Below are positions 1 through 64,000 of a stretch of 64,000 nt of DNA, piece by piece; positions within the stretch are counted from its first letter, which is position 1, and each line of letters begins with the position of its first letter. Source of the DNA: a virus. The notes beneath the pieces are model-generated. The model saw only the letters and a program-made list of their open reading frames with translations. It was not told where the DNA came from and ran no database searches. The translations under genes were made by a program, and so were the position numbers. Location of the stretch: the IMG/VR virus record IMGVR_UViG_3300025849_000010, positions 62,001-126,000 of that record; one strand, given 5' to 3'.

Positions 1-3000
1 CATCTGTAATAGATTCCGTTATACTCAACAATTTTACCTTGGATATAAGTTTTTTCACTATCCCAAGAAATAAATGACTCGCTAACTGCGCCTATTGTTA
101 TTTGGCTGTCGTTTTGAGAAGTTATTATTCTACGATGTTGGAAGTATGGAAACTTTTGATCATATCCCTTTATTAAGAATCCGTTGGTTCTTTTTTCAAC
201 TATAACGCCACTGTACGATAATACGTCCACAGGGCTACTTGTGTTTAACACAATTTGATAGTTTTCTTCTGGAATGAAAACATTTCCTTCATTCAAAGGA
301 GTACGACTATCTAGTATTAATCTAAATTTAGACTTTTCTGTATATCCTGCAAGTTTTGCACCTAGCTGGTTATTTGCATTTTTTAAATTAAAAGAATAAT
401 CAGTAACAAACGACTCGCCTGTTTGATATAGCCAATTGTTAACATAAGAAATCAAACCGCTTGCAAGTGCAGTATTAGACACTTTATCTGCAAGACCCGA
501 AAGTGTTGGATATTCTCCCGCATATTTAATAATGCCACTGACGTCACGGGAAGTATGAGCGCGATCTAAATATACTCCAAATATTTGTGCAGGCTTAGTT
601 AAGAACCAAGCGCACAGCAGTGAGAAGCGATAACTACTTGATCGTCTCCAAGCGTTTTCAACTGGTGATTGATCGCCAAACGCATATTCTGCACCGAACT
701 CAGCTGATTCGTAATTTTGTGCAATATTTGCTTCAATAGGATCTCTAAGTCTTCCGTTTGCATCTACTGGAATGATATCCAATAAGCCAGGACGACTAAA
801 GTCATTGTTAATTCTATTATTACCAGGTTCTTTAATACGGCCTACTTCTAAGTCTCTCCACATTAGTAAGTTTTCACTAGTGTACGGAGCCGGGCCGTAT
901 TCATCTTCCCACCAACTTGGCATGATGCTGAAGCCTAGCATCTCCCAAGGCGTTAAATGAGGTCTGTCAGTATCGTACCAATAGTTGTATATGCCTCTCC
1001 AAAATCCTGGAAGCTGTTTATCTTTATACGAACCAGTCTTATAGTTATAGGTAAACTGATTACCAGTCTCGAACCAAACATTATCAGTGTAAGACACATT
1101 AAGATTTTTATGCCATTTTAAAAACAAAGGTCTTAAAATGTTATCTATTTCTTTTAGACTATATTCGCCTGTTCTATTAGCGCCTGGCTTAAAGGAATAA
1201 AAATCAACAAGGTCGTTAGTATATTCAATTTTAATATTGTTATATATTCTACGTTCTAGTTCAATGATTAAGTCATCTCTGTAATCATTAAATGCCAGTA
1301 TTACACTTCCGTCGTGTCCTTGAATTACATTCTGCGGAGTTTGTAAAGTAGTGTCTAAATATTTTTTAGGCTCATACTTAGGCAACAATCCTAATCTAGC
1401 AGGAGTAGGAGCAATATAGTTACCTACTAGTGTGCTATACTCTCGAATAACAATAACATCGTCGACTTCTTTTGCTACATTAATTTTAACAAAATTATCA
1501 TTAATGAACTCGTACTCTGATCCTAGTAACAGTTGTGTATCGTTTAGATAAACTAATATCGCTTTGTCTTGATGCTTGTATGGTTCAAAAATTTCTGTAA
1601 TACCGTAAAGTTCAAACGTTGGGTCAATTACAGTATGTCTAATTTCGTTAAATGCTCTAAAAGGAACCATGCCACTATTATAGAAGCTATCAGTCTCTTT
1701 GTTTTCTGCTGTGATACTTTCTAAAATAGTATCAACATCTATATTAGGCGTTCCTAAAATTTCGTCTGTAGAAATTTTATCTAAGAATGTCTTTTGAAAC
1801 TTGTCATAACTTTTTGCAGCATAATCAAGAGATTTAATAATGTTTGTATCCTTGTTAGTCAAGTGATACATCGCTATGTTAATCGGTCCAGAATGCTTAA
1901 CAAAGCGGCTGCCGTAAGCACTAACTGTTCCTAGGTCTCTAATATTAGAAATTCCTGGGAATGTTCCTTCAACTGCTGGTGCTGCATTAAATATAGTCTC
2001 AACGTGATCAGTAATTTCGCCTAGCGTAATTTGTGTAGGATCTTCGTTATTAGGATTGTTTTGCAAGTTCAATGGAAACTCGTAATACCCATTTTCATTT
2101 TTGTTTGCAAGACTATGTGTTTTAATAATAACGCTTGAATTTTCGTTCAAGTCATTTGCAAAATGAACATATAATCTATTGTTCTGTGTTACTAATGTAA
2201 AATGATTAGTAATTTTGTTGTTTACAAATACTTTAACATCTAAATCAGTTAATAGTGCAGCATCATTGTATACATCAATCTCAAAATCGTTTCTATTTAA
2301 GTCAGCAATATAGTGTCTAATGACTTGCTGAACACTATGAGACGCCGCACGTTCCCACGCACTGTGATATCCAAAGTTGCCAAGTCTATTGTAAACTTTA
2401 ATATAGCTGTCTTTTGCAATGATCGAATACTTTTTCTCATTTTTAATATAGTCATATGTGTCTGTTAGAATATTAGAGCTAAACAAAATATCACCAATAT
2501 TACTAATACTCAAATACTTAATAGGAAATCCTAAAACTGTATCTGGAGCTCCGTTGCCGGTTTGATAAGAGAACACATAGTTCCCTTTGAAGCTAGTTGA
2601 ACCATACTTTGTAGTGTCACTCAGTGATTCACCGTCAGCATCAAATAGATCAAATAACGGAAACTGGTTAGGTTCTGTTTTCTGCTGTGCTTCAGTCCAT
2701 TTTGTTCCGTCAAACCAGAACTGCTTACCTTGATTTAATTTTCCGGATTTAACTACTAATGTGTCGCCTACTACATTGTTCTGTACATCTGGAATTAATG
2801 TTATGATTCGTTCATTATTAAATCTAACAAAATTCACAGTAAACACTTTATCACGAATTAGTAAATCGTTATCAGCAGTAAAAATAACTCGCATGCCTTC
2901 AATAAGATTAATGTTATCAACGTAATATCCTGTTGTTCCTTCAATCTCCGACATAATATCTGTTGTCACTGTGTCAACTAGATCAATATCTCCAACACGG

Positions 3001-4304
3001 TTCCAGCCATTATTAAACAACTGAATTCCTGGAATAAATTCGATAATCGGTCTACTTGCTCTTGCTGATTGATCTAATATCGGAGTGGTGCCAGAAATTT
3101 CATAACTAGTTTCAATAACAGATTTATGTATCCATCTGTTTGCACGGCTCCAATGGTTGCCGTCGTATGCTGCGCGGTTAATTGTAATATAGTCTTTATC
3201 TTTTTCTGAGTTTTGATCAAACGGATTAACGTCGAATCCAATATCATCAAACTGCAATTCTTCTAATGCTTGGCCGGGATATAAAGTTTCTAATTCTTGT
3301 TCACTTATTAGAATAATTTCTTTACCAACACCTTCAACATACCAGTTACCTTTAGAATACTTTTCAGGAGTAACATCGCCTAAGAAGTTTACTTTCATTC
3401 CGTTACTTAACTGATGTCCAGTCTTTAGCTGGTATTCTTTTTTGCCAACTAACTCTTTATCAATATCAATTTCAGTATTTTGATCAATTGACAGTACTTG
3501 AATAAGTCCAGACGAATCTAAATCATTTGTGTTTACATAATGTAAAATATCAGGAGTGTTTTGATCAATAGTAATTGTAACTGTACCTACTTCAGTACCA
3601 TTGTTATCAATTTTTTCGTTATATTCGAATCCTGTTTTTGTCTTTTTTGTTTTAATCCAAAAAGGATTATTTTTTTGATTTACTTCAAATTTATATGTTA
3701 GACCTCTATAAAGTTTAATAGTAGGATTTCTAGTAAGTCCGTCAGGATTGAATACAAACGCATTACTGTCGCCGTCGTTAACAATCTTAACAGTGTATGT
3801 ACTTGTAACACCTTTTTCTTGGCCTGCAATACTTATAGCAACAGGGCCCTGGCTTACCCAGTAATACTCTCTATAGTTTACTAACTTGTCCCAATCAACT
3901 CGAGGATCCCAAGAATAATATTCTTGAGAATTTAGTCTGTTATGATTAGTTGTGTTAGCGCCGAAAGCACGTAATTGGTTAATATAATCATTATAGTCTT
4001 TGTAGTATACTACATTATCATTGTTGTCTTTAACAATTAATGCAGGCTCTAATTGATAATTTTGACGATCGTCAGATATATCTGGAATATAGTTATCATC
4101 GGTGGAAAACGCCTTAGATGTTTTTCTACCTAGATATCCATTTATTTTTTCAATAACACCGTCTTGAATTAACGGGTCTAATGTAGCGGACAAAAACTTT
4201 TTATTAGTAGTAGACCTAAAATATTTAGGTAACAGATCTAACGATGTTTTTCTTTGTTCGTTGTTTTCGCCTGGAAGATTAATTTCTTCTTGATCTTTTG
4301 CCAT
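1..4304 (-). CDS. Giant baseplate wedge-type virion protein (gp7 position), 3' end outside window
   Basis: An unbroken minus-strand reading frame starts with ATG at 4304-4302, 2 nt after the gp6 stop, and runs off the left edge, so at least 1434 residues are visible. The N-terminal part has a motif of the type LDLLPKYFRST, as in large marine T4-like structural proteins encoded next to gp6. Position directly downstream of gp6 is where T4 carries gene 7, but T4 gp7 is about 1030 residues, so this protein is clearly longer. Near the visible end a Tyr-Gly-Val-Tyr-Asn-Gly pattern (YIQGKIVEYNGIYYR) resembles the core of short chitin-binding (CBM5/12-type) modules. A role in the baseplate periphery or sheath-proximal wedge is inferred from position; the family assignment is uncertain. 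Confidence 0.6.
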   Translation of the reverse strand, partial: MAKDQEEINLPGENNEQRKTSLDLLPKYFRSTTNKKFLSATLDPLIQDGVIEKINGYLGRKTSKAFSTDDNYIPDISDDRQNYQLEPALIVKDNNDNVVYYKDYNDYINQLRAFGANTTNHNRLNSQEYYSWDPRVDWDKLVNYREYYWVSQGPVAISIAGQEKGVTSTYTVKIVNDGDSNAFVFNPDGLTRNPTIKLYRGLTYKFEVNQKNNPFWIKTKKTKTGFEYNEKIDNNGTEVGTVTITIDQNTPDILHYVNTNDLDSSGLIQVLSIDQNTEIDIDKELVGKKEYQLKTGHQLSNGMKVNFLGDVTPEKYSKGNWYVEGVGKEIILISEQELETLYPGQALEELQFDDIGFDVNPFDQNSEKDKDYITINRAAYDGNHWSRANRWIHKSVIETSYEISGTTPILDQSARASRPIIEFIPGIQLFNNGWNRVGDIDLVDTVTTDIMSEIEGTTGYYVDNINLIEGMRVIFTADNDLLIRDKVFTVNFVRFNNERIITLIPDVQNNVVGDTLVVKSGKLNQGKQFWFDGTKWTEAQQKTEPNQFPLFDLFDADGESLSDTTKYGSTSFKGNYVFSYQTGNGAPDTVLGFPIKYLSISNIGDILFSSNILTDTYDYIKNEKKYSIIAKDSYIKVYNRLGNFGYHSAWERAASHSVQQVIRHYIADLNRNDFEIDVYNDAALLTDLDVKVFVNNKITNHFTLVTQNNRLYVHFANDLNENSSVIIKTHSLANKNENGYYEFPLNLQNNPNNEDPTQITLGEITDHVETIFNAAPAVEGTFPGISNIRDLGTVSAYGSRFVKHSGPINIAMYHLTNKDTNIIKSLDYAAKSYDKFQKTFLDKISTDEILGTPNIDVDTILESITAENKETDSFYNSGMVPFRAFNEIRHTVIDPTFELYGITEIFEPYKHQDKAILVYLNDTQLLLGSEYEFINDNFVKINVAKEVDDVIVIREYSTLVGNYIAPTPARLGLLPKYEPKKYLDTTLQTPQNVIQGHDGSVILAFNDYRDDLIIELERRIYNNIKIEYTNDLVDFYSFKPGANRTGEYSLKEIDNILRPLFLKWHKNLNVSYTDNVWFETGNQFTYNYKTGSYKDKQLPGFWRGIYNYWYDTDRPHLTPWEMLGFSIMPSWWEDEYGPAPYTSENLLMWRDLEVGRIKEPGNNRINNDFSRPGLLDIIPVDANGRLRDPIEANIAQNYESAEFGAEYAFGDQSPVENAWRRSSSYRFSLLCAWFLTKPAQIFGVYLDRAHTSRDVSGIIKYAGEYPTLSGLADKVSNTALASGLISYVNNWLYQTGESFVTDYSFNLKNANNQLGAKLAGYTEKSKFRLILDSRTPLNEGNVFIPEENYQIVLNTSSPVDVLSYSGVIVEKRTNGFLIKGYDQKFPYFQHRRIITSQNDSQITIGAVSESFISWDSEKTYIQGKIVEYNGIYYR

Positions 4305-4306
4305 TC

Positions 4307-7300
4307 TTAGCTATCTCCGTTAAATGCTGCTGATGTAATATTAGTTGCACCTGATGCTGCATATGTAATCTTACTACTTGCTTTTATTTTTTCTGCTGTA
4401 ATTTCGTCTATAATCTCGATAGTATCAACAGTTGCTCCGCTTTTAAATATTTCATTGTTTTCACTGTTAACTTGGAATAAGTTACCGAACACTCCTGCTG
4501 CATCCAATGGTACAATAACAACACTTACAATGTCAGGTGCAAGGTTGTATGTAATGTATGCACTTAGTTCGCTCCAATAAAATATATCGCCAAAGTCCCA
4601 GTTCTGTAAGTCAAAAAACTCATCGATAGCAACAACAATTCTAGTTTTAATATCGTTGTCGCTTACTACTGATTCTTCATTTTTAACAACCTTAATACTT
4701 GCTTGTAATGCTGATTCTGCTTTGCTGCCAAATAGCACTTTGTAATTTACCGGATGATAAACTATTTCGTCACTTATAGATTTAATGTTGTTCAACTGTT
4801 TTCCGTAATCAAACTGCATTTGATTAGAACTTGGTGGAAGCGGCTTAGTTTCACTTAAACCCTTTAACCAACGAGTAAATTCAACATCGTAATTTCTTGT
4901 TAATAAGTAGCAATCAATAATATTACTTGCACTCGGATCAATACGTTGGTTATAGTCTGCAACATGCACATAATGGAATTTAAGACCTTTGCGGCCAACA
5001 AATGCTCTATAATTATTAGTAATAGTCATACGTGCATTTATTGTATTAAGTGTTTTAAAAACATTAGTTTGTGTAAAGTAAAACAGTTGATTATTAGTAT
5101 AACTTGTAACCGTTTGCATTTCTAATTCGTTAGAAAGAATTATTATACCTTCAGCTGTTGGATCAATAAAACTCCACTCTTCAACTTTGTCGATATTACT
5201 GCGGCGTTTTTGTATAACAAATTTGTTTAACGGATTTGTTGCAGGTTTAACTAATTGTACAAATACGTCTGGATCGTCAACTACCCCATCGTCGTCGCTG
5301 TCAAAGAATGTTACTTCGATCTTTTTAGTATCAACATATCCTGTAGGTTCTTTGTATTCTGCAACTATTTCCAAGTCATGATTAATAGTAAACGGCATTG
5401 TTGCTTCTGGCAATGTATTAATGTTTAGCACACTAATTTTGTCTTTAATAACTTTACCTGTTTTACTATCGTAAACTTTATCACTACTATCAAAGAAGAA
5501 TCTAGTTTCTTCTTCGCTTTCGAATATATAACGGAGATTTCTATAGGTAACAGTGTACTTTGTTCCACTTGTTTCAAATAGTATTAACCAACTTGAATCA
5601 AGATTTTGATTGGACGAATCTCCTGCTTTACCTAAACTAAATGGATCTGCCGAATTTAAATTGTCACTTGTTATGATTTTCCAAGTAGCAGTTGTTACGT
5701 CATATCTTAAACCAAAAGTTCTATAAGCAAAAATAAGATCAATTGCTTTATTAGCAACATCAGTTATTAGGCCTTGAGATAACTTTGTAATAATCTTTTG
5801 AAGTATCGCACCAGTTGGAATCGTATCGTTAACTTGTATAGCACCCTGGCTGTTAATAATCCCAGTGCCGTTTGATGTACCATCGCCTTGTACATTAATA
5901 ATTTTTGTCCACTTGTATGTTGTTGCTCCAAACACATTTGCTGGATCACCTTGTACAAGGTCGTAATTATTATTACTATCAAAGTAGTAACCTTCAGGTG
6001 AAACAAATTTACACATTGCGCCTGGTTGGATAAATTTAAAGTTACCGCCGGTATATGCCGGACCTACCTTATACAAACTATTATCGTTAGTATTAATAAA
6101 GTATCCGGTTGACATATTTGTTTCATTAGTAACTTGTACAAACTCTGTGTTGTACGAGATCATGTCTGTTTGTGGAAAGTTTTTGTAAAAGTAGTTTCTC
6201 AATTTTTTACTTCTAATAATAGGAGTAATAGTATTGTAGATTATATCTTCAACTTCGGTTTTGTTAGTAAAGCTAAATTCTGTTTTTTCTAAAAACTCAT
6301 CTCTATAAATGATGCCATCGTTGCCGTAAATGTTAGTATTAGAATATTTTCCCGTTGCATCTTTAAGATCAAAGTATCTACTAAATCCACTTGAAACACG
6401 GTTAACTGATTTCACTTTAACAATATCTTGACTTACAGCTAGAGGAGCAATATTATAGTCTTCCCCAGTGATCATTCTGTTCTGTGTATAATAAAGTGCA
6501 GGAGCATTTACTTTGATATCTGCATTTGATTCAGACGTAGCTGCATTAGACACTGTAGTTGTAAGCTGTAGATTTAAACTTAATGTTTCAATCTTTCCTG
6601 AAGAACTAACATACGGAATGCTAATAGAAACATTTCTAATATTCTTTGGTGTAATACTGTATGCAGAGTTTTGCGAAACTCTGTAATACGCACGGAAGTT
6701 ACCTTTTGGTAAATTTCCAAATACGCCATCACTAAACACAAGATTTACTCTGTCTCCCAAACGTGTTTGCGGAAAGTAAATGTTTCTTAGGTTTTTGCTT
6801 AGTGAATTGTAAACAACATTGTTACCTTCAACTGCGTCAACTTTTGACCATAAGTTTTGCTCACTGCCATTTGAATCTAATTGATACAGCCACAAGTCAT
6901 CATGGTTGATATTTTCTACATCAAGAGCAACAACTTGGTTATTGCTAGGATTCTCTACTGCAAAGTCTGCATTTTGTAAAGAGCCTTGACGGAAGTGAAC
7001 AAAGTATCCAGTGTTTGCACTGCCTGGTCCTGAGCCGTCATCTCTATAAAGTACACTCATGTTGTTGCCTGGTAACGGATTTTCTTCTACAATCGAACCT
7101 TCTTCTAGTTTACAACTTGTAACTTCAAAGTTTAAATTTCTACCATCAACATTTTTATTAAAAGTAAAGATAGGAACTTTTCTATTGTTTGCATTTACTT
7201 TGTAAGTGCTAGTTTTAACATTACCCACTGTGCCTTGTTGAATAGGTGTACCGATTGGATTACGCTTTGTAAATCCAGCATTTAAGACTTTAGTAAACTG

Positions 7301-7762
7301 TTCGTTCCAGTCTGGATTAGAACTGTCGTTCCATTCAATAGTAACATTACTTAAATTAGTACCGTTGTTATCAAAGATGTTTTCTGTTGTTTGCACTGTT
7401 GACAACCTCAACAGACCATTTGATGCTTTATTTCTTTTAGGATTGTAAGAAAGCATTCTAGCAATTCGGAGAACTGATTCTCTACGATCTGCTAGTTCTA
7501 AAAAGTTATCTCTTGCGTTAAGGTCGATGCGGAAAGAAAGGTTTTGGCCCAAGAAAGCAATAAGGTCAATTAGTGCAAGATACTCACTCGATTCGATATA
7601 GTCATTAAAATCTTCCGCATAATTTTTACGGAGATAATTAATCATTGAACGTCTTAGATTGTCAAAGTCGTAACTTTTAAAATCTGCATTTTGGTAGCTT
7701 TGATAGATACGTTTCCAATCTTCTGCTACTAGTAATCTGTTTTGTCTGTTGGTTGTTGACAT
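4307..7762 (-). CDS. 6: Baseplate wedge subunit gp6
   Basis: This 1151-residue protein matches the size and setting of marine T4-like gp6, the protein that forms the inner dodecameric ring of the baseplate wedge. The N-terminal region (residues about 10-110) carries the conserved opening seen in this family, with a stretch around YLALIDLIAFLGQNLSFRID. The C-terminal third has the pattern of the baseplate J-like region. It follows gp25 in the same leftward operon, as in T4-like phages generally. A late-promoter-like octamer lies just upstream. At 1151 residues it is much longer than T4 gp6 (about 660). Confidence 0.85.
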   Translation of the reverse strand: MSTTNRQNRLLVAEDWKRIYQSYQNADFKSYDFDNLRRSMINYLRKNYAEDFNDYIESSEYLALIDLIAFLGQNLSFRIDLNARDNFLELADRRESVLRIARMLSYNPKRNKASNGLLRLSTVQTTENIFDNNGTNLSNVTIEWNDSSNPDWNEQFTKVLNAGFTKRNPIGTPIQQGTVGNVKTSTYKVNANNRKVPIFTFNKNVDGRNLNFEVTSCKLEEGSIVEENPLPGNNMSVLYRDDGSGPGSANTGYFVHFRQGSLQNADFAVENPSNNQVVALDVENINHDDLWLYQLDSNGSEQNLWSKVDAVEGNNVVYNSLSKNLRNIYFPQTRLGDRVNLVFSDGVFGNLPKGNFRAYYRVSQNSAYSITPKNIRNVSISIPYVSSSGKIETLSLNLQLTTTVSNAATSESNADIKVNAPALYYTQNRMITGEDYNIAPLAVSQDIVKVKSVNRVSSGFSRYFDLKDATGKYSNTNIYGNDGIIYRDEFLEKTEFSFTNKTEVEDIIYNTITPIIRSKKLRNYFYKNFPQTDMISYNTEFVQVTNETNMSTGYFINTNDNSLYKVGPAYTGGNFKFIQPGAMCKFVSPEGYYFDSNNNYDLVQGDPANVFGATTYKWTKIINVQGDGTSNGTGIINSQGAIQVNDTIPTGAILQKIITKLSQGLITDVANKAIDLIFAYRTFGLRYDVTTATWKIITSDNLNSADPFSLGKAGDSSNQNLDSSWLILFETSGTKYTVTYRNLRYIFESEEETRFFFDSSDKVYDSKTGKVIKDKISVLNINTLPEATMPFTINHDLEIVAEYKEPTGYVDTKKIEVTFFDSDDDGVVDDPDVFVQLVKPATNPLNKFVIQKRRSNIDKVEEWSFIDPTAEGIIILSNELEMQTVTSYTNNQLFYFTQTNVFKTLNTINARMTITNNYRAFVGRKGLKFHYVHVADYNQRIDPSASNIIDCYLLTRNYDVEFTRWLKGLSETKPLPPSSNQMQFDYGKQLNNIKSISDEIVYHPVNYKVLFGSKAESALQASIKVVKNEESVVSDNDIKTRIVVAIDEFFDLQNWDFGDIFYWSELSAYITYNLAPDIVSVVIVPLDAAGVFGNLFQVNSENNEIFKSGATVDTIEIIDEITAEKIKASSKITYAASGATNITSAAFNGDS

Positions 7763-7792
7763 GTGCTTCTCTTACCTTAACTTAGTATAATG

Positions 7793-7800
7793 TATTTATT
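7793..7800 (-). promoter_or_regulatory. T4-type late promoter upstream of gp6
   Basis: The minus strand reads AATAAATA, one base from the T4 late-promoter core TATAAATA. It lies about 30 nt upstream of the gp6 start, in the 58-nt gap after gp25. The gp55-type sigma factor encoded in this window would be its reader. Confidence 0.6.
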
Positions 7801-7820
7801 TGATTGAGATATCTGCGTAC

Positions 7821-8261
7821 TTAATCTAGTAAGCCGTTAGATTCGTCAAACTTTAACACCAGCTGTTCAGATATATTGTAAGGTAAGTATGTTAATTCAC
7901 ATTCAATTATTATGCCAGATTCGTACTCGTCTATAAAAATATTCTCAGCTTGTATTCTCGGGTCGTAATTAATAATTTCTGTTACATTAGTAGCAATTGC
8001 TTCTTTTAACTCGTCAGTGAGCGGTTCAAATAAAAGGTCCCAGATTATTGTTCCAAAGTTTGGATTTTCTAATTTTTCACCCTGACGTATATGCAAATGG
8101 TTTACTAGATCTTGCTTAATAAGTTCAAGATCGTATACTACTGCATCACTAATTGTTCTTCCGACACTAGACACTCCTCTATAAGCCCTACTAGTAATAG
8201 GAGCTTGGGGTCTCTTTGGTGTGTTTACAACAACCTCTTTATATATTCTCTGATCTGCCAT
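7821..8261 (-). CDS. 25: Baseplate wedge subunit gp25 (lysozyme-like fold)
   Basis: This 146-residue protein has the gp25 signature. An N-terminal segment is followed by DLVNHLHIRQGEKLENPNFG, then a WDLLFEPLTDELK stretch and a C-terminal beta-rich part. gp25 is conserved across contractile injection machines, where it joins the wedge ring to the tube and sheath initiator. It lies between the PAAR tip gene and gp6 in the leftward baseplate operon. Length matches T4 gp25 (132 residues) closely. The assignment is secure. Confidence 0.9.
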   Translation of the reverse strand: MADQRIYKEVVVNTPKRPQAPITSRAYRGVSSVGRTISDAVVYDLELIKQDLVNHLHIRQGEKLENPNFGTIIWDLLFEPLTDELKEAIATNVTEIINYDPRIQAENIFIDEYESGIIIECELTYLPYNISEQLVLKFDESNGLLD

Positions 8262-8278
8262 AACGTATTTAGCCCTCT

Positions 8279-8590
8279 TTATTCACCGTCTGCATACACC
8301 GTGGTTTGTGTAACTTCTTTTACATATGCAGTACAATCGTAGGTGTCAGCTAGGCGTGCAACTGCTAAATTATTTGCAAATACTGTTGGACTAGCATTAT
8401 TAATAAGTGTACTGTATACCGGCGGACAGTGTGTATGAGGAGTGTTTGTATCAGTTAGTCTGTGAATAGGCTCTTCGCATACAAAAACATTGTCGCTTCC
8501 ACTTAACGTAGCAATATCAGCAGGCACAACGCAGACTGCGTGTCCTGTGTTTACTACATCTACTCCGTTTCCTCGTGCTACTAATGGCAT
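8279..8590 (-). CDS. PAAR-domain spike tip protein (gp5.4-like)
   Basis: This 103-residue protein opens with MPLVARGNGVDVV, typical of PAAR-type tip proteins. It holds Cys and His residues (VCEEP, HTHCPP) of the kind that bind the metal at the needle point. PAAR proteins sharpen the gp5 spike that pierces the outer membrane. The gene sits immediately downstream of gp5, 6 nt away, which supports the role. Confidence 0.8.
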   Translation of the reverse strand: MPLVARGNGVDVVNTGHAVCVVPADIATLSGSDNVFVCEEPIHRLTDTNTPHTHCPPVYSTLINNASPTVFANNLAVARLADTYDCTAYVKEVTQTTVYADGE

Positions 8591-8596
8591 ATTGTT

Positions 8597-10117
8597 TTAC
8601 CTCTTAAATGTATCTGATATCGTTGGGAACGCTGGTGGCTCTTCTGGGAATCTAGTTTCGTCAAGATTTGCGATTTCGCTTTCTCGAGTTGTTCCTTCAA
8701 TTTCGCTAGTTTCTTCACCTTCACCTACTGATGCTACTGTTGCATCAGGAGTTGCTGCTTCTGGATCTAGATGTTCATGACCGAACCACGGTTCGTGTAA
8801 CGGAACACGCACGGGTTTGTTTGCAGATCCTGCTTGTGCTGCTGTTGCTGCTACTGGTCCATTCATATGAATTGGATCTGCTGTTTCGTAATGTCCTGAG
8901 CTATTAATATTTGTTGTGCCGCCAGCTGTAATCATAGTGTCGCCGGCACTATAAGTGTTTACTGTACCCTGTGCTGTAAGTAATCCATTGCCTTCTGCTC
9001 TTACACTCCAGTTAGCACCTGCTTGACTCGAAATATTATTTCCTGCACTAATATTAACATCATTTCCTGCTTCAATATTAACATCTCGTCCTGCTTTAAA
9101 GTTAAAGTCATTTTCTGTATGGATGCTAACGCTGTCTTGTGCATAGATATCAATCTTACCGTTACTGGTCATTTCAATCCAACTAGTGCCTCTAGCATTG
9201 CCAATATAGATTAAGTCTTCTGAGTTGTGAAGCAATATCTGATGACCTGTTCTGGTGCGAATTCTAAATAATTCATTATGAGGAATATTAGTCTTGTTAT
9301 CTGGTGCATATTCCGGAGGGCCTTCGCCTGCAGGAGTTTTTCTAACAAGAGTTTCATCGCCGTCATCCATTACTAAACTAGATCCGCCCAGTCTAGATGT
9401 ATGACGTTGAATATTATCGTCTTTAGTTCCATACGGTCCCTTAGGTCCAGTTTTATCTAACGGTCCAGGGCTACTAAATCCAAATACCATACTAGGCATA
9501 TCTCGTCTTGCACTCGAAGTTGTTGTTCCTCTAACCCAGTCTTCTATTAATCCTTGCTCTTGTAAAAATGCAGCTTGATGCGGGTGATACGGACGCTTAG
9601 TTTTAGTAGGATCACTATTAGGTTTATTATCTTCTAGTAATGTATTAATTTCACCCGAAGGCAATCTAAACCCTGTTATGTCGCCCGGTTCATCATCTTT
9701 CCAGCGTGTGTCTGTTGCCGGTGCAACACCAGGAACTTGCATATTGATAAAGTCATCTTGAATACAACCTATCCAAAAACATTCTTTAGTTGTTCCTTCT
9801 ACAAATACAACTAACACTTCTGTACCTGGATCTGGTGGAACCATAAAAAATCCGTAACTGTTTTGAGTACTAGCATAATCTTTATTTTTCTTAAGATGAC
9901 GCTTTCCTGTTGTTCCGTAGAACGGACTTAGATATTTTGCATTATACATAGTGCTACCTTCGCCCACAGCATCGCCTGATGCTGTTTCTTTTTTCAGCTG
10001 CACTACTATAGTGCCCATATAGGTACTATCAAGCGTTTTTACAACAGTTGCTCGATATGGTCCCGGATCTTTTGGTGCTACTGATTGTGCTGCTGGTGTT
10101 CTAGACTCTTGTGGCAT
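8597..10117 (-). CDS. 5: Baseplate central spike gp5 (OB-fold plus beta-helix needle, no lysozyme domain seen)
   Basis: Residues about 20-135 form the gp5 OB-fold region, with YGFFMVPPDPGTEVLVVF and a WIGCIQD motif. Residues about 285-420 contain the repeating pattern of the needle beta-helix (runs such as DVNIEAGNDVNISAGNNIS). T4 gp5 has a lysozyme domain between these parts. Here the linker is Pro/Gly/Thr-rich and I see no Glu-Asp-Thr lysozyme signature. The protein should trimerise below the hub and carry the PAAR tip encoded next. Its C-terminus is an acidic tail rich in Glu. Confidence 0.85.
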   Translation of the reverse strand: MPQESRTPAAQSVAPKDPGPYRATVVKTLDSTYMGTIVVQLKKETASGDAVGEGSTMYNAKYLSPFYGTTGKRHLKKNKDYASTQNSYGFFMVPPDPGTEVLVVFVEGTTKECFWIGCIQDDFINMQVPGVAPATDTRWKDDEPGDITGFRLPSGEINTLLEDNKPNSDPTKTKRPYHPHQAAFLQEQGLIEDWVRGTTTSSARRDMPSMVFGFSSPGPLDKTGPKGPYGTKDDNIQRHTSRLGGSSLVMDDGDETLVRKTPAGEGPPEYAPDNKTNIPHNELFRIRTRTGHQILLHNSEDLIYIGNARGTSWIEMTSNGKIDIYAQDSVSIHTENDFNFKAGRDVNIEAGNDVNISAGNNISSQAGANWSVRAEGNGLLTAQGTVNTYSAGDTMITAGGTTNINSSGHYETADPIHMNGPVAATAAQAGSANKPVRVPLHEPWFGHEHLDPEAATPDATVASVGEGEETSEIEGTTRESEIANLDETRFPEEPPAFPTISDTFKR

Positions 10118-10129
10118 TCTGCTATTCCT

Positions 10130-12766
10130 TTATGTGGCATCTACTGGCGGTACTACATCAGTATTCGGACGTGGATCTTTAGATGTTATTAATCCGCCTC
10201 CGCTAGAACCAGCTGATACAGTCGGCGACGATAAATCAGATTGATTTCTTCGTCGAGTTAATGACAATCGTTGTTTAAATTCACCTTGATTAAATTCGTT
10301 AGTAACTGCGGTAACCATATAAAGTCCACTAAATGGAGACACTGGAACTGAATCACTTAACATTTCTATATATCCGCCTTGGCCACCATAGTCCAACGGT
10401 GTCCTAAAGTTTACTACAATGTCTATTTCATGTCTTTGATGATCCATAGTGCCATCTGCTGTTGCAGTAGTAGTCGGACCAAGATCAGCAGTATAATTTC
10501 CAAAGCCAGTATCTGACATAAAATACGGATCGCCTAAGATTGTCATATCCAACGTAACCATATCTGCTTGGCTATCTAATATTGCTTGATGGAACATTCT
10601 AGCATTTCTTATAGGGGCAGTTTCTTGACCAGCACCTACTGGCGCTACTGCACCGTTATATGTCGGACTAGTTTTTATTTCACTTGCGCCTTCTGCAGGA
10701 GTTTCGCCGCCGGCTGGGCTAACTGTGTTTCCGTCTTTATCTTCAACAGTTGTTTGTCCTGCATTTGCGTTTGCTCGGTTACCAAAGTCTGCTTGAAGCA
10801 CAGTATGGAATGCCATTTCAAACTCAATATTAAAATCTATAATATCTATGTTTTTGCCTGTGTAAATATAATTGTATACCTTAGTTACATTAGGAGCAAT
10901 GGATCCGTATCCTTTAGGTTGCTGCGTAGGCGCCATAAATTTACTAGAATGTACTTTAGTAGGAATAACTCTATAAACATACACTTTGCTTTCGCCGCCT
11001 TTTGCAGTATCAGATGCTTTACCTACTAGATATACTTGCGGATCAATTGTAAACCAATCAACCATTCCTTGATCGTCTACTCTTTCAGCAAATTCTTGTC
11101 CATACTTTGAAGATAAAATAACTTCTTCAATGATCTTTGTAATTTTAACGCCAGCTGGAAACGAAAACTCTCGTCTGTTTGCTGAAATAGTAGTGTTTCC
11201 ACGTTTGAATACATTGTTGTCTTTATCCCACGCTTCTGCAATTCCAGCTGGAGCCTGCGGAACATTTCCTCCACTAGTTTGATCAAATCCCATCAAGCTA
11301 GATCCAATGTCGTTTAAGCTAGCTTCGCCTTGCACTAAACTGTTAGTTTCACCTTCACGTGATGCTTGGACGCCGCCAATTTGGAACCCGTCAGCTGTTG
11401 CTTGTGCAGCCGATACTGCTGCTTCACCTTCAGAAGCACGTTCTTTAGCGGCTCCTAATGATTTTGGAGACGGTAATCCAGGTATTCTACTAAATGCATT
11501 TGAAAGTACTGAGCCAATTTCACCCGGAAGTGCTGCTAGATTATTAATAGTATCAATTGCTTGGCTAGCTATTTGATTAGCATTGTTTAGGTCTTGTTGT
11601 AAATTTTGCAGAGCAGGTGCGTTGACTCCCCATTGAGATAACGCACTAGATACTTCTCCAACTGCACCTTGTGTTACTGATGCTGCTTGGTTTATTGTTC
11701 CTAATAAAGTAGTTGCAGATTCAGCTGCTGATGATAATTTATCTAAGCCTCCTGTAACTGCACCTAGTCCCATTCCTGCGCCGCCAGCGCTATCTTTTGG
11801 AAATACTATGAATATTTCTTCAACTGGAGTTGATGGGTTGTCTTTAACCCTTGCTGCATATGCTTTGTTTATTACTGCGGTAAGACTATTGTCACCTTTT
11901 TGTAACATTTCTTGAACCGATCCAGTTCCTTCTTCAGGTCCTGATATAGTAATTGCACCTTGCGATTTGTTTACTTGGTCTGATGTTGCTTGCTCATTGT
12001 AAGGATATGCTCTGACAGCATACACGGTCCCTGCTTCGCTAACTCGCATCTTGGCTTCGTACAGTCTAATAGGTATAAATCTTTTTGCATCTGGAATATT
12101 CACTGTTTGGTCTTGGTCTGTATGTCCTACAAACTCAACAGTTAACAAGAACGGTGCCATTAAGTAGTTAGAATATCCACATGCTAGTGCTGCACTTTGT
12201 AAACTTTGTAAAAATAAACCCATTGATAGCGGTTCAGTTACTTCAAATGATATACCGTGTGCATTTGTAGTTCCTGTTAACGCTGTATTTGCCATGTGCG
12301 CTGCTATTTCAACGTTATCAATAAAGTATTCAACTTTGCCGTTTGATTCCCAGGAAGTAGTTGCTTTAGGGTTTGCTCCGCCGCCGCTTCTTAATATAAC
12401 TTGCCTAGCGCCATTAAACCTATATGTAGCATTGTTATACGAGTCACGTGTTAAGCAGCTAAGTTCAAAAATACAATTAAAACTTCTAAACTGATTTAAT
12501 ATGTTTGGCTTTGCCCCGGAAAAAACATTTCCAGTTGATAAAAAATTATTTAACGAACTGCCTTTAAACAGTTCTCCATTGAGTAATGATTTTGCATCAG
12601 AAACAATTGCTTTAGAAGCTGAAGCAATATTATTTCCTAGTTGTTTAATGTCGTCTACTACTTGGACTGCTTCATTCCAAGTTTGTTGAGCTTCTTCAAT
12701 TCTCTGGACGCCACTTTCTACTCGATTTATTCCCTCGAGTAATTTATCAACTGTAGGTCTTGCCAT
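10130..12766 (-). CDS. Large baseplate hub protein (gp27-like position)
   Basis: This 878-residue protein lies between gp53 and gp5, where the hub ring that holds gp5 is expected. The N-terminal 80 residues and the central residues about 330-500 are Ala/Gln/Ser-rich and helical, with coiled-coil-like spacing. A globular part follows the motif NQFRSFNCIFELSCLT. The last 100 residues include SGLYMVTAVTNEFNQGEF, reminiscent of hub proteins of the gpD/gp27 fold. T4 gp27 is only 391 residues, so this would be an enlarged version. Homology to gp27 is an inference from position and this C-terminal pattern. Confidence 0.5.
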   Translation of the reverse strand: MARPTVDKLLEGINRVESGVQRIEEAQQTWNEAVQVVDDIKQLGNNIASASKAIVSDAKSLLNGELFKGSSLNNFLSTGNVFSGAKPNILNQFRSFNCIFELSCLTRDSYNNATYRFNGARQVILRSGGGANPKATTSWESNGKVEYFIDNVEIAAHMANTALTGTTNAHGISFEVTEPLSMGLFLQSLQSAALACGYSNYLMAPFLLTVEFVGHTDQDQTVNIPDAKRFIPIRLYEAKMRVSEAGTVYAVRAYPYNEQATSDQVNKSQGAITISGPEEGTGSVQEMLQKGDNSLTAVINKAYAARVKDNPSTPVEEIFIVFPKDSAGGAGMGLGAVTGGLDKLSSAAESATTLLGTINQAASVTQGAVGEVSSALSQWGVNAPALQNLQQDLNNANQIASQAIDTINNLAALPGEIGSVLSNAFSRIPGLPSPKSLGAAKERASEGEAAVSAAQATADGFQIGGVQASREGETNSLVQGEASLNDIGSSLMGFDQTSGGNVPQAPAGIAEAWDKDNNVFKRGNTTISANRREFSFPAGVKITKIIEEVILSSKYGQEFAERVDDQGMVDWFTIDPQVYLVGKASDTAKGGESKVYVYRVIPTKVHSSKFMAPTQQPKGYGSIAPNVTKVYNYIYTGKNIDIIDFNIEFEMAFHTVLQADFGNRANANAGQTTVEDKDGNTVSPAGGETPAEGASEIKTSPTYNGAVAPVGAGQETAPIRNARMFHQAILDSQADMVTLDMTILGDPYFMSDTGFGNYTADLGPTTTATADGTMDHQRHEIDIVVNFRTPLDYGGQGGYIEMLSDSVPVSPFSGLYMVTAVTNEFNQGEFKQRLSLTRRRNQSDLSSPTVSAGSSGGGLITSKDPRPNTDVVPPVDAT

Positions 12767-12767
12767 A

Positions 12768-13076
12768 TTAAACTCCTAGTGCTCTTAGTAAGTTATCTTT
12801 TTTTGGCAAAAATATTCGAACACCTGGCTTAAAATCAAAAATAGGATCTTGTAATACGTCCATATTTCTCTGTGCAAAAACCCACCACAGTTTAGGAGTA
12901 CCGTAAATGTCAAACGATAGTAAATCTGGTCTATATATGTACTGTGGTTCTAGTTCATAGAGTATATCATCTGATTCAGACGGAATTGTTCTAATTTCAA
13001 AGTAGCTTAAATTACCCGACCCTGAAAATTTTGTATTTGACCAAGGACTTGATTTTGAATATTGTGCTGATGCCAT
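12768..13076 (-). CDS. 53: Baseplate wedge subunit gp53
   Basis: This 102-residue protein has the gp53 pattern: YIYRPDLLSFDIYGTPKLWW, a following Asn, and a C-terminal G-x-x-I-x-x-P motif (PGVRIFLPKK) like LysM-type modules. gp53 clamps wedges together during baseplate assembly. It is shorter than T4 gp53 (196 residues), as is usual in marine relatives. Its start overlaps the stop of the upstream gp48-like gene, so the two are translationally coupled. Confidence 0.8.
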   Translation of the reverse strand: MASAQYSKSSPWSNTKFSGSGNLSYFEIRTIPSESDDILYELEPQYIYRPDLLSFDIYGTPKLWWVFAQRNMDVLQDPIFDFKPGVRIFLPKKDNLLRALGV

Positions 13077-13942
13077 TAAATGTAACCTCCGCCTTTAACA
13101 AGATCGCCGTTGACGAATCCTCTAAGACTAAATTTCTCTTGTTCTCTTCTACTATAGGATGGTACTAATGTAATACTAACCATACTTGATACCGGAACGT
13201 GTACATTACCATTTCCTGGTCTTGGAATTGCTCCTCCTGATACTTGAGATGCAATATTTGCTGCACTTGCTAGTGAACTAGATGCACCGTCGGTGCTAAT
13301 TGAAATATAATCAGTGTCTGGCGATAAATCTAGTGTAAAGTTACTAACTACAACCGGAACATTGTTGAAAACATAATCACCGTATCCGCTAAATCTTAAT
13401 ACAGGCGGCGGCGATCCTTGCTCTGAACCATTATCTGAACCATATGCCATTTTAGTTACACTTCTTAGATAGTGCAACATTCCTAGCCAATACAATCCTT
13501 CTTCAGCTGTTTCATTAAAAAACTGACCTGATACTGTAATCTGCTCCACAGCACTATTACGGTATGCTTGAATAGGATATATACTATGTGTAGGTGATAT
13601 TGCATTGTAATTTGCACTGTGTACTATGTTAACTGTAGGAGTAAAAGGAAAGACTAAGCCGTTTGTTTTACGTAGCGGTGCTATTAAAGGACTAGATAAA
13701 AAAGCTGACGTTGATGGCATTGATAATCTAACTCGCCAATCGCCGGAACTTGGAAAATTTGCAGTAGCTGATCCACCGCTTGCAGATCCATTTAATAATC
13801 CTAACAAAGATCTACTAGTTCTAAGGACACGCCCGATGTTTCCGGATTGTATATCCTGTCCTAACTGCGCAGTTGTTCGCAATCCTGTGCTAACTGTATT
13901 AGCTGTTTGCTGAACTGTGTTGAGTACTTTTCTAAATGACAT
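13076..13942 (-). CDS. Baseplate tail-tube cap protein (gp48/gp54-like)
   Basis: This 288-residue protein starts the leftward baseplate operon. It has an N-terminal helical segment, a GDWRVRLSMP strand, FPFTPTVNIVHSANY and a C-terminal beta-rich domain, consistent with a tube-initiator or cap protein. In marine T4-like phages the gene next to gp53 in this orientation is usually the gp48-type tube cap. I cannot separate gp48 from gp54 by eye. Start ATG at 13942 follows a purine-rich AGGAGAAC site. Confidence 0.55.
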   Translation of the reverse strand: MSFRKVLNTVQQTANTVSTGLRTTAQLGQDIQSGNIGRVLRTSRSLLGLLNGSASGGSATANFPSSGDWRVRLSMPSTSAFLSSPLIAPLRKTNGLVFPFTPTVNIVHSANYNAISPTHSIYPIQAYRNSAVEQITVSGQFFNETAEEGLYWLGMLHYLRSVTKMAYGSDNGSEQGSPPPVLRFSGYGDYVFNNVPVVVSNFTLDLSPDTDYISISTDGASSSLASAANIASQVSGGAIPRPGNGNVHVPVSSMVSITLVPSYSRREQEKFSLRGFVNGDLVKGGGYI

Positions 13943-13961
13943 AATGCGTTCTCCTATACAT

Positions 13962-13969
13962 TATTTAGT
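13962..13969 (-). promoter_or_regulatory. Possible late promoter for the baseplate operon
   Basis: The minus strand reads ACTAAATA, one base from the NATAAATA late core, 20 nt upstream of the gp48-like start. It touches the -35 box of the opposing gp55 promoter, so early and late divergent transcription share this 79-nt gap. Weak match, moderate confidence. Confidence 0.35.
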
Positions 13970-13997
13970 TGACTTTATTAACAGAGTATATTATACT
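13969..13997 (+). promoter_or_regulatory. Host sigma70-type promoter of gp55
   Basis: TTGACT at 13969-13974 and TATACT at 13992-13997 are separated by 17 nt, the optimum for a sigma70 promoter. The promoter lies 25 nt upstream of the gp55 start. It would let the host polymerase make the late sigma factor before late transcription starts. A near-copy lies upstream of gp47. Confidence 0.75.
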
Positions 13998-14021
13998 AGT
14001 AGTTGAACCCTAGGAGATCCA

Positions 14022-14849
14022 ATGAAAAGAGTAAATTATCTTAACAACAAGGACATACTGTCCGAAATACATAAGTCAAAGGCAACTTTTTGCTCTTATG
14101 TAGACCCAGATTACAATCAGTTTGACATAATTTTGCCAAGTACTGATAAAATTAATCATCTTACTATCGCAGAAGCAAAGCGCAACAAAGTAAAACGCCT
14201 TAGCACTGCTGAGTATGACCGACGTAAAGCTAATGGCGAGAAGGTCAAGCAAGCTGAATGTGAAGTAGACTATAAAAGTATTACAAAGGAAGAATTAATC
14301 TTCCGTATCATGACGTTTGATCACATTCCAGACGAACCCGGAAGAAAGAAAAATCCAAAAACAGATGCAGACCGTAAAGTAAAGTTAAACTTTCCGCCAT
14401 TTCAGCATTACAAGTTTGACGACGAAGGAAACCTTGTGTGTGTAGGAAAATCACACTGGGAAGGCGGTATGGAGAATGGTTGCTTTAATCATAAACACGG
14501 TAAAGCTACAAATAAGTTAGCTCTTATGTGGATGAAGCTGTGTGATCGGTATGCTACTCGCGGTAATGTACGTGGATACACTTACAATGATGAGATGCGC
14601 GGACAAGCTATCCTACAGTTAGCACAGATTGGTTTGCAGTTTGACGAATCAAAGTCTAATAATCCGTTTGCATACTATACTGCTGCTGTTACTAACAGTT
14701 TTGTACGTGTTATCAACATTGAAAAGCGTAATCAAAACATTCGAGATGATATCTTAGAAGCAAATGGCATGAATCCGAGCTTTACACGAACTGGTAATGC
14801 AGAATGGGAAGCTAGTTTGGCAAGAGACGCCAACAATGCCCCCGATTAA
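14022..14849 (+). CDS. 55: Late-transcription sigma factor gp55
   Basis: The 275-residue product matches the gp55 family: a central RGNVRGYTYNDEMRGQAILQ region and the sigma region-2-like core NPFAYYTAAVTNSFVRVIN followed by EKRNQNIRDD. gp55 replaces host sigma70 on RNA polymerase and directs it to TATAAATA late promoters, many of which can be seen in this window. T4 gp55 is 185 residues. The extra length is N-terminal, with a Lys-rich segment of unknown role. Start ATG is preceded by AGGAG. Expression is probably early or middle, from the sigma70-type promoter just upstream. Confidence 0.9.
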   Translation: MKRVNYLNNKDILSEIHKSKATFCSYVDPDYNQFDIILPSTDKINHLTIAEAKRNKVKRLSTAEYDRRKANGEKVKQAECEVDYKSITKEELIFRIMTFDHIPDEPGRKKNPKTDADRKVKLNFPPFQHYKFDDEGNLVCVGKSHWEGGMENGCFNHKHGKATNKLALMWMKLCDRYATRGNVRGYTYNDEMRGQAILQLAQIGLQFDESKSNNPFAYYTAAVTNSFVRVINIEKRNQNIRDDILEANGMNPSFTRTGNAEWEASLARDANNAPD

Positions 14850-14852
14850 TGG

Positions 14853-14881
14853 TTGACTTTACTGCTAAAGTGTAGTATTAT
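14853..14881 (+). promoter_or_regulatory. Host sigma70-type promoter of the gp47-gp46 operon
   Basis: TTGACT at 14853-14858 and TATTAT at 14876-14881 are 17 nt apart. The first nine bases TTGACTTTA are identical to those of the gp55 promoter. It is placed 30 nt upstream of the TTG start of gp47. Confidence 0.7.
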
Positions 14882-14911
14882 TAATGTATTAAATTATAGG
14901 AGAAGTCTGAC

Positions 14912-15922
14912 TTGTTTAAGAAAGCAGCAGTTTTTACAGATATCCACTTTGGATTAAAAGGCAACAGTCGAACACACAATGACGACTGTGAAGAATTTGT
15001 AGATTGGTATATTGAACAGGCAAAAGCTAACGGTTGCGAAACTGGTATCTTCTGCGGAGACTGGCATCACAATCGCAATAGCTTAAATCTTACAACTATG
15101 GACGCTACTATTAGGTCTTTAGAAAAACTAGGTAAAGCATTTGACAAGTTCTATATGTTTGTTGGCAACCATGACTTGTACTACAAAGACAAGCGTGACG
15201 TAACATCAACCATGTTCGGACGTCATATTCCAGGGATTACTATCGTAGACGAGATGTATGAAGAGGACGATGTTGCACTTGTTCCGTGGCTAGTAGGCGA
15301 TGAGTGGAAGAAAATTCAAAAGTGCAAAGCAAAATATATGTTTGGACACTTTGAACTTCCTAACTTTTATATGAACGCACTTGTAAAGATGCCTGATCAC
15401 GGTGAACTGCGTCCAGAAAACTTTGCTAATCAAAAATATGTATTCAGTGGACACTTCCATAAGCGTCAAGTACAAGGATCAATTCATTACATCGGCAATG
15501 CATTTCCACACAACTATGCAGATGCGTGGGACGATGATCGCGGTATGATGATTCTTGATCGACAAAACGATGCAGAGCCCGAATACATTAATTGGCCCAA
15601 CTGTCCTAAGTATCGTACAATTAAACTAAGCAGACTAATTGACGAACAAGATACATTTATTAAGAGCAAGATGTATCTTCGTGTTGAATTAGATCTTCCT
15701 ATCAGCTTCGAAGAAGCAAGTTTTATTAAAGAAACTTTCTTAACAGGCTATGACTGTAGAGAGATTACTTTAATTCCGCAGAAGCAGTTAGAAGAAATAT
15801 CAACTGAACTAGACATTGCACAATTTGAAAGTGTTGATCAAATTGTTGCAGGTGAGATTTCTGCACTAGACACTGAAAACTTTAATAAGAAGATGCTACT
15901 TGACATCTATAACGAGCTATAA
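14912..15922 (+). CDS. 47: Recombination nuclease subunit gp47 (Mre11-like)
   Basis: The protein shows the metallophosphoesterase motifs of the SbcD/Mre11 family: FTDIHFG at residues 8-14, GDWHHNR near 49, VGNHDLY near 84 and SGHFHKR near 178. With gp46 it resects DNA ends for phage recombination and recombination-dependent replication, and degrades host DNA. It begins at a TTG codon. A GGAG site at 14899-14902 gives correct spacing and no ATG fits the conserved N-terminus. The stop abuts the gp46 start codon, so the two subunits are coupled. Confidence 0.95.
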   Translation: MFKKAAVFTDIHFGLKGNSRTHNDDCEEFVDWYIEQAKANGCETGIFCGDWHHNRNSLNLTTMDATIRSLEKLGKAFDKFYMFVGNHDLYYKDKRDVTSTMFGRHIPGITIVDEMYEEDDVALVPWLVGDEWKKIQKCKAKYMFGHFELPNFYMNALVKMPDHGELRPENFANQKYVFSGHFHKRQVQGSIHYIGNAFPHNYADAWDDDRGMMILDRQNDAEPEYINWPNCPKYRTIKLSRLIDEQDTFIKSKMYLRVELDLPISFEEASFIKETFLTGYDCREITLIPQKQLEEISTELDIAQFESVDQIVAGEISALDTENFNKKMLLDIYNEL

Positions 15923-17695
15923 ATGATTAAAATTAAAGACTTAACCGTAAAGAATTTTATGAGCGTGGGCAATCAAACCCAAGCAGTTGCTTTTAACAAA
16001 GAGCAACTTACGCTTGTACTAGGCGAGAATTTGGACCAAGGTGGTGACGATACAGGATCACGTAATGGTACAGGTAAAACTACTATCATTAATGCTCTGT
16101 CATATGCGCTGTACGGACAGGCACTTACAAACATTAAACGCAACAATTTAATTAACAAAACTAACTCAAAAGGCATGCTAGTTACACTGCACTTTGAAAA
16201 GAACGGTGTTGATTATCGTATTGAACGCGGACGTTCTCCTAACGTACTCAAGTTCTTCATCAACGGCGAAGAGCAAGCAATGATCGACGAGTCACAGGGC
16301 GACAGTCGCAAGACACAAGAAACAATTAACGAGTTGTTGGACATGTCGCACGATATGTTTAAACATATTGTTGCACTTAACACATACACTGAACCGTTCC
16401 TTAGTATGCGTACTAATGATCAAAGAGCTATTATCGAGCAGTTGCTTGGTATTACTATCCTTTCTGAAAAGGCAACTAATCTTAAAGATCAAATCCGTGT
16501 AACTAAAGATGCCATCACGAGCGAAACTCTTAAAATTGATGCGATACAAACTGCTAATAGTAAAATTGAATCAACTATTAATAGTTTAGGTCGTACACAA
16601 CGTGCTTGGCTGTCTAAAAAAGAACAAGACTGTGCAAAATTGTTGCAAGGTATTACAGAATTAGAGAAACTTGATATCGAAGTTGAACTTGAATCGCATG
16701 AAAAGTTGTCTAACTGGACGCAACATAACAACGCTATTATGGCTCTTAAAAAAGAATTAAGCACATTAGAGCCAGCACTATTACGTGCCGACAAGTCTGT
16801 TGAAAAAGCCAAAAAAGACATCGCAGATCTTGAAGATGCAACATGTTATACATGCGGACAAGAACTTCACGCAGATAAAAAAGCAGAGATTGCAGCTCGC
16901 AAAGACAAAGAACTTGTCGACGCTAAATCATATGCTGAAGAAATTACAGGAAAAGTAAAAGAAGTTGCGTTTGCACTTGAAGAGATTGGTGACATCAATG
17001 GCAAGCCTACAACGTTCTATGAAAGTGCCAAAGAAGCATATGACCATAGACAAAATGTTGACAGTTTGAAGCAAGCACTGTCAAACAAACAACAAGAAAC
17101 TGATCCGTATCAAACACAAATTGACGAGCTAAACAATAGTGCAATGCAAGCAATTGATTGGTCAGCTGTTAATGAACTGACAGAGTTTAAAGAGCATCAA
17201 GAATTTTTACTTAAACTTCTAACTAACAAAGATAGTTTTATTCGTAAAAAGATTATTGATCAAAACTTAGCATATCTTAACAACAGACTTACATATTATC
17301 TTGACAAGCTAGGACTGCCGCATCAAGTTCAATTCTTAAATGATTTGAACGTAGAAATTACACAGCTAGGACAGGACTTAGACTTTGATAACCTGTCAAG
17401 AGGTGAGCGCAACAGACTTATCTTAGGCCTGAGCTTTGCATTCCGTGACGTTTGGGAATCATTGTATCAAGGTGTTAACTTATTATTCATTGATGAACTT
17501 ATCGACTCGGGCATGGACACAGCCGGTGTTGAAAGTGCGTTGAGCGTACTTAAAAAGATGGGACGTGAACGAGATAAGAATGTATTCCTTATTTCACATA
17601 AAGACGAGCTTATCGGACGAGTTAATCATGTTATGAGAGTTGTAAAAGAAAACGGATTTACAAACTATGAAAACGATATTGATATTGTTGAATAA
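15923..17695 (+). CDS. 46: Recombination nuclease subunit gp46 (Rad50-like ATPase)
   Basis: A Walker A motif GSRNGTGKT lies at residues about 45-53. Two coiled-coil arms flank a zinc hook CYTC (C308 and C311). The ABC signature LSRGERNRLILG and Walker B LLFIDELID follow near residues 490-525. This is the ATPase partner of gp47. The length of 590 residues is close to T4 gp46 (560). The ATG follows the gp47 stop with no gap. Confidence 0.95.
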   Translation: MIKIKDLTVKNFMSVGNQTQAVAFNKEQLTLVLGENLDQGGDDTGSRNGTGKTTIINALSYALYGQALTNIKRNNLINKTNSKGMLVTLHFEKNGVDYRIERGRSPNVLKFFINGEEQAMIDESQGDSRKTQETINELLDMSHDMFKHIVALNTYTEPFLSMRTNDQRAIIEQLLGITILSEKATNLKDQIRVTKDAITSETLKIDAIQTANSKIESTINSLGRTQRAWLSKKEQDCAKLLQGITELEKLDIEVELESHEKLSNWTQHNNAIMALKKELSTLEPALLRADKSVEKAKKDIADLEDATCYTCGQELHADKKAEIAARKDKELVDAKSYAEEITGKVKEVAFALEEIGDINGKPTTFYESAKEAYDHRQNVDSLKQALSNKQQETDPYQTQIDELNNSAMQAIDWSAVNELTEFKEHQEFLLKLLTNKDSFIRKKIIDQNLAYLNNRLTYYLDKLGLPHQVQFLNDLNVEITQLGQDLDFDNLSRGERNRLILGLSFAFRDVWESLYQGVNLLFIDELIDSGMDTAGVESALSVLKKMGRERDKNVFLISHKDELIGRVNHVMRVVKENGFTNYENDIDIVE

Positions 17696-17706
17696 AGAGA
17701 ATGTAG

Positions 17707-17910
17707 ATGGACGACAACGACACACACGATAAGTTAACGCAAATGTATTTAGAATACTTCAAGGCAAATGAAAAATTCGAAGCTCGCAACTCCGTACGTA
17801 CTCATAGAGAAGTACGGAGATGCCTTCGAGACATGAGACAGCTTGCTAAAGAGCGTTCTGAAGAAATACATATTAAGCATAATACTACAAGAAAAACCAA
17901 GACCGACTAA
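17707..17910 (+). CDS. Small conserved-type hypothetical protein
   Basis: A 67-residue, highly charged, helical product rich in Arg, Lys and Glu, beginning 11 nt after gp46. It has no motif I recognise. Its place at the end of the recombination operon suggests co-expression with gp46/gp47. It could bind nucleic acid, but that rests only on its charge. Confidence 0.6.
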   Translation: MDDNDTHDKLTQMYLEYFKANEKFEARNSVRTHREVRRCLRDMRQLAKERSEEIHIKHNTTRKTKTD

Positions 17911-17938
17911 GGCAATTAAGGCAAATGTTAAGTACATT

Positions 17939-18373
17939 ATGCATTGGACTTATGAAGGAAAACAAATTGAAGAACTGCCAGAAGGCTGCGAAGCATTTGT
18001 TTATCTTATCACAAACAAGACTAATGGCATGATGTACGTAGGCAAAAAACTAGCAAAGTTTAAGGTAACTAAACCACCGCTCAAAGGCAAAAAGAATAAG
18101 AGACGTTCAACAAAAGAAAGTGATTGGAGAGATTACTGGGGTTCCAGTGATAGACTTAACGCAGACGTTGAACGGTTAGGCGCAGAAAATTTCACAAGAG
18201 AAATATTACATATTTGTCCGAGCAGAGGCATAGCAAGTTATTTAGAGGCCCGCGAACAGTTTGAACGCAGAGTACTTGAAACAGATCAATACTACAACGG
18301 TATTATCAATGTACGAGTCGGCGGTTCAACTATTCTCAAAGAACATCTCAAAAACAATCCACCACAGGCATAA
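17939..18373 (+). CDS. GIY-YIG endonuclease, SegE-like
   Basis: The domain starts FVYLITNKTNGMMYVGKK, where the family's two halves are (Y/F)VYxI and YVGK. A WRDYWGSS element and a conserved downstream Glu region (YLEAREQFERRVLE) follow, as in the SegE-type phage GIY-YIG group. Such enzymes cut DNA and are often mobile homing nucleases. I chose the ATG at 17939 because the open frame further upstream overlaps the previous gene by 68 nt and does not belong to the domain. The product is then 144 residues. It lies directly before a structured non-coding stretch, which may be relevant for mobility. Confidence 0.75.
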   Translation: MHWTYEGKQIEELPEGCEAFVYLITNKTNGMMYVGKKLAKFKVTKPPLKGKKNKRRSTKESDWRDYWGSSDRLNADVERLGAENFTREILHICPSRGIASYLEAREQFERRVLETDQYYNGIINVRVGGSTILKEHLKNNPPQA

Positions 18374-18379
18374 TCAATA

Positions 18380-18740
18380 CAGCACATAAGGTTAGCGGGC
18401 CAGTTTGTAATACCGCTGTGGAAAAGGTCCCCTGAGAAGGACACACGTAACATATTGATCGACTACCCAGAGGTAGGAAGCCATCAAACAAATTGGGCTC
18501 ACTGGTTGATATAGATTGATTGCTGTCAGTCGAAAAACTGCAAATTACACATAAAAACTCTTTAGCAATAGGAACGAAGCGAGAGGTAGTTGGAAACAAC
18601 GATGTCGACGTAGGTTGGGAAAGGTCAGAGCCCATTGTGTAGCAGTATAACAAACACCTACTTCCAATGTCTAGGCTGGATAAGACTCACATGAAGCTTT
18701 TCTTTTAGACGACGGGGCCGTAACAGGTTCCGTCTGACTG
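18380..18740 (+). ncRNA. Candidate structured non-coding RNA
   Basis: No convincing protein frame covers this stretch, and it is visibly richer in G and C than its surroundings. It can form many local stems on the plus strand: 18394-18398/18413-18417, 18427-18430/18439-18442, 18463-18467/18472-18476, 18527-18530/18537-18540, and a GNRA hairpin GTTG-GAAA-CAAC at 18589-18600. A three-way junction is possible, with stem 18610-18615/18656-18661 enclosing 18616-18619/18631-18634 and 18635-18638/18650-18653. A perfect 9-bp hairpin (loop GTAACA) sits at 18711-18734. I could not match it to tmRNA, RNase P RNA, SRP RNA or a group I intron core by eye. Boundaries are approximate. Confidence 0.55.
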
Positions 18741-18763
18741 AAACGATCTACATGAAACTTAAA

Positions 18764-18785
18764 CATTATTACATTCGTAATAATG
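18764..18785. repeat. Perfect 9-bp inverted repeat
   Basis: CATTATTAC and GTAATAATG flank a 4-nt loop (ATTC), directly after the candidate RNA. It is AT-rich and has no T-run, so it is more likely an operator or RNA stem than a classical terminator. Confidence 0.5.
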
Positions 18786-18839
18786 CAATTATATCATATA
18801 TTAAATCATTTAAATTAAACGAAGTGATGTAGTTTGAGC

Positions 18840-18873
18840 GTTAGCGATAACTAAAATGAGCTTTAGCTCATTT
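18840..18873 (+). other. Two adjacent hairpins before the late promoter
   Basis: GTTA-GCGA-TAAC (18840-18851) forms a GNRA hairpin. AAATGAGC-TTTA-GCTCATTT (18854-18873) forms an 8-bp hairpin. There is no long T-run after the second, so termination is possible but weak. They may end the upstream RNA or belong to it. The flanking 18786-18839 stretch shows nothing else. Confidence 0.45.
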
Positions 18874-18877
18874 CTAA

Positions 18878-18885
18878 CATAAATA
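18878..18885 (+). promoter_or_regulatory. T4-type late promoter for the 344-aa virion-type gene
   Basis: CATAAATA matches the NATAAATA late core and lies 30 nt upstream of the ATG at 18916, with an AGGA ribosome site between. Confidence 0.6.
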
Positions 18886-18915
18886 CATTTAAGTAATAGC
18901 TTATTAGGACATCTC

Positions 18916-19950
18916 ATGAAAGTATTTGACATTGTAAACGAAACAAGATATCGAGTTAGTGAATTCCCTGGATTTGTTTGGGATGACGCAGCTGAGATGT
19001 TAACTCGTCCTGATGGCACAACAGTAAAAGCTACTAGTGCTGATGATGCAAGAAGAGCCGCAAGAACCTGGAATGCCAGAACAGCTAGACTACAATCGCC
19101 AAATGCTAAGTGGAGAAATTTTAAGCGAAGTGCTAATAATCCAGCTCTCAAGTTGGAAAACATGGATAATGCTTTTGCAAAATGGTCAACACGTTTACAA
19201 CGTATACCTGGCATTGGTAAAATTAAATGGATATTCTTATTAAATGATCTGTTTGCTGATATGGCCGGGATTGCTACAGCCGTCATTGAAGAAGAAAATG
19301 AACGTGCAGAAGCAGCAGGCGAAGAATTTGACACAGTAGAAGTTACTAGTTTAATTTCAGCAGCTATATGGACACACCTTAAAGAAGTATTTCCTGCGAT
19401 AGCAAGATCAGCAGCAGTGTTTATTACAACTATATGGGCAAGTACAAAAATATTGACAAGAGTTATTAACTCAATTATGTGGGTAGTTAGAGGATTTGGT
19501 CTTGCAACTGGACCTGGCGCTCCGATAGTTTGGTTAGGAACTTTTGCTGCACAGATTGGCCTAAGTTGGTTTATGACAACTGATTACGGCAAACAAAAAA
19601 TGCGTGACGCATGGATTTGGACACTTGAAGCATTGCTTCCAGGAGTAATAGGTTTAGCAGCGTCTATAGCAGTTAAAGCAGGGTTCGAATCTGCTGAAGG
19701 ACTGTCAGATGCGGCTCGTGCAGCTAGCGAAACTGTAGCAGATACACTAAAAACTCAAATGGAATCACAAGCTGAAACTATACTAAACGGTATGGATGAA
19801 TTTGGTGGCGGAGTAAGTGAAGACGATGTTCAAGACATGCCGCAGGAAATTCAAGATAGACTTAATCAACAAGAACAACCAGATGCTGCACCAACTCCAG
19901 CAGCAGCAAATCAAAGTTTTAAAGACATTGTAGGCGCTGGTACTTGGTAA
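18916..19950 (+). CDS. Hypothetical virion-associated protein with hydrophobic centre
   Basis: This 344-residue protein has a charged N-terminal third, a hydrophobic central part (residues about 155-245, several helices with Trp such as FITTIWASTKILT and GAPIVWLGTFAAQIG) and an acidic, Gln/Pro/Ala-rich tail. The pattern suggests a membrane-interacting or ejected virion protein, but no family is recognised. It is expressed from its own late promoter and ends one base before the oppositely transcribed gp26 frameshift extension. Confidence 0.55.
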   Translation: MKVFDIVNETRYRVSEFPGFVWDDAAEMLTRPDGTTVKATSADDARRAARTWNARTARLQSPNAKWRNFKRSANNPALKLENMDNAFAKWSTRLQRIPGIGKIKWIFLLNDLFADMAGIATAVIEEENERAEAAGEEFDTVEVTSLISAAIWTHLKEVFPAIARSAAVFITTIWASTKILTRVINSIMWVVRGFGLATGPGAPIVWLGTFAAQIGLSWFMTTDYGKQKMRDAWIWTLEALLPGVIGLAASIAVKAGFESAEGLSDAARAASETVADTLKTQMESQAETILNGMDEFGGGVSEDDVQDMPQEIQDRLNQQEQPDAAPTPAAANQSFKDIVGAGTW

Positions 19951-19951
19951 T

Positions 19952-21003
19952 TTAAATTAACGGCATTCCGGCCTTATTGGTATTTTCCCAATTTTCTTTG
20001 ATAATTTTATTAAGGATAGCCTTGTCGGCTACATCGATATAATACATTAGGTCTTGATACTGGACACCGCCTCGCATATACCATACCAATCGGTACATTT
20101 CGTCTTTGAGGCTTTTTTCTGTTTCTTCGTACTGTTCAAGAACTGCTTCGATATCAGAGACTTCGAGATTACCTATTAGCTTCCGAAAAAACTTGAATCA
20201 TCCATTGTGAACAACTGCGTGTAACCTTTAGCGCACTCACCGCACTTGACCTCTAGCGGTTTTATTTGCTGATCTTCGTTATTTTTTTCAATTGTCTTTT
20301 TTAACAGTTCAAAATATTCTCTATCACTTGTTAAAATAAAATCTCTTATTTGTGCTGGATCGTATTCTGAACCATCAGGTGTGATAATTTCAACAACTTG
20401 TCCTGCAATACTTTCTTCAATTACTTGATTTAGTTTTTTATATGCAGTGTATTCAATTTCTCGCTGTTGTTCAACAGTTAGGTCTTTTTGGCTAGCAGTT
20501 TGTGCTATCAAACGCTGAGTTTCAAAAGATACTTTTTCTATAGCAGTGTATGCATCGTAAGTTAACGGATTAAGTTTAAAAGTTAGCTCGTGCATTTTAA
20601 CAGTTTCTAAATACTTGCGATCACTAAGACTTTCTAAGATGTGTCCTAAAATTACTTCGTGTTTGTTTCCCTCACCACAATGTGGACAAGAACTGTGTTG
20701 ATTATATTTTTCTCCGTAGGATGCTATGCGTATTGCTACTAACAAAAATTCGATGTCTATTATAGAAATATTGCCTGGCTCAACAATACTAGGAATACAT
20801 GACTTAATTAGATTCTTAGTTGCTAGTCCACTTAACAATGCTTCTGGATTTTTCATCATAAGTTCATCAGCACCCGACATTGAGTAAATCGGTACTTCTT
20901 TGAATGTACTATTACTAGTGCCTTCTTTTACAAATCTAAATTGTGATGGAATATCAACAAAGATTTTTGGCTGTCTTTTGTGCTTGGTTAAAACCGAACT
21001 CAT
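19952..21003 (-). CDS. Predicted gp26 -1 frameshift product (about 350 aa)
   Basis: After residue 273 (second Phe of the TTT TTC pair) a one-base backward slip would read CGG AAG CTA and continue for 77 codons to a TAA at 19954-19952. The extension is a plausible protein: a helical Glu-rich part (VSDIEAVLEQYEETEKSLKD) and a C-terminal WYMRGGVQYQDLMYYI with NTNKAGMPLI. The -1 frame has a TGA just upstream of the slip site. No ATG, GTG or TTG lies before mid-domain, so the extension cannot easily start by itself. In T4 gene 51 follows gene 26, so the extension occupies the gp51 position. The fused form is an inference. Confidence 0.65.
20176..21003 (-). CDS. 26: Baseplate hub assembly protein gp26-like (likely tail chaperone)
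   Basis: The 275-residue product has the T4 gp26 family pattern: IPSQFRFVKEG, then PIYSMSGADELMMKNPEALL, a C-x-x-C pair (CPHCG) and a late C-x-x-C (CGEC), ending in TMDDSSFFGS. Four Cys could bind zinc. T4 gp26 is needed to assemble the hub but is not a major part of the final tail. The gene is divergent from the tape-measure gene, separated by paired late promoters. The last codons form a T-TTT-TTC heptamer, with an open -1 frame behind it. Start ATG has a TAGGAG site. Confidence 0.8.
   Translation of the reverse strand: MSSVLTKHKRQPKIFVDIPSQFRFVKEGTSNSTFKEVPIYSMSGADELMMKNPEALLSGLATKNLIKSCIPSIVEPGNISIIDIEFLLVAIRIASYGEKYNQHSSCPHCGEGNKHEVILGHILESLSDRKYLETVKMHELTFKLNPLTYDAYTAIEKVSFETQRLIAQTASQKDLTVEQQREIEYTAYKKLNQVIEESIAGQVVEIITPDGSEYDPAQIRDFILTSDREYFELLKKTIEKNNEDQQIKPLEVKCGECAKGYTQLFTMDDSSFFGS
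20185..20191 (-). other. Slippery heptamer for -1 frameshifting
   Basis: Read on the minus strand the bases are T TTT TTC, in phase with the gp26 codons AGT TTT TTC. This is a classical X-XXY-YYZ slip site. It lies three codons before the gp26 stop, and the -1 frame is open for 77 codons behind it. Confidence 0.7.
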
Positions 21004-21020
21004 CGTGTAATTCTCCTAAG

Positions 21021-21028
21021 GATAAATA
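21021..21028 (+). promoter_or_regulatory. Late promoter for the tape-measure gene
   Basis: GATAAATA matches the NATAAATA late core. It lies 60 nt upstream of the ATG at 21088. It is back to back with the minus-strand late promoter at 21037-21044. Confidence 0.55.
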
Positions 21029-21036
21029 TATAAAAG

Positions 21037-21044
21037 TATTTATG
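21037..21044 (-). promoter_or_regulatory. Late promoter for the gp26-like gene
   Basis: The minus strand reads CATAAATA, 33 nt upstream of the gp26 start. Together with the plus-strand copy it makes a compact bidirectional late promoter region. Confidence 0.6.
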
Positions 21045-21087
21045 CGACATAAAGTACGCATATATCATTACTGATTAAGGAAAATTT

Positions 21088-23079
21088 ATGTCAGACGCAG
21101 CAGACAGTCAAGCACAACAAGACGACATTCGTAAAAATACTAGAGCTATTCAAGGTTGGACTAGTGCGCTGTCGGGCGCAGTTACTGGCGCTAGTCAGTT
21201 TGCTGGCGCTCTTGTATCCGGGTCTACAAAGATCGCAGACTACACTGGTGCGCTTGGAACTATGGCAAAGGCACTTCCTATTCCAGGAATGGGCGCTCTA
21301 TCTGATGGATTAAACAAAGCAGCATCAGTTATAGACGAGATGAATGCTGGCTACAAATCACTTAGTAGATCAGGATTTTCTTTAAGAGGCTCATTGTCGG
21401 GCACAGCACTTGCAGCATCAGATGCTGGATACAGTGTAGCAGAATTAGGCAAGTTTGCAGAAGCTAATGCTAAACAGTTAAGAATAATGGGCGGAACAGG
21501 CGGCCGCGCAACAGCAATGTTTGCACGAATGAGTGGTGACTTTGCAAACAGCTCAGAAAATTATGTAAAAGGTCTATCAGCAATTGGCTACAGCAACGAA
21601 GAAATAAACGAATCTCTAGTTAATTTTGCATCAATTAATAGATTGCAGTTTTTAGAAAACGTAAGAACTGGAACTAGTCAAAATAGATCAGCTATGGCCT
21701 TTGCAGTGTCGATGGATAGAATGGCAACGCTAACTAACCAAAGTAGAAAAGAACTTGCAAAGAAAATGGAAGAAGATAGACGCAATGGTCGAGTGCAAGC
21801 ATTCCTTGCTGGTCTAAATAAAGAGCAACAAGTAGTGTTTAACGAAGGCCTGCAAATGGCAAAACAAAACGGACCGTTAGCAGCAAAAGCATACGAAGAT
21901 ATGATGATGCAAGCATCTCTAACAGGAGAAAGTGCAAATGCAGCAGCAGTGTATGGTAGCGAGTATATAGACAATTTAGCAGGACTACGTCAGCGATTGT
22001 TTAGTATTGAAGCAGGAGACAAAGCTGCCGGCGAAGCGTTTAGAACACAATCATTAGTCGTACAAGGCGAAGCAATGGATGCATTGCGTAGTCAAGGTAA
22101 TATACAATTAGGTATGCTTAGAGGGAATGGTGGGATAATAAAAGATATCCAAGATGCCCTTGCCGGAAGCGTAGACATGTATGATCAAATTTCGTTAGTA
22201 CAAGCACAATCTAGTACATCACTAACTAGCGCACAAGCTAGACTTCGAATGATGCAAATGACTGACCAAGAGTTAAGACAAGCAGGATTAACTAAAGATG
22301 CAGAAGGTAACATTAAAGTAGCAGGAGCAGCTGATGCTGCAACAGATGCAGTTAGCTCGTTTGAATCGACGATGGCAACTGCTTCTCGAGCAGTACGAAC
22401 AGAATTAATAACTACACTGTTAGGACCAGCAGGAGTTGGTGAAGAACTACGAGAATTTGCTAGAGATTTAGATTCGACTAGAGTAAAAGTTACTGCCGAA
22501 ATTACAAAGTTTGGTACTACCTTTAGAGATGAAGCTACTAGGATAGCAGGTGCATATAACACTCCTAACGTCGAAGCTGGAGTATTAACTGGTCAAGCAG
22601 CAGTGCAAGCAGCAACTAATCGAGGTAATAGTCAAGAAGCTAACCAAACTGGCAGTATACCGAACAACGAAACAAGTAACGGAGCTCGTCCAAATAATCC
22701 TAGTACTGATAACAATATGTTTGGCGGCATGATGGATGCACTAAGACCAAGTATAGTAGGCGAGCGTGGACCTGAGTTTCTTATCCCAAAAGGTGCTAAC
22801 AATTTAATTGCAACTGCTCAAACAATGGCAAAACAAATTGCACCACAGATGCAACAAATGGCAGAACAGATGCGTCCACAAATGGAACAGATGGCTGCAC
22901 AATTTGAGCCACAATTAAAACAAATGGCAAGTCAATTTCAACAGAGCTCTCCAGAAATGGGCCAGCAGATGGAAGTTATGATGACACAACTAAACGGCAA
23001 GTTTGATCAATTGTTGAATGCATACAAAGACAACACACGCGAAATCAGACGAAGCGGCGGAAACGTATATAGGACATAA
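21088..23079 (+). CDS. Tail length tape-measure protein (gp29-type role)
   Basis: The 663-residue protein is Ala/Gly-rich and largely helical, with an N-terminal hydrophobic stretch (residues about 25-95). Near residue 556 it has VGERGPEFLIPKG, the motif common near the C-terminus of tape-measure proteins. A Met/Gln-rich heptad-like run (repeats of QMAEQM type) follows. It sits next to the gp26-like chaperone candidate and before the portal gene, as expected for a tail-length determinant. T4 gp29 is 590 residues. Direct homology to gp29 is not proven. Confidence 0.7.
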   Translation: MSDAADSQAQQDDIRKNTRAIQGWTSALSGAVTGASQFAGALVSGSTKIADYTGALGTMAKALPIPGMGALSDGLNKAASVIDEMNAGYKSLSRSGFSLRGSLSGTALAASDAGYSVAELGKFAEANAKQLRIMGGTGGRATAMFARMSGDFANSSENYVKGLSAIGYSNEEINESLVNFASINRLQFLENVRTGTSQNRSAMAFAVSMDRMATLTNQSRKELAKKMEEDRRNGRVQAFLAGLNKEQQVVFNEGLQMAKQNGPLAAKAYEDMMMQASLTGESANAAAVYGSEYIDNLAGLRQRLFSIEAGDKAAGEAFRTQSLVVQGEAMDALRSQGNIQLGMLRGNGGIIKDIQDALAGSVDMYDQISLVQAQSSTSLTSAQARLRMMQMTDQELRQAGLTKDAEGNIKVAGAADAATDAVSSFESTMATASRAVRTELITTLLGPAGVGEELREFARDLDSTRVKVTAEITKFGTTFRDEATRIAGAYNTPNVEAGVLTGQAAVQAATNRGNSQEANQTGSIPNNETSNGARPNNPSTDNNMFGGMMDALRPSIVGERGPEFLIPKGANNLIATAQTMAKQIAPQMQQMAEQMRPQMEQMAAQFEPQLKQMASQFQQSSPEMGQQMEVMMTQLNGKFDQLLNAYKDNTREIRRSGGNVYRT

Positions 23080-23087
23080 GTAATAAC

Positions 23088-24833
23088 ATGAGCTGGAAAA
23101 AATATTTTACACCTGTACCAACAGGAAATCAAGAAGGAACATATAGCCCGTTAGGTAACGGCGCTAATGCTAGTCGACCAGGGCCGGCACGTTCAAATTA
23201 TTCAAGCTACTTACCAGATGTATATACTGGTAGTCCAAATCGTGTTGAACGCTATGGTCAGTACGAAACAATGGACAGCGACAGTGAAGTTAATGCTGCA
23301 CTAGACATTTTAGCAGAATTTTGCACACAAAAGAATACAAGCAATAAAACTCCATTTGCTTTAGACTTTAAAGAAAAAGCTACGAATTCTGAAATTAGAA
23401 TTCTAAAGCAGTACTTACAGCAATGGAGTAAGTTACAAAACTTCGAAACTCGCATTTTCCGTATATTACGTAATGTATTCAAATACGGTGATGCATTTTT
23501 TATTAGAGATCCAGAAACTAAAAAATGGTTTTATGTTGATCCAGCAAAAGTTACTAAAATCATTGTTAATGAAAGTGAAGGCAAAAAGCCTGAGCAGTAT
23601 GTTGTTAAAGACCTTAACATTAATTTTGGCAACTTAGTTGCTACTACACTAAGCACTGATCCGGGCGGATCAACTAGTTCTGGTCATTCAGGATACTTCC
23701 AAGGCGGCGCGAAAGGTATGGCAGGTTCTGCTCCAAGTAGCGCATCAACTGGTTCACGTTTTGAAACATCACAACAAGAAGTTGCAGTTGATGCTGAACA
23801 CGTTGTGCATTTAAGTTTATCAGAAGGACTAGACAACAACTATCCATTTGGTAACAGTTTACTTGAAACAATCTTTAAAGTATACAAGCAAAAAGAATTG
23901 CTTGAAGATGCTATTATTATCTATCGTGTACAACGTGCGCCAGAACGTAGAGTATTTTATGTAGACGTAGGCAACATGCCAAGTCACCTTGCTATGAACT
24001 TTGTTGAACGTGTTAAGAACGAAATTCATCAAAGACGTATTCCGTCACAAACAGGCGGCGGCACTAATGTTATTGACAGTAGTTACAATCCGTTGTCAAT
24101 CAACGAAGACTACTTCTTTCCACAAACAGCTGAAGGACGTGGTTCTAAAGTTGAAACACTGCCGGGCGGTACTAACCTTGGAGAGATTGACGATCTCAAA
24201 TACTTTACTAACAAACTAGTACGTGGACTGCGTATTCCTAGTAGCTACTTACCTACAGCAGCAGATGACGGACAAAGTCAGTTTAGTGACGGTCGTGTAG
24301 GAACAGCATACATTCAAGAGCTACGCTTTAATACCTACTGCGAACGCTTACAGAGCTTAGTACAAAGCAAGTTTGATGAAGAATTTAAATTATATATTCT
24401 TGAAAAAGGCGTAAATGTTGATACTAGTGTGTTTGAACTAGGATTTCAACCTCCTAAGAACTTTGCAAGCTATCGTCAAGCAGAACTAGATAACAACCGT
24501 ATTGGTACATTTACACAGTTACAACAGATTCCTTATATGAGCCAACGTTTTGCACTACAGCGTTTCTTAGGTCTTAGCGACGAAGAAATTGCAGAAAATG
24601 AAAGACTATGGCGAGAAGAAAATGATGAAAATCTAAATCTTCCAACTGATGCTAGCGGTGAACTAAGAAGCGCAGGCATCAGTGCAGGTGCTATTAGTGC
24701 AGACTTAGGAGCAGCCGAAACAGCAGCACCTGATGCAGAAGCAGCACCTGAAGCTGGCGCACTAGGTGATACAGGTGAAACTCCAGCAGCTGGCGCAGCG
24801 CCAACAGGTCCTGGCCCTGGCGAAAACGTATAA
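23088..24833 (+). CDS. 20: Portal vertex protein gp20
   Basis: This 581-residue protein carries the T4-like portal pattern, including ERYGQYETMDSDSEVNAALD near residue 48, RAPERRVFYVDVGNMP and KYFTNKLVRGLRIPSSYLP. Twelve copies form the ring through which DNA is packaged, and it nucleates head assembly. The C-terminal 60 residues are a low-complexity Ala/Pro/Gly tail. T4 gp20 is 524 residues. The assignment is secure. Confidence 0.95.
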   Translation: MSWKKYFTPVPTGNQEGTYSPLGNGANASRPGPARSNYSSYLPDVYTGSPNRVERYGQYETMDSDSEVNAALDILAEFCTQKNTSNKTPFALDFKEKATNSEIRILKQYLQQWSKLQNFETRIFRILRNVFKYGDAFFIRDPETKKWFYVDPAKVTKIIVNESEGKKPEQYVVKDLNINFGNLVATTLSTDPGGSTSSGHSGYFQGGAKGMAGSAPSSASTGSRFETSQQEVAVDAEHVVHLSLSEGLDNNYPFGNSLLETIFKVYKQKELLEDAIIIYRVQRAPERRVFYVDVGNMPSHLAMNFVERVKNEIHQRRIPSQTGGGTNVIDSSYNPLSINEDYFFPQTAEGRGSKVETLPGGTNLGEIDDLKYFTNKLVRGLRIPSSYLPTAADDGQSQFSDGRVGTAYIQELRFNTYCERLQSLVQSKFDEEFKLYILEKGVNVDTSVFELGFQPPKNFASYRQAELDNNRIGTFTQLQQIPYMSQRFALQRFLGLSDEEIAENERLWREENDENLNLPTDASGELRSAGISAGAISADLGAAETAAPDAEAAPEAGALGDTGETPAAGAAPTGPGPGENV

Positions 24834-24849
24834 GAGGATAAATAATTAC

Positions 24850-25089
24850 ATGATACTTAGAGAACTCTTTTACTTTGATAAAGACACATTAGAAATGAGT
24901 AATGACGGACGTTATACTCCTGAAAACGATTCTGATGTGATCAAAAAAAGTGACACACGCAAAACACGATTAACTCTAGAACAGATTAATCAATTGCGTG
25001 TTGCTTCTGACCTACACGAACAAGAAAAAGAAGCAGAGCTAGAGTTTGTTAGACAAATGTACGGCGTACCAGCACAGCCAGGTATGTAA
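24850..25089 (+). CDS. Small head-module protein between portal and protease
   Basis: The frame is open from 24766, but the ATG at 24850 follows the portal stop and gives a 79-residue product rich in Glu, Asp, Arg and Lys. The N-terminus reads MILRELFYFDKDTLEMSNDG. In T4-like phages small prohead genes such as 67 and 68 occupy this interval, but I cannot prove homology. GATAAATA at 24837-24844 overlaps the ribosome-binding region, so it may be a late promoter or chance. The stop overlaps the next start by one base. Confidence 0.65.
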   Translation: MILRELFYFDKDTLEMSNDGRYTPENDSDVIKKSDTRKTRLTLEQINQLRVASDLHEQEKEAELEFVRQMYGVPAQPGM

Positions 25090-25691
25090 TGTTATCCTTT
25101 GTATTAGGTAACGGAAACTCACGAAAAGAATTTAATGTAAAGCACTACAAGCAATATGGAAACATATATGGCTGTAATGCAATTTATCGCGACGAATTAG
25201 TTGACTATCTAGTTGCAGTAGATCCACCCATGGTTCAAGAGATAATTGACAATAAGGCTCATCTTTTAACCAAGTTCTATACTAGAGAACATAGGCGCTT
25301 TACTGAAATTCCCAATATAAACATTATTCCAAAACGACTAGGATGGAGTAGCGGTCCTACAGCATTATGGCTTGCTAGTCATAATAAATCATCAAGTATC
25401 TGTTTAGTAGGATTTGATTTTCAAAGTAATATAAATACTATTAATAACATATACAGCGGAACTAAAAACTACAAGCCTACAGAAAGCCCAGCAACCTATT
25501 TTGGCAACTGGATTAAGCAGGTACAACTAACTGTTAGGGATAATCCTAACATAAATTATTATAGGTTAATAACGAAAGAACATAGGTTTACACCCCCGGA
25601 ATTATTAAGATATCCTAATTTTTCCAATATCACATACGAAAAATTGCTTGAAAAATTTAAAATGGCTCGTTTTGAGCCTATTTCAGAGTAG
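25089..25691 (+). CDS. Hypothetical protein with glycosyltransferase-like N-terminus
   Basis: The 200-residue product opens with a LGNGNSRKEF motif, then YGCNAIYRDELVDYLVAVDP. This order (Gly-Asn-Gly, then C/G-N-x-x-Y, then a D-Y-x-x-x-x-D strand) recalls sialyltransferase/DUF115-like nucleotide-sugar enzymes. The match is only to the N-terminal half, and a catalytic function is unproven. It sits inside the head module, which is unexpected for an enzyme. Confidence 0.45.
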   Translation: MLSFVLGNGNSRKEFNVKHYKQYGNIYGCNAIYRDELVDYLVAVDPPMVQEIIDNKAHLLTKFYTREHRRFTEIPNINIIPKRLGWSSGPTALWLASHNKSSSICLVGFDFQSNINTINNIYSGTKNYKPTESPATYFGNWIKQVQLTVRDNPNINYYRLITKEHRFTPPELLRYPNFSNITYEKLLEKFKMARFEPISE

Positions 25692-25705
25692 TTTATTGTA
25701 TAGAT

Positions 25706-25713
25706 AGTAAATA
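25706..25713 (+). promoter_or_regulatory. Possible late promoter for the prohead core genes
   Basis: AGTAAATA differs from NATAAATA by one base and lies 45 nt upstream of the ATG at 25758. A TTGACA at 25718-25723 also occurs, but no good -10 box follows at the right spacing. Confidence 0.35.
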
Positions 25714-25757
25714 CTTATTGACAGCCTTGTAATATTACGAACATATAGGAGAGAACA

Positions 25758-26528
25758 ATGACTGATCGTACAAAATTTGAAAAAATGCTTGAACTCCTTA
25801 TCAACGAAGACCGTGACGCAGCTGAAGAGCTATTTCACGAGATTGTTGTAGAGAAATCAAGAGATATTTATGAAGGTCTACTAGAAACTGATCTAGAAGA
25901 CGAAGACATCGACGAAGCTACTGATGAAGAAGCGGATGAAGATGAAGAAGCAGTTGAAGAATCAACTGACGAAGAATTAGACGAATTTGAAATCGAAGCT
26001 GGAGATCCAGCAGACGATATGATCGCTGACATCGAAATGGGTGATGGCGATGATGAAGAGGCAGATATGGACGACGAAGGCGACGAAGGCGAAGAAGCTG
26101 GAGAAGAAGAAATCGAAGACCGTATTGAAGACCTCGAAGATGCCCTAGACGAGCTATCAAGAGAATTCCAAGCAATGCTCGGCGGTGACGAAGAAGCACC
26201 AGCTGATGACATGGAAGGCGACATGGCAGACATGGGCGACGAAGCAGGTGAAGATGACATGGAAGAAGAATCTTTCGAGTTTGAATCAACTGAAACAGAC
26301 GGCGAACAGCTAGACGAGTACACGCAAAAAGTTGCTGAGCCAAAAGGCGAAGACAACAAAGCAACATCACCAGTAGCTAAAAAGAACGATATGGGCGGCA
26401 CTGCTGCAAACATCGCAAAAGGTTCTGCAGAAGAAAAGGGCAGCAAAGCTGCTGCTGCTAAAGTAGACGATGCTGGCAATGTAAATAAATCAGGTAACGC
26501 AAAAGCACCTGGTTACTCAAAAGCGTAA
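25758..26528 (+). CDS. Acidic prohead core protein (gp67/gp68-like role)
   Basis: The 256-residue protein is dominated by Glu and Asp (residues about 40-180), with a short Lys/Gly/Ala-rich C-terminal part. Its N-terminus (DRTKFEKMLELLINEDRDAA) is helical. Such acidic proteins form part of the prohead scaffold core and are cut up by the gp21 protease. Position just before gp21 and gp22 supports this. The compositional bias makes homology hard to establish, and an antisense open frame here is a by-product of that bias. Confidence 0.65.
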   Translation: MTDRTKFEKMLELLINEDRDAAEELFHEIVVEKSRDIYEGLLETDLEDEDIDEATDEEADEDEEAVEESTDEELDEFEIEAGDPADDMIADIEMGDGDDEEADMDDEGDEGEEAGEEEIEDRIEDLEDALDELSREFQAMLGGDEEAPADDMEGDMADMGDEAGEDDMEEESFEFESTETDGEQLDEYTQKVAEPKGEDNKATSPVAKKNDMGGTAANIAKGSAEEKGSKAAAAKVDDAGNVNKSGNAKAPGYSKA

Positions 26529-26547
26529 GCCTAAGGAGAACTTGAAG

Positions 26548-27171
26548 ATGAATGTACTCCAAGAGAATTTGACATTTGATCAAGCGAATATGATCGTTGA
26601 GACTGCTGAAGAAGGAAAAGATCTTCACATGAGCGGTATCTTCATCCAAGGTGGTGTAAGAAATGCCAATCAGCGTGTTTATCCTGTAAACGAAATCGGC
26701 AGGGCTGTCAAAACTCTTAACGAGCAGATCGAGGGGGGATATTCAGTTCTTGGCGAAGTAGATCATCCGCAAGGTCTTAATGTAAACTTAGATCGTGTAA
26801 GCCATATGATCACAAAAATGTGGATGGATGGCCCAAACGGTTATGGAAAACTAAAACTTATTCCAACACCAATGGGGTCTCTAGTAAAAACAATGCTAGA
26901 GGCCGGTGTTAAACTTGGTGTAAGTTCGAGAGGTTCCGGGAACGTAAGTGAAGACGGTTCCGGAGAGGTTAGCGACTTTGAAATTATTACAGTTGATGTA
27001 GTTGCTCAACCAAGTGCTCCAGGTGCCTACCCTACACCAATTTATGAGCATCTTATGAATACCACGGGTGGGTATAAGGCATTTAGAACAGCACAAGAAC
27101 TTAGGGAAGATACTAAGGCACAACAATATCTTAAGAATCAGTTGGTGAATATCATCAACGGGCTCCGATAA
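26548..27171 (+). CDS. 21: Prohead core protease gp21
   Basis: The family motifs are present: GIFIQGGVRNANQRVYP near the N-terminus, GEVDHP with the catalytic His near residue 72, and VSSRGSG with the catalytic Ser near residue 126, followed by a DVVAQPSAPGA segment. It cleaves scaffold and capsid proteins during head maturation. I chose the ATG at 26548 rather than the TTG at 26542, because AAGGAGA at 26533-26539 lies 8 nt from the ATG and only 2 nt from the TTG. Confidence 0.92.
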   Translation: MNVLQENLTFDQANMIVETAEEGKDLHMSGIFIQGGVRNANQRVYPVNEIGRAVKTLNEQIEGGYSVLGEVDHPQGLNVNLDRVSHMITKMWMDGPNGYGKLKLIPTPMGSLVKTMLEAGVKLGVSSRGSGNVSEDGSGEVSDFEIITVDVVAQPSAPGAYPTPIYEHLMNTTGGYKAFRTAQELREDTKAQQYLKNQLVNIINGLR

Positions 27172-27185
27172 ACGAGGAGAAACAC

Positions 27186-28283
27186 ATGTTGGACGCATTA
27201 AAATCACTATTTGAAAACAATGTTGTTTCCGAAAGCGTGAGAGCGGAAATTGAAGAAGCGTGGAATGCAAAAGTTTCAGAAGCAAAGCAAAGTGCAGTGT
27301 CAGAACTGCGTGAAGAGTTTGCTCAGAAATATGCGCATGACAAGAACGTTATGGTAGAAGCTATCGATAAGTTAGTTGAAGACCGTCTTCAAATTGAAAT
27401 TTCAGAGTTTGCAGAAGACCGCAAACAGTTAGCTGAAGCAAAAGCAAAGTATGCAGTAGCAATGCGTGAAAACGCAGATCTACTAAAAGGCTTTGTAGTA
27501 GAATCACTAACTAAAGAAGTTTCAGAGTTACACGAAGATCAGAAAGTTATGGCTGAAAAATATGGTCAACTTGAAGAATTTGTAGTAGAAGCTCTAGCTA
27601 AGGAAATTGCAGAATTTCATACAGACAAAAAAGATCTAGCAGAAACTAAAGTTGCATTGATAAGAGAAGCGAAGGCTCAGTTTGCAAAAGTAAAAACTAC
27701 TTTTGTTAAAAAGAGTTCAGCTCTTGTTGCAGAAACAGTGGCAAAATCACTTAACAAAGAGATTAAAACACTGAAAGAAGATATCGATTCAGCACGTAGT
27801 AACGACTTCGGTCGTAAGATCTTTGAAGCGTTTGCATCAGAATACAATAACAGCTACCTTAATGAGAAATCAGAGGCAGCTAAACTTCTTAGAGTACTAA
27901 GTAAAAAAGACTTAGAGCTTGCAGAAGCGAAAGCAGCTATTGTAGAAAAAACTGCTTTGGTTGAAAGCAAACAGCGAGAAATTGCAGAAGCTAACAGCCA
28001 AATGATGCGAAAAGAAAAGCTTCAAGAACTCCTAGGCCCACTTAACGGTGAGCAAAAGGAAATTATGACAGACTTACTGGAATCAGTTCAGACTGCACGC
28101 CTAACAGCACAGTTTGAAAAGTACCTACCGGCGGTAATTGACGGTAAAACTCCAGCGAAGAAGAAGGCACTGACAGAAGGCAAAGAAATCACAGGCAACA
28201 AAGTTAATACTAGTATCAGTAGTGCAAAAGGCGAAACAGAAAATAATATTTTCGATATTCGTCGATTAGCAGGAATCAAATAA
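27186..28283 (+). CDS. 22: Prohead scaffold protein gp22
   Basis: The 365-residue product is almost entirely helical, with repeating Glu/Lys heptads (coiled coil) containing recurrent FVVE and EIAEFH-type units. It lies between the gp21 protease and gp23, where the major scaffold gp22 belongs. It is probably cut by gp21 and removed before packaging. AGGAG precedes the ATG. Confidence 0.85.
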   Translation: MLDALKSLFENNVVSESVRAEIEEAWNAKVSEAKQSAVSELREEFAQKYAHDKNVMVEAIDKLVEDRLQIEISEFAEDRKQLAEAKAKYAVAMRENADLLKGFVVESLTKEVSELHEDQKVMAEKYGQLEEFVVEALAKEIAEFHTDKKDLAETKVALIREAKAQFAKVKTTFVKKSSALVAETVAKSLNKEIKTLKEDIDSARSNDFGRKIFEAFASEYNNSYLNEKSEAAKLLRVLSKKDLELAEAKAAIVEKTALVESKQREIAEANSQMMRKEKLQELLGPLNGEQKEIMTDLLESVQTARLTAQFEKYLPAVIDGKTPAKKKALTEGKEITGNKVNTSISSAKGETENNIFDIRRLAGIK

Positions 28284-28290
28284 GGAGAAC

Positions 28291-29463
28291 ATGAAAATGT
28301 CAGAACTACTAGAAAGCCGCTGGTCGGACACTAAATCAGCACTGCTCGAAGGCCTAGAAGGCAATCGTAAGTCAGTAATGGCTGTTACACTTGAAAATAC
28401 TCGCAAGTATTTGTCAGAGAGTGCTACAGCAGGTGCTACCTCCGCCGGTAACGTCGCAACTCTTAACAGAGTTATTTTACCCGTCATCAGACGTGTAATG
28501 CCAACAACAATCGCAAACGAATTAGTTGGTGTTCAGCCTATGACAGGACCAGTGGGCCAAATCCACACACTAAGAGTACGCTATGCTGATTCAGCAACAG
28601 GTGTAACAGCAGGTGAAGAAGCTCTATCACCATTCAAGATTGCTCAAGGTTACTCAGGTAACGATGCAGCTGATCCAGATGGTAAAGCTAACAACACTGC
28701 AACACTTGAAGGTGCAGCAGGTAAGCGTATGTCAATTCAGATCTTGAAACAGACTGTTGAAGCAAAGTCACGCAAGCTATCAGCTCGCTGGACATTTGAA
28801 GCAGCTCAAGACGCACAGTCAATGCAAGGCATTGATGTCGAAGCTGAAATCATGGCAGCTCTTGCACAAGAGATTACAACTGAAATTGATCAGGAAATCT
28901 TAAACAGTCTACGTTCATTAGCAGGAACAGCTTCAGAGACCTTTAACCAGGCTGCTGTAAGTGGTACTGCTACTTTCGTTGGTGACGAGCATGCTGCATT
29001 AGCTGTTCTAATCAACCGTCAGGCTAACAAAATCGCACAACGCACTCGTCGTGGTGCAGGTAACTTTGCTGTTGTATCGCCATTCGCGTTAACAGTATTG
29101 CAGTCTGCAACTACTTCTGCGTTTGCACGTACTACTGAAGGTACATTTGAAGCACCAACAAACACTAAGTTCGTTGGAACATTGAACAATGCAATGAAAG
29201 TATATGTTGATACATACGCTTCTGATGCAACTGACGTTCTTGTTGGCTACAAAGGTTCTTCAGAATCTGATGCTGCTGCATTCTACTGCCCATACATCCC
29301 ATTGATGTCAAGCGGTGTTGTACTAGATCCAGATACATTCGAGCCAGTAGTTAGCTTCATGACACGTTATGGTTATGTTGAACTAAACAACACTGCATCG
29401 TCACTAGGCAATGCAGCAGACTACGTCGAGCGTGTTGCGATTTCGAACGTAAGCTTCAGCTAA
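28291..29463 (+). CDS. 23: Major capsid protein gp23
   Basis: The 390-residue product has the N-terminal RRVMPTTIANELVGVQPM and GPVGQIHTLRVRYA motifs of T4-like gp23. It also has a C-terminal VLDPDTFEPVVSFMTRYGYV region. It forms the hexamers of the head shell. It is shorter than T4 gp23 (521), as in other marine myoviruses. The N-terminal 60 residues are probably removed by gp21. An AAGGAG site precedes the start, and a strong intrinsic terminator follows 20 nt after the stop. Confidence 0.95.
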   Translation: MKMSELLESRWSDTKSALLEGLEGNRKSVMAVTLENTRKYLSESATAGATSAGNVATLNRVILPVIRRVMPTTIANELVGVQPMTGPVGQIHTLRVRYADSATGVTAGEEALSPFKIAQGYSGNDAADPDGKANNTATLEGAAGKRMSIQILKQTVEAKSRKLSARWTFEAAQDAQSMQGIDVEAEIMAALAQEITTEIDQEILNSLRSLAGTASETFNQAAVSGTATFVGDEHAALAVLINRQANKIAQRTRRGAGNFAVVSPFALTVLQSATTSAFARTTEGTFEAPTNTKFVGTLNNAMKVYVDTYASDATDVLVGYKGSSESDAAAFYCPYIPLMSSGVVLDPDTFEPVVSFMTRYGYVELNNTASSLGNAADYVERVAISNVSFS

Positions 29464-29483
29464 GTTTTATTTTATATAAAACG

Positions 29484-29512
29484 AAAATAGCACCTTCGGG
29501 TGCTATTTTTTT
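29484..29512 (+). terminator. Intrinsic terminator after gp23
   Basis: An 11-bp stem (29484-29494 with 29499-29509) closes a TTCG tetraloop and runs into a U-tract. This is a textbook factor-independent terminator ending the head operon. Confidence 0.9.
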
Positions 29513-29558
29513 GACTAAATTTTAATGATTTTACGGATGACTTTTAGGTACAAATATG

Positions 29559-29566
29559 TTTAAATA
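29559..29566 (+). promoter_or_regulatory. Possible late promoter of the PqqA-like gene
   Basis: TTTAAATA differs from the NATAAATA core in one position and lies 43 nt upstream of the start at 29610. A preceding terminator means the small gene needs its own promoter, and this is the only candidate I see. Confidence 0.35.
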
Positions 29567-29609
29567 GTAATGTAGTAAATTTTTATTAACTTAATTTATG
29601 GAGTACACT

Positions 29610-29681
29610 ATGTGGACAACACCGAAAGCAACAGAGATGAGATTCGGCTTCGAAGTAACGATGTATGTGATGAACAAGTAA
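29610..29681 (+). CDS. pqqA: PqqA-like peptide, pyrroloquinoline quinone precursor
   Basis: A 23-codon gene encodes a peptide starting MWTTPKATEMRFG and followed by FEVTMYVMNK. PqqA peptides are 23-24 residues with an N-terminal W-x-x-P and a core E-V-T-x-Y. Here Glu15 and Tyr19 sit at exactly the two positions that PqqE/PqqD join in Klebsiella PqqA. GGAG at 29600-29603 with 6-nt spacing supports ATG 29610; an in-frame ATG at 29598 would add four residues. No pqqB, C, D or E is recognisable in the window, so host enzymes or a novel partner would have to process it. It is isolated between two terminators. Confidence 0.8.
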   Translation: MWTTPKATEMRFGFEVTMYVMNK

Positions 29682-29743
29682 CAACATTACCAGAAGTAGA
29701 TATGAGCAAGCTAATAGAAACATTAGATTGTGAGTAAAACATA

Positions 29744-29767
29744 GCCCGCATATTAGCGGGCTTTTTT
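29744..29767 (+). terminator. Intrinsic terminator after the PqqA-like gene
   Basis: GCCCGC and GCGGGC form a 6-bp GC stem around ATATTA, followed by six T. Together with the gp23 terminator it isolates the small gene as a single transcript. Confidence 0.9.
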
Positions 29768-29796
29768 GTCTGCATATAATGCTTTCAGTCGATATG

Positions 29797-29804
29797 GATA
29801 AATA
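29797..29804 (+). promoter_or_regulatory. Late promoter of the virion/fibre module
   Basis: GATAAATA matches the late core. It lies 85 nt upstream of the ATG at 29889 and just after the terminator at 29767. The intervening leader is not translated in any convincing frame. It holds only an AAGGAG site near the start. Confidence 0.6.
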
Positions 29805-29888
29805 CTTTTGTTATAGAGATATCCTCTATTGCGAGGAATTATGCGGAAACCCGCCGCGTAGACCTAGAACGTCAAAAAGGAGAAAACA

Positions 29889-30305
29889 ATGGGACGTCCA
29901 CTTAATAAAAGATACTTCGGAGAACCAACTGCCGGAGGAAACGAAATCAAAGTACAATTTCACAATGGAACAGCTAGTGTAAACGGCTGGATCGTTAAAC
30001 AAAAAGGTTCAAAAAAATTCTTATGCTCAGACGGAACTGTCGAAGCAACATGTGTACTAGTTGACAAAGCATCAGGCGCAGTAGCAGCTGGTGAAATGAC
30101 TATTACAGTACTTGACGGTGCAACACCACGTCAGGTAACAAAGATTGCTGCACACAAAGTAACAATGGATAACGGTTTAACTATTAACTGGGACTTCACT
30201 GGAACTGGTGCAACTGTTGAAATGGAAGAAGCAGGCGATGATGCTGTTATCGACAATGTAGGCGTTGATGAAGACGACTTCGAAGGCGATGACCCAGCAC
30301 CATAA
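29889..30305 (+). CDS. Virion structural protein, MGRPLNKRYFG family
   Basis: The 138-residue product begins MGRPLNKRYFGEP, a start seen in proteins of marine T4-like phages encoded near the fibre genes. The body is beta-rich with Gly/Thr, and the last 30 residues are strongly acidic. I infer a structural role from position ahead of fibre genes and from the late promoter. No enzyme motif is visible. AAGGAG lies upstream. Confidence 0.6.
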   Translation: MGRPLNKRYFGEPTAGGNEIKVQFHNGTASVNGWIVKQKGSKKFLCSDGTVEATCVLVDKASGAVAAGEMTITVLDGATPRQVTKIAAHKVTMDNGLTINWDFTGTGATVEMEEAGDDAVIDNVGVDEDDFEGDDPAP

Positions 30306-30333
30306 GCTGATATTTTCAATATAAGGAATCATA

Positions 30334-31416
30334 ATGTTAAGACTAGTTAGTGTACCCGATGGCGACTATAAATTAAAAACTAAACCAGGTGGAAAGATCA
30401 CACTCGATCCAGGCGCATCTGGTAACGTAGTCGTTGATGGTAATTTAACTGTAACAGGTAACACTACTACAGTTAATTCTACTATCACAACGATTAAAGA
30501 CCCTATAATAACTTTAAACGAAGGTGATCCGGGCACACAAGGAGCTATAAGTTTTAGAAAAGCCGGTTTGCACATTAATAGAGGTAATGGCATTCCGGAC
30601 ACTTATATAGTCCACGACGAAGACGTAACATTCACTGATCCTTATACTGGAGCACAATCATACGGTGTTATTAACTTTTTCCAAGAATCGTTTACAGGCG
30701 GCGGAACAAGAATAGAAACTTCTGTTCCATTAAAGACACAAAGTATTGTTATTACCCCTGGAACTAAATTTTTATTCCAAGGTCTAGGTAGTACAGGTGT
30801 ACTTGAAGTAGATAGTGCAGCATATGCAGAATCTATTGATCCTAGAGCATCGGGTTGGTTTACAAACGATGACGATAAAATACTTGCTAACAAAGGTTAT
30901 GTAGATTGGAAAATTGTTGACTATCTAAACATAACTGGTGTACCTACAATTTCTAGTACGCTTGCTGATCCAATTACATTTGCACCAATCTCTACTACTG
31001 CGATAACAGTTAAACAAGAAGGTGTTAACTGGACGCAGAATAGTGAAATTGAAATGACTATCGATGATGTTTCTGCTTTTAGAGCATCGAATGAAGATGG
31101 TTTTGAATTTTACAATGCTATTGATGCACAAGGACTTAGAATAAAAGGTTACGATAGCGGAACATTAATCGAAAGTATGGGATCAAACTCGGATCTTACA
31201 CTAACAGTTAGTGGTTCAGGAAGCATACGCATACTAGATGATTTATTAATGGTTAAGAATAGCAGCGAGCCTGCACTTCCTCCTCCGGGCACTGGAACTA
31301 AGTTATACGGTGGAGAAATAGGCGGAGGCGGCACTGGCTTGTATGCTGCAACTGAAGAAGGCAGAGACGAGTTAGCAAGCAGACGAAAGGCAATCATTTA
31401 CGGATTGTTGTTTTAA
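30334..31416 (+). CDS. Virion structural or fibre-associated protein
   Basis: The 360-residue product has an N-terminal run of beta-strands of the type GNVVVDGNLTVTGNTTTVNS and a middle Ser/Thr-rich region. A glycine-rich C-terminal part (GGEIGGGGTGLYAATEEG) follows. This N-terminal pattern is common in trimeric fibre stems of marine phages. It is co-oriented with the two fibre genes downstream and shares repeat style with the 1500-aa protein. Confidence 0.6.
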   Translation: MLRLVSVPDGDYKLKTKPGGKITLDPGASGNVVVDGNLTVTGNTTTVNSTITTIKDPIITLNEGDPGTQGAISFRKAGLHINRGNGIPDTYIVHDEDVTFTDPYTGAQSYGVINFFQESFTGGGTRIETSVPLKTQSIVITPGTKFLFQGLGSTGVLEVDSAAYAESIDPRASGWFTNDDDKILANKGYVDWKIVDYLNITGVPTISSTLADPITFAPISTTAITVKQEGVNWTQNSEIEMTIDDVSAFRASNEDGFEFYNAIDAQGLRIKGYDSGTLIESMGSNSDLTLTVSGSGSIRILDDLLMVKNSSEPALPPPGTGTKLYGGEIGGGGTGLYAATEEGRDELASRRKAIIYGLLF

Positions 31417-31427
31417 GGGATATAAAA

Positions 31428-31760
31428 ATGGCTATAAAAAATGTAAGAATAAGCACTACTAACGCAACAGAAGTTTTGCTCAATGATCAAGCTGTAGGCG
31501 GCGGTAATGATATAGCTGTTACTATAATGATTTTGTGCAATACATCTGCTAGCACAGACGTAACAGTTGATCTACACGTTGTTGCTGCTGGTGATGCAGC
31601 AGGAGAAGACAATCAAATAATGAAAGATTTGTCGATTCCAGCAGGCGAAAGTTTTAGTTTAGATACTGAAAAATTTGTTATGGAAGAGAATGACGGAATT
31701 CAAGTTGTTGCTAGTACTGCAAACGTAGTTACAGTGACCTCTAGTTACGTGAGGGTATAA
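31428..31760 (+). CDS. Small virion protein between fibre genes
   Basis: The 110-residue product is beta-rich, with strands such as VTVDLHVVAAGD and a C-terminal TANVVTVTSSYVRV. It starts MAIKNVRISTTNATEVLLND. The composition and place, 12 nt after one fibre-type gene and 4 nt before the next, suggest a small fibre or adaptor protein. I do not recognise the family. Confidence 0.5.
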   Translation: MAIKNVRISTTNATEVLLNDQAVGGGNDIAVTIMILCNTSASTDVTVDLHVVAAGDAAGEDNQIMKDLSIPAGESFSLDTEKFVMEENDGIQVVASTANVVTVTSSYVRV

Positions 31761-31763
31761 AGA

Positions 31764-34700
31764 ATGAAGTTTTTAAAACGTAATACACTTGCTTCTAAAA
31801 ATGTAAAAGACGAAGCATTAAAGATTAATAGATATGGTGAAGTAACTTCAGACAGTAAAATGTCTATTGGTAAATCTTCGCGTCCAATTGTAGAATTAGA
31901 TGTCAACGGAAGTGCAAATGTATCTGATACACTTAACGCTAACGTATTGCAAGCAACTGTATTAGAACCACAGTTCTCAAATGGCGACTTATCTATACGT
32001 GCAAGTGGTACTGGTAATGTTGTTATTAACAACTTGCTTACCGTTGGCGAAACTGCAACTACTTTTACAGGCGAAGTTGTTAACATCAACAACTTGAGAC
32101 TAGATGGCGACGGCGGTCGCACAGGTATATCAGCAATTGATTCAAATACCGGACTTTATTTAGATAGTGCCGGTACAGAAGGAATTTATGCTAACGGTGT
32201 AGACATTACTAAAACAGAAGGTAATGTAATTTGGGTTACTGCAAATGGTAGTGACGGCAATACAGGCGAAAGTATGCAAGACGCACTTGCAACTGTTAGA
32301 CAAGCTCTTATTATTGCACGTAACGGAGATACTGTTAAAATCGGAACAGGGACATTTGAAGAAATCTTTCCATTAACTGTATATCCCGGCGTGTCTATTA
32401 ACGGACAAGGAATACGCTCTACACAAATTAAACCAACTGCTGCGACACGTGATCAAAACTGTTTCCAGTTTAGAGGCGGCGCATCAGTTAAAGACTTGAC
32501 TGTTCGAGAAATGGAATATAATAGCATAGCTGATAGAGGTTATGCTTTCTGTTACGATGAGTCAACAACAGCAACATTTACTCGTGGTCCTTACATTATG
32601 AACGTAACTGTTCTTAACTTCGGATCAACAGTACGTTTAGGCATTAACTCACCGGATGATCCATACGGATATAGTGCAGGTGATGCAGGCCGTGGTATTA
32701 AAGCTGACGGCAGATACGTTAATAGAAATTCTATAGAACCAAGTTTCCTTGTAAACGAAGCTACATTCTTTTGCCCAGGACAAACTGCTATTGTACTGAC
32801 AAACGGTACACGTATGGAGTATTTAAACTCATTTGTTTACCTAGCAGACAAAGCAATACATGCAACTACAGGAACACAAGGCTGGGGCGGCACTGGGCAA
32901 ACTTATGTCATTGTTAACAATGTCACCGGCGGAAACTTTATTCCGGGCGAAACAGTACGTTACACTTCAACAGATGGTTCAACAGTAGCACAGTTCCAAA
33001 TATCAAGCTGGGACGTATCAACTCAAACATTGTCAATTACAGGACTATATACTGGACTCGACGGAGTTGACTTTACACCGCAATATGGTCAAGGTGGTTC
33101 AATTATTGGTACAGTTTCTGGTGTACAAGCAGAAAATATTGTAGAAGTTACAAAGTTTGAGTTTGGCGCAGAACTAAGAGCAATTGGCTCCGCAATGGTA
33201 TACGGTAACACAGGTGTTGTTGCTGATGGACCAGGTGTAAGTTTGCGCTTAATTGGACACAACTTTGCATACATTGGCGCAGGCAAACTAACATCTAACC
33301 GTGCTTCGGATGCAATACAAGCAAACGAAGTTGTTGAAACTAACGGTGCTAAAGTTCGCTATACATCAACTGACCATTTAGGCGACTTCCGTGTAGGCGA
33401 TCTGTTTTATGTATCACAAGAAACAGGGGAAGTGCAAATTGACGGCAGTGGGCTTAATTTTGGTGCGCTAGCAGGTGGATTAGTATTTGATGACGGCGCA
33501 GGAAACAAGAGTAGTATTACTGCTACTGAACTAACAACTGGATTTTTAACTTTCACAAGCAACGCTATTGGATCAACTGATATACTAGAAATTGATTCGT
33601 TAGATGCAATGACATTGTATGCTGCTGAAGGTGACATATCAATCAATGCAGCTGACGGAACACAGCAACTAGAAATCACTGGTGGGCCAATTATTTTACG
33701 AGGAGAAATCCAACTTGGTACTGATCCGCTATTACAAGGTGATGACTTTCCTCATGTAACTAAATTTAAATCGTTTGTTGAAAGCAACATACAGCCAGCT
33801 CCTGAATTTACAGGGATATGGGACTTAGGACAACCTGACGCAGTCTGGGCAACACTGTATGCAAGTGCAGTGCAAGTAGATGACATACGTTTAGAAGATA
33901 ATAAAATCTCAGTTAATAATACTAACTCTGATTTAGAAATTATACCAAGCGGTGCAGGTAGTGTTCTCATTGGAGGTACAACTTATCTTAAAGTACCAGT
34001 AGGTAATACACCCGAACGTGGTCCAAATGCACAAGCAGGTGCTATCCGATTCAACACACAAATTCAGCAGTTTGAAGGTTATCAGGGAACAGCATGGAGC
34101 TCACTAGGCGGCATTAAAGACATTGACGGTAATACATATATTACTCCAGAAGTATCTCCAGGGTCTAACGATGATAGGTTTGATATATACGCTGGCGGAA
34201 CATTAATCGGACAGTGGGATTTTGATGATCTTACAGTAAATTCTACTAGATTTAATAACAACAACTTTACGTTTGAAAATAATGTCATGAAAATGACAGA
34301 CATTGATACTAACTATCGTTTTGAAATAACTCCAGGTGGAACTGGTGAATTCTTCTTTAACAAAACAGTTCATATTGAAGGCGACATTGTATTGCCAGGC
34401 GGCACTATTAGTGCGCCTAATGCAACGCTATCTATTACAAGTTTAGCAGCACAAAATTTTGCAAGTGATATTATTCCTGACGTTAATATGGCGTATGACA
34501 TTGGTCATACAACTTCGATGTTTAGTGCAGCGTACATTGCAGAAGTTAACACATCAGATTTTAGATTATTTCAAAATAGAATTAGCACTATAAACACAAA
34601 TGCTGATTTTGAAATTCAAGCAGCTGGCAGCGGTCAAGTTAGAATCATCGGCGATTCGGCATTAGTAATACCAGTTGGCGGCAATTCTGTAAGACCTGCA

Positions 34701-36266
34701 GGAGAACTTGGACAAGTACGCTTTAATACTGATACTAATCAGTATGAAGGATACAACGGTATTGCATGGAGTTCATTAGGCGGCGTTCGTGATGTAGACG
34801 GCGACACTTACATAATTCCAGAAACAAGTCCAGGATCTAACGAAGACACATTGTTCTTCTATGGCGGCGGCATTGAGTTACTAAGACTTAACAATCAAGG
34901 CTTCCAAGGCGGAATATTAATTGATGGCAATTTAAGCATTGAAGGCAATGCAATTAAAACACTACAGTCAAACTCCGATATTGACATTATGCCAAACGGC
35001 ACAGGCGAAGTTAATCTTGATGCAAATACAAACGTTACTGGTGTTTTAAATGCAAGCAATTGGGTAACTACTCCTAGAGCATTTATTACAGGCGAACTAA
35101 TAAACAGAATTGCATACATTGACTTTCAAAATGAAATACAAACTAGTGACAACTTGCAGTTTGATGACACTGAATTAACAGTAAATGTTCCTACAAATAT
35201 TAACGGAAACACTACTATTGATGGCATACTAAACATCACAGCAAATATTAACACCCCTGAAGTATTTTCGGATTTCTTAACTGTTGCTGAAGATGCATAC
35301 TTCCTAAAGAATGTTTACTTTGACGAAGTTGGAGTGTTTGGTACACGAATAGCTACACTTAATACAAATGCTCCGTTGCAACTTGATGCAGCAGGCAACG
35401 GTAGAATTGTTTCAATGAAAAACATGACCGTTGAAGGTGAGTTGTTTATTGAAGGTGACTTATACGGTAGTTCAACTACTCAGAATGTCTTTAACACAAC
35501 AGCTACTACTATAAATGCATTCGGTCAAGCAACAAACATTAGTTTTGGTAATGCAGCAGGTACAACTAGATTTAATTCTAACACCGGATCGTTAGCATAT
35601 AATAGCGGCGCTGTTGTTATTGGCGGCGGATTGGGAGTCGGAGAAAATATTAATGTACTCGGAGACCTAGCTGTACAAGGCGGTGAAATCCGTACTGCAC
35701 AAGAAAACTTTGATCTTCTTAGAGATAACATACAGTTCTTAAGAGCATTTAACAGTGCAATTAGTATTGAATTTGGCGCAACAACTGGACAAACTTCCTT
35801 TGAGTCAACAGACTCTAGCACTAGTGTACTAACAGGTGGTGCAATATTTAAAGGCGGCATCGGTGTTGCTGAGAACGTTTATGTCGGCGGCATTATTAAT
35901 GCTACCAATACAGTAGATTCTACAAGTGCAGCAACTGGTGCAATAGTAACTGAAGGCGGAGTCGGTATTGGCAAAGCACTTTATGTTGCAGGCCTTACAA
36001 GACTTGAAGATCCAACTAGTTCTACATCTAGTACAACAGGAGCGTTATTAGTAACCGGCGGTGTTGGCATTGCTGAGAATATAAACGTTGCTGGCATTAT
36101 GCAAATCGAATCAACTACTGAGTCGGGAAGTACTACTTCCGGAGCATTAGTAGTAGAGGGCGGAGTTGGCGTTGGTAGAGATATCTACGTTGGACAAGAT
36201 TTAGAAGGCGCTGGAATTGATTTAAGTTACATTAATAACTTCACAATTGATGGCGGCACATTCTAA
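31764..36266 (+). CDS. Long fibre protein with pectate-lyase-like domain (1500 aa)
   Basis: Residues about 150-300 contain VTANGSDGNTGESMQDALAT and RNGDTVKIGTGTFEEIFPLT, a pattern of parallel beta-helix (pectate-lyase-fold) fibre domains. Two paralogous segments (near residues 750-830 and 970-1060) share the motif AWSSLGG followed by D-x-D-G-x-T-Y. The C-terminal part repeats a TGALVVEGGVGVGRDIYVG unit about every 35 residues (about 35810-36230). Extended trimeric fibres of marine T4-like phages show such layouts. It precedes the giant fibre gene and probably contributes to host attachment. Confidence 0.7.
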   Translation: MKFLKRNTLASKNVKDEALKINRYGEVTSDSKMSIGKSSRPIVELDVNGSANVSDTLNANVLQATVLEPQFSNGDLSIRASGTGNVVINNLLTVGETATTFTGEVVNINNLRLDGDGGRTGISAIDSNTGLYLDSAGTEGIYANGVDITKTEGNVIWVTANGSDGNTGESMQDALATVRQALIIARNGDTVKIGTGTFEEIFPLTVYPGVSINGQGIRSTQIKPTAATRDQNCFQFRGGASVKDLTVREMEYNSIADRGYAFCYDESTTATFTRGPYIMNVTVLNFGSTVRLGINSPDDPYGYSAGDAGRGIKADGRYVNRNSIEPSFLVNEATFFCPGQTAIVLTNGTRMEYLNSFVYLADKAIHATTGTQGWGGTGQTYVIVNNVTGGNFIPGETVRYTSTDGSTVAQFQISSWDVSTQTLSITGLYTGLDGVDFTPQYGQGGSIIGTVSGVQAENIVEVTKFEFGAELRAIGSAMVYGNTGVVADGPGVSLRLIGHNFAYIGAGKLTSNRASDAIQANEVVETNGAKVRYTSTDHLGDFRVGDLFYVSQETGEVQIDGSGLNFGALAGGLVFDDGAGNKSSITATELTTGFLTFTSNAIGSTDILEIDSLDAMTLYAAEGDISINAADGTQQLEITGGPIILRGEIQLGTDPLLQGDDFPHVTKFKSFVESNIQPAPEFTGIWDLGQPDAVWATLYASAVQVDDIRLEDNKISVNNTNSDLEIIPSGAGSVLIGGTTYLKVPVGNTPERGPNAQAGAIRFNTQIQQFEGYQGTAWSSLGGIKDIDGNTYITPEVSPGSNDDRFDIYAGGTLIGQWDFDDLTVNSTRFNNNNFTFENNVMKMTDIDTNYRFEITPGGTGEFFFNKTVHIEGDIVLPGGTISAPNATLSITSLAAQNFASDIIPDVNMAYDIGHTTSMFSAAYIAEVNTSDFRLFQNRISTINTNADFEIQAAGSGQVRIIGDSALVIPVGGNSVRPAGELGQVRFNTDTNQYEGYNGIAWSSLGGVRDVDGDTYIIPETSPGSNEDTLFFYGGGIELLRLNNQGFQGGILIDGNLSIEGNAIKTLQSNSDIDIMPNGTGEVNLDANTNVTGVLNASNWVTTPRAFITGELINRIAYIDFQNEIQTSDNLQFDDTELTVNVPTNINGNTTIDGILNITANINTPEVFSDFLTVAEDAYFLKNVYFDEVGVFGTRIATLNTNAPLQLDAAGNGRIVSMKNMTVEGELFIEGDLYGSSTTQNVFNTTATTINAFGQATNISFGNAAGTTRFNSNTGSLAYNSGAVVIGGGLGVGENINVLGDLAVQGGEIRTAQENFDLLRDNIQFLRAFNSAISIEFGATTGQTSFESTDSSTSVLTGGAIFKGGIGVAENVYVGGIINATNTVDSTSAATGAIVTEGGVGIGKALYVAGLTRLEDPTSSTSSTTGALLVTGGVGIAENINVAGIMQIESTTESGSTTSGALVVEGGVGVGRDIYVGQDLEGAGIDLSYINNFTIDGGTF

Positions 36267-36289
36267 AAAATCCGTATCCTTCTCAAAGA

Positions 36290-36297
36290 AATAAATA
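36290..36297 (+). promoter_or_regulatory. Late promoter of the giant fibre and radical-SAM operon
   Basis: AATAAATA lies 38 nt upstream of the ATG at 36335. No other promoter or terminator is visible between it and 57398, so it may drive the whole fibre, precursor-peptide and radical-SAM run. Confidence 0.55.
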
Positions 36298-36334
36298 CAT
36301 ATACAAGAATATCGTAACTGGGAAGTAACCAATA

Positions 36335-39300
36335 ATGGCAAATAAAATATTACACAAACGAAATAATGTTAGCGGACAAGAGCCTCTTGCAGAGCAATTA
36401 GACCTAGGCGAAATTGCTATTAACACTGCTGATGGTAAAATGTTTATTAAACAGTCCGACGGCAGTATTAAAGATGTAACACAACAAATTGAAAAAGGTG
36501 ACACACGAGTTGTAGTAAACGACCAAGGAAATGGCGTTGTTACAATGGAAGTCGACGGCATTGAAAAATTACGTGTAGACGGTACAAAGGTTTATGTATC
36601 CGATGATTTAGAAATTGATGATCAAGGATCGATTAAATTAAAAGAACTTGGACAATTTGGTAGTAGTTCAGTTAATATTAAAGCACCGCCAGAATTGGAA
36701 GAGTCTTATGATATTATACTTCCAGATACCGATGCTCGCAAAGGACAAATTTTACAGAATCTAGGCTTTGGCCAAACTAAATGGAGTGACCCAGGCTCCT
36801 TAGGTGGTAACAGAGTTTACGTAAGTGCAGAGTACGGTGACGATACAAATGACGGACGCACAGGCGCTGTTAAAACAATTAAACGTGCTGCACAAATTGC
36901 ATCCGACGGTATTTTTACACCAGTTGTTGATCCAGGTGAAAGTGCATATGCAGCTAAAGACTTATTAGAAGTAAACAGAACTTTCTTGCAAACAGAAGTT
37001 CTAAACTTTAGTACTAAAGCATTTAACATTACTTATGATCAAGCTAAGTGTGAACGAGATGTTGGCTTAATTATTGATGCAATTGAAAATGACTTGCGCT
37101 TTGGCGGCGATGCAGCTACCTCACACGCAGGTGCAGCATATTCATTAGAAAGTTCTGCACTAGTTAAACAAGCTCAAGATGTTGCTACATCATACGGTTT
37201 ACAACGTGCTAGAGATCTTGCTAAATCAGTTGTTACTAACACGCCTATTATTGATACAACACAAGTAGCAGTAGCGCAGCAATTTGACGGTACAAAAACT
37301 GCAACAGCAAGCGAAGCAGCAACAGTTGAATCACTAGGACAAAAAGTTGTCGACTTTTACGACAACGGCGTTGGCGAAGCTCCTAACGAAACTCAAACAC
37401 AAGATGTTGGTCTACTAAATGCTGAAACATTAATTGACAACAACAAAACCTTTATTCAAAACGAAGTTATTGCTTTCTTAAATAATAAGTACAGCGGATT
37501 TAGTTTTGATGCAGCTAAATGTTCTCGAGATACTGGGTATATTGTTGACGCTGCAAATTTTGACTTACTATACAGTGGTAATGCAGAATCTCATTATGCA
37601 GGTATAACTTACTTAAATGCAACAGCATCTTTAGTACGTTCGGATCAAAAACAAGAAACACTTGCAGGCATTGACTATGCTAGATCTCTAGCAGAAAAAG
37701 TTGTATTAGGCCAGCAAGTTGATTACTTGTATCAAACAACAGTGGCACAAAACACTGAATTAACTCCTGGTACGCAAACTGAAGCAACAACAGTCTTTAA
37801 TAACATTAGCAAAGTTTATTCAATCCTAAACAACGGTATTGGTACTGCTAACGGAGTAGTAACGACTGATGCAGGCAAGTTAAATTCAGAAACACTTATT
37901 GATCAAAACCAAGACTTTATTAAAGAAGAAGTTATTGGATACTTAACTACAACTTATCCAGGCTTTTCATACGATCAGAACAAGTGTCGTAGAGATGTAG
38001 GATATATTTTAGATGCTATTAGTTACGACTTAACACATGGCGGTAACAATGAAAGTATTCAAGCAGCACTAGCGTATTACCAGTGGACTGCAAAAGATGC
38101 AGTTAACTTGCAATTGGCAGAAACAAGAGCAGGAATTACATATGCAATTGATCTTGCTAAACTTGTTATTGTTAACCAAGATCCTGCTACTAGTTATCAA
38201 GGTATATTTGCACAGTTTAAAGACGCAGGCAATCCAGGCGATGCAACTTCACAAACTATACTTACTGGATTAGGCAGCTTAATTGACGATATCATCACAG
38301 ATGGCGATAGTACTACTATTGGCCTAGACATTGATCCTAATAACTCTGTACCAAGTGCAGTTCAAGATACAGTAAATGCTAATGCAATTCTTGCAGCAAA
38401 CAAAGAATTTATTCAAGCTGAAGTTGTAGCGTTTATTGAAGAAAACTTTGGCAACTTTAATTACGATCCAGTTGCATGTGAAAGAGATGTTGGCTTAATT
38501 GTTGATGCAGTTAAGTTTGATATTGAACACGGTGGCGATGCTGAAAGTATTTTTGCAGGGATAAGTTATTACAACAATGTAACAACTGGCACTGGGGAAA
38601 TCACAGGCGATGCTATTGAAGTTCTAAGAAAGCAACTACAGCCTACATTAGACGCTGTAGAATATGCTAGAGATTTGCTTGCAAACGTTGTATTACAAAA
38701 TGCAGTATCAAATCTTTACCAAAGTGGAACAACGCAAACATTCGACGGCACAAATCCAAGCACAACAAGTGTAGCACAAACAGTTTTTAATCGTGCTAAT
38801 ACTATATTAACTATTCTTAAGAATGGGTTAGGTACAACTAACAGCTTTACAAAAACTACCGGAATTGGTGCGTTAAACACTGAAGCATTGTTGCAAGCAA
38901 ACACTGCATTTTTGCAAGAAGAAGTACTTGGGTATATTAATAATCAATATCCTGGACTAACATATGACCAAGCTTCATGTCGCAGAGACGTTGAATTAAT
39001 TGTTGATGCTATTGCGTATGACTTAACACACGGCGGTAATACAAATAGTATTGCAGCAGGTACAGCATACTATAGACAAGCAGCAGCACTTGTAGTCACT
39101 GGACAAAGTACAGAAACTTTAGCAGGCCTAGTGCATCTAAAAGAACTTGCACAAAAAGTTGTTCGTAACGTAACAGTTGACGTTACATATAGTGCAACAC
39201 CTCAAGTATTTGACGGTGCAAACCCAGGTGATGTAACAAGTGCAAACACAGTAGGAACACTAGCTGATATTGTTATTGATATTGTTGACGATGGACTAAG

Positions 39301-42300
39301 TCCTTATATTAACATTACAGCAAACGGCGCATTAACAACTGATCAAGACATACTTGATGCAGGCGCATTGATTGCTTCGAACAAACTATTCATACAAAAA
39401 GAAGTAGTTGCTTATGTTGACGGAAGTTGGATTAACTTCTCAAGTAACTATAATCAAACAACTTGCAGTCGCGATGTTGGTTTAATTCTAGATGCAATTA
39501 ACTTTGACTTAACATGGGGCGGAACATCTAATGCTGTTGCTGCTGGTATTGCATACTTTAAACAAAGCAGTCAGCTAACACTACAGCGTCAGTTAGTACA
39601 AACTATTGACGGTATCATGCATGCTATTAGATTAGCACAGCAGGTAGTTGAAAACTATCCAGTAGTAAGTTTCCAAAATACTGCTGCACAAGTAACTGAC
39701 AATTTAAATCCAGGTAGCGCAGAAGCAATTACTAAGATTGCAGAACTTGGCGCACTAATCGAAGACATTGTTATTGACGGAGCAAGTGCAACTGCAGGTG
39801 TTACTATCTTTGGAAACGGAATTGTTCCAAATTCAAACATAGCTGTACAAAACGCAGCAGATTTGATTGCACTAAACAGATCGTTTATTCAAGCTGAAGT
39901 AGTAAGTTACATTAATACTTACTTTACAAACTTCACTTATGACACTGATTTCTGTTACAGAGATGTTGGCTTGTTTATTGATGCAATACAATATGATTTG
40001 ATCTTTGGTGGTAACGAACGTGCTATTGAAGCAGGTAAATCATACTATATTGGTAATACTATTGTTATTCCGGGACAAGAATTCCAAACAGTTCTTGCTA
40101 ATAGATACTTCCAGTCATTAGTAGACAACATATTACAAAACATTGTTAACAAGAAACTTTATCAAAATGTTACTGGTCAAATTACTGACCCAACTAAGAT
40201 AGTTGACGGCACAACACTAGGAATTGTTGAAGCGGAATTTAATACTATTGTTGATATTATTGAAAATGGTCCTACATCGCCTAACATTCCTACAGAAGTT
40301 GAAGGCGCATTTAATATCAGTTACACAACTATTATGGTGTCAACTGGTGAATATAAAGAAGACAACCCAGTTATTATTCCAGACTATGTATCTATTGTTG
40401 GCGATAACTTGCGTACAACTATTATTCGTCCGCTAAATGCTAACCAAGATATTTTCCGTATTCGTAACGGTGCTTATTTGTTAGGTGTTACATTTAAAGA
40501 TGGACTAGATGCATTTAACGTACCTAGCTTTACAGGTAGATATTGTACTGCGTTTGACGATCCGTTTGACACAGGTGTTGATCGTACTGGTTATATAGGA
40601 CTAAGAGATCGTCCGCTTATTACACAGTCGCCATACATACAAAACGTATCTATTATTTCGTTCTTAGGTCTAAGCGGTTGTTTAGTAGACGGTTCAAAAG
40701 TTATTACACCGAACGTACCGCGTTTTGCTATCGAAGCTGAAAATCCAGTATTTGGTGAAACACCTGAACAAGGTAAGTCAATGGTTGCTAACGCATATAC
40801 TATGCTATCATTTGGTGGTATTGGCTGGCGCTTAACTAACGATGCATACGCACAGATCGTTTCGTGTTTCCAAATTTTCCTTGGAAATGGTTGCTGGTGT
40901 CAGTCAGGTGCTTACCTTTCTGTTACTAACTCTGCTACTAACTTTGGTCTATACGCACTACGTTCGTCAGGTTACTCTGCAAACAGCTTTGTGTTTGACC
41001 GTGGTGTTATTGCAGAAGTCGGCGCCCAAGCATCGCAGCAAAAACTTATCACAGTTGGTACTAAGCGTACTCCAGTTAACCAATTCGTTATTAGATTGTA
41101 CGACGATGACGAGTACAATAACTTAGCAAACGATATTACAAACAGCTTTAAAACTATTCCAAATATTGTTTACTTTAATGCAGGCGAACTTGGAGAATTA
41201 TATGGCGATGCTGCAAACTACGAAGTTGTAGCAGTAGGGTCAACTACATTTACAGTACAAATAGGATCTGGCAAAAACTTAGGATCTTGGGTCGAAGGCG
41301 GCACAGTTGACATAAACGGTGCATTTAATCCAGCAGCAGTATTGTCAGCTTCGTATAATAATACAAACGGTGCTTTAGAAATTGAAGTAACTACTTTACC
41401 GAATATTGGTGACATAGTAACACTTACTACATTGACTTTTGACGGAACTAACTACCCTGTAAACGAAGAAGGTTCACTAAGTCTTGAAGACAATACTATT
41501 ACTATTCCGGGACACGGCTTAGTAACAGGAGATGCATTAACATATCGCAGAAACGGTAATATTGAAATTAACGGCTTTGCAGACCAAGGTTTGTATTATG
41601 TCGAGGTTCTAACTGATGATATTATTAGACTATATCAAGATGACTCAAGAGGATTCGTTGCAGATATTATTGACGTATCAACAGGACAACATTATTTCGA
41701 AACACAGACTGAAGAATTCTTTATCGATGATATCATTCTTGATGCAGATAGCAATAAACTAACACACAACAAGTATCAGGTGTTAACACTTGCACCAGGA
41801 ACATATAACTTTGAACCAGGTGACACTATTGAAGCAACAACTGGGGTTTATAGAAACAAGGCGTTTGTTTATACCTACGAAGCTGCAACAAGACAGCTAA
41901 CTGTATCAGTTGAGAAAGCAGACAATTCAGGTTCACTAACAAGAATCTTCTTTGATGCAACTTCGATTATTGATAGAGATAGTAGTGCTATTCCGCAAAG
42001 TAATATACCTGTAACAGGATTTACTTCTAGAACAGACTTATTTACAGCAGAGTTTACAATTGATCCGACTATTGTAGGTGGCGTACTAACTAATACAGGT
42101 GCGTTAAAAGGAACATTTATTCGCTTGCATAGACCTTCAATTGTTAACAGTTCGTCACACACTTGGGAATATGCAGGTTCAGGTACAGACTATAACGCTC
42201 TACCACAGAACGGCGGTATTACAAGAGAAGAATTTGAACAGTTTAGTGACTTACCAGGACGAGTTTACTCTTCAGGTACTAACGAACTTGGTGACTTTAA

Positions 42301-45300
42301 AGTTGGTGACTTCATTGTTGCAGAAAACAGAACTGGTAACATTACATTTAAAAACACAGTTACAGTTGGTGAACTTTCAGCACTGAAACTTGCAGTTTCG
42401 GATGTTGTTATTGAAGCAATTTCAACTGATCCAGGACTAGGCGACAACGAACCAGGTGGTGCTACAGATACACGTTTGATTACGCAGAATGCAGCACGTA
42501 GCTTCTTAGCAAACAGACTAGGTGACTTCATTGACAAGAACGTATCTACTAACTCAGTTAGTGGTGCTGTTCCGCAGATGAACGCACAAGGCTTGTTAAA
42601 CTCGGATATTATTCCAGCAACACGTAACTTTAGTTTGTTCACAACAGATAAGAAGTTTGGTAGATTTAACCTAACTGATGATATTCCTGCGCAGGAACCG
42701 CTACAAGGCGATATTGCACAAGAACGTTACTCACGTACATTCTTTACATTAAGTGCGCCAATAGCATTGAATGAAGACGATGTTATTATTGAATTAAACA
42801 CTGGAGCAACTGCTATTGTTGATGAAGACAACGGCGGCGCGGCTACTGTTTATCTTGCTAACATCGAAGGAACGTTTAGTAATAATATTAGCGGAAACGT
42901 ACTTAATGTAAGAGGAAGTAACACTACTACATATATTACTAATACTGGTTCAAGTGAAGTACGAGACATTCAGTACACAATGGTACAAGACTCGTCGAGT
43001 CAGTTCCTAAGATACTTACCATCAGGCGCAGCTTTTGTTAATGGACAAACCATTACAGCAGCTAATTCAAAGACACAAGGTGTAATTACCGGTCAAGTTG
43101 AAGGTGTTGCATTGGCACTTGATCTTGGAAATATTAGTACAGGTAATGGATATGTTCCATCAACTGGTTCACAAACATATAAGGGTGTTGTACTTTCAAA
43201 TGTTAGCGGAACAGGCACAGGTGCTATTGCAGACATTAGTGTAACCAACGGCAAAGTTACAAACGTTGACCTTACAAGAGGCGGCAGCGGATATGCTGTT
43301 GGTAATGCATTAACTGCAACAGTTGACCAACTAGGCGGACAGAACACACAAGACTTCCAGGTTAGCATACTTGGAGTTGATAATAGAGTGTTTGTTGAGT
43401 TGCTAGCAGGAAAGTTTGTTGCTACAACAAGTTCAAATGATTATACTGAAGACGGCAACGCAGTAGTAACTACTGTACCGTTAGGAAATACAACACTTAC
43501 TGCATTTAATGCTGACACTATTGGCAACGGCGGTAATGTTGATTATCCAACTTCACGAATAACAATTAATTCGCATATATTTGATAACGGAGATGTAGTT
43601 AACTATGCTAGTTCACCAAATCCAGCAATTGGCGGATTTATACAAGGTGAAAGTTACTTTGTTAAAGTTGTTGATGCAAACACTATTGAACTTTACAACA
43701 GATACGATTTAAATGCTGCAAATAAAGTAATATTTACTTCCAGTTCTACAGGCACACATGCGTTTATTATTAACTATGTTGACACACGTAAAGATCGCAT
43801 TTATGCACAGGACCACGGATTTACTAACGGACAAGCATTCCGTTTTGTAGGAGCTAATCCTCCAACTGGCATGGCAAGCGGCGGATACTACTATGCTGGT
43901 ACAGTAAGTCAGAATACATTCTCGGTACACGAATTCCAGCAAGACGCAGAAAACAGTGTTAATGGAGTAACTCAAGGTGCTATTAACTTTATTCAAACTG
44001 GTAGCGGTAGTGCAGACTTTATTCACCAAAATATTACAATTTACGGAGAAGTTAACACATCAGGTAATGTAGAAACTAACTGGGCACTAACTGGTAGTGC
44101 AAACGTAGACGCATCAAACATTGTGTCGGGTGTTATTAGTACATCACGTTTGGCAGCAGTTGGTACAGCGAATAGTGATACTTACTTAAAAGGTGACAGC
44201 AGTTGGGATTATGCAACACGTACAGTTCGTACAGCACTTAATTCACCGCTTAACATAACTGGTAACTTCTATACAAGCGGCGGTCAAAACTTCTACTTCA
44301 AGAACACACAGTTTGATATTGACAGAACTGATGGCACTTTAGGTAACCAAAGTTTCACTAACCTTGGTGTTGCAGCATTTAGTAAAGCACAGTTTAACGT
44401 AAACTCAGGTGAAGTTGAACTAAAAGCAGGAGTACTAGATGCAGGAACACTAGACGGACTAGATAGTCAATACTTCCTAGATCCAGGAAACTTACTAAAT
44501 CCAGTTCCTGTATCACGTGGCGGTACACAGATAGATCAATATATTGCCGGGGATATGATTTATGCAACATCTCCAACAACACTAAACAGACTGCCAATTG
44601 GTAGTCAAGGTGCTGTTATGGTTGTTGATGAATTAGGGAACCCAGCATGGTCAAATGACGTTGCTCCGTTTGTTGAAGATACTAATAACTTCGGTGTTTC
44701 AAGACCACTAGAAATACGACATGACGTAACAAATACTCCAGCAGTTGGCATTGGTGTTGGTATGCAGTTCCAGGTTGAAACTGCTAACAATAACAGAGAA
44801 GTTGGCGGCACTATTGACGCTGTTGCATCAGACGTAACATTTGGTTCAGAAGACTTTAGCTTTAAGTTTAACTTAATGGCAGCAGGCTTCTTAGCAGAGC
44901 GTATGGTACTAGACTCATTAGGTAACTTAGCTATTGACGGTGACTTAAATGTTGACGGTGGTGATATTAAAACTACTAAAACAAGTGCAACTGTATACGA
45001 TACTACAGTTACATCACTAAGCATTGGTAGAGCTGCAACTTCAGTTACTATTGGCGCAGATAAAACTGGTGAACTAAGAGTACGAAATGCAACTCTAGTA
45101 GTTGGCGGTGACTCAATAGAAACACAGCCAGTTGATGCAAAAATTAAAGCACCAAATTCACTAGGTACTAACAAGCAAGGTCCAGATTTAACTATTCAAG
45201 GCGGCGCAAGTACAGGTAGTGGCGTAGCAGGATCAGTATTCATTGATACTGGTGCTAGTGGATCAAGCGGCAGTACTTCAAATACACAAGTAAATCGTGT

Positions 45301-48097
45301 AGAAATTAGCGGATCAGACAATCATACACATAACTTAGACTTTGGTAGAAGTTCACAAGGTACGCAGCAAATTGGTAAGGTTGGTGTTAAAGGTCCTATT
45401 ACTGGACAGTTTAACGTTAACGGTTCGGTATTAGAACTAACGCCAGGCGCCGGTACAGGTTCGGGACAAGGTGCTAAAGTTAACATTTACGGTTCAAATA
45501 GTATCGGTTCTGGTAGTGGCATACAAAGTAGTGAACTAATTGCAAGTTTCTCAGGAGACGCTATTAGACTAAACAAAGATGTTATTACACAAGCAACTAG
45601 CTTAGGCACAAATCAATCAACATTTGATCTTGTTAATGATACTGCAACAACACTTAATATTGGTGGCGCTGCAACAGCTATTGACATCGGTGCATCAAGT
45701 GGTTACTTGCACGTTAACTCCGCTGACCAAGCAGTTAGTACTACAACAGGTGCGCTACGTGTAGACGGAGGCGGTAGTTTTGGTAAGAACTTGTATGTTG
45801 GTGGTAACTTAGTTGCTGCTGAACTTACACTAACTGGTGCTATTGATGGTAACAGTTACAATGTAGGCGGTATTGAAGTAATTGACACTAACAGACGCTT
45901 TATTTCAAGCGGTGGCACAACTGGTGAACTTTCAAAAGTACACGGCATTAGCTTTGACTGGGACGGCAACTACGGCGCAGTCGGCGGTTATGTAAACCAT
46001 GGTATTAGTTCACGTAACGAAACTTGGGGAGCTAACGATAGTTTAAGTATTAACTCGTACAACAATGTTAACGTAAGACTTGATACTAACTCTAACAATG
46101 CTGCTGCAAGTACATTCTTCCGCATTAACAATGACGTAAGTCAAACTAATGGTAACATTGTACTAAGTGCAAGAGGCGACGGCAAGGTTGGTATTAACAA
46201 AGATCCAAGCGGTACTTACAACTTAGATGTTGGCGGTAGCTTTAATGCTACAACTGGTTACATTAACGGTGGTGCAATTTGGACTGACGCTAATGACGGT
46301 GATGGCTCAGGCTTAAACGCAGACTTGCTAGACGGCTTACATGCATCCAGCTTCCTACGTGTTGATACTGGTGCTGCATTTAGTGGTGGTGTATTTAAGA
46401 TTAGTGCTCCTGCAACAACAATTCAAAACACTGGCGAAGTTAACACATTACAGTTATATCAAGGCAACGGTGCTAATAGTTACGATGCATTTATGACATT
46501 CCATATTGGCGGTGACTATGCTGTACACTTTGGTTTAGATGGAAGTACAAACGATCTAGCATACGGCGGTTGGTCAGCTGGTGCAGTTGCACATAAAGTA
46601 TGGCACGCTGGTAATGATGGTAGTGGCAGTGGACTTGATGCAGACTTGTTAGATGGACAAGATAGTGCATTCTTCCGTAACGCAAGTAATATTAATGCTG
46701 GTACTTTCCCAGATAGATTTAGTAGTAGCGAACGTTACAACATTGGATTTATTGACGGTTACGGCGGCGATAGCTACGACAAACTGCGTGTATGGAATAG
46801 TGGTTCGTACTCAATAGGTATGCACAGTGGCCAAACAATGGGTTGGCTAAACGACTATGCTATGACATTCACAATGAATAACGATAGTGATCGTGGCTTT
46901 AAATGGCGTCATGAAAGTGATGGTGTTGCTGATGGTGCTATGGCACTTACAACAGATGGTCGTTTAACAGTTAAGCAGTTCATCTCAGTAGGTAATCAAA
47001 CTACACGTTACCTAAGAGAACCAACAGGTAACTACGGTTCGATTCAGATTAGCGGTAGTGGATTTGGTAACTGGGAAGGCTTTAGCATTGACGGTCGTGC
47101 AGTATTCATGCATGACGGTGGCACTGCAACTGGTATCTTCAACGATGTAGATAACGAATGGTTGTTCTACGGTGTACACAACGCACAAACTGAAATGATG
47201 CATAATGGTAGTTGGAAAGTTCAAACACGTTCCAATGGTGCAAACATTGCAGGCGAGCTATATGTTGATAACTGGGTACGCATTGAAAGCAATTCAGGTA
47301 TTTACTGGGAAGGTGGCAACTATGCTGGATGGCACATTTATCCACAAGCAACTAACAGAATCCACATGCGTTCAGCTAACAGCGGAAGTTGTGAAGTTTC
47401 TCTTGCTAACAGTGCAAACACTATCTATGGTAGATTATATGCAGATGATGCATCACAAGGCTTCCTAAACGAAGATGGCAACTGGGCACTACGTAGCTAC
47501 AACAACGACGGTGTTTCACCTGGTTGGAGATTCTACGAAAACGGTAACGAAAGCTGGACAGGCAACCCAGGTAATGACGTTGGTAAGATTGAATATCACG
47601 CTAACAGATTCTACATTGCATCAGGTGCTAACTCCGATCGTGTTGTACAGTTTAGACGTGATGGAACAGATGTTTCATACGTTGATAACAGTGGTGTTTA
47701 CCAAGGTACTGCTGCAAGTGCTAACTGGGCTGACTTGGCAGAGAAATACTTAGCTGACGAAGTTTACGCACACGGTACTGTACTTGCTATTGGTGGCGAT
47801 GCTGAAGTTACATTGTTCAAACCAGGCATGAAACTAGCAGGCGTTGTTTCAACACAGCCGGGCTTGATGATGAACCAAACAGACGATAACAGAGATGATC
47901 CGATGTGGCCGTTCGTTGCACTTAAAGGTCGTGTACCAGTTATGATTAATGGTTCAGCTAAGAAAGGCCAGTATATCATTGCAGATCAAGACGGTAAAGG
48001 TCGTGCTGTAGACGAACTAAGTACTATAGCAGAATACACTTTATTAATTGGTACTGCATTAGAAGATGGTACAGATGTAGTTGAAGTGAAGGTATAA
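36335..48097 (+). CDS. Giant tail fibre protein (3920 aa)
   Basis: The order of parts is: an N-terminal fibre-stem start (IAINTADGKMFIKQSDGS), seven tandem repeats of about 155-170 residues (residues about 205-1330), and a beta-helix part near 1340-1570 (IMVSTGEYKEDNPVIIPDYV). A long beta-rich shaft follows, then LLDG-type repeats (ADLLDGLHASSF near 3325, ADLLDGQDSAFF near 3430), and a C-terminal domain near 3780-3920 with WADLAEKYLADEVYAHG and GRVPVMINGSAKKG. The last part resembles Peptidase_G2-type terminal chaperone domains of fibres. It should be a long tail fibre or side fibre that meets the receptor. It is followed after 3 nt by the small Cys-His-Xaa-Ser peptides. Confidence 0.8.
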   Translation: MANKILHKRNNVSGQEPLAEQLDLGEIAINTADGKMFIKQSDGSIKDVTQQIEKGDTRVVVNDQGNGVVTMEVDGIEKLRVDGTKVYVSDDLEIDDQGSIKLKELGQFGSSSVNIKAPPELEESYDIILPDTDARKGQILQNLGFGQTKWSDPGSLGGNRVYVSAEYGDDTNDGRTGAVKTIKRAAQIASDGIFTPVVDPGESAYAAKDLLEVNRTFLQTEVLNFSTKAFNITYDQAKCERDVGLIIDAIENDLRFGGDAATSHAGAAYSLESSALVKQAQDVATSYGLQRARDLAKSVVTNTPIIDTTQVAVAQQFDGTKTATASEAATVESLGQKVVDFYDNGVGEAPNETQTQDVGLLNAETLIDNNKTFIQNEVIAFLNNKYSGFSFDAAKCSRDTGYIVDAANFDLLYSGNAESHYAGITYLNATASLVRSDQKQETLAGIDYARSLAEKVVLGQQVDYLYQTTVAQNTELTPGTQTEATTVFNNISKVYSILNNGIGTANGVVTTDAGKLNSETLIDQNQDFIKEEVIGYLTTTYPGFSYDQNKCRRDVGYILDAISYDLTHGGNNESIQAALAYYQWTAKDAVNLQLAETRAGITYAIDLAKLVIVNQDPATSYQGIFAQFKDAGNPGDATSQTILTGLGSLIDDIITDGDSTTIGLDIDPNNSVPSAVQDTVNANAILAANKEFIQAEVVAFIEENFGNFNYDPVACERDVGLIVDAVKFDIEHGGDAESIFAGISYYNNVTTGTGEITGDAIEVLRKQLQPTLDAVEYARDLLANVVLQNAVSNLYQSGTTQTFDGTNPSTTSVAQTVFNRANTILTILKNGLGTTNSFTKTTGIGALNTEALLQANTAFLQEEVLGYINNQYPGLTYDQASCRRDVELIVDAIAYDLTHGGNTNSIAAGTAYYRQAAALVVTGQSTETLAGLVHLKELAQKVVRNVTVDVTYSATPQVFDGANPGDVTSANTVGTLADIVIDIVDDGLSPYINITANGALTTDQDILDAGALIASNKLFIQKEVVAYVDGSWINFSSNYNQTTCSRDVGLILDAINFDLTWGGTSNAVAAGIAYFKQSSQLTLQRQLVQTIDGIMHAIRLAQQVVENYPVVSFQNTAAQVTDNLNPGSAEAITKIAELGALIEDIVIDGASATAGVTIFGNGIVPNSNIAVQNAADLIALNRSFIQAEVVSYINTYFTNFTYDTDFCYRDVGLFIDAIQYDLIFGGNERAIEAGKSYYIGNTIVIPGQEFQTVLANRYFQSLVDNILQNIVNKKLYQNVTGQITDPTKIVDGTTLGIVEAEFNTIVDIIENGPTSPNIPTEVEGAFNISYTTIMVSTGEYKEDNPVIIPDYVSIVGDNLRTTIIRPLNANQDIFRIRNGAYLLGVTFKDGLDAFNVPSFTGRYCTAFDDPFDTGVDRTGYIGLRDRPLITQSPYIQNVSIISFLGLSGCLVDGSKVITPNVPRFAIEAENPVFGETPEQGKSMVANAYTMLSFGGIGWRLTNDAYAQIVSCFQIFLGNGCWCQSGAYLSVTNSATNFGLYALRSSGYSANSFVFDRGVIAEVGAQASQQKLITVGTKRTPVNQFVIRLYDDDEYNNLANDITNSFKTIPNIVYFNAGELGELYGDAANYEVVAVGSTTFTVQIGSGKNLGSWVEGGTVDINGAFNPAAVLSASYNNTNGALEIEVTTLPNIGDIVTLTTLTFDGTNYPVNEEGSLSLEDNTITIPGHGLVTGDALTYRRNGNIEINGFADQGLYYVEVLTDDIIRLYQDDSRGFVADIIDVSTGQHYFETQTEEFFIDDIILDADSNKLTHNKYQVLTLAPGTYNFEPGDTIEATTGVYRNKAFVYTYEAATRQLTVSVEKADNSGSLTRIFFDATSIIDRDSSAIPQSNIPVTGFTSRTDLFTAEFTIDPTIVGGVLTNTGALKGTFIRLHRPSIVNSSSHTWEYAGSGTDYNALPQNGGITREEFEQFSDLPGRVYSSGTNELGDFKVGDFIVAENRTGNITFKNTVTVGELSALKLAVSDVVIEAISTDPGLGDNEPGGATDTRLITQNAARSFLANRLGDFIDKNVSTNSVSGAVPQMNAQGLLNSDIIPATRNFSLFTTDKKFGRFNLTDDIPAQEPLQGDIAQERYSRTFFTLSAPIALNEDDVIIELNTGATAIVDEDNGGAATVYLANIEGTFSNNISGNVLNVRGSNTTTYITNTGSSEVRDIQYTMVQDSSSQFLRYLPSGAAFVNGQTITAANSKTQGVITGQVEGVALALDLGNISTGNGYVPSTGSQTYKGVVLSNVSGTGTGAIADISVTNGKVTNVDLTRGGSGYAVGNALTATVDQLGGQNTQDFQVSILGVDNRVFVELLAGKFVATTSSNDYTEDGNAVVTTVPLGNTTLTAFNADTIGNGGNVDYPTSRITINSHIFDNGDVVNYASSPNPAIGGFIQGESYFVKVVDANTIELYNRYDLNAANKVIFTSSSTGTHAFIINYVDTRKDRIYAQDHGFTNGQAFRFVGANPPTGMASGGYYYAGTVSQNTFSVHEFQQDAENSVNGVTQGAINFIQTGSGSADFIHQNITIYGEVNTSGNVETNWALTGSANVDASNIVSGVISTSRLAAVGTANSDTYLKGDSSWDYATRTVRTALNSPLNITGNFYTSGGQNFYFKNTQFDIDRTDGTLGNQSFTNLGVAAFSKAQFNVNSGEVELKAGVLDAGTLDGLDSQYFLDPGNLLNPVPVSRGGTQIDQYIAGDMIYATSPTTLNRLPIGSQGAVMVVDELGNPAWSNDVAPFVEDTNNFGVSRPLEIRHDVTNTPAVGIGVGMQFQVETANNNREVGGTIDAVASDVTFGSEDFSFKFNLMAAGFLAERMVLDSLGNLAIDGDLNVDGGDIKTTKTSATVYDTTVTSLSIGRAATSVTIGADKTGELRVRNATLVVGGDSIETQPVDAKIKAPNSLGTNKQGPDLTIQGGASTGSGVAGSVFIDTGASGSSGSTSNTQVNRVEISGSDNHTHNLDFGRSSQGTQQIGKVGVKGPITGQFNVNGSVLELTPGAGTGSGQGAKVNIYGSNSIGSGSGIQSSELIASFSGDAIRLNKDVITQATSLGTNQSTFDLVNDTATTLNIGGAATAIDIGASSGYLHVNSADQAVSTTTGALRVDGGGSFGKNLYVGGNLVAAELTLTGAIDGNSYNVGGIEVIDTNRRFISSGGTTGELSKVHGISFDWDGNYGAVGGYVNHGISSRNETWGANDSLSINSYNNVNVRLDTNSNNAAASTFFRINNDVSQTNGNIVLSARGDGKVGINKDPSGTYNLDVGGSFNATTGYINGGAIWTDANDGDGSGLNADLLDGLHASSFLRVDTGAAFSGGVFKISAPATTIQNTGEVNTLQLYQGNGANSYDAFMTFHIGGDYAVHFGLDGSTNDLAYGGWSAGAVAHKVWHAGNDGSGSGLDADLLDGQDSAFFRNASNINAGTFPDRFSSSERYNIGFIDGYGGDSYDKLRVWNSGSYSIGMHSGQTMGWLNDYAMTFTMNNDSDRGFKWRHESDGVADGAMALTTDGRLTVKQFISVGNQTTRYLREPTGNYGSIQISGSGFGNWEGFSIDGRAVFMHDGGTATGIFNDVDNEWLFYGVHNAQTEMMHNGSWKVQTRSNGANIAGELYVDNWVRIESNSGIYWEGGNYAGWHIYPQATNRIHMRSANSGSCEVSLANSANTIYGRLYADDASQGFLNEDGNWALRSYNNDGVSPGWRFYENGNESWTGNPGNDVGKIEYHANRFYIASGANSDRVVQFRRDGTDVSYVDNSGVYQGTAASANWADLAEKYLADEVYAHGTVLAIGGDAEVTLFKPGMKLAGVVSTQPGLMMNQTDDNRDDPMWPFVALKGRVPVMINGSAKKGQYIIADQDGKGRAVDELSTIAEYTLLIGTALEDGTDVVEVKV
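36955..40300 (+). repeat. Seven tandem repeats inside the giant fibre gene
   Basis: Each unit carries a Leu/Ile-x-x-N-x-x-F-(I/L)-(Q/K)-x-E-V motif, then C-x-R-D-V-G with one Cys, then D-A-x-x-(Y/F)-D-L and a GG-(N/D) turn. Starts are near residues 209, 365, 519, 684, 850, 1011 and 1176. The units are diverged at DNA level, so the expansion is old. Confidence 0.75.
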
Positions 48098-48100
48098 TTT

Positions 48101-48475
48101 ATGGGAAACATGACAAGAGCCTCGGCAAGAGATTACTTTACCGGAAATGCCGGGGCTCAGTTACGAGGATTTGACAAAACTATTAACTTTGCTGCTACAG
48201 TGTATGTTACAGGAAACGTGGACGGTGGCCGTGCTGGAACTGCATATGGTAATAGACGTTATGAATACGTAAATGCACCTAACAGTGATTACAACGGAAA
48301 TGTTTATCCAAATACTACACAAGTAGATGCAACCCAATTAATTGATCAAGCACTTGATGCAATACAACGAACTTGCGATTTAATTGAAGGTCGTATTAGC
48401 AATAGTTACTTTGATTGGAGAATATGTCACGCAAGTTGTCATTATAGCTGCCACGGATCAAGAGGGAGAAGATAA
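48101..48475 (+). CDS. Cys-His-Xaa-Ser peptide 1 (candidate modified precursor)
   Basis: A 124-residue protein whose C-terminus is CHASCHYSCHGSRGRR (Cys109, 113 and 117; His110, 114 and 118). The three His-Xaa-Ser units recall HxsA precursors of the bacterial His-Xaa-Ser radical-SAM system, here with Cys before each His. A leader-like region contains FDKTIN and a GTAYGNRRYEYVNA block shared with the next gene. It starts 3 nt after the giant fibre stop and precedes six radical-SAM genes. The reading as a RiPP-type substrate or a small fibre-tip protein is an inference; both may be true. Confidence 0.65.
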   Translation: MGNMTRASARDYFTGNAGAQLRGFDKTINFAATVYVTGNVDGGRAGTAYGNRRYEYVNAPNSDYNGNVYPNTTQVDATQLIDQALDAIQRTCDLIEGRISNSYFDWRICHASCHYSCHGSRGRR

Positions 48476-48858
48476 TGGCAGGATTAAGTCATGCACAATT
48501 AGAAGCTCGGTACTATGGTAATGCATATACAAGAATACGCACATTTGATAAAACTATTAACGTAGCAGCTACAGTATATTATGCGCGATATAATGGTAGT
48601 GGCCAAGGAACTGCATATGGTAATAGACGTTATGAATACGTAAATGCCGGGCAAGGTGCCTTTGCTAATACAGATATTCCAAATGGTGTAGGTGACAATT
48701 TATTAATAAGAGCAGGTGATATACAAACATTTGCTTCAAATGCAATCAGCAGAACAGTAAATGGCATAGAAGGAAGAATTACAAATTCGTATTTCGACTT
48801 TAGAATATGCCATTCAAGTTGCCATTATAGCTGCCACGGCAGCAGAGGGAGAAGATAA
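48475..48858 (+). CDS. Cys-His-Xaa-Ser peptide 2 (paralogue of peptide 1)
   Basis: The 127-residue product ends CHSSCHYSCHGSRGRR, differing from peptide 1 by one residue in the last 16. The middle GTAYGNRRYEYVNA block is encoded by 41 identical bases (48607-48647 and 48236-48276). The N-terminal thirds differ more. Conservation is thus strongest at the C-terminal core and the central block, which fits a conserved modification site plus a recognition block. It overlaps the stop of peptide 1 by one base, so the pair is translated together. Confidence 0.65.
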   Translation: MAGLSHAQLEARYYGNAYTRIRTFDKTINVAATVYYARYNGSGQGTAYGNRRYEYVNAGQGAFANTDIPNGVGDNLLIRAGDIQTFASNAISRTVNGIEGRITNSYFDFRICHSSCHYSCHGSRGRR

Positions 48859-49920
48859 ATGATAGGCGAAAGTTTTTACTATATCAGTAATAAAAAATAC
48901 TTAGGACGATCTACTGCAATGCTTTCGGCATTATCAGAAAGTCCGTGGAGCGGAGTTCAATCAAGACGTATTAGCATAATAATGCCAGATGGACATAGTG
49001 CAGTGCAAGAAAGTTATGCATCGTCGTTAAGTAATGATTATCCATTAGCAAACGCTGAAGATATGATAACATTTGCTAATTATAGCGATATTGATTCTTG
49101 GGAATATCTCAATAACAATACTAAGGAATTTTTATTATTTGAATCAGCGCATGAGTTTTTGAAGATGTATGCAAAGTATACAGCTTCGCTATTAAAAACA
49201 ACAACTAACAAAGATGTTAAACAAGTTGTTAAGGAATTTATTGTATTAGCAACTACTAGAGATGTAACATACTCGACAATGGGCGATTACAATGAAGGCG
49301 ATATCAATGCAGCAGTAGAGGAAGTATTTGCAGAAAACGTATTCTATGATATTCCTAATGCAACCAGTAAGCACTGGGGTTACGATATTCTTTTCTTTAT
49401 TAATGACAAGTACAATGAAAATGAAACCTATGCAGAAATTAATGTAACAACAACTGCATTTTTAAGAGAAAAGTTTACAGTACATAGTGATAAAATGATT
49501 CATGAAGTTATTAGTATGTTACAATCTAAAATTGGTTATGTAAGTGTTATTAACAATATTATTGATTGGTTTAATAATAACGGAAATACAGAATGGAATA
49601 GAGCTGAGTTTGTGAAAGATGTATTTCAAAATACGAATCGCATGCAAGCACTATACAGATTACGTGACTTTTGGAACGATGTAGGTTCTAATAAAGAATT
49701 AATGACATTAATTGACGGGCATGACGAATGGGAATACGAAGAAGTATATAAAGAGTTTGCTAGAACTATTCCAATTGTCATACAAATTGCAGAGGGCGGA
49801 TTTAATTTTGCAAATAACGAAGCACTAAGAAGTGCATGGAGCGAGGTAGAGTTTTTCTATAAACGTAAAAGTCGTATTCCTTATTTGCTGTTTAAAATAT
49901 TACCACTTGTACCGGAGTAA
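48859..49920 (+). CDS. Unknown protein A of the radical-SAM cluster
   Basis: The 353-residue product begins MIGESFYYISNKKYLGRST and has a helical body rich in Asn, Glu and aromatic residues. I see no Cys motif, no signal peptide and no membrane segment. The start abuts the stop of peptide 2, and the next gene begins 2 nt after it. Its constant place between the precursor-like peptides and the radical-SAM genes suggests a binding or delivery role, but no family is recognised. Confidence 0.6.
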   Translation: MIGESFYYISNKKYLGRSTAMLSALSESPWSGVQSRRISIIMPDGHSAVQESYASSLSNDYPLANAEDMITFANYSDIDSWEYLNNNTKEFLLFESAHEFLKMYAKYTASLLKTTTNKDVKQVVKEFIVLATTRDVTYSTMGDYNEGDINAAVEEVFAENVFYDIPNATSKHWGYDILFFINDKYNENETYAEINVTTTAFLREKFTVHSDKMIHEVISMLQSKIGYVSVINNIIDWFNNNGNTEWNRAEFVKDVFQNTNRMQALYRLRDFWNDVGSNKELMTLIDGHDEWEYEEVYKEFARTIPIVIQIAEGGFNFANNEALRSAWSEVEFFYKRKSRIPYLLFKILPLVPE

Positions 49921-49922
49921 AA

Positions 49923-50630
49923 ATGACACAAGAAAATTACACACTGCCACTAAGTCCAACAGATTTAGCAGAAATATATAAAATAAAAACAAGCTCGGAA
50001 GATTACGTTCTCAAGGTTGATTATTTTAAAAGTAAGGAAGTACTGTCAGTAAAACATATACTCGTATATATTGCTAACACTAACTTTAAAGTACAGTTTG
50101 AAGGCATTGACGATGAATTAATAAATGAATATATAATTTCTAATTTTATGGTTGATTGTCCGTTACTTTCTAGATACATTACGTTAATTGCTAAACGTAA
50201 ACTAGGACAGGAATATAATCAAGTTGACCAAGCATTAAATACTATAATGTCTGATGCTGACATTGATTCATATTTAGAAAAGAATGGCGAATTATTTGAC
50301 GACTTGTTAGATAAACTAAAACATGTTACACTGTTTTGTTTAGATCAAGCTGGCAAATATGCCGACAAGTACAAAGAATTTATACCAGAAGAGATTGAAC
50401 GTGCAGATGAAGAAACTCAAATTGGACTAAATATTGTATATATTGCAACATACTCGTTGGACTTGTTGTATTTGTTAGGTAATAAATTTGGTCCGTGGCC
50501 TACTAATAAATTAAATGTTAGAGTGTTTAATGATGTTAGTAAGTATCAAGGAGCAGACCTATATAATACATTACTAAAATATGGTGTTGCAACTAGTATG
50601 TTAGAATTATTTGACGAGGAATCAGCATAA
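49923..50630 (+). CDS. Unknown protein B of the radical-SAM cluster
   Basis: The 235-residue product has a beta-rich N-terminal part (VLKVDYFKSKEVLSVKHILV) and a helical rest. It lacks the Cys clusters of its neighbours. It could act like the small accessory or leader-binding proteins found in RiPP systems, but I cannot show a PqqD-like fold from sequence. Its stop TAA shares a base with the next ATG (TAATG). Confidence 0.55.
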   Translation: MTQENYTLPLSPTDLAEIYKIKTSSEDYVLKVDYFKSKEVLSVKHILVYIANTNFKVQFEGIDDELINEYIISNFMVDCPLLSRYITLIAKRKLGQEYNQVDQALNTIMSDADIDSYLEKNGELFDDLLDKLKHVTLFCLDQAGKYADKYKEFIPEEIERADEETQIGLNIVYIATYSLDLLYLLGNKFGPWPTNKLNVRVFNDVSKYQGADLYNTLLKYGVATSMLELFDEESA

Positions 50631-51811
50631 TGACAATGCAACAATCATATTGTAAACAGATGAAGTATAGTGGGCCAGAAAGTCTACCTCCTTCACACGC
50701 CCAGAAGTTTGACGTATTAATTAACTTTGAAGGCCTTACTGGCTGCGAATATGGTTGTTTAGGATGTTTTGTTAACAAGAATCAAGACGTTACTACAATG
50801 AATCAAATGCTAACAACTGCAAAAGAACTTGCAGATGGTGTAAAGCGTACAGGTTTAAACTTACGTGAGTTTGTTGTAGGTCCGACAGATTTATTCTCTG
50901 CGTCAAATACTGATAGCATTCTTAATAATACTATTATACAAGATATAATGCGCGAACACACTAATGCACGTATTGCTACACCTAGTAAGATAGACGGCGT
51001 GAGCATGGAAAGGTTGCGAGAAGTATTTGCAATACTTGATGATCCTTCTAAGTATAGAGACGAAATGATCATTGAGTTTATTATGCCAGTTGGCGATGTT
51101 GATCGTATACTAAATGACGAAGAATACTTTAAAGATATTAAATCAAAATTAGAATTCTTTAAATCCGAAACTCCCAAGAAAATTGACTGGAGTTGGACAT
51201 TACAAGCAAGTAATGTTATGCAAAAACATCTAACTAAAGAAAACTATAATAAACTGCTATATAAGATTCTTGATGAATATGAAACTATTCTAGAAATGAA
51301 CCCAGCGTTCTCTAGAGCACCGAGTGTATTGCACCAGCGTAAGAACTTAGTAGCATGGAATAACTTCCTAAAAGAAGTAGTAGATCAAGACAATTTTAAA
51401 GACGTTACAATGAGTATGGCTAACTTATATTGTAACTCCATGAACTTCATAGGGTTAACTGTTGTTCCTGGATTAGAGACGCCACGTGTATTTTTAAATG
51501 TAATGTTACACGAACAAGCATTCTTTACACAGCATAGGGATTTAGAAGTAACAGGACTAAGTTTTGAAGAAATTCTAGTCAAGAGGGATCACTTAATAGC
51601 ACAAGGGTTAGCTAAGTCGTCTAAAGTTAAGGATTGTGCAGATTGCAAATATGCAGTAGCATGTGCAAACAGACTAATATTCCAAGCACAAGATGCAATG
51701 AACATGCACGAATGTTTAATGCCGCTAGAAGTATTAGAACTGTATAATCCGTTTGTTACTAGTAACGAACAGTGGAACGACGATGCTTTAAAAATCGTCA
51801 ATGCTCGTTAA
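50630..51811 (+). CDS. Radical-SAM protein 1 (GPTD subgroup)
   Basis: The cluster-binding motif is C39-x3-C43-x2-C46 followed by Phe (CEYGCLGCFVNK). GPTD occupies residues 84-87 where GGE usually binds SAM's amino group. The C-terminus has C336-x2-C339-x5-C345-x16-C362, a likely auxiliary iron-sulfur site. It is the first of five paralogues in a row. In this copy the conserved tyrosine-phenylalanine region before the C-terminal cluster is replaced by TPRVFLNVMLHEQ. A role in modifying the adjacent Cys-His-Xaa-Ser peptides is inferred. Confidence 0.8.
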   Translation: MTMQQSYCKQMKYSGPESLPPSHAQKFDVLINFEGLTGCEYGCLGCFVNKNQDVTTMNQMLTTAKELADGVKRTGLNLREFVVGPTDLFSASNTDSILNNTIIQDIMREHTNARIATPSKIDGVSMERLREVFAILDDPSKYRDEMIIEFIMPVGDVDRILNDEEYFKDIKSKLEFFKSETPKKIDWSWTLQASNVMQKHLTKENYNKLLYKILDEYETILEMNPAFSRAPSVLHQRKNLVAWNNFLKEVVDQDNFKDVTMSMANLYCNSMNFIGLTVVPGLETPRVFLNVMLHEQAFFTQHRDLEVTGLSFEEILVKRDHLIAQGLAKSSKVKDCADCKYAVACANRLIFQAQDAMNMHECLMPLEVLELYNPFVTSNEQWNDDALKIVNAR

Positions 51812-52829
51812 CCTAAACTCAACTCCTACAGGATTTAACAATTATATAGAAGGCATAAGCCCTAAGGATAATAACTTTCTTAGGACAGAAGTTCATGCTG
51901 ATATATTACATGGATGCAGTCAAAAGTGTCCAGGGTGTTTCATTCCTAGAAAAAATCTTACTAATGCTGATCATCTTACAACACTATGCGATATATTGGA
52001 ATCTAGTGCATATACACCTGATGATGTTGTAATAGGTCCTACTGATATATTTGATGCTGAAAACTTTTGGGACTTAATGGACCATCCTAGTATGAAACGT
52101 TTATACAGTATTGCAGCACTAAGTTTTAACTCAACACTACTACAGGACTACGACACTGTACTTGCCAAACACACTAAGATTTGGAGTCTTTACGAAGGAT
52201 TGGATCGTACGCCTGATATAGATTTTAAAATAGTACTTGATATTACTAGATATTTACAAGGCGATATTGAAGACATGTGTCGCAAACTAGAACTTTTTAA
52301 ACAAGGTAGTGTACAGTTTAGAGTAAACTATTACCCGGGTATATTTGATCGTGTGAGCTATAATGATTTATGTGATATGATTAAAGAAGACTTCAATGCT
52401 CCAGTAGTTATATTGCCAGGTTTCTTAACAGACAGAAATAGTCGAGGTAAAGTTAGTAAATTACTTCCGATGTTTTTAGACGAGCTACGTAAACAAGATA
52501 TAAGACCCGAATACAAACAGTTATACACGATGTTTGATGCAAACTTTAATAGTCACGGATGTACCAATTATAGTTTTTACAACGGCAGCTTGTATATGAA
52601 TCCATTTGTGTTTGACGGAATATTGCAGCGTACACAAGAATTTAAAGTAGACAATCTTAATACTAAAAACTTTTTAGCTGAAAATTTATCATATGCAGCA
52701 TCTACTAAAGAATGTGAAAGTTGCGAATACTTAATGAGCTGTGCAGAGCGCAATGTATTGTTCTATATGAAGTCGAGAAATTTAACAGAGTGTGTTACAG
52801 TAAAGGAGTATACAAATGCCGGTCATTAA
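51801..52829 (+). CDS. Radical-SAM protein 2 (GPTD subgroup)
   Basis: The motif C39-x3-C43-x2-C46 (CSQKCPGCFIPRK) is followed by GPTD at 79-82 (VIGPTDIFDAEN). The C-terminal set is C305-x2-C308-x5-C314-x16-C331. The region just before the C-terminal cluster contains GSLYMNPFVFDG, which is shared with paralogues 3-5. It overlaps its upstream neighbour by 11 nt. It is smaller than the other GPTD proteins (342 residues). The reaction cannot be told from sequence. Confidence 0.8.
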   Translation: MLVNLNSTPTGFNNYIEGISPKDNNFLRTEVHADILHGCSQKCPGCFIPRKNLTNADHLTTLCDILESSAYTPDDVVIGPTDIFDAENFWDLMDHPSMKRLYSIAALSFNSTLLQDYDTVLAKHTKIWSLYEGLDRTPDIDFKIVLDITRYLQGDIEDMCRKLELFKQGSVQFRVNYYPGIFDRVSYNDLCDMIKEDFNAPVVILPGFLTDRNSRGKVSKLLPMFLDELRKQDIRPEYKQLYTMFDANFNSHGCTNYSFYNGSLYMNPFVFDGILQRTQEFKVDNLNTKNFLAENLSYAASTKECESCEYLMSCAERNVLFYMKSRNLTECVTVKEYTNAGH

Positions 52830-53997
52830 AAATAACTTGTATTATGAGCTTACTACAGAAACGCAAACTAAGCCAGTAAGTGCAGTAAAAATACAGCTTG
52901 ATGTGTTAGACGGGTGTGTACACGCTTGCCCTGGGTGTTTTGTACATCGTAGAGGAAATGCACCTGAAGTTGATCATTTAAAAGATTGCCGAAACTTTGT
53001 AAAACGAATTACAGATGTAGGTGTTTTAGTTGACGAAATACTCATAGGCCCAACTGACTGTTTATCTAGTGAAAACTTTTATGAAGTAATGAGCAATACT
53101 GATTTGTTAGCAATGATAAATGAAAACTCTCCTATACTTGCTTTTACTACTACATTTTTAGAAAAGGATCTAACACATTTAGATCGTTGGATTACGTTTT
53201 TACATGACAATGTGAATACTGACACTGAAATAGAAATTGGCATAGCAACTGATCCTATGCGATATAAAGATATACTTTATATACAGCAATTAAAACGCTG
53301 TATTGCATATGTCGACCAGCATTTAAAACATGAATGTACATATACGTTTATTGTTAATATTAGAAACTATGACCTAGACTACGAGCAAATACATGATTTT
53401 GTAGTGAAGCAATTTGATACAACAATTGACTTTATTCCAAGTGTAAGTCGCAGTCATAAAGCAAGTATCATACTACCTACACTAAATCAATTCAATGAAT
53501 TTTTTGAAGCATTACCAGAAGATACTCATTTAAATAATATTATGGTAGATCACACACATGCTGGGCATAATTATACCGTATTAAATTTTAAAGGAGGACA
53601 GTGGTATCTAAGTCCGTTCCTTTATGAAAATATGGCATTGTATGATAATATGTTTGCAGTAAACAATCTAGACGAAGCATATGATCTTACTGTGTCACAA
53701 GTAGATCGAGCTAAAGGAACAGTGTGCGAAAACTGTGATTTATTTTTTAGTTGCTACAATAGAAAAATTATTTTATTACGTGACTACTTGGGTACTAAAG
53801 AGTGTATAGCGCCTAAGCAAAATATGTTAAAAAATATACATAACTATAATAAAAGTGCTGCTGAAATGTATGACTGGACAGGATATACTGTTGAGGGTGA
53901 TAAGCAAGGATATCGTAAAAAATTCTTAATAACTAAAGACGGCGATGAAAGATTAGATGAAATAAAAAAGGTGTATCATGTCAATCGTAAAGGATAA
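52816..53997 (+). CDS. Radical-SAM protein 3 (GPTD subgroup)
   Basis: C34-x3-C38-x2-C41 (CVHACPGCFVHRR) and GPTD at 78-81 define it. C304-x2-C307-x5-C313-x16-C330 follows. The shared pre-cluster motif reads GQWYLSPFLYEN. Unlike its paralogues it carries about 60 extra residues after the last cluster, rich in Lys and Asp. It starts 14 nt inside the preceding gene. Confidence 0.8.
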   Translation: MPVIKNNLYYELTTETQTKPVSAVKIQLDVLDGCVHACPGCFVHRRGNAPEVDHLKDCRNFVKRITDVGVLVDEILIGPTDCLSSENFYEVMSNTDLLAMINENSPILAFTTTFLEKDLTHLDRWITFLHDNVNTDTEIEIGIATDPMRYKDILYIQQLKRCIAYVDQHLKHECTYTFIVNIRNYDLDYEQIHDFVVKQFDTTIDFIPSVSRSHKASIILPTLNQFNEFFEALPEDTHLNNIMVDHTHAGHNYTVLNFKGGQWYLSPFLYENMALYDNMFAVNNLDEAYDLTVSQVDRAKGTVCENCDLFFSCYNRKIILLRDYLGTKECIAPKQNMLKNIHNYNKSAAEMYDWTGYTVEGDKQGYRKKFLITKDGDERLDEIKKVYHVNRKG

Positions 53998-55072
53998 TTA
54001 TTGGGAAGCAACAATGGGTCATAAAGACTATAATATCAGTGTAGGTGATGCACATGATATAAAAGTAAACATGACAGTTGACGTCCTTGACGGGTGCATA
54101 CATGCTTGTGAAGGATGCTTTGTTAATCGCAGAAGACAGCAAGCATCTAATGATCAGTTTTCCAAAGTACTAGCTGCACAAAAAATGTTTAATCAAAATA
54201 ACATTCGATTTAGCAGCATAATACTTGGTCCTACTGATGTCTTTGGTAATTTAAATATACAGGACGTTTTAAAATTTGATAGTTTTAAAGAAGTAGTAAG
54301 TAACTGCACCACTGTCGGAATGATTAGTACACTGCTTAACGATGATACTCATATCAATCCTATAATAGATGGCTTCAACGCTATACCTAAATGTGAAGGT
54401 TTCTTATATGACTTTCAAGTAGTTATTGATGTTAAACGAGCACTTGATCCAGAATATAGAAAGAATCACTTAGCACGTATACATGATGTTTTAAATAGAT
54501 TTACTGATCCCTTAAACTTTACTATAATTTTTAATATGGATCAAGACTTTGCTGAGTTTGGAAATCTAGCAGAAATATGTCGTGTAATAAAAGAAGAGTA
54601 CGACACTATTGTAGAGCCTATTCCTAGTTATCAGCGTTATGGTAAAGGAAAAATACACAACGATATTATTAGGGCGTGGGTTGATATAATAGAAGACACG
54701 TTCACTAAAGAAAATCAAGAATACCTAGCCATGACAATAGCTGACAAAAATCAAGGTGGCGCACTTGAATTAAATTATACATATAGTGCAGGAGAATTTT
54801 ATTCAACTCCGTTTGTTTATGAAGTTGCACTTATACGTGACGAAAAGTTTAGAGTAAAAGATCCAACAGATATTAAAAGTTGGACTAGCTTAAAAACAGA
54901 CTTGTATATAGATCAGCTTGCGTATTCCCCTAAAACGCTGCATTGTGAAACATGCAATCGTCGTGAAATATGTTTGAAAAAACACGTATTAAGTTATATG
55001 GAGCATTTTGACTTTACGGAGTGTGTGTATCCTAGAGAAGTATTAAATGAATATAGGCCGTTAACATGTTAA
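53978..55072 (+). CDS. Radical-SAM protein 4 (GPTD subgroup)
   Basis: C40-x3-C44-x2-C47 (CIHACEGCFVNRR) and GPTD at 84-87 are present, with C323-x2-C326-x5-C332-x16-C349 at the C-terminus. The conserved segment before that reads GEFYSTPFVYEV. The start lies 20 nt inside the preceding gene, so translation is coupled. The N-terminal motif is nearly the same as in protein 3, which suggests these two are the closest pair. Confidence 0.8.
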   Translation: MSIVKDNYWEATMGHKDYNISVGDAHDIKVNMTVDVLDGCIHACEGCFVNRRRQQASNDQFSKVLAAQKMFNQNNIRFSSIILGPTDVFGNLNIQDVLKFDSFKEVVSNCTTVGMISTLLNDDTHINPIIDGFNAIPKCEGFLYDFQVVIDVKRALDPEYRKNHLARIHDVLNRFTDPLNFTIIFNMDQDFAEFGNLAEICRVIKEEYDTIVEPIPSYQRYGKGKIHNDIIRAWVDIIEDTFTKENQEYLAMTIADKNQGGALELNYTYSAGEFYSTPFVYEVALIRDEKFRVKDPTDIKSWTSLKTDLYIDQLAYSPKTLHCETCNRREICLKKHVLSYMEHFDFTECVYPREVLNEYRPLTC

Positions 55073-56193
55073 AAAATGATTGGCAAACTTATCTGCAAAA
55101 TAATAAACAATCTCTTTCACCAGAGGGGTTTATAGATCCTGCTGATCAAAACAAGATAAAAATTCAGTTAATGCTTGAAATATTAGAAGGTTGTGCTTAC
55201 AACTGTTCGGGCTGTTTTGTTAAAAGACGAAAAAACTTTGGACAGGGATTAGGGCTAGACTATGCTGCACAACTTGTTGACGAGTTAACTGATCAATATG
55301 TATTAGATGATATTATTGTAGGACCTACTGATTTCTTCTCCAGCGGAAATATAATACAAGTCTTAGAAGATCCTAGATTTAAAAAGATAGTAAACGCATT
55401 ACCCGAAGACGGCGGACTACAGCATAACTGTTCAATAGACTTTTTTATAGGAAATGATCGAGTAAAAGAAATTATTACTTATATTGAAAATAGCTATCTA
55501 AAGGATCGTCCGTTTGATGTACAAATTGCAGTAGACTTGCATATGTTAGATAATCCACATGTACACGATTTAATAAGTGAACGCCTAGAAGCTATGGAAA
55601 ATAGTTCTGTAGAATATGAAGTAAGCCTGCTGTGTAATATAACTCAAGACATTGACGACGATGTATTAGACAAAATTGAAACTGTTAGAAACAAGTGGAA
55701 TACTGTTGTTGAATGGGGGCCTAGTTTAGTACGTGCCATGACAAATAGGCCTGATAAAATGTTAGGTATGATACAAGGATGGAATGAAAGTATAGGAAAG
55801 GTTGCTAGCATAGATGAAAAGCGTTTTACACAAAACTTTATATGGCAACAGAGCGATACTAGTCATAAAAACTTTAATGAAGTAATTGTTACAGTTAATA
55901 ATGACCAGTTATATATAGTTCCGTTTTTATATGAAAATTCTCCTATATATCATCCTAGTTTCGAAGTACCGATAGGCGAAAATATATTAAACAGTATTTT
56001 TGATAAAAGGCACGAATTGCAATTAACACAATATGCTAACATTCCTAACTTAGTATGCAACGGATGTAAGTATGTAGAAAATTGTAGCTCTAGATTAATA
56101 CCAACGCTAATCACAGATGTAGTTAAGCATAACCAGTGTCTAATAAATAAAAACATAATGGCATTATACGACAATATAGGATATAATAAATGA
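55066..56193 (+). CDS. Radical-SAM protein 5 (GPTD subgroup)
   Basis: C43-x3-C47-x2-C50 (CAYNCSGCFVKRR) and GPTD at 86-89 identify the subgroup. The C-terminal set is C331-x2-C334-x5-C340-x17-C358, one residue longer in the last spacing than in proteins 1-4. The shared region reads DQLYIVPFLYEN. It overlaps the previous gene by 7 nt and the next by 4 nt. It closes the run of five paralogues. Confidence 0.8.
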   Translation: MLKNDWQTYLQNNKQSLSPEGFIDPADQNKIKIQLMLEILEGCAYNCSGCFVKRRKNFGQGLGLDYAAQLVDELTDQYVLDDIIVGPTDFFSSGNIIQVLEDPRFKKIVNALPEDGGLQHNCSIDFFIGNDRVKEIITYIENSYLKDRPFDVQIAVDLHMLDNPHVHDLISERLEAMENSSVEYEVSLLCNITQDIDDDVLDKIETVRNKWNTVVEWGPSLVRAMTNRPDKMLGMIQGWNESIGKVASIDEKRFTQNFIWQQSDTSHKNFNEVIVTVNNDQLYIVPFLYENSPIYHPSFEVPIGENILNSIFDKRHELQLTQYANIPNLVCNGCKYVENCSSRLIPTLITDVVKHNQCLINKNIMALYDNIGYNK

Positions 56194-57398
56194 GCTGCGG
56201 AACAGAAATACTAAAAGCATTAATGCCGGATAACATTACTGATGATCACTTGTTGGACACAAAGGCACAGCAAGAAGCAAATGCAGTAACACACGCAATA
56301 TTAGAGCGTAAGCGTCCTCTTATTGGCGAAATTGAAATAACACTTTTTGAAAACTGTCCTATTAATTGCGACTTTTGCTTCCATGATAAAGAAAGCGAAG
56401 TAGGCATGACATATGAAGAAATGCTAATGAAACTTCCTCTGGTAGAAGCACACTGTAAAAAGATGCAGGGCAAAGTACATGCTATGCAGTTTAATATGGT
56501 AGGTGGAGAGCTGTTTCAAGACCGTGCAAAAGATACACTGTATCCTATGTTTTTTGATTTAATGGTAGAAATTAAAAAAATAACAGATAGGTACGGACAC
56601 GTTATACAAGTAGTTTGGGTTAGTAACTTTTTGTTTAAGTATCACGAAGATGTACGCAAACTGCTAGACGATCTAAATGCAGTAGACATACCAAGTAAAC
56701 TGATTGCTAGTTATGATCTAAGTGGACGTCCTACAGGCGGACAATACACTAAAAATATCGAACGTTTTAAAGATTATATTTCTACTATCAATTTAGTAGC
56801 AACAACAGACAGTATCAATGCATTGTTTGCAGGAGATGATTATTTCAATTATCTATATGAAAACTTTGATTTGTTCTTTGATGATTTTATTCCAGATCCG
56901 GGATACGACCATTTAGTACCAGCTGATTCGCTTTACTTAAAGTTTATGAAATACATTGCTGATAATTATCCAGAAGTAAATCCGTATAAAGAACTTATAG
57001 AAAATGATGTTAATCAAATGCATTGTATGAGCTTAAACAAGTTAACTATTTTTCCGGATAACACAACTGCAAATTGCCGTTGGCATCGTTATACACGCAA
57101 TGATTTTCAACACGCATATATTAGAAAAGACAACACTAACCTCATGCAAGCATACATGGACGAAGTTGGTTGTTTAAGTTGTCAATATTTTGATCGTTGC
57201 GGCTTCCGTTGTTATACGCAATGGGACTGGAAGAATCGTGCTAGGGATTTACCACCTGGCATTTGTCCTATAAAAGAGTTCTTTAATTATGTAGGGGATA
57301 CTGATCAAACATCATCTCTTCCTCATAATAAGACCTTACGTCGGGCACCATTCCCGTCTGAGATGAAGGATCAGGAAGGCTTATATGGTCGAGAATAG
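56190..57398 (+). CDS. Radical-SAM protein 6 (canonical GGE, SPASM-like end)
   Basis: C56-x3-C60-x2-C63 (CPINCDFCFHDK) is followed by a standard GGE at 105-107 (MVGGELF), unlike the five preceding enzymes. The C-terminal region has CMSLNKL and CRWH, then CLSCQYFDRCGFRC and a final Cys, similar to SPASM-type auxiliary clusters. It is 402 residues. Its last 116 nt overlap the convergent small gene on the other strand. It may do a different step from the GPTD set. Confidence 0.8.
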   Translation: MSCGTEILKALMPDNITDDHLLDTKAQQEANAVTHAILERKRPLIGEIEITLFENCPINCDFCFHDKESEVGMTYEEMLMKLPLVEAHCKKMQGKVHAMQFNMVGGELFQDRAKDTLYPMFFDLMVEIKKITDRYGHVIQVVWVSNFLFKYHEDVRKLLDDLNAVDIPSKLIASYDLSGRPTGGQYTKNIERFKDYISTINLVATTDSINALFAGDDYFNYLYENFDLFFDDFIPDPGYDHLVPADSLYLKFMKYIADNYPEVNPYKELIENDVNQMHCMSLNKLTIFPDNTTANCRWHRYTRNDFQHAYIRKDNTNLMQAYMDEVGCLSCQYFDRCGFRCYTQWDWKNRARDLPPGICPIKEFFNYVGDTDQTSSLPHNKTLRRAPFPSEMKDQEGLYGRE

Positions 57399-57702
57399 CA
57401 TTGTAAGTTTCTTTATCTTCGCTATAGGGTTTAAAGTACGGATCATTGCCGGCTAATAAATCTTTATCATCTAGTAGCTCGTAGAAATCGTATTTAAAAT
57501 CTAAACTTATCCAATAAGCATAACAGATTGCTACGAAATAACTTTTAGCAGGATACACCCATTCGTCTACACGTTCGTAGAAATGTTTCACTGCCCAAAT
57601 AACACTGTCTTCTTCTGTACGAATGTCGACTTTGTTTAAGTCGTCAGTAAATTCTGTTGCAGTACTATTAAATAGTTGTAATCTAGTCTTCCAGTTCAGC
57701 AT
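57283..57702 (-). CDS. Small unknown protein of the convergent operon
   Basis: The 139-residue product has aromatic, acidic, helical character (WVYPAKSYFVAICYAYWISL) with no recognised motif. Its start overlaps the end of radical-SAM protein 7 by 20 nt, which supports it as a real gene of that operon. Its last 116 nt overlap the 3' end of protein 6 tail to tail. The overlapped part, GMVPDVRSYYEEEMMFDQYP, reads like ordinary protein. Confidence 0.55.
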   Translation of the reverse strand: MLNWKTRLQLFNSTATEFTDDLNKVDIRTEEDSVIWAVKHFYERVDEWVYPAKSYFVAICYAYWISLDFKYDFYELLDDKDLLAGNDPYFKPYSEDKETYNAILDHISLPDPSSQTGMVPDVRSYYEEEMMFDQYPLHN

Positions 57703-58600
57703 ACCAGTCTATTAGTCCCTTATATCCATTACAGCCGTTGTTTAAGTCTTTAACATATCGATAATGTTCAGTTAAGCATTTACCGTAGTATTTACAATTA
57801 TGACATATTTCACTGACGTTTTCTGTAGACTCTTTTGAAGCCCACAACAAGTATTCGTCAAACGTATTATATTCTTCAAAAAACTCATTATCGTTCTTGT
57901 CAAATTCAAGCACACCGAATTTAGCATCAGGCGTAATGTATACATGATCGTTACTAAATGCATTACGATTGCCTTCTAATACATCTTCTAAATCATCTAC
58001 GTTAACAAAATCAAACTGCTTTAATACAGGAGATTCTATCCATTGCTGCACATGTTGTTCAAAATCTCTATGTGTAACAGGGTGTGCATTTGCTTGATTA
58101 GTTGAGTAAGGTTTTATTTCTACACACTTAACATTTTGCATCATATTAAATGTATTAATCATTAAGTCTACATTAGTAGCTAATACCTTAGGACTTGCTA
58201 AAACTAGTACACTAATATCCTTAGGAAAAAGCATCATATTCTGTAATACTTTATCACTTTGTTCTCGAGCTTCGAAGTCATAGCTTACACTAATATGCAC
58301 ATCATCATCTAAAAAGAAATCAGGCCTTGCACTTAAATTAGTATTGATGTTAATTCTACCACTAAAATATTTTCTAATAACAGTTTTCAAACTATAAAAA
58401 TATTCTTTATCTAGCATACCTATTTCGCCACCGTATAAATCTACGTGTGTAATCGGTACAGACACTTCACTAAGACGCTTGTCTAGATCTTCCGGAGTAA
58501 TACGCTTTTTATTACCTAGTTGGGCTGTAGTAAGATAACAAAAGTCGCAGCGAAAGTTACAAAAATATGTAGGATTGATACTAACAGTAAATTCAGTCAT
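57683..58600 (-). CDS. Radical-SAM protein 7
   Basis: C14-x3-C18-x2-C21 (CNFRCDFCYLTT) near the N-terminus and GGE at 57-59 (DLYGGEIGM) are canonical. The C-terminus has CHNCKYYGKC, then another Cys pair region (NNGCNGYKG). At 305 residues it is the shortest of the set. It overlaps its upstream neighbour (start 58600 against stop 58593). The short N-terminal extension suggests a compact core enzyme. Confidence 0.8.
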   Translation of the reverse strand: MTEFTVSINPTYFCNFRCDFCYLTTAQLGNKKRITPEDLDKRLSEVSVPITHVDLYGGEIGMLDKEYFYSLKTVIRKYFSGRININTNLSARPDFFLDDDVHISVSYDFEAREQSDKVLQNMMLFPKDISVLVLASPKVLATNVDLMINTFNMMQNVKCVEIKPYSTNQANAHPVTHRDFEQHVQQWIESPVLKQFDFVNVDDLEDVLEGNRNAFSNDHVYITPDAKFGVLEFDKNDNEFFEEYNTFDEYLLWASKESTENVSEICHNCKYYGKCLTEHYRYVKDLNNGCNGYKGLIDWYAELED

Positions 58601-59627
58601 ATTCCCTCACATAAGGAGTAACGCTATCAGGGTCTTGATTATTCAACTTTAAAATAGTTGGAGCAAGTTGTTTCATTTCAAAACAATGTTCTTCTACTTG
58701 ACCTTCACGCTTGTGATCTCTAACAGTTTTACGACAGCCGTTACATATTCTAAACATAGGACACGTTAGGCATGCCTGCTTCATTGAAATTAGTTCTGGC
58801 GCATCTTGCAACGGTGTACTAAATCCTCCTGACATTTCATATTCAAAGTCGATAGGATAATCTTTGTCGTCACCTAAACTACCGCAACTATAATAGTCGC
58901 CGCCTGGATTGAACGCACGTATGCCTTCGTCACAATGTCTGTTTTGAGGACAAGTAGTTGTATCACTTTGTAGCCTACGAACCATTTGTTGTGTATTGTA
59001 TTCCCAGTCCATTAGTCCAGCGTTGTAAATATCAATGTATGCTTTATATATTTTACTAAGACGATATGTATAGCCCTGCTCGCCGCTTGCCATTGCATAG
59101 TTTACTTTGCAAACTACATTCATCTTTTTAGCAAGCTCTACTGTTTTAATAATAGTATGCTCGTTCATGTCGTCAATAACAGCAATAAACTCAGGACGAT
59201 AACCACAAAGTTCTAACATTTTATCTGATACTTTCCAGAAGTCTTCTTCTGTAAATATTGAAAAGTCACCTTTAAGTCTACCAGCACCGTATTGAAAACT
59301 AGTCGAGATTCCCATACGTGGGTGATTGAATAAATCTATCCACTTTTCGGGTTTAACGTAAAACGGCCATAAGTTGCTAGTAAAGCTAATAGTTGCCGGC
59401 ATATCGTGTGTATCGAGATATTCTATTATTTTCCAATAATATTCTGGAGACATCATGAGTGGATCACCACCGTTAACAATAATTGTATTAGTGTCGGGAT
59501 ATCTATCTAAAAATCTAAAGATATAATCGTGATCTAATTGTCCTGCATTATTAGGATCGATCTTAGTCGAAGAACAAAATGTACATTTGAAGTTACATGC
59601 TTCAGTGGGTTTAATAATAAGATCCAT
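58593..59627 (-). CDS. Radical-SAM protein 8 with SPASM-like end
   Basis: C11-x3-C15-x2-C18 (CNFKCTFCSSTK) is followed by GGD-P at 53-56 (VNGGDPLMMS), the Asp variant of GGE. The C-terminal half has CPQNRHCDEG, YYSCGSLG, and CLTCPMFRICNGCRK plus a last Cys, as in SPASM proteins that hold two auxiliary clusters. This general architecture also includes PqqE, but PqqE features beyond it are not evident. It overlaps the preceding gene by one base. Confidence 0.8.
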   Translation of the reverse strand: MDLIIKPTEACNFKCTFCSSTKIDPNNAGQLDHDYIFRFLDRYPDTNTIIVNGGDPLMMSPEYYWKIIEYLDTHDMPATISFTSNLWPFYVKPEKWIDLFNHPRMGISTSFQYGAGRLKGDFSIFTEEDFWKVSDKMLELCGYRPEFIAVIDDMNEHTIIKTVELAKKMNVVCKVNYAMASGEQGYTYRLSKIYKAYIDIYNAGLMDWEYNTQQMVRRLQSDTTTCPQNRHCDEGIRAFNPGGDYYSCGSLGDDKDYPIDFEYEMSGGFSTPLQDAPELISMKQACLTCPMFRICNGCRKTVRDHKREGQVEEHCFEMKQLAPTILKLNNQDPDSVTPYVREYD

Positions 59628-60655
59628 TACGGCGCTAACTCCAACATTAGTGTTTTAGGAGCAGGACATATATCGCCTTCCCATGCAAGTTTGTAACAAT
59701 CGCCACCGCAGTAAAACTGCACAGGACATTCATAACATTTAGAATTTCTATTCATTTCAGTTGCAATATTACACATTCGACTTGGATGAAATAATACATG
59801 ATCTATGTCATCAGAAATGTGTGCATAGTGTGCAGTTGGCGCACTATTGGGACAACCTGCAATGCGACCGTCTGCATTTATAGTAAACAGTTTTTGTTCA
59901 CAGTCTCTACAGAATGTACTTGCACGAGTAATGCCATCCTCAAACTTCATATATACACTTTCAATTGTAGAGTTGTATATTTTATCTCTAAGATTTCTTG
60001 CTTGTGTTTCCTTGTGCAACTGTAAGTACCAATCTTGTATTTCTATATTAGTAGGAAATATCTTAGGATTGCGCACAGCATTGCCGTCTGAAGTTAATCT
60101 TTCAAAGTCAACTTCTTGTATACCTAAGTCGATCAAATATTCGATAACATCTGCAGGATTTTCTTGTATCATATCTTTACTTAAACTAACAAAACACTTG
60201 ATGTCTACTCCATCTGCTGTTAGTTGACGCACATTATCTTCCCATAGTTTTTGCTGTTTAGCATTAGCCCAACGTATAAACGGATCGTAACTTGTACCTA
60301 AACGTTTGTGTAGTATTCCGTATATTAGATCAAGTTTCTCGTCTGTAAGTTTATATGTTAAGTTAGTGGTCATGCCGTAGTAAGCTCTGTCACCCCAAAC
60401 ATCATAAGTCAGTTTGTGAAACAGTTTCATATCTTCTACGGGTGCAAGCATAGGTTCACCGCCGTGGAACTCGAAAGCTATTCCGCTATTGGGCATTTTA
60501 GCATACAGTCTATTAAAAAAATCTGCTGTAGCACGGGGATCAAAATAAATCTTACGTCCGTTGATGCCATTAGTAAAACAATGAGAACAGTTTAAATTAC
60601 AAGTCTCAGTTGTTTTAATATAAGACATATACTGTGTGGCGTTATGTACGGTCAT
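59627..60655 (-). CDS. Radical-SAM protein 9, anSME-like SPASM enzyme
   Basis: C19-x3-C23-x2-C26 (CNLNCSHCFTNG) and GGEP at 65-68 (FHGGEPMLAP) are typical. The C-terminal part has CRDCEQKLFTINADGRIAGC and CYECPVQFYCGGDC, the SPASM pattern of anaerobic sulfatase-maturing enzymes and peptide-modifying relatives. It is the most canonical radical-SAM/SPASM protein here. Its start overlaps the cupin gene upstream by 14 nt. Confidence 0.85.
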   Translation of the reverse strand: MTVHNATQYMSYIKTTETCNLNCSHCFTNGINGRKIYFDPRATADFFNRLYAKMPNSGIAFEFHGGEPMLAPVEDMKLFHKLTYDVWGDRAYYGMTTNLTYKLTDEKLDLIYGILHKRLGTSYDPFIRWANAKQQKLWEDNVRQLTADGVDIKCFVSLSKDMIQENPADVIEYLIDLGIQEVDFERLTSDGNAVRNPKIFPTNIEIQDWYLQLHKETQARNLRDKIYNSTIESVYMKFEDGITRASTFCRDCEQKLFTINADGRIAGCPNSAPTAHYAHISDDIDHVLFHPSRMCNIATEMNRNSKCYECPVQFYCGGDCYKLAWEGDICPAPKTLMLELAP

Positions 60656-61118
60656 CTAATCCCCAAGATAGCATAATGCTATTGTCTTTATTTAAAGCAC
60701 GGTGCGGTGTTTCTGCAGGCACAAACAAGCAATGTCCACTGTGTGCTGTTATCTCTGTACCGTTTATTTCTAATGTTTTACTTCCATGAGTAACTTGCAA
60801 TACTAAGTCTACAGGATCGGTGTGAATACCGAATGATGGAGAATTAGGCTTTGCGTAGAACACATGACAAGTACCATTATTAAAATTACAAATCTGTTCA
60901 TACTTTTCTAATTTAATTGTTATATCATCACGCAGCAAAAGATTATCTACTACTCCGAGATATGAAATATAATCATTTTCGGTTATATAATGTTGTAAGC
61001 CTTCACTGTCAATGTAGCTAGTCATTACTCTATTATATGCTAAGTCACTGCGGAGTATATCATAAAACTCTAACATTGACATTTTAACTTTAGGAATCAT
61101 ATCAACACCACACGTCAA
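60642..61118 (-). CDS. Cupin/JmjC-like Fe(II) dioxygenase candidate
   Basis: The 158-residue product has H99-T-D101 (FGIHTDPVD), a Lys in THGSKTLEI and a distal H139 (VPAETPHRAL). This is the HxD...H triad of double-stranded beta-helix Fe(II) enzymes, with the G-x-x-L-F-V-P-x-x-x-x-H order of JmjC-like proteins. It may hydroxylate a protein or peptide. The start could also be Met7 or Met13, since the first residues are unusual. Its stop overlaps the radical-SAM 9 start. Confidence 0.6.
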   Translation of the reverse strand: MTCGVDMIPKVKMSMLEFYDILRSDLAYNRVMTSYIDSEGLQHYITENDYISYLGVVDNLLLRDDITIKLEKYEQICNFNNGTCHVFYAKPNSPSFGIHTDPVDLVLQVTHGSKTLEINGTEITAHSGHCLFVPAETPHRALNKDNSIMLSWGLDDRT

Positions 61119-61632
61119 ACGGCATGCAAATTCGCATGTCTTTTACAGTCTCGACATTGTGCCAAACAAAGCTAGGAAATATAAACAAATCACCAGCCTG
61201 AGGCTTTAATACAACAGGTTCAAATATATGATTTAAGTTACTGTTGTAACCTCTATTAGCATTACCTCTAGGATCGTGTAATACTAGTTCTCCGCCTACA
61301 GGAGGAGTTGCAAGATAAAGTATTCCAGTAAACTGACTTCCTAAGTGGTTGTGTATATGATGTGTTGCACCTTGTCTATAAACATGTACCCACCAGCTAA
61401 AAGAAAATGATTTCTGTTTTGGAAAGTCTGATTCTAAATAAGATTTAATAGAATTGTCAATAAACTCGTGTGCTAATTTTAATTCTGAATACTCGTCAAT
61501 ATCAGGACGCTCGTGATCACTTATACCATCAGGAAACTTCATGATAATATCGTTAACTACATTGCCTAACGCAATTTGATCATCCCACGTAAACTGTGCA
61601 AGTGTAGTAGGCCAAAGTTCATTAAGTATCAT
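61102..61632 (-). CDS. 2OG-Fe(II) oxygenase
   Basis: H94-N-H96 in HIHNHLGSQFTGILYL, the strand GGELVLHDPRG and the distal FPSFVWHN (H158) with Arg167 match the 2-oxoglutarate Fe(II) oxygenases common in marine phages. Length (176 residues) is typical of the compact family. The likely activity is hydroxylation of a protein or peptide. It overlaps the Nudix gene and the cupin gene, so it belongs to the radical-SAM operon. Confidence 0.8.
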   Translation of the reverse strand: MILNELWPTTLAQFTWDDQIALGNVVNDIIMKFPDGISDHERPDIDEYSELKLAHEFIDNSIKSYLESDFPKQKSFSFSWWVHVYRQGATHHIHNHLGSQFTGILYLATPPVGGELVLHDPRGNANRGYNSNLNHIFEPVVLKPQAGDLFIFPSFVWHNVETVKDMRICMPFDVWC

Positions 61633-62074
61633 TGTGATCCTCTATGTATTGCAAAACGTCAACTGCCGTCATGACTTTAGTCTTTATTGTAGCATTGTTT
61701 AATGTATTTCGCAACCCCTGATGTAAGGGTTTTGGCCAATTTCCAAATGTAACCCAACAGTAACCTGAGTGTTCGTCATTTAACAACGGAATAAATTCGT
61801 CATTTACAAAACATAGATATGTATGAAAATTAAACTTTTCATCATTTGATACAAATAGCTCTAATGGGATAACTTTAGCAAAAGAAGGAAGTTTGCCTAA
61901 TTCTTCGGTTATCTCTCGTTGTAGACCTTCCCAAGGAGTTTCGCCATATTCATTTTTGCCGCCTACTAGTCCCCAGTGCTCAGGCTGTTTAACATGAGTT
62001 CGTTGTAATAGTAATACACGTTTAGTTTTAAGGGAACAAATCAGAGCTCCACTACAAATTATTTTCTCGGACAT
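61622..62074 (-). CDS. Nudix hydrolase
   Basis: The Nudix box runs from G39: GGKNEYGETPWEGLQREITE and then EELG, matching G-x5-E-x7-R-E-U-x-E-E-x-G. Nudix proteins cleave nucleoside diphosphate derivatives; the substrate cannot be told. It is the first gene of the leftward operon, directly after gp15, and overlaps the oxygenase by 11 nt. I see no ribosome site near the ATG. Confidence 0.85.
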   Translation of the reverse strand: MSEKIICSGALICSLKTKRVLLLQRTHVKQPEHWGLVGGKNEYGETPWEGLQREITEELGKLPSFAKVIPLELFVSNDEKFNFHTYLCFVNDEFIPLLNDEHSGYCWVTFGNWPKPLHQGLRNTLNNATIKTKVMTAVDVLQYIEDHNDT

Positions 62075-62090
62075 ATAATATATAGTAGTT

Positions 62091-63521
62091 TTAGAGGATG
62101 ACTTGCCAGTGTCCTGGCTTATATAAACCTTCCCACGCCTTAATCCATTGCTCGCCGTCCCATTTAAATTGTAGGCCGCTGTTTGGATTAATGTTTGTTA
62201 CATATACCGGGTCACCCGTGTACTCACTTGCGTCGAATATAATAGTCCAAGAAGTTCCGTCCCATTCGATAATGTCGTTTGCTCCAGCAACAAAGTCGAC
62301 ACCATTTGTGTTCTTCCAAAAGTCCGGCCCGTCAACGTTGCTTTCGCTTCCGATATCAGCTGTAAGTAAGAATCTAACACCTGGAACGATTGCCGGAGGA
62401 TTTCTCACAGGATCAACTACTGCATTAATATTTCCATCTGATCTTAATGGTCCTACTAAAGTACTATTTGTTGGCTGAGTGTCAATATCCCAATTAACAG
62501 TAAGTTGTGTCTCGTCTAGTGGATTCAAAGTTAAGTAACCAACAATTGGAGTTTTTGAATCGTCTCTACGTAAAAATACCTTAGATAGTCCTGCTCTATA
62601 TGTTCCTGGCAATGCATCTAATACACCTTGCCAGTTACCTTGAGCACCACTAGGGGTTGATTTCTCAAGTTCAGAAGCATTACTAAGACCCATCGGTTTA
62701 ACAAGTTTGATTGTGTTACCAAACACAAGCGAATGCCAACTTGCTGCTGCGGTATCTAGATTAGCACTAAATGCATCAGGTACAGTTTGATCCCAACCTG
62801 GGAAGAGAATTGAATCACCCGGTATGTTAATACCAGTTTCAATTGTGCCTCTGTCTTCGTCGCCAATGCTCATTGCAATAGCTGTAATAACACCTAGTTG
62901 TTTTACTTTTACTGGAGGACTAATATAAATCGGAGTACTAAACGATAATGTTGACACATCAATTTCTGTTTCAGTACCTTGTGGTATTGAACGAGAGCTC
63001 CATGTAATTCCTTCTAAGTTTACAACACTTAAACTAGTCCAATCAATAAAGTTATCTGTAGTTTGTATTTCTAAACTTGGATTGAATAGCGTTAAAATTT
63101 GTTCTATAATTTGTAATTTTTGATCAGTGTTCGTTGACCAAATATCAGCACTTACTGTTAGAGTGTACGGACTTGGCATTAAGCGTTCAACTGTATACGA
63201 GTTGCCTTGCTGTGTAGTGTAACGCTGGTTTACTTCGTCAAAAGCACGTTCTCTAATGTTTACTTTACTAACTAGTGTTGCATCAGACGTTCTAGTCCTG
63301 TCTTGCTCCATTGCTGTAACATACATACCTATGCGAGGTGCGCTTGGTATTTTATTTTCTGAATTATCACGAATAATACTTGACACCTGACGTGTGATAT
63401 CGCCATACATTACGGGCACAGGAGTAATTTTTCCTGATCCGTCTTTGTATGTAAAGTTGCTTAGTAAACGCAACATTTGATTTAAATATCGTCTTACTTG
63501 GCCGTCATAAAAGTGCTGCAT
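62091..63521 (-). CDS. 15: Tail sheath stabiliser gp15
   Basis: The N-terminus MQHFYDGQVRRYLNQMLRLL and the segment TVERLMPSPYTLTVSADIWS followed by QKLQIIEQILTLFNPSLEIQ match the T4 gp15 pattern, where FY-x-RRY, PSP-x-x-M and QIVEQILPYFQP occur in the same order. gp15 caps the sheath and joins the tail to the neck. At 476 residues it is longer than T4 gp15 (272), with an added beta-rich C-terminal part (SGLQFKWDGEQWIKAWEGLY). Its start overlaps the gp14 stop by one base. Confidence 0.85.
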   Translation of the reverse strand: MQHFYDGQVRRYLNQMLRLLSNFTYKDGSGKITPVPVMYGDITRQVSSIIRDNSENKIPSAPRIGMYVTAMEQDRTRTSDATLVSKVNIRERAFDEVNQRYTTQQGNSYTVERLMPSPYTLTVSADIWSTNTDQKLQIIEQILTLFNPSLEIQTTDNFIDWTSLSVVNLEGITWSSRSIPQGTETEIDVSTLSFSTPIYISPPVKVKQLGVITAIAMSIGDEDRGTIETGINIPGDSILFPGWDQTVPDAFSANLDTAAASWHSLVFGNTIKLVKPMGLSNASELEKSTPSGAQGNWQGVLDALPGTYRAGLSKVFLRRDDSKTPIVGYLTLNPLDETQLTVNWDIDTQPTNSTLVGPLRSDGNINAVVDPVRNPPAIVPGVRFLLTADIGSESNVDGPDFWKNTNGVDFVAGANDIIEWDGTSWTIIFDASEYTGDPVYVTNINPNSGLQFKWDGEQWIKAWEGLYKPGHWQVIL

Positions 63522-64000
63522 TAATTATCGCTCCTTGCTCTCAAAGCTTCTGATAAACTTTGACGCTGTTTGACTCTGTCATTATAGAAGATAACTTCCC
63601 ATAAGCCTGCATCAATAATTTCAATAGGCAAGTTAAGTTTTACTAGATTCGGAATATTGTTTCTAGTATGAGTATCGTACATATTAGGATGTTCGTTAGA
63701 ATCAAATTCTACCTTGTATCCATTTATTTTAAGCATAATAAATCTAGGATTAGCAACTTGTGATTCTACATCAGTTAGTACTACAGTGTCGCCTTTAGCA
63801 AGTGATACTAAGTCGGTTGCTATTTGGTCAATATATGTATATTCGTTATTGTTAATAAACGATGTTTTTTGTGTTTGTCTTGCATCGTCGCTTGTTAAGT
63901 TCATTCTCATATTATCACGCATCTTAACCCAACGTTCGCCGTCATATCTAAAAAGTCTATTTGGCATAAAGTCTACACGTAAGAAATAATCGCCTTCGGC
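63521..64000 (-). CDS. 14: Neck protein gp14, C-terminal part (5' end outside window)
   Basis: The minus frame is open to the right edge, so the ATG at 63967 is probably internal. The visible part includes EGDYFLRVDFMPNRLFRYDG followed by RWVKMRDN, as in marine T4-like gp14, and ends VKQRQSLSEALRARSDN. gp14 forms the head-tail neck ring. At least 159 residues are visible. Confidence 0.7.
   Translation of the reverse strand, partial: AEGDYFLRVDFMPNRLFRYDGERWVKMRDNMRMNLTSDDARQTQKTSFINNNEYTYIDQIATDLVSLAKGDTVVLTDVESQVANPRFIMLKINGYKVEFDSNEHPNMYDTHTRNNIPNLVKLNLPIEIIDAGLWEVIFYNDRVKQRQSLSEALRARSDN

Follow-up and report, generated by a model that had tools for sequence, protein, structure and literature searches.

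What is the stretch of about 360 bases that lies, without a protein frame, between the recombination genes and the structural genes of this phage? The window, that is the whole stretch of DNA analysed here (64,000 nucleotides), comprises bases 62,001-126,000 of a 159,618-base uncultured virus record, and an earlier reading made from the letters alone (the sequence-only reading) had proposed that positions 18380-18740 hold a large structured RNA, possibly a mobile ribozyme or an intron relic. The genes around this site are the following:

14912-15922: SbcD-like gp47 gene, 5' of the RNA
15923-17695: SbcC-like gp46 gene, 5' of the RNA
between gp46 and the SegE-type gene: open reading frame of 67 amino acids
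17939-18373, + strand: SegE-type GIY-YIG endonuclease gene, directly 5' of the RNA, a usual and non-obligatory neighbour
18916-19950, + strand: gene for a hypothetical protein, 3' neighbour of the RNA, in a slot that differs among relatives

Structural genes, including the portal gene, lie further 3' of the hypothetical protein gene. By gp46 and portal, the closest annotated relatives are the jumbo myophages PA5oct, Phosso, Atu_ph07 and CBB, with about 49-54% protein identity, and the SegE family call rests on the orthologous protein of one relative (L070). Elsewhere in the window, at 29821-29891, we observed a freshwater-2 RNA motif (RF02980, 52.1 bits) directly 5' of an open reading frame that starts at about 29890. 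In five related loci (L011, L019, for example at 5770-7480, L032, L062 and L073) hemE-like and hemC-like translations, recognised by motifs, lie between gp46 and segE; these would be uroporphyrinogen decarboxylase and hydroxymethylbilane synthase, two haem-synthesis genes carried by phages.

Taken by itself, the sequence of the window folds no better than its shuffles (z of -0.55 on the + strand and +0.49 on the - strand), so the stems listed by the sequence-only reading, which are indeed present, could not be told from chance without relatives, and it was the relatives that had to decide. A protein search with gp46 gave 80 loci, 59 of which hold a homolog of the RNA at the same place; the remaining 21 contigs end before the site, and thus every gp46 locus that reaches the site has the RNA. 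A 17-base motif from the 5' end led to at least 120 further stretches of viral contigs, nearly all with the RNA, and a 3' motif together with four further motif scans led to more loci, such that a profile of the 3' core matches at least 281 loci and profile or covariance searches place the RNA in more than 250 uncultured phage contigs. By blastn, homologs of full length share 66-93% identity, with numerous indels. The RNA is present as one strong copy per record in 10 of 10 long phage records (99-201 kb, each with E < 1e-28), and as one copy in the record of the window itself; weaker extra covariance matches in the 10 long records were due to palindromes or chance, those on the reverse strand being palindrome artefacts of the same loci.

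It was not found by blastn with three members as queries against 50,697 phage records, and the covariance model had no convincing match in Phosso, Atu_ph07 and PA5oct, the cultured jumbo phages that come closest. The motif has 12 matches in 84,980 bacterial and archaeal genomes, all of them bare 17-mers without the RNA. Near gp46 of Phosso (L268:11410-12425) there is about 1 kb without annotated genes in which strong stems abound, and which scores 29 bits with the Rfam model EGFOA against a cut-off of 37.7 (E 0.0046); this is possibly another large phage RNA, unrelated to the present one by profile search. The RNA seems common to a large group of uncultured aquatic phages, both marine and freshwater; it is conserved as deeply as a core gene, at every sequenced instance of its site, in a phage group that is abundant. 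We found no prior description in the open-access literature searched, a scope outside which most subscription papers fall, so that an earlier description is possible.

Coding can be set aside for this region. Its GC content, said to be raised, is 0.436, compared with about 0.36-0.41 in the surroundings. The absence of a protein frame was confirmed in the homologs, in which all frames are interrupted by stops and indels, none is conserved across the region and no open reading frame keeps its place. An antisense frame of 101 amino acids (18348-18653) keeps neither position nor length in relatives. Of the deletions seen against the window, most have lengths that are not divisible by 3 (274 and 146 versus 23).

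Compensatory change across the homologs is instead what marks the region, far beyond what shuffled and slid controls give. A structure-blind covariation scan (mutual information with average-product correction, 87 sequences less than 92% identical) ranked complementary pairs at the top, including pairs invisible to a nested folding program. The resulting fold model, tested on an alignment of 65 sequences, has 80 pairs in 19 helices, which include two pseudoknots as well as a long-range helix crossing another one. In this model 91.6% of cells are paired, and 49 pairs and 594 cells are changed on both sides, compared with about 182 such cells in shuffles and 70-120 in slid controls; none of 500 shuffles reached the model and slid controls were 35-40% paired. 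These controls were shuffles and slides rather than a phylogenetic simulation, which is not expected to change the conclusion, the effect being large. The parts of the RNA are:

18379-18873, + strand: whole conserved non-coding RNA, about 490 nt, made of a core (18379-18756) and a 3' tail
18379-84/18521-26, + strand: pseudoknot helix H1, joining the RNA 5' end to the loop of hairpin 18514-18/18527-31
18395-18447, + strand: coaxial hairpins, with GCGG/CCGC at 18395-98/18413-16, then 18417-20/18444-47 and 18427-30/18439-42
18452-18512, + strand: branched 5' domain, 18452-61/18503-12 with inner hairpin 18463-67/18472-76
18538-18645, + strand: long-range helix, 18538-41/18642-45 and 18546-51/18636-41, crossing 18610-15/18656-61
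18558-66/18579-85, + strand: conserved GGAACGA hairpin
18587-18602, + strand: GAAA hairpin of variable size
18607-18661, + strand: double pseudoknot core, 18607-09/18624-26, 18610-15/18656-61 and 18616-19/18631-34
18689-18695, + strand: 7-nt repeat, copy 1, ACATGAA
18711-18734, + strand: 9-bp hairpin between the repeats
18750-18756, + strand: 7-nt repeat, copy 2, ACATGAA
18764-18785, + strand: tail hairpin a, AT-rich, CATTATTAC/GTAATAATG, position kept while the stem sequence varies
18831-18852, + strand: tail hairpin b, AGTT-TGAGCGTTAGCGAT-AACT, inner GAGCG..GCGA conserved and outer stem compensated
18854-18873, + strand: tail hairpin c, terminator-like, AAATGAGC-TTTA-GCTCATTT

Helix H1 is paired in 99.7% of cells, with changes on both sides in 5 of its 6 pairs. 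Among the coaxial hairpins the GCGG/CCGC one is invariant, and the other two vary by compensation. The 3-bp pseudoknot 18607-09/18624-26 is paired in all 65 sequences, as GAC/GTC, GTG/CAC, GCA/TGC, GTA/TAC or GCT/AGC. The perfect 9-bp hairpin noticed earlier at 18711-18734 is indeed there and is kept in relatives, with 98.8% of cells paired, and the suspected three-way junction at 18610-18661 is a paired unit, in fact a pseudoknotted one. The GNRA hairpin is present in the window as GAAA at 18589-18600, but the same spot is a variable stem in relatives. Long stretches are both unpaired and invariant (GGAACGA, GGGAAAGG..CAGAGCCC and TTCCAA.GTCT). The branched 5' domain is replaced by unrelated structures in other members, and 19 loci agree with the others throughout from the GGAACGA hairpin onwards but have an unrelated 5' domain. 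Thus the pseudoknotted 3' core is universal and the 5' domain exchangeable.

The element is real at the place first proposed for it and longer than the 360 bases then given, running from 18379 to about 18873, with both ends drawn from conservation and, at the 3' side, from the terminator-like hairpin. Hairpins similar to a, b and c occur in fixed order in 129, 153 and 171 of 196 distinct relatives, compared with 14, 1 and 12 in shuffled tails, and they are built from 46, 22 and 58 different stem words. The T run of hairpin c is short, and immediately 3' of it stands CATAAATA, which we take to resemble a T4-type late promoter. A conserved tail of three hairpins, the last of them terminator-like, argues that the RNA has its own 3' end. 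No promoter was recognised 5' of the RNA, where relatives have in common, ahead of helix 1, no more than a short AGGCA-like block. Compensatory changes, pseudoknots, an own 3' end and the missing coding signal together bear out the proposal of a large structured RNA, and that this is a conserved class of structured RNA is as good as certain to us.

Does this RNA depend on the genes beside it? In 109 independently, motif-picked loci a SegE-like gene lies 5' of the RNA in 93, and in the other 16 the RNA is kept next to, for example, a small zinc-ribbon-like protein, a 102-aa protein or a PDDEXK endonuclease. The last of these (PF24608) was seen to fill the usual SegE slot in three freshwater relatives (L104, L115 and L131). 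The same TAA ends many different upstream genes, inside the first conserved block of the RNA, CACATAAGG (18379-18389 and homologs), so that their last codons overlap the first helix. On the other side, the 3' genes come from numerous families with no relation to one another, and some are encoded on the opposite strand. The presence of the RNA is independent of which genes adjoin.

These observations bear on three rival explanations. That the RNA is a relic of a group I or group II intron, or a decayed coding gene, has next to no probability in our view: a homing-type endonuclease gene does adjoin it, but no intron family matches, no gene is interrupted (upstream frames are complete and downstream frames are unrelated between loci), the RNA is single-copy, highly conserved and compensated, the SegE gene is exchangeable and is itself intact and highly conserved, and the frames are broken by indels and stops. 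The suggestion of a mobile ribozyme or intron relic is not supported. Rfam models for group I and group II introns, HEARO, GOLLD, ROOL and IMES, which had been named as the check, matched neither the region of interest in the window nor any of 11 relatives, whether at gathering or at relaxed thresholds, and Rfam 15 as a whole gave none in the stretch at E up to 10, apart from chance snoRNA scores. No tRNA was found in the 64-kb window, and the RNA has no match to ARAGORN or to the Rfam tmRNA and tRNA models. Putative catalysis by the RNA is nonetheless possible. Could it be a 5' leader, regulating the downstream gene in cis? Downstream genes are often codirectional and start about 70-170 bases past the core, as a leader would have it; the diversity of those genes and of their strands differs from the single downstream gene kind on one strand expected of a riboswitch or leader, and the RNA ends in a terminator-like hairpin with the late-promoter-like CATAAATA after it, so we regard a leader as very unlikely. 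We consider equally improbable that the RNA is the partner of the SegE enzyme, forming an RNA-guided or RNA-regulated nuclease by analogy to TnpB and its downstream guide RNA. In 151 of 169 loci the segE gene lies directly 5' of the RNA and in the same direction, with a frame that often enters the first helix, an association that could point to a joint function instead of an independent RNA, but the nuclease is not constant as it is for omega RNAs, since the RNA persists with other upstream genes in the 16 loci above; moreover, there is a single copy per genome without any sign of mobility, and no variable 3' guide. That the RNA stands alone and acts in trans is very probable in our view.

The RNA is most surprising in the two 7-nt words that flank the 18711-18734 hairpin, 54-68 nt apart among members. 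In the covariation scan, column pairs between the two words that are identical, and not complementary, are among the strongest associations in the RNA. The words are identical in 258 of 263 aligned members, or in 260 if one counts two divergent members, L230 and L235, which the program misaligned and in which matching words were read by eye; in the other 3 of 263 they differ by one base. About 20 different words occur, ACATGAA being the common one and ACGTGAA, GCATGAA, ACAGAAA, GTATGAA, ACATAAT, AAATCAA, AACTGAA and GTCGAAA being among the others, and in the alignment used every word has A as its sixth base. When the word columns are left out of tree building, the tree shows 18-19 changes of the word, and in 11 of 11 independent comparisons both copies change alike (p about 0.001). 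L230 and L235, both highly divergent, carry an extended double word of about 10-11 nt (ATCATCAAGT and GGTTAATGTAA), which suggests that the matched segment can extend past 7 nt.

Because the changes are identical rather than complementary, the two words cannot pair with each other. No conserved complement of the word was found in cis within 600 bases, elsewhere in the loci or within several kb, and no segment of the RNA or its flanks covaries with it. Roles as start codons, complements of tRNA anticodon loops or promoter boxes were rejected, since variants (ACGTGAA, ACAGAAA, GTATGAA, AAATCAA and others) lose the bases needed. Within the window the word seemed scarce (5 further occurrences versus 15.7 expected from dinucleotide shuffles), which a Markov-5 model over many loci did not confirm. 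Copies that change in concert without pairing with each other imply a common partner in trans, and one such partner fitting both copies would be the simplest reading of the double word. It could be host RNA, phage RNA, DNA or a coevolving protein, all of which are conceivable, self-processing being the main alternative. We hypothesise that the end of the gp47-gp46-segE run would be co-transcribed with the RNA or give rise to it by processing, that the RNA would end at hairpin c and would fold into a rigid scaffold holding both words unpaired, and that a single trans partner would be bound by both words. Base pairing would be the most likely mode, because some 20 different words are tolerated provided that the two copies match. 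That both words pair with one common nucleic-acid partner is a serious possibility, to which we give somewhat less than an even chance. Since concerted words would fit one trans partner, the likeliest role would be that of a bivalent guide or decoy on an ornate scaffold like that of GOLLD or ROOL, directed at a partner RNA (or DNA) that varies from one host or phage to another. More tentatively, the RNA may be a programmable bivalent guide, with a fixed pseudoknotted scaffold and two identical words that are free except at the sixth base, acting on a host RNA or on two DNA sites to be brought together; if true, it would represent a new type of guide RNA encoded by phages.

Two further rivals concern the words themselves. 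By analogy to GOLLD and ROOL the RNA could be an RNA-only or RNA-protein cage or scaffold, the words being sites for a coevolving cargo or coat, a prospect that we hold as tentatively as the programmable guide. Base pairing is easier to picture than a protein whose specificity changes in concert at five positions or more, and the window has no tRNA gene as the usual GOLLD/ROOL setting would have; in favour of a cage are the size, the pseudoknots, the phage location and the universal 3' part joined to an exchangeable 5' part, as stated for GOLLD (PMC12286853). In a self-processing RNA, the words could also be two interchangeable sites at which a ribozyme or a sequence-specific RNase acts, such that the hairpin between them would be cut out, or the RNA would be trimmed or circularised. 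This would fit identical short words on either side of a conserved hairpin, and long invariant unpaired stretches that exceed the needs of pairing, but a guide inside the RNA would be expected to covary with the words, which no internal segment does, and Rfam holds no relative among known ribozymes. We consider self-processing unlikely, though less so than the leader and SegE readings. Overall, the explanation that we favour with good confidence is a large structured RNA that the phage encodes, that stands alone and whose class is absent from Rfam.

How does this RNA compare with known systems? GOLLD and ROOL RNAs usually lie near tRNA genes and form homo-oligomeric RNA cages. GOLLD is phage-encoded, large, ornate and pseudoknotted, with a universal 3' part and a variable 5' part, and ROOL, likewise phage-encoded, ornate and pseudoknotted, is close in size to the present RNA and has no known function (PMC12286853). 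The present RNA shares all these features of GOLLD, but has about 490 nt where GOLLD has 800 or more, no Rfam match and no tRNA gene beside it in the window, and it carries concerted 7-nt repeats; from ROOL it differs likewise in lacking an Rfam match and tRNA neighbours in the window, and in its fold. As a kind it belongs beside GOLLD and ROOL; judged by its sequence, it is a separate class. HEARO, omega RNA and the reRNA of TnpB/IscB are also structured RNAs directly 3' of, and overlapping, a nuclease gene; here, in contrast, the nuclease is of GIY-YIG type, exchangeable and sometimes absent, and the RNA is single-copy, without a variable 3' guide and without an Rfam match. The bridge or seek RNA of IS110-type elements has two short programmable elements that must share sequence. 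The present RNA also has two short elements of shared sequence, but its repeats are single-stranded and 7 nt long, no IS110 recombinase was noticed nearby and it is not a mobile element. Bacteria and phages have only a handful of known large ornate non-coding RNAs, and to our knowledge a concerted double word has not been described for GOLLD, ROOL or other large ornate phage RNAs. The double word, rewritten many times yet identical in two places, is a clue that other large ornate RNAs lack, and it makes the partner of a large phage RNA directly testable.

Follow-up and report, generated by a model that had tools for sequence, protein, structure and literature searches.

A 23-residue peptide encoded at 29610-29681 (+) of the window (64,000 nucleotides, bases 62001-126000 of a 159,618-base virus record) is, judged by its sequence, a true member of the PqqA family. 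We consider it likely that this phage PqqA is a supply of consumed precursor that keeps host PQQ and methanol dehydrogenase going until lysis.

The pqqA gene and its operator-like site

The 72-base ORF encodes MWTTPKATEMRFGFEVTMYVMNK, and the initial annotation, which reported a 23-residue product with W2, P5, Glu15 and Tyr19, is borne out by the sequence. Its label ‘PqqA-like’ can be strengthened: the peptide matches the Pfam PqqA model (PF08042) at 40.9 bits (curated cut-off 21.1, E = 1.9e-10) and the NCBIfam equivalog TIGR02107 at 39.9 bits (cut-off 20, E = 2.6e-10), both about 20 bits above the curated cut-offs. This gene is the sole PqqA match in the complete virus record, and the PqqA model had no matches in 14 control genomes. 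A PDB search with the peptide also gave no matches. The peptide is like other PqqA proteins in its length and in W2, P5, G13, E15, T17 and Y19; it is unlike them in being phage-borne and encoded away from pqqBCDE and, in a subset of phages, in having a second reading frame through the gene.

The gene stands alone between strong terminators, as had been proposed. Upstream is the gene for the T4-type major capsid protein gp23 (28291-29463, +; Pfam Gp23 338.8 bits, E = 7e-101; PHROG 138), which is followed by its intrinsic terminator at 29483-29510 (+) with a 12-bp stem, a UUCG loop and a T run (-15.9 kcal/mol, z -5.8); a pattern scan lists this hairpin on the minus strand, since the T run is taken up into the stem. 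The terminator of pqqA itself (29743-29769, +) consists of AGCCCGC-6-GCGGGCT followed by TTTTTT, and its hairpin (29743-29762) has a folding energy of -14.1 kcal/mol (z -3.0). A Shine-Dalgarno sequence, GGAG, is present at 29600-29603 (+), 6 nt 5' of the ATG. No RNA family exceeded its cut-off in an Rfam search of the pqqA stretch, and RNA structure in the pqqA leader is no stronger than in shuffled sequences. A possible, weak phage late promoter, TTTAAATA at 29559-29566 (+), was identified by consensus match only (7 of 8 positions of the T4 late consensus TATAAATA); a T4-late-like motif was also seen by eye 5' of pqqA in six T4-like relatives (L077, L185, L369, L376, L414 and L454). The motif is a weak hint that pqqA may be expressed late.

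Downstream of the pqqA terminator, a freshwater-2 RNA (Rfam RF02980, cis-regulatory; 52.1 bits, gathering score 49.9) at 29821-29891 (+) extends to the point where the next gene (29889-30305, unknown protein) begins. Beyond it, a 1500-aa ORF (31764-36266), the end of which contains repeated segments, is followed by a single ORF of 3920 aa (36335-48097, +) that is probably structural.

An operator-like site, TTAATGATTTTACGGAT, was located by matrix scan at 29522-29538 (+) and is akin to the palindrome of the host PQQ operon, CTMATGAWWWTCMTKAG. An expectation-maximisation motif search over viral and host pqqA upstream regions recovered a motif in 94 of 101 non-redundant viral regions and a similar, separate motif in 121 of 125 host regions. 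The host form is the palindrome, ~120 nt 5' of the pqqA start; the viral form, TTMATGRTTTTMNKDAK, lies ~90 nt 5' of the start and is often followed by TATAAT. With at most one mismatch allowed, each of five Methylophilaceae genomes has one to four copies of the palindrome, and 11 of these 12 sites are directly 5' of pqqA or pqqB; a reversed control pattern has 3 sites. In host genomes pqqBC lie beside the same palindrome. When trained without the window phage and the isolates, the viral matrix placed its best site genome-wide at 29521 (21.4 bits, next 15.4), a score reached in 0 of 1000 shuffles. The host matrix selects the same place within the pqqA leader (10.7 bits, 3 of 1000 shuffles), which is not its first-ranked site genome-wide. 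The window operator is degenerate in its right half, with 13 of 17 positions agreeing with a host form.

The site is also present in P19250A, MEP301, Melnitz, Venkman and a podovirus, and the matrix scan found no clear operator upstream of pqqA in MEP401 and MEP402. We infer that a host regulator may bind the operator-like site. A MarR-family-like gene (L337, 494-979, minus strand), recognized by eye 3' of a Methylobacillus pqqA that has the palindrome, is a possible candidate for such a regulator. Orphan methylotroph pqqA genes (e.g., pqqA3-5 of the strain with five pqqA copies studied in PMC9851590) are likewise stand-alone units away from pqqBCDE, and Methylophilaceae pqqA copies likewise have the palindrome upstream; the phage unit differs in that its site is ~30 nt closer to the start and its synonymous positions are strongly diverged. 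An operator-like site in front of a phage pqqA appears to be new within the open-access literature.

Predicted host and proposed role of the peptide

The pattern MWxxPxxxxxRFGFEVTMY, run against 84,980 genomes of bacteria and archaea, provided a sample, rather than an enumeration, of host PqqA peptides. The matches listed are mostly from methylotrophs, namely Methylophaga and the Methylophilaceae (Methylotenera, Methylophilus, Methylobacillus, Methylopumilus and OM43). The commonest Methylophilaceae PqqA among the matches listed, MWTTPAATEMRFGFEVTMYVMNK, is identical to the window peptide at 22 of 23 residues, while the closest host pqqA DNA among them agrees at 61 of 72 nt (11 differences, 8 synonymous and 3 other). 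Because the window PqqA is one residue off the commonest peptide of the family, the phage almost certainly infects a methanol-oxidising member of the Methylophilaceae, an assignment based on the peptide and the operator-like site. Methanol and PQQ are both supplied in the culture medium of methylophage hosts (PMC9004378).

The operator-like site, pqqA and its terminator would constitute a self-contained expression unit. PqqA is a consumed substrate, used at one molecule per PQQ, and the enzymes are reused; therefore a phage need supply only PqqA. Once host expression is ended by the phage, PqqA would be exhausted before PqqB-E, and the host PqqB, C, D and E could then convert phage PqqA to PQQ. 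PqqA alone would be the cheapest way to keep the PQQ-dependent methanol dehydrogenase in cofactor, and the maintained cofactor would secure the energy supply until lysis. On this reading the phage peptide would be produced during infection, would be processed by host PqqD/E and would raise PQQ. PqqE cross-links Glu and Tyr within PqqA (PMC9851590, citing Barr 2016). The suggestion that the phage could boost PQQ for host dehydrogenases is the best supported of the roles put forward, with the near-identical host peptide, the PQQ-operon-like site in most copies and purifying selection all pointing to it.

Overexpressed substrate mimics can inhibit, and the peptide might act as a decoy that occupies host PqqD/PqqE and stops PQQ synthesis. 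We regard this as improbable, since the reactive Glu and Tyr, which one would expect a decoy to have lost, are both kept within a sequence like that of the host substrate, and since an operator-like site in most phage copies argues for co-regulation with the host pqq genes.

A role in precursor supply has a parallel in cyanophage psbA, where the phage supplies a short-lived component of the host energy system and the host provides the rest. The analogy is partial: PqqA would be a consumed precursor peptide, whereas psbA encodes a damaged photosystem subunit. Also comparable to the window phage is VP_266, a Lake Baikal T4-like phage fragment described in 2020 (PMC7678222), for which the passages available give the same metabolic reading; it is likewise from a T4-like Methylophilaceae phage with pqqA, interpreted as boosting methanol oxidation. 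VP_266 also encodes methanol dehydrogenase, according to the same passages, whereas the window phage does not: neither a PQQ_2 protein nor a PQQ-dehydrogenase or methanol dehydrogenase was found in its genome. A stand-alone pqqA, pqqA in cultured methylophages, an operator and a second frame are absent from those passages on VP_266 (PMC7678222).

An overlapping reading frame with a conserved tail

Relatives of the window pqqA share a short coding stretch 3' of the pqqA stop that ends in a conserved tail. In the window this tail (MSKLIETLDCE*, 29702-29737, +), supported by a blind scan and by pN/pS, closes a 41-aa ORF, MDNTESNRDEIRLRSNDVCDEQVTTLPEVDMSKLIETLDCE, which occupies 29612-29737 (+) in the -1 (+2) frame, begins at a GTG inside ATGTGG and is open through pqqA. 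The blind scan of IMG/VR for MxRLLETQDCE returned 17 matches, all of them 5-11 nt 3' of a pqqA stop. Among 242 viral pqqA loci the tail is present in 42, and in each of these (42/42) it is read in the -1 frame relative to pqqA, with linkers of varying length (36, 37, 38, 39, 41 or 47 codons in total from the GTG equivalent to 29612). Its consensus, [RK]-L-[LI]-[ED]-[TS]-x-D-C-[EV], has so far been found only in this context; none of the host pqqA loci examined has the tail, and the -1 frame product has no matches among Pfam, NCBIfam and PHROG families. The tail adjoins gp23 in some phages, is found elsewhere in G000-like phages, and is present in contigs without G000-like neighbours; it therefore travels with pqqA.

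Of 12 distinct tail-bearing genes, 11 keep the -1 frame free of stops across pqqA, compared with 1 of 104 tail-less genes. These sets were not chosen by pqqA codons; the genes are related, and so the counts are not independent. Codon resampling predicts 0.77 open frames among the 12 (maximum 4 in 2000 runs); a second batch of tail loci, collected with a pattern that required TTC and AAC, was excluded from this test. One locus (L168) has the tail but is interrupted by a stop at codon 14. The codon choices that keep the second frame free of stops are held (ACA at 3 and 8, TTC at 14, AAC at 22; neither T3 nor T8 is ACT), while nearby synonymous sites vary and F12 in tail-bearing genes is mostly TTT. 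For the tail, pN/pS is 0.25 in the -1 frame vs. 0.81 and 1.00 in the other two frames. In the tail-bearing subset the second frame is open beyond chance and carries a signature of protein-level selection.

Two other origins of the tail were considered. An independent downstream micro-ORF was rejected: the codon 5' of the tail that would serve as its ATG reads M, I, V or another residue depending on the locus, whereas the frame of the tail with respect to pqqA is constant. A late -1 frameshift is less likely, as stop-avoiding codons extend back to codon 3; the pqqA ends in tail-bearing genes vary (AAG TAA, CGC TAG, AGA TAA), and no common slippery site was seen among them. In the simplest reading translation would begin at the GTG that lies two bases into pqqA, because several members have no other in-frame upstream start codon. 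A subset of phage pqqA thus looks like a dual-coding gene, whose cassette probably yields a further small phage protein, the -1 frame product. With somewhat less confidence than we attach to precursor supply, we favor a mobile methylophage cassette in which pqqA lies behind a site derived from the host PQQ operon and which, in a subset, is dual-coding via the GTG in ATGTGG, yielding a second protein of 36-47 aa. The overlapping frame appears to be new within the open-access literature.

The stop-free -1 frame and the conserved tail would also fit a -1 frame protein that is the main selected product, with pqqA secondary. This is highly improbable: the tail is lacking from 200 of the 242 collected viral pqqA genes and from 115 of the 120 listed by the unbiased scan. 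In these tail-less genes stops usually close the -1 frame, and still every one of them conserves the PqqA peptide.

Other PQQ genes and the distribution of pqqA among phages

Usually pqqA is accompanied by pqqBCDE, although this is not essential for orphan copies. A check for pqqB-E in the rest of the genome, with the PqqD and PqqE models, gave no PqqD match in the 159.6-kb virus record and three weak PqqE matches, the best with 31.5 bits vs. a cut-off of 381, and so the usual companions were not found by these models. Thirteen other PqqA phages were also surveyed, and 12 of them have no PQQ_2 protein. The lack of PqqD, of PqqE over cut-off and of PQQ_2 in the window phage, and of PQQ_2 in these 12, is in line with a supply of PqqA only. 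With a PQQ_2 protein in only 1 of the 13, a phage methanol dehydrogenase was rejected as a general partner; that one phage (L136/G019, a 72,356-base virus contig) has PqqA and a PQQ_2 protein in a 628-aa open frame (cf. the Baikal methanol dehydrogenase phage).

Beside T4 gp15, the region 57683-62074 (-) of the window encodes three radical-SAM proteins, a cupin, a 2OG-Fe(II) oxygenase and a NUDIX protein. The radical-SAM genes (57683-60655, -) are generic, and none is a PqqE over cut-off. Together with the three weak PqqE-model matches elsewhere, they are what could favor the earlier proposal that the peptide is a substrate for the phage's own radical-SAM enzymes, which would turn it into a different modified peptide. 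We give this proposal very little credence: there is no PqqD, the best PqqE match is far below its cut-off, the nearest radical-SAM gene in the window is 28 kb from pqqA, none of the 13 other PqqA phages has a radical-SAM gene, and the peptide is nearly identical to that of the host, as expected if host PqqD/E must read it.

By tblastn, PqqA is encoded in nine Methylophilales/Methylophilaceae phage isolates (MEP301, P19250A, Venkman, MEP401, MEP402 and four Melnitz phages) and also in a podovirus genome from a metagenome; MEP431-434 were not among the hits in the collection searched. Another two matches, to ‘Acinetobacter phage’ MD-2021a, were set aside, being apparently bacterial contigs with a pqqBCDE operon and no phage gene. 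In public annotation pqqA is absent from most isolates and placed on the opposite strand in Melnitz and the podovirus (records with the gene missing or on the wrong strand: KX815270.1, MT375522.1, MW452941.1, OP830906.1, OP830907.1 and MZ577095-8.1). In IMG/VR there are at least 120 stretches with pqqA, and the first 80 genes among the matches listed all encode exactly 23 aa. Carriers include T4-like phages (the window phage; Melnitz, Kyanoviridae), Zobellviridae (MEP401/402) and phages of the Venkman/P19250A type, with pqqA at unrelated places in their genomes. The text searched of the Melnitz, Venkman and MEP papers does not mention pqqA, and passages of a 2026 reservoir study list viral pqqA among phosphorus-cycle genes (PMC13188868). 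Beyond this listing and the description of VP_266, the breadth of pqqA in methylophages appears to be new within the open-access literature.

The window is from a true phage genome rather than contamination: gp23 adjoins pqqA, two contigs (L369 and L370) are syntenic with the window (gp23 92-95%), and cultured phage genomes carry pqqA. A survey of gp23-downstream regions, suggested in the initial annotation, found pqqA adjoining gp23 in only 2 of 80 gp23 relatives and lacking there in the rest, and a position behind gp23 was rejected as a rule; 12 of 13 large gp23-relative contigs have no pqqA anywhere in the available sequence. One gp23 relative (L077, 6277, minus strand) has pqqA at the same place behind gp23 in the orientation opposite to that of the window. 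Because pqqA is rare among gp23 relatives, it seems to follow the host rather than the capsid lineage.

Among 115 distinct viral pqqA genes, mean pS is 0.59 and mean pN 0.11 (pN/pS 0.18); at the level of codon comparison, the PqqA peptide is under purifying selection in many phages. The invariance of E15, V16, T17 and Y19 is partly built in because these residues are part of the pattern that collected most of the viral genes. Loss of Glu15/Tyr19 in close relatives, which had been named as evidence against the PqqA reading, was not observed: the ten phage records that tblastn recovered over ≥80% of the peptide retain both residues, and so do all 17 loci collected by a pattern that placed no constraint on PqqA. 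The likeness of the phage DNA to host pqqA (61 of 72 nt to the closest copy among the matches listed) could point to an integration site, or to host DNA picked up by chance, with a functionless peptide, which we judge the least probable reading, given that 8 of 11 differences are synonymous and the copy is too diverged for an attachment site, that pN/pS is 0.18, and that T4-like, Zobellviridae and siphovirus-type phages carry pqqA at unrelated places.

Gene callers overlook metabolic genes of 23 residues, as seen from the methylophage pqqA genes that are unannotated or assigned to the wrong strand. If the dual-coding reading is true, a 23-residue cofactor precursor gene would be among the shortest known to be nearly fully overlapped by another, and a cofactor gene would conceal a small phage protein that is new, encoded in the overlapping frame. 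If precursor supply is the role of the peptide, phages of abundant aquatic methanol oxidisers would have repeatedly taken a single gene for a consumable peptide, and probably the control site along with it; the cofactor would be kept supplied during infection, and cultured phage-host pairs (Venkman, Melnitz, MEP301, MEP401, P19250A) would make it testable what limits PQQ synthesis.
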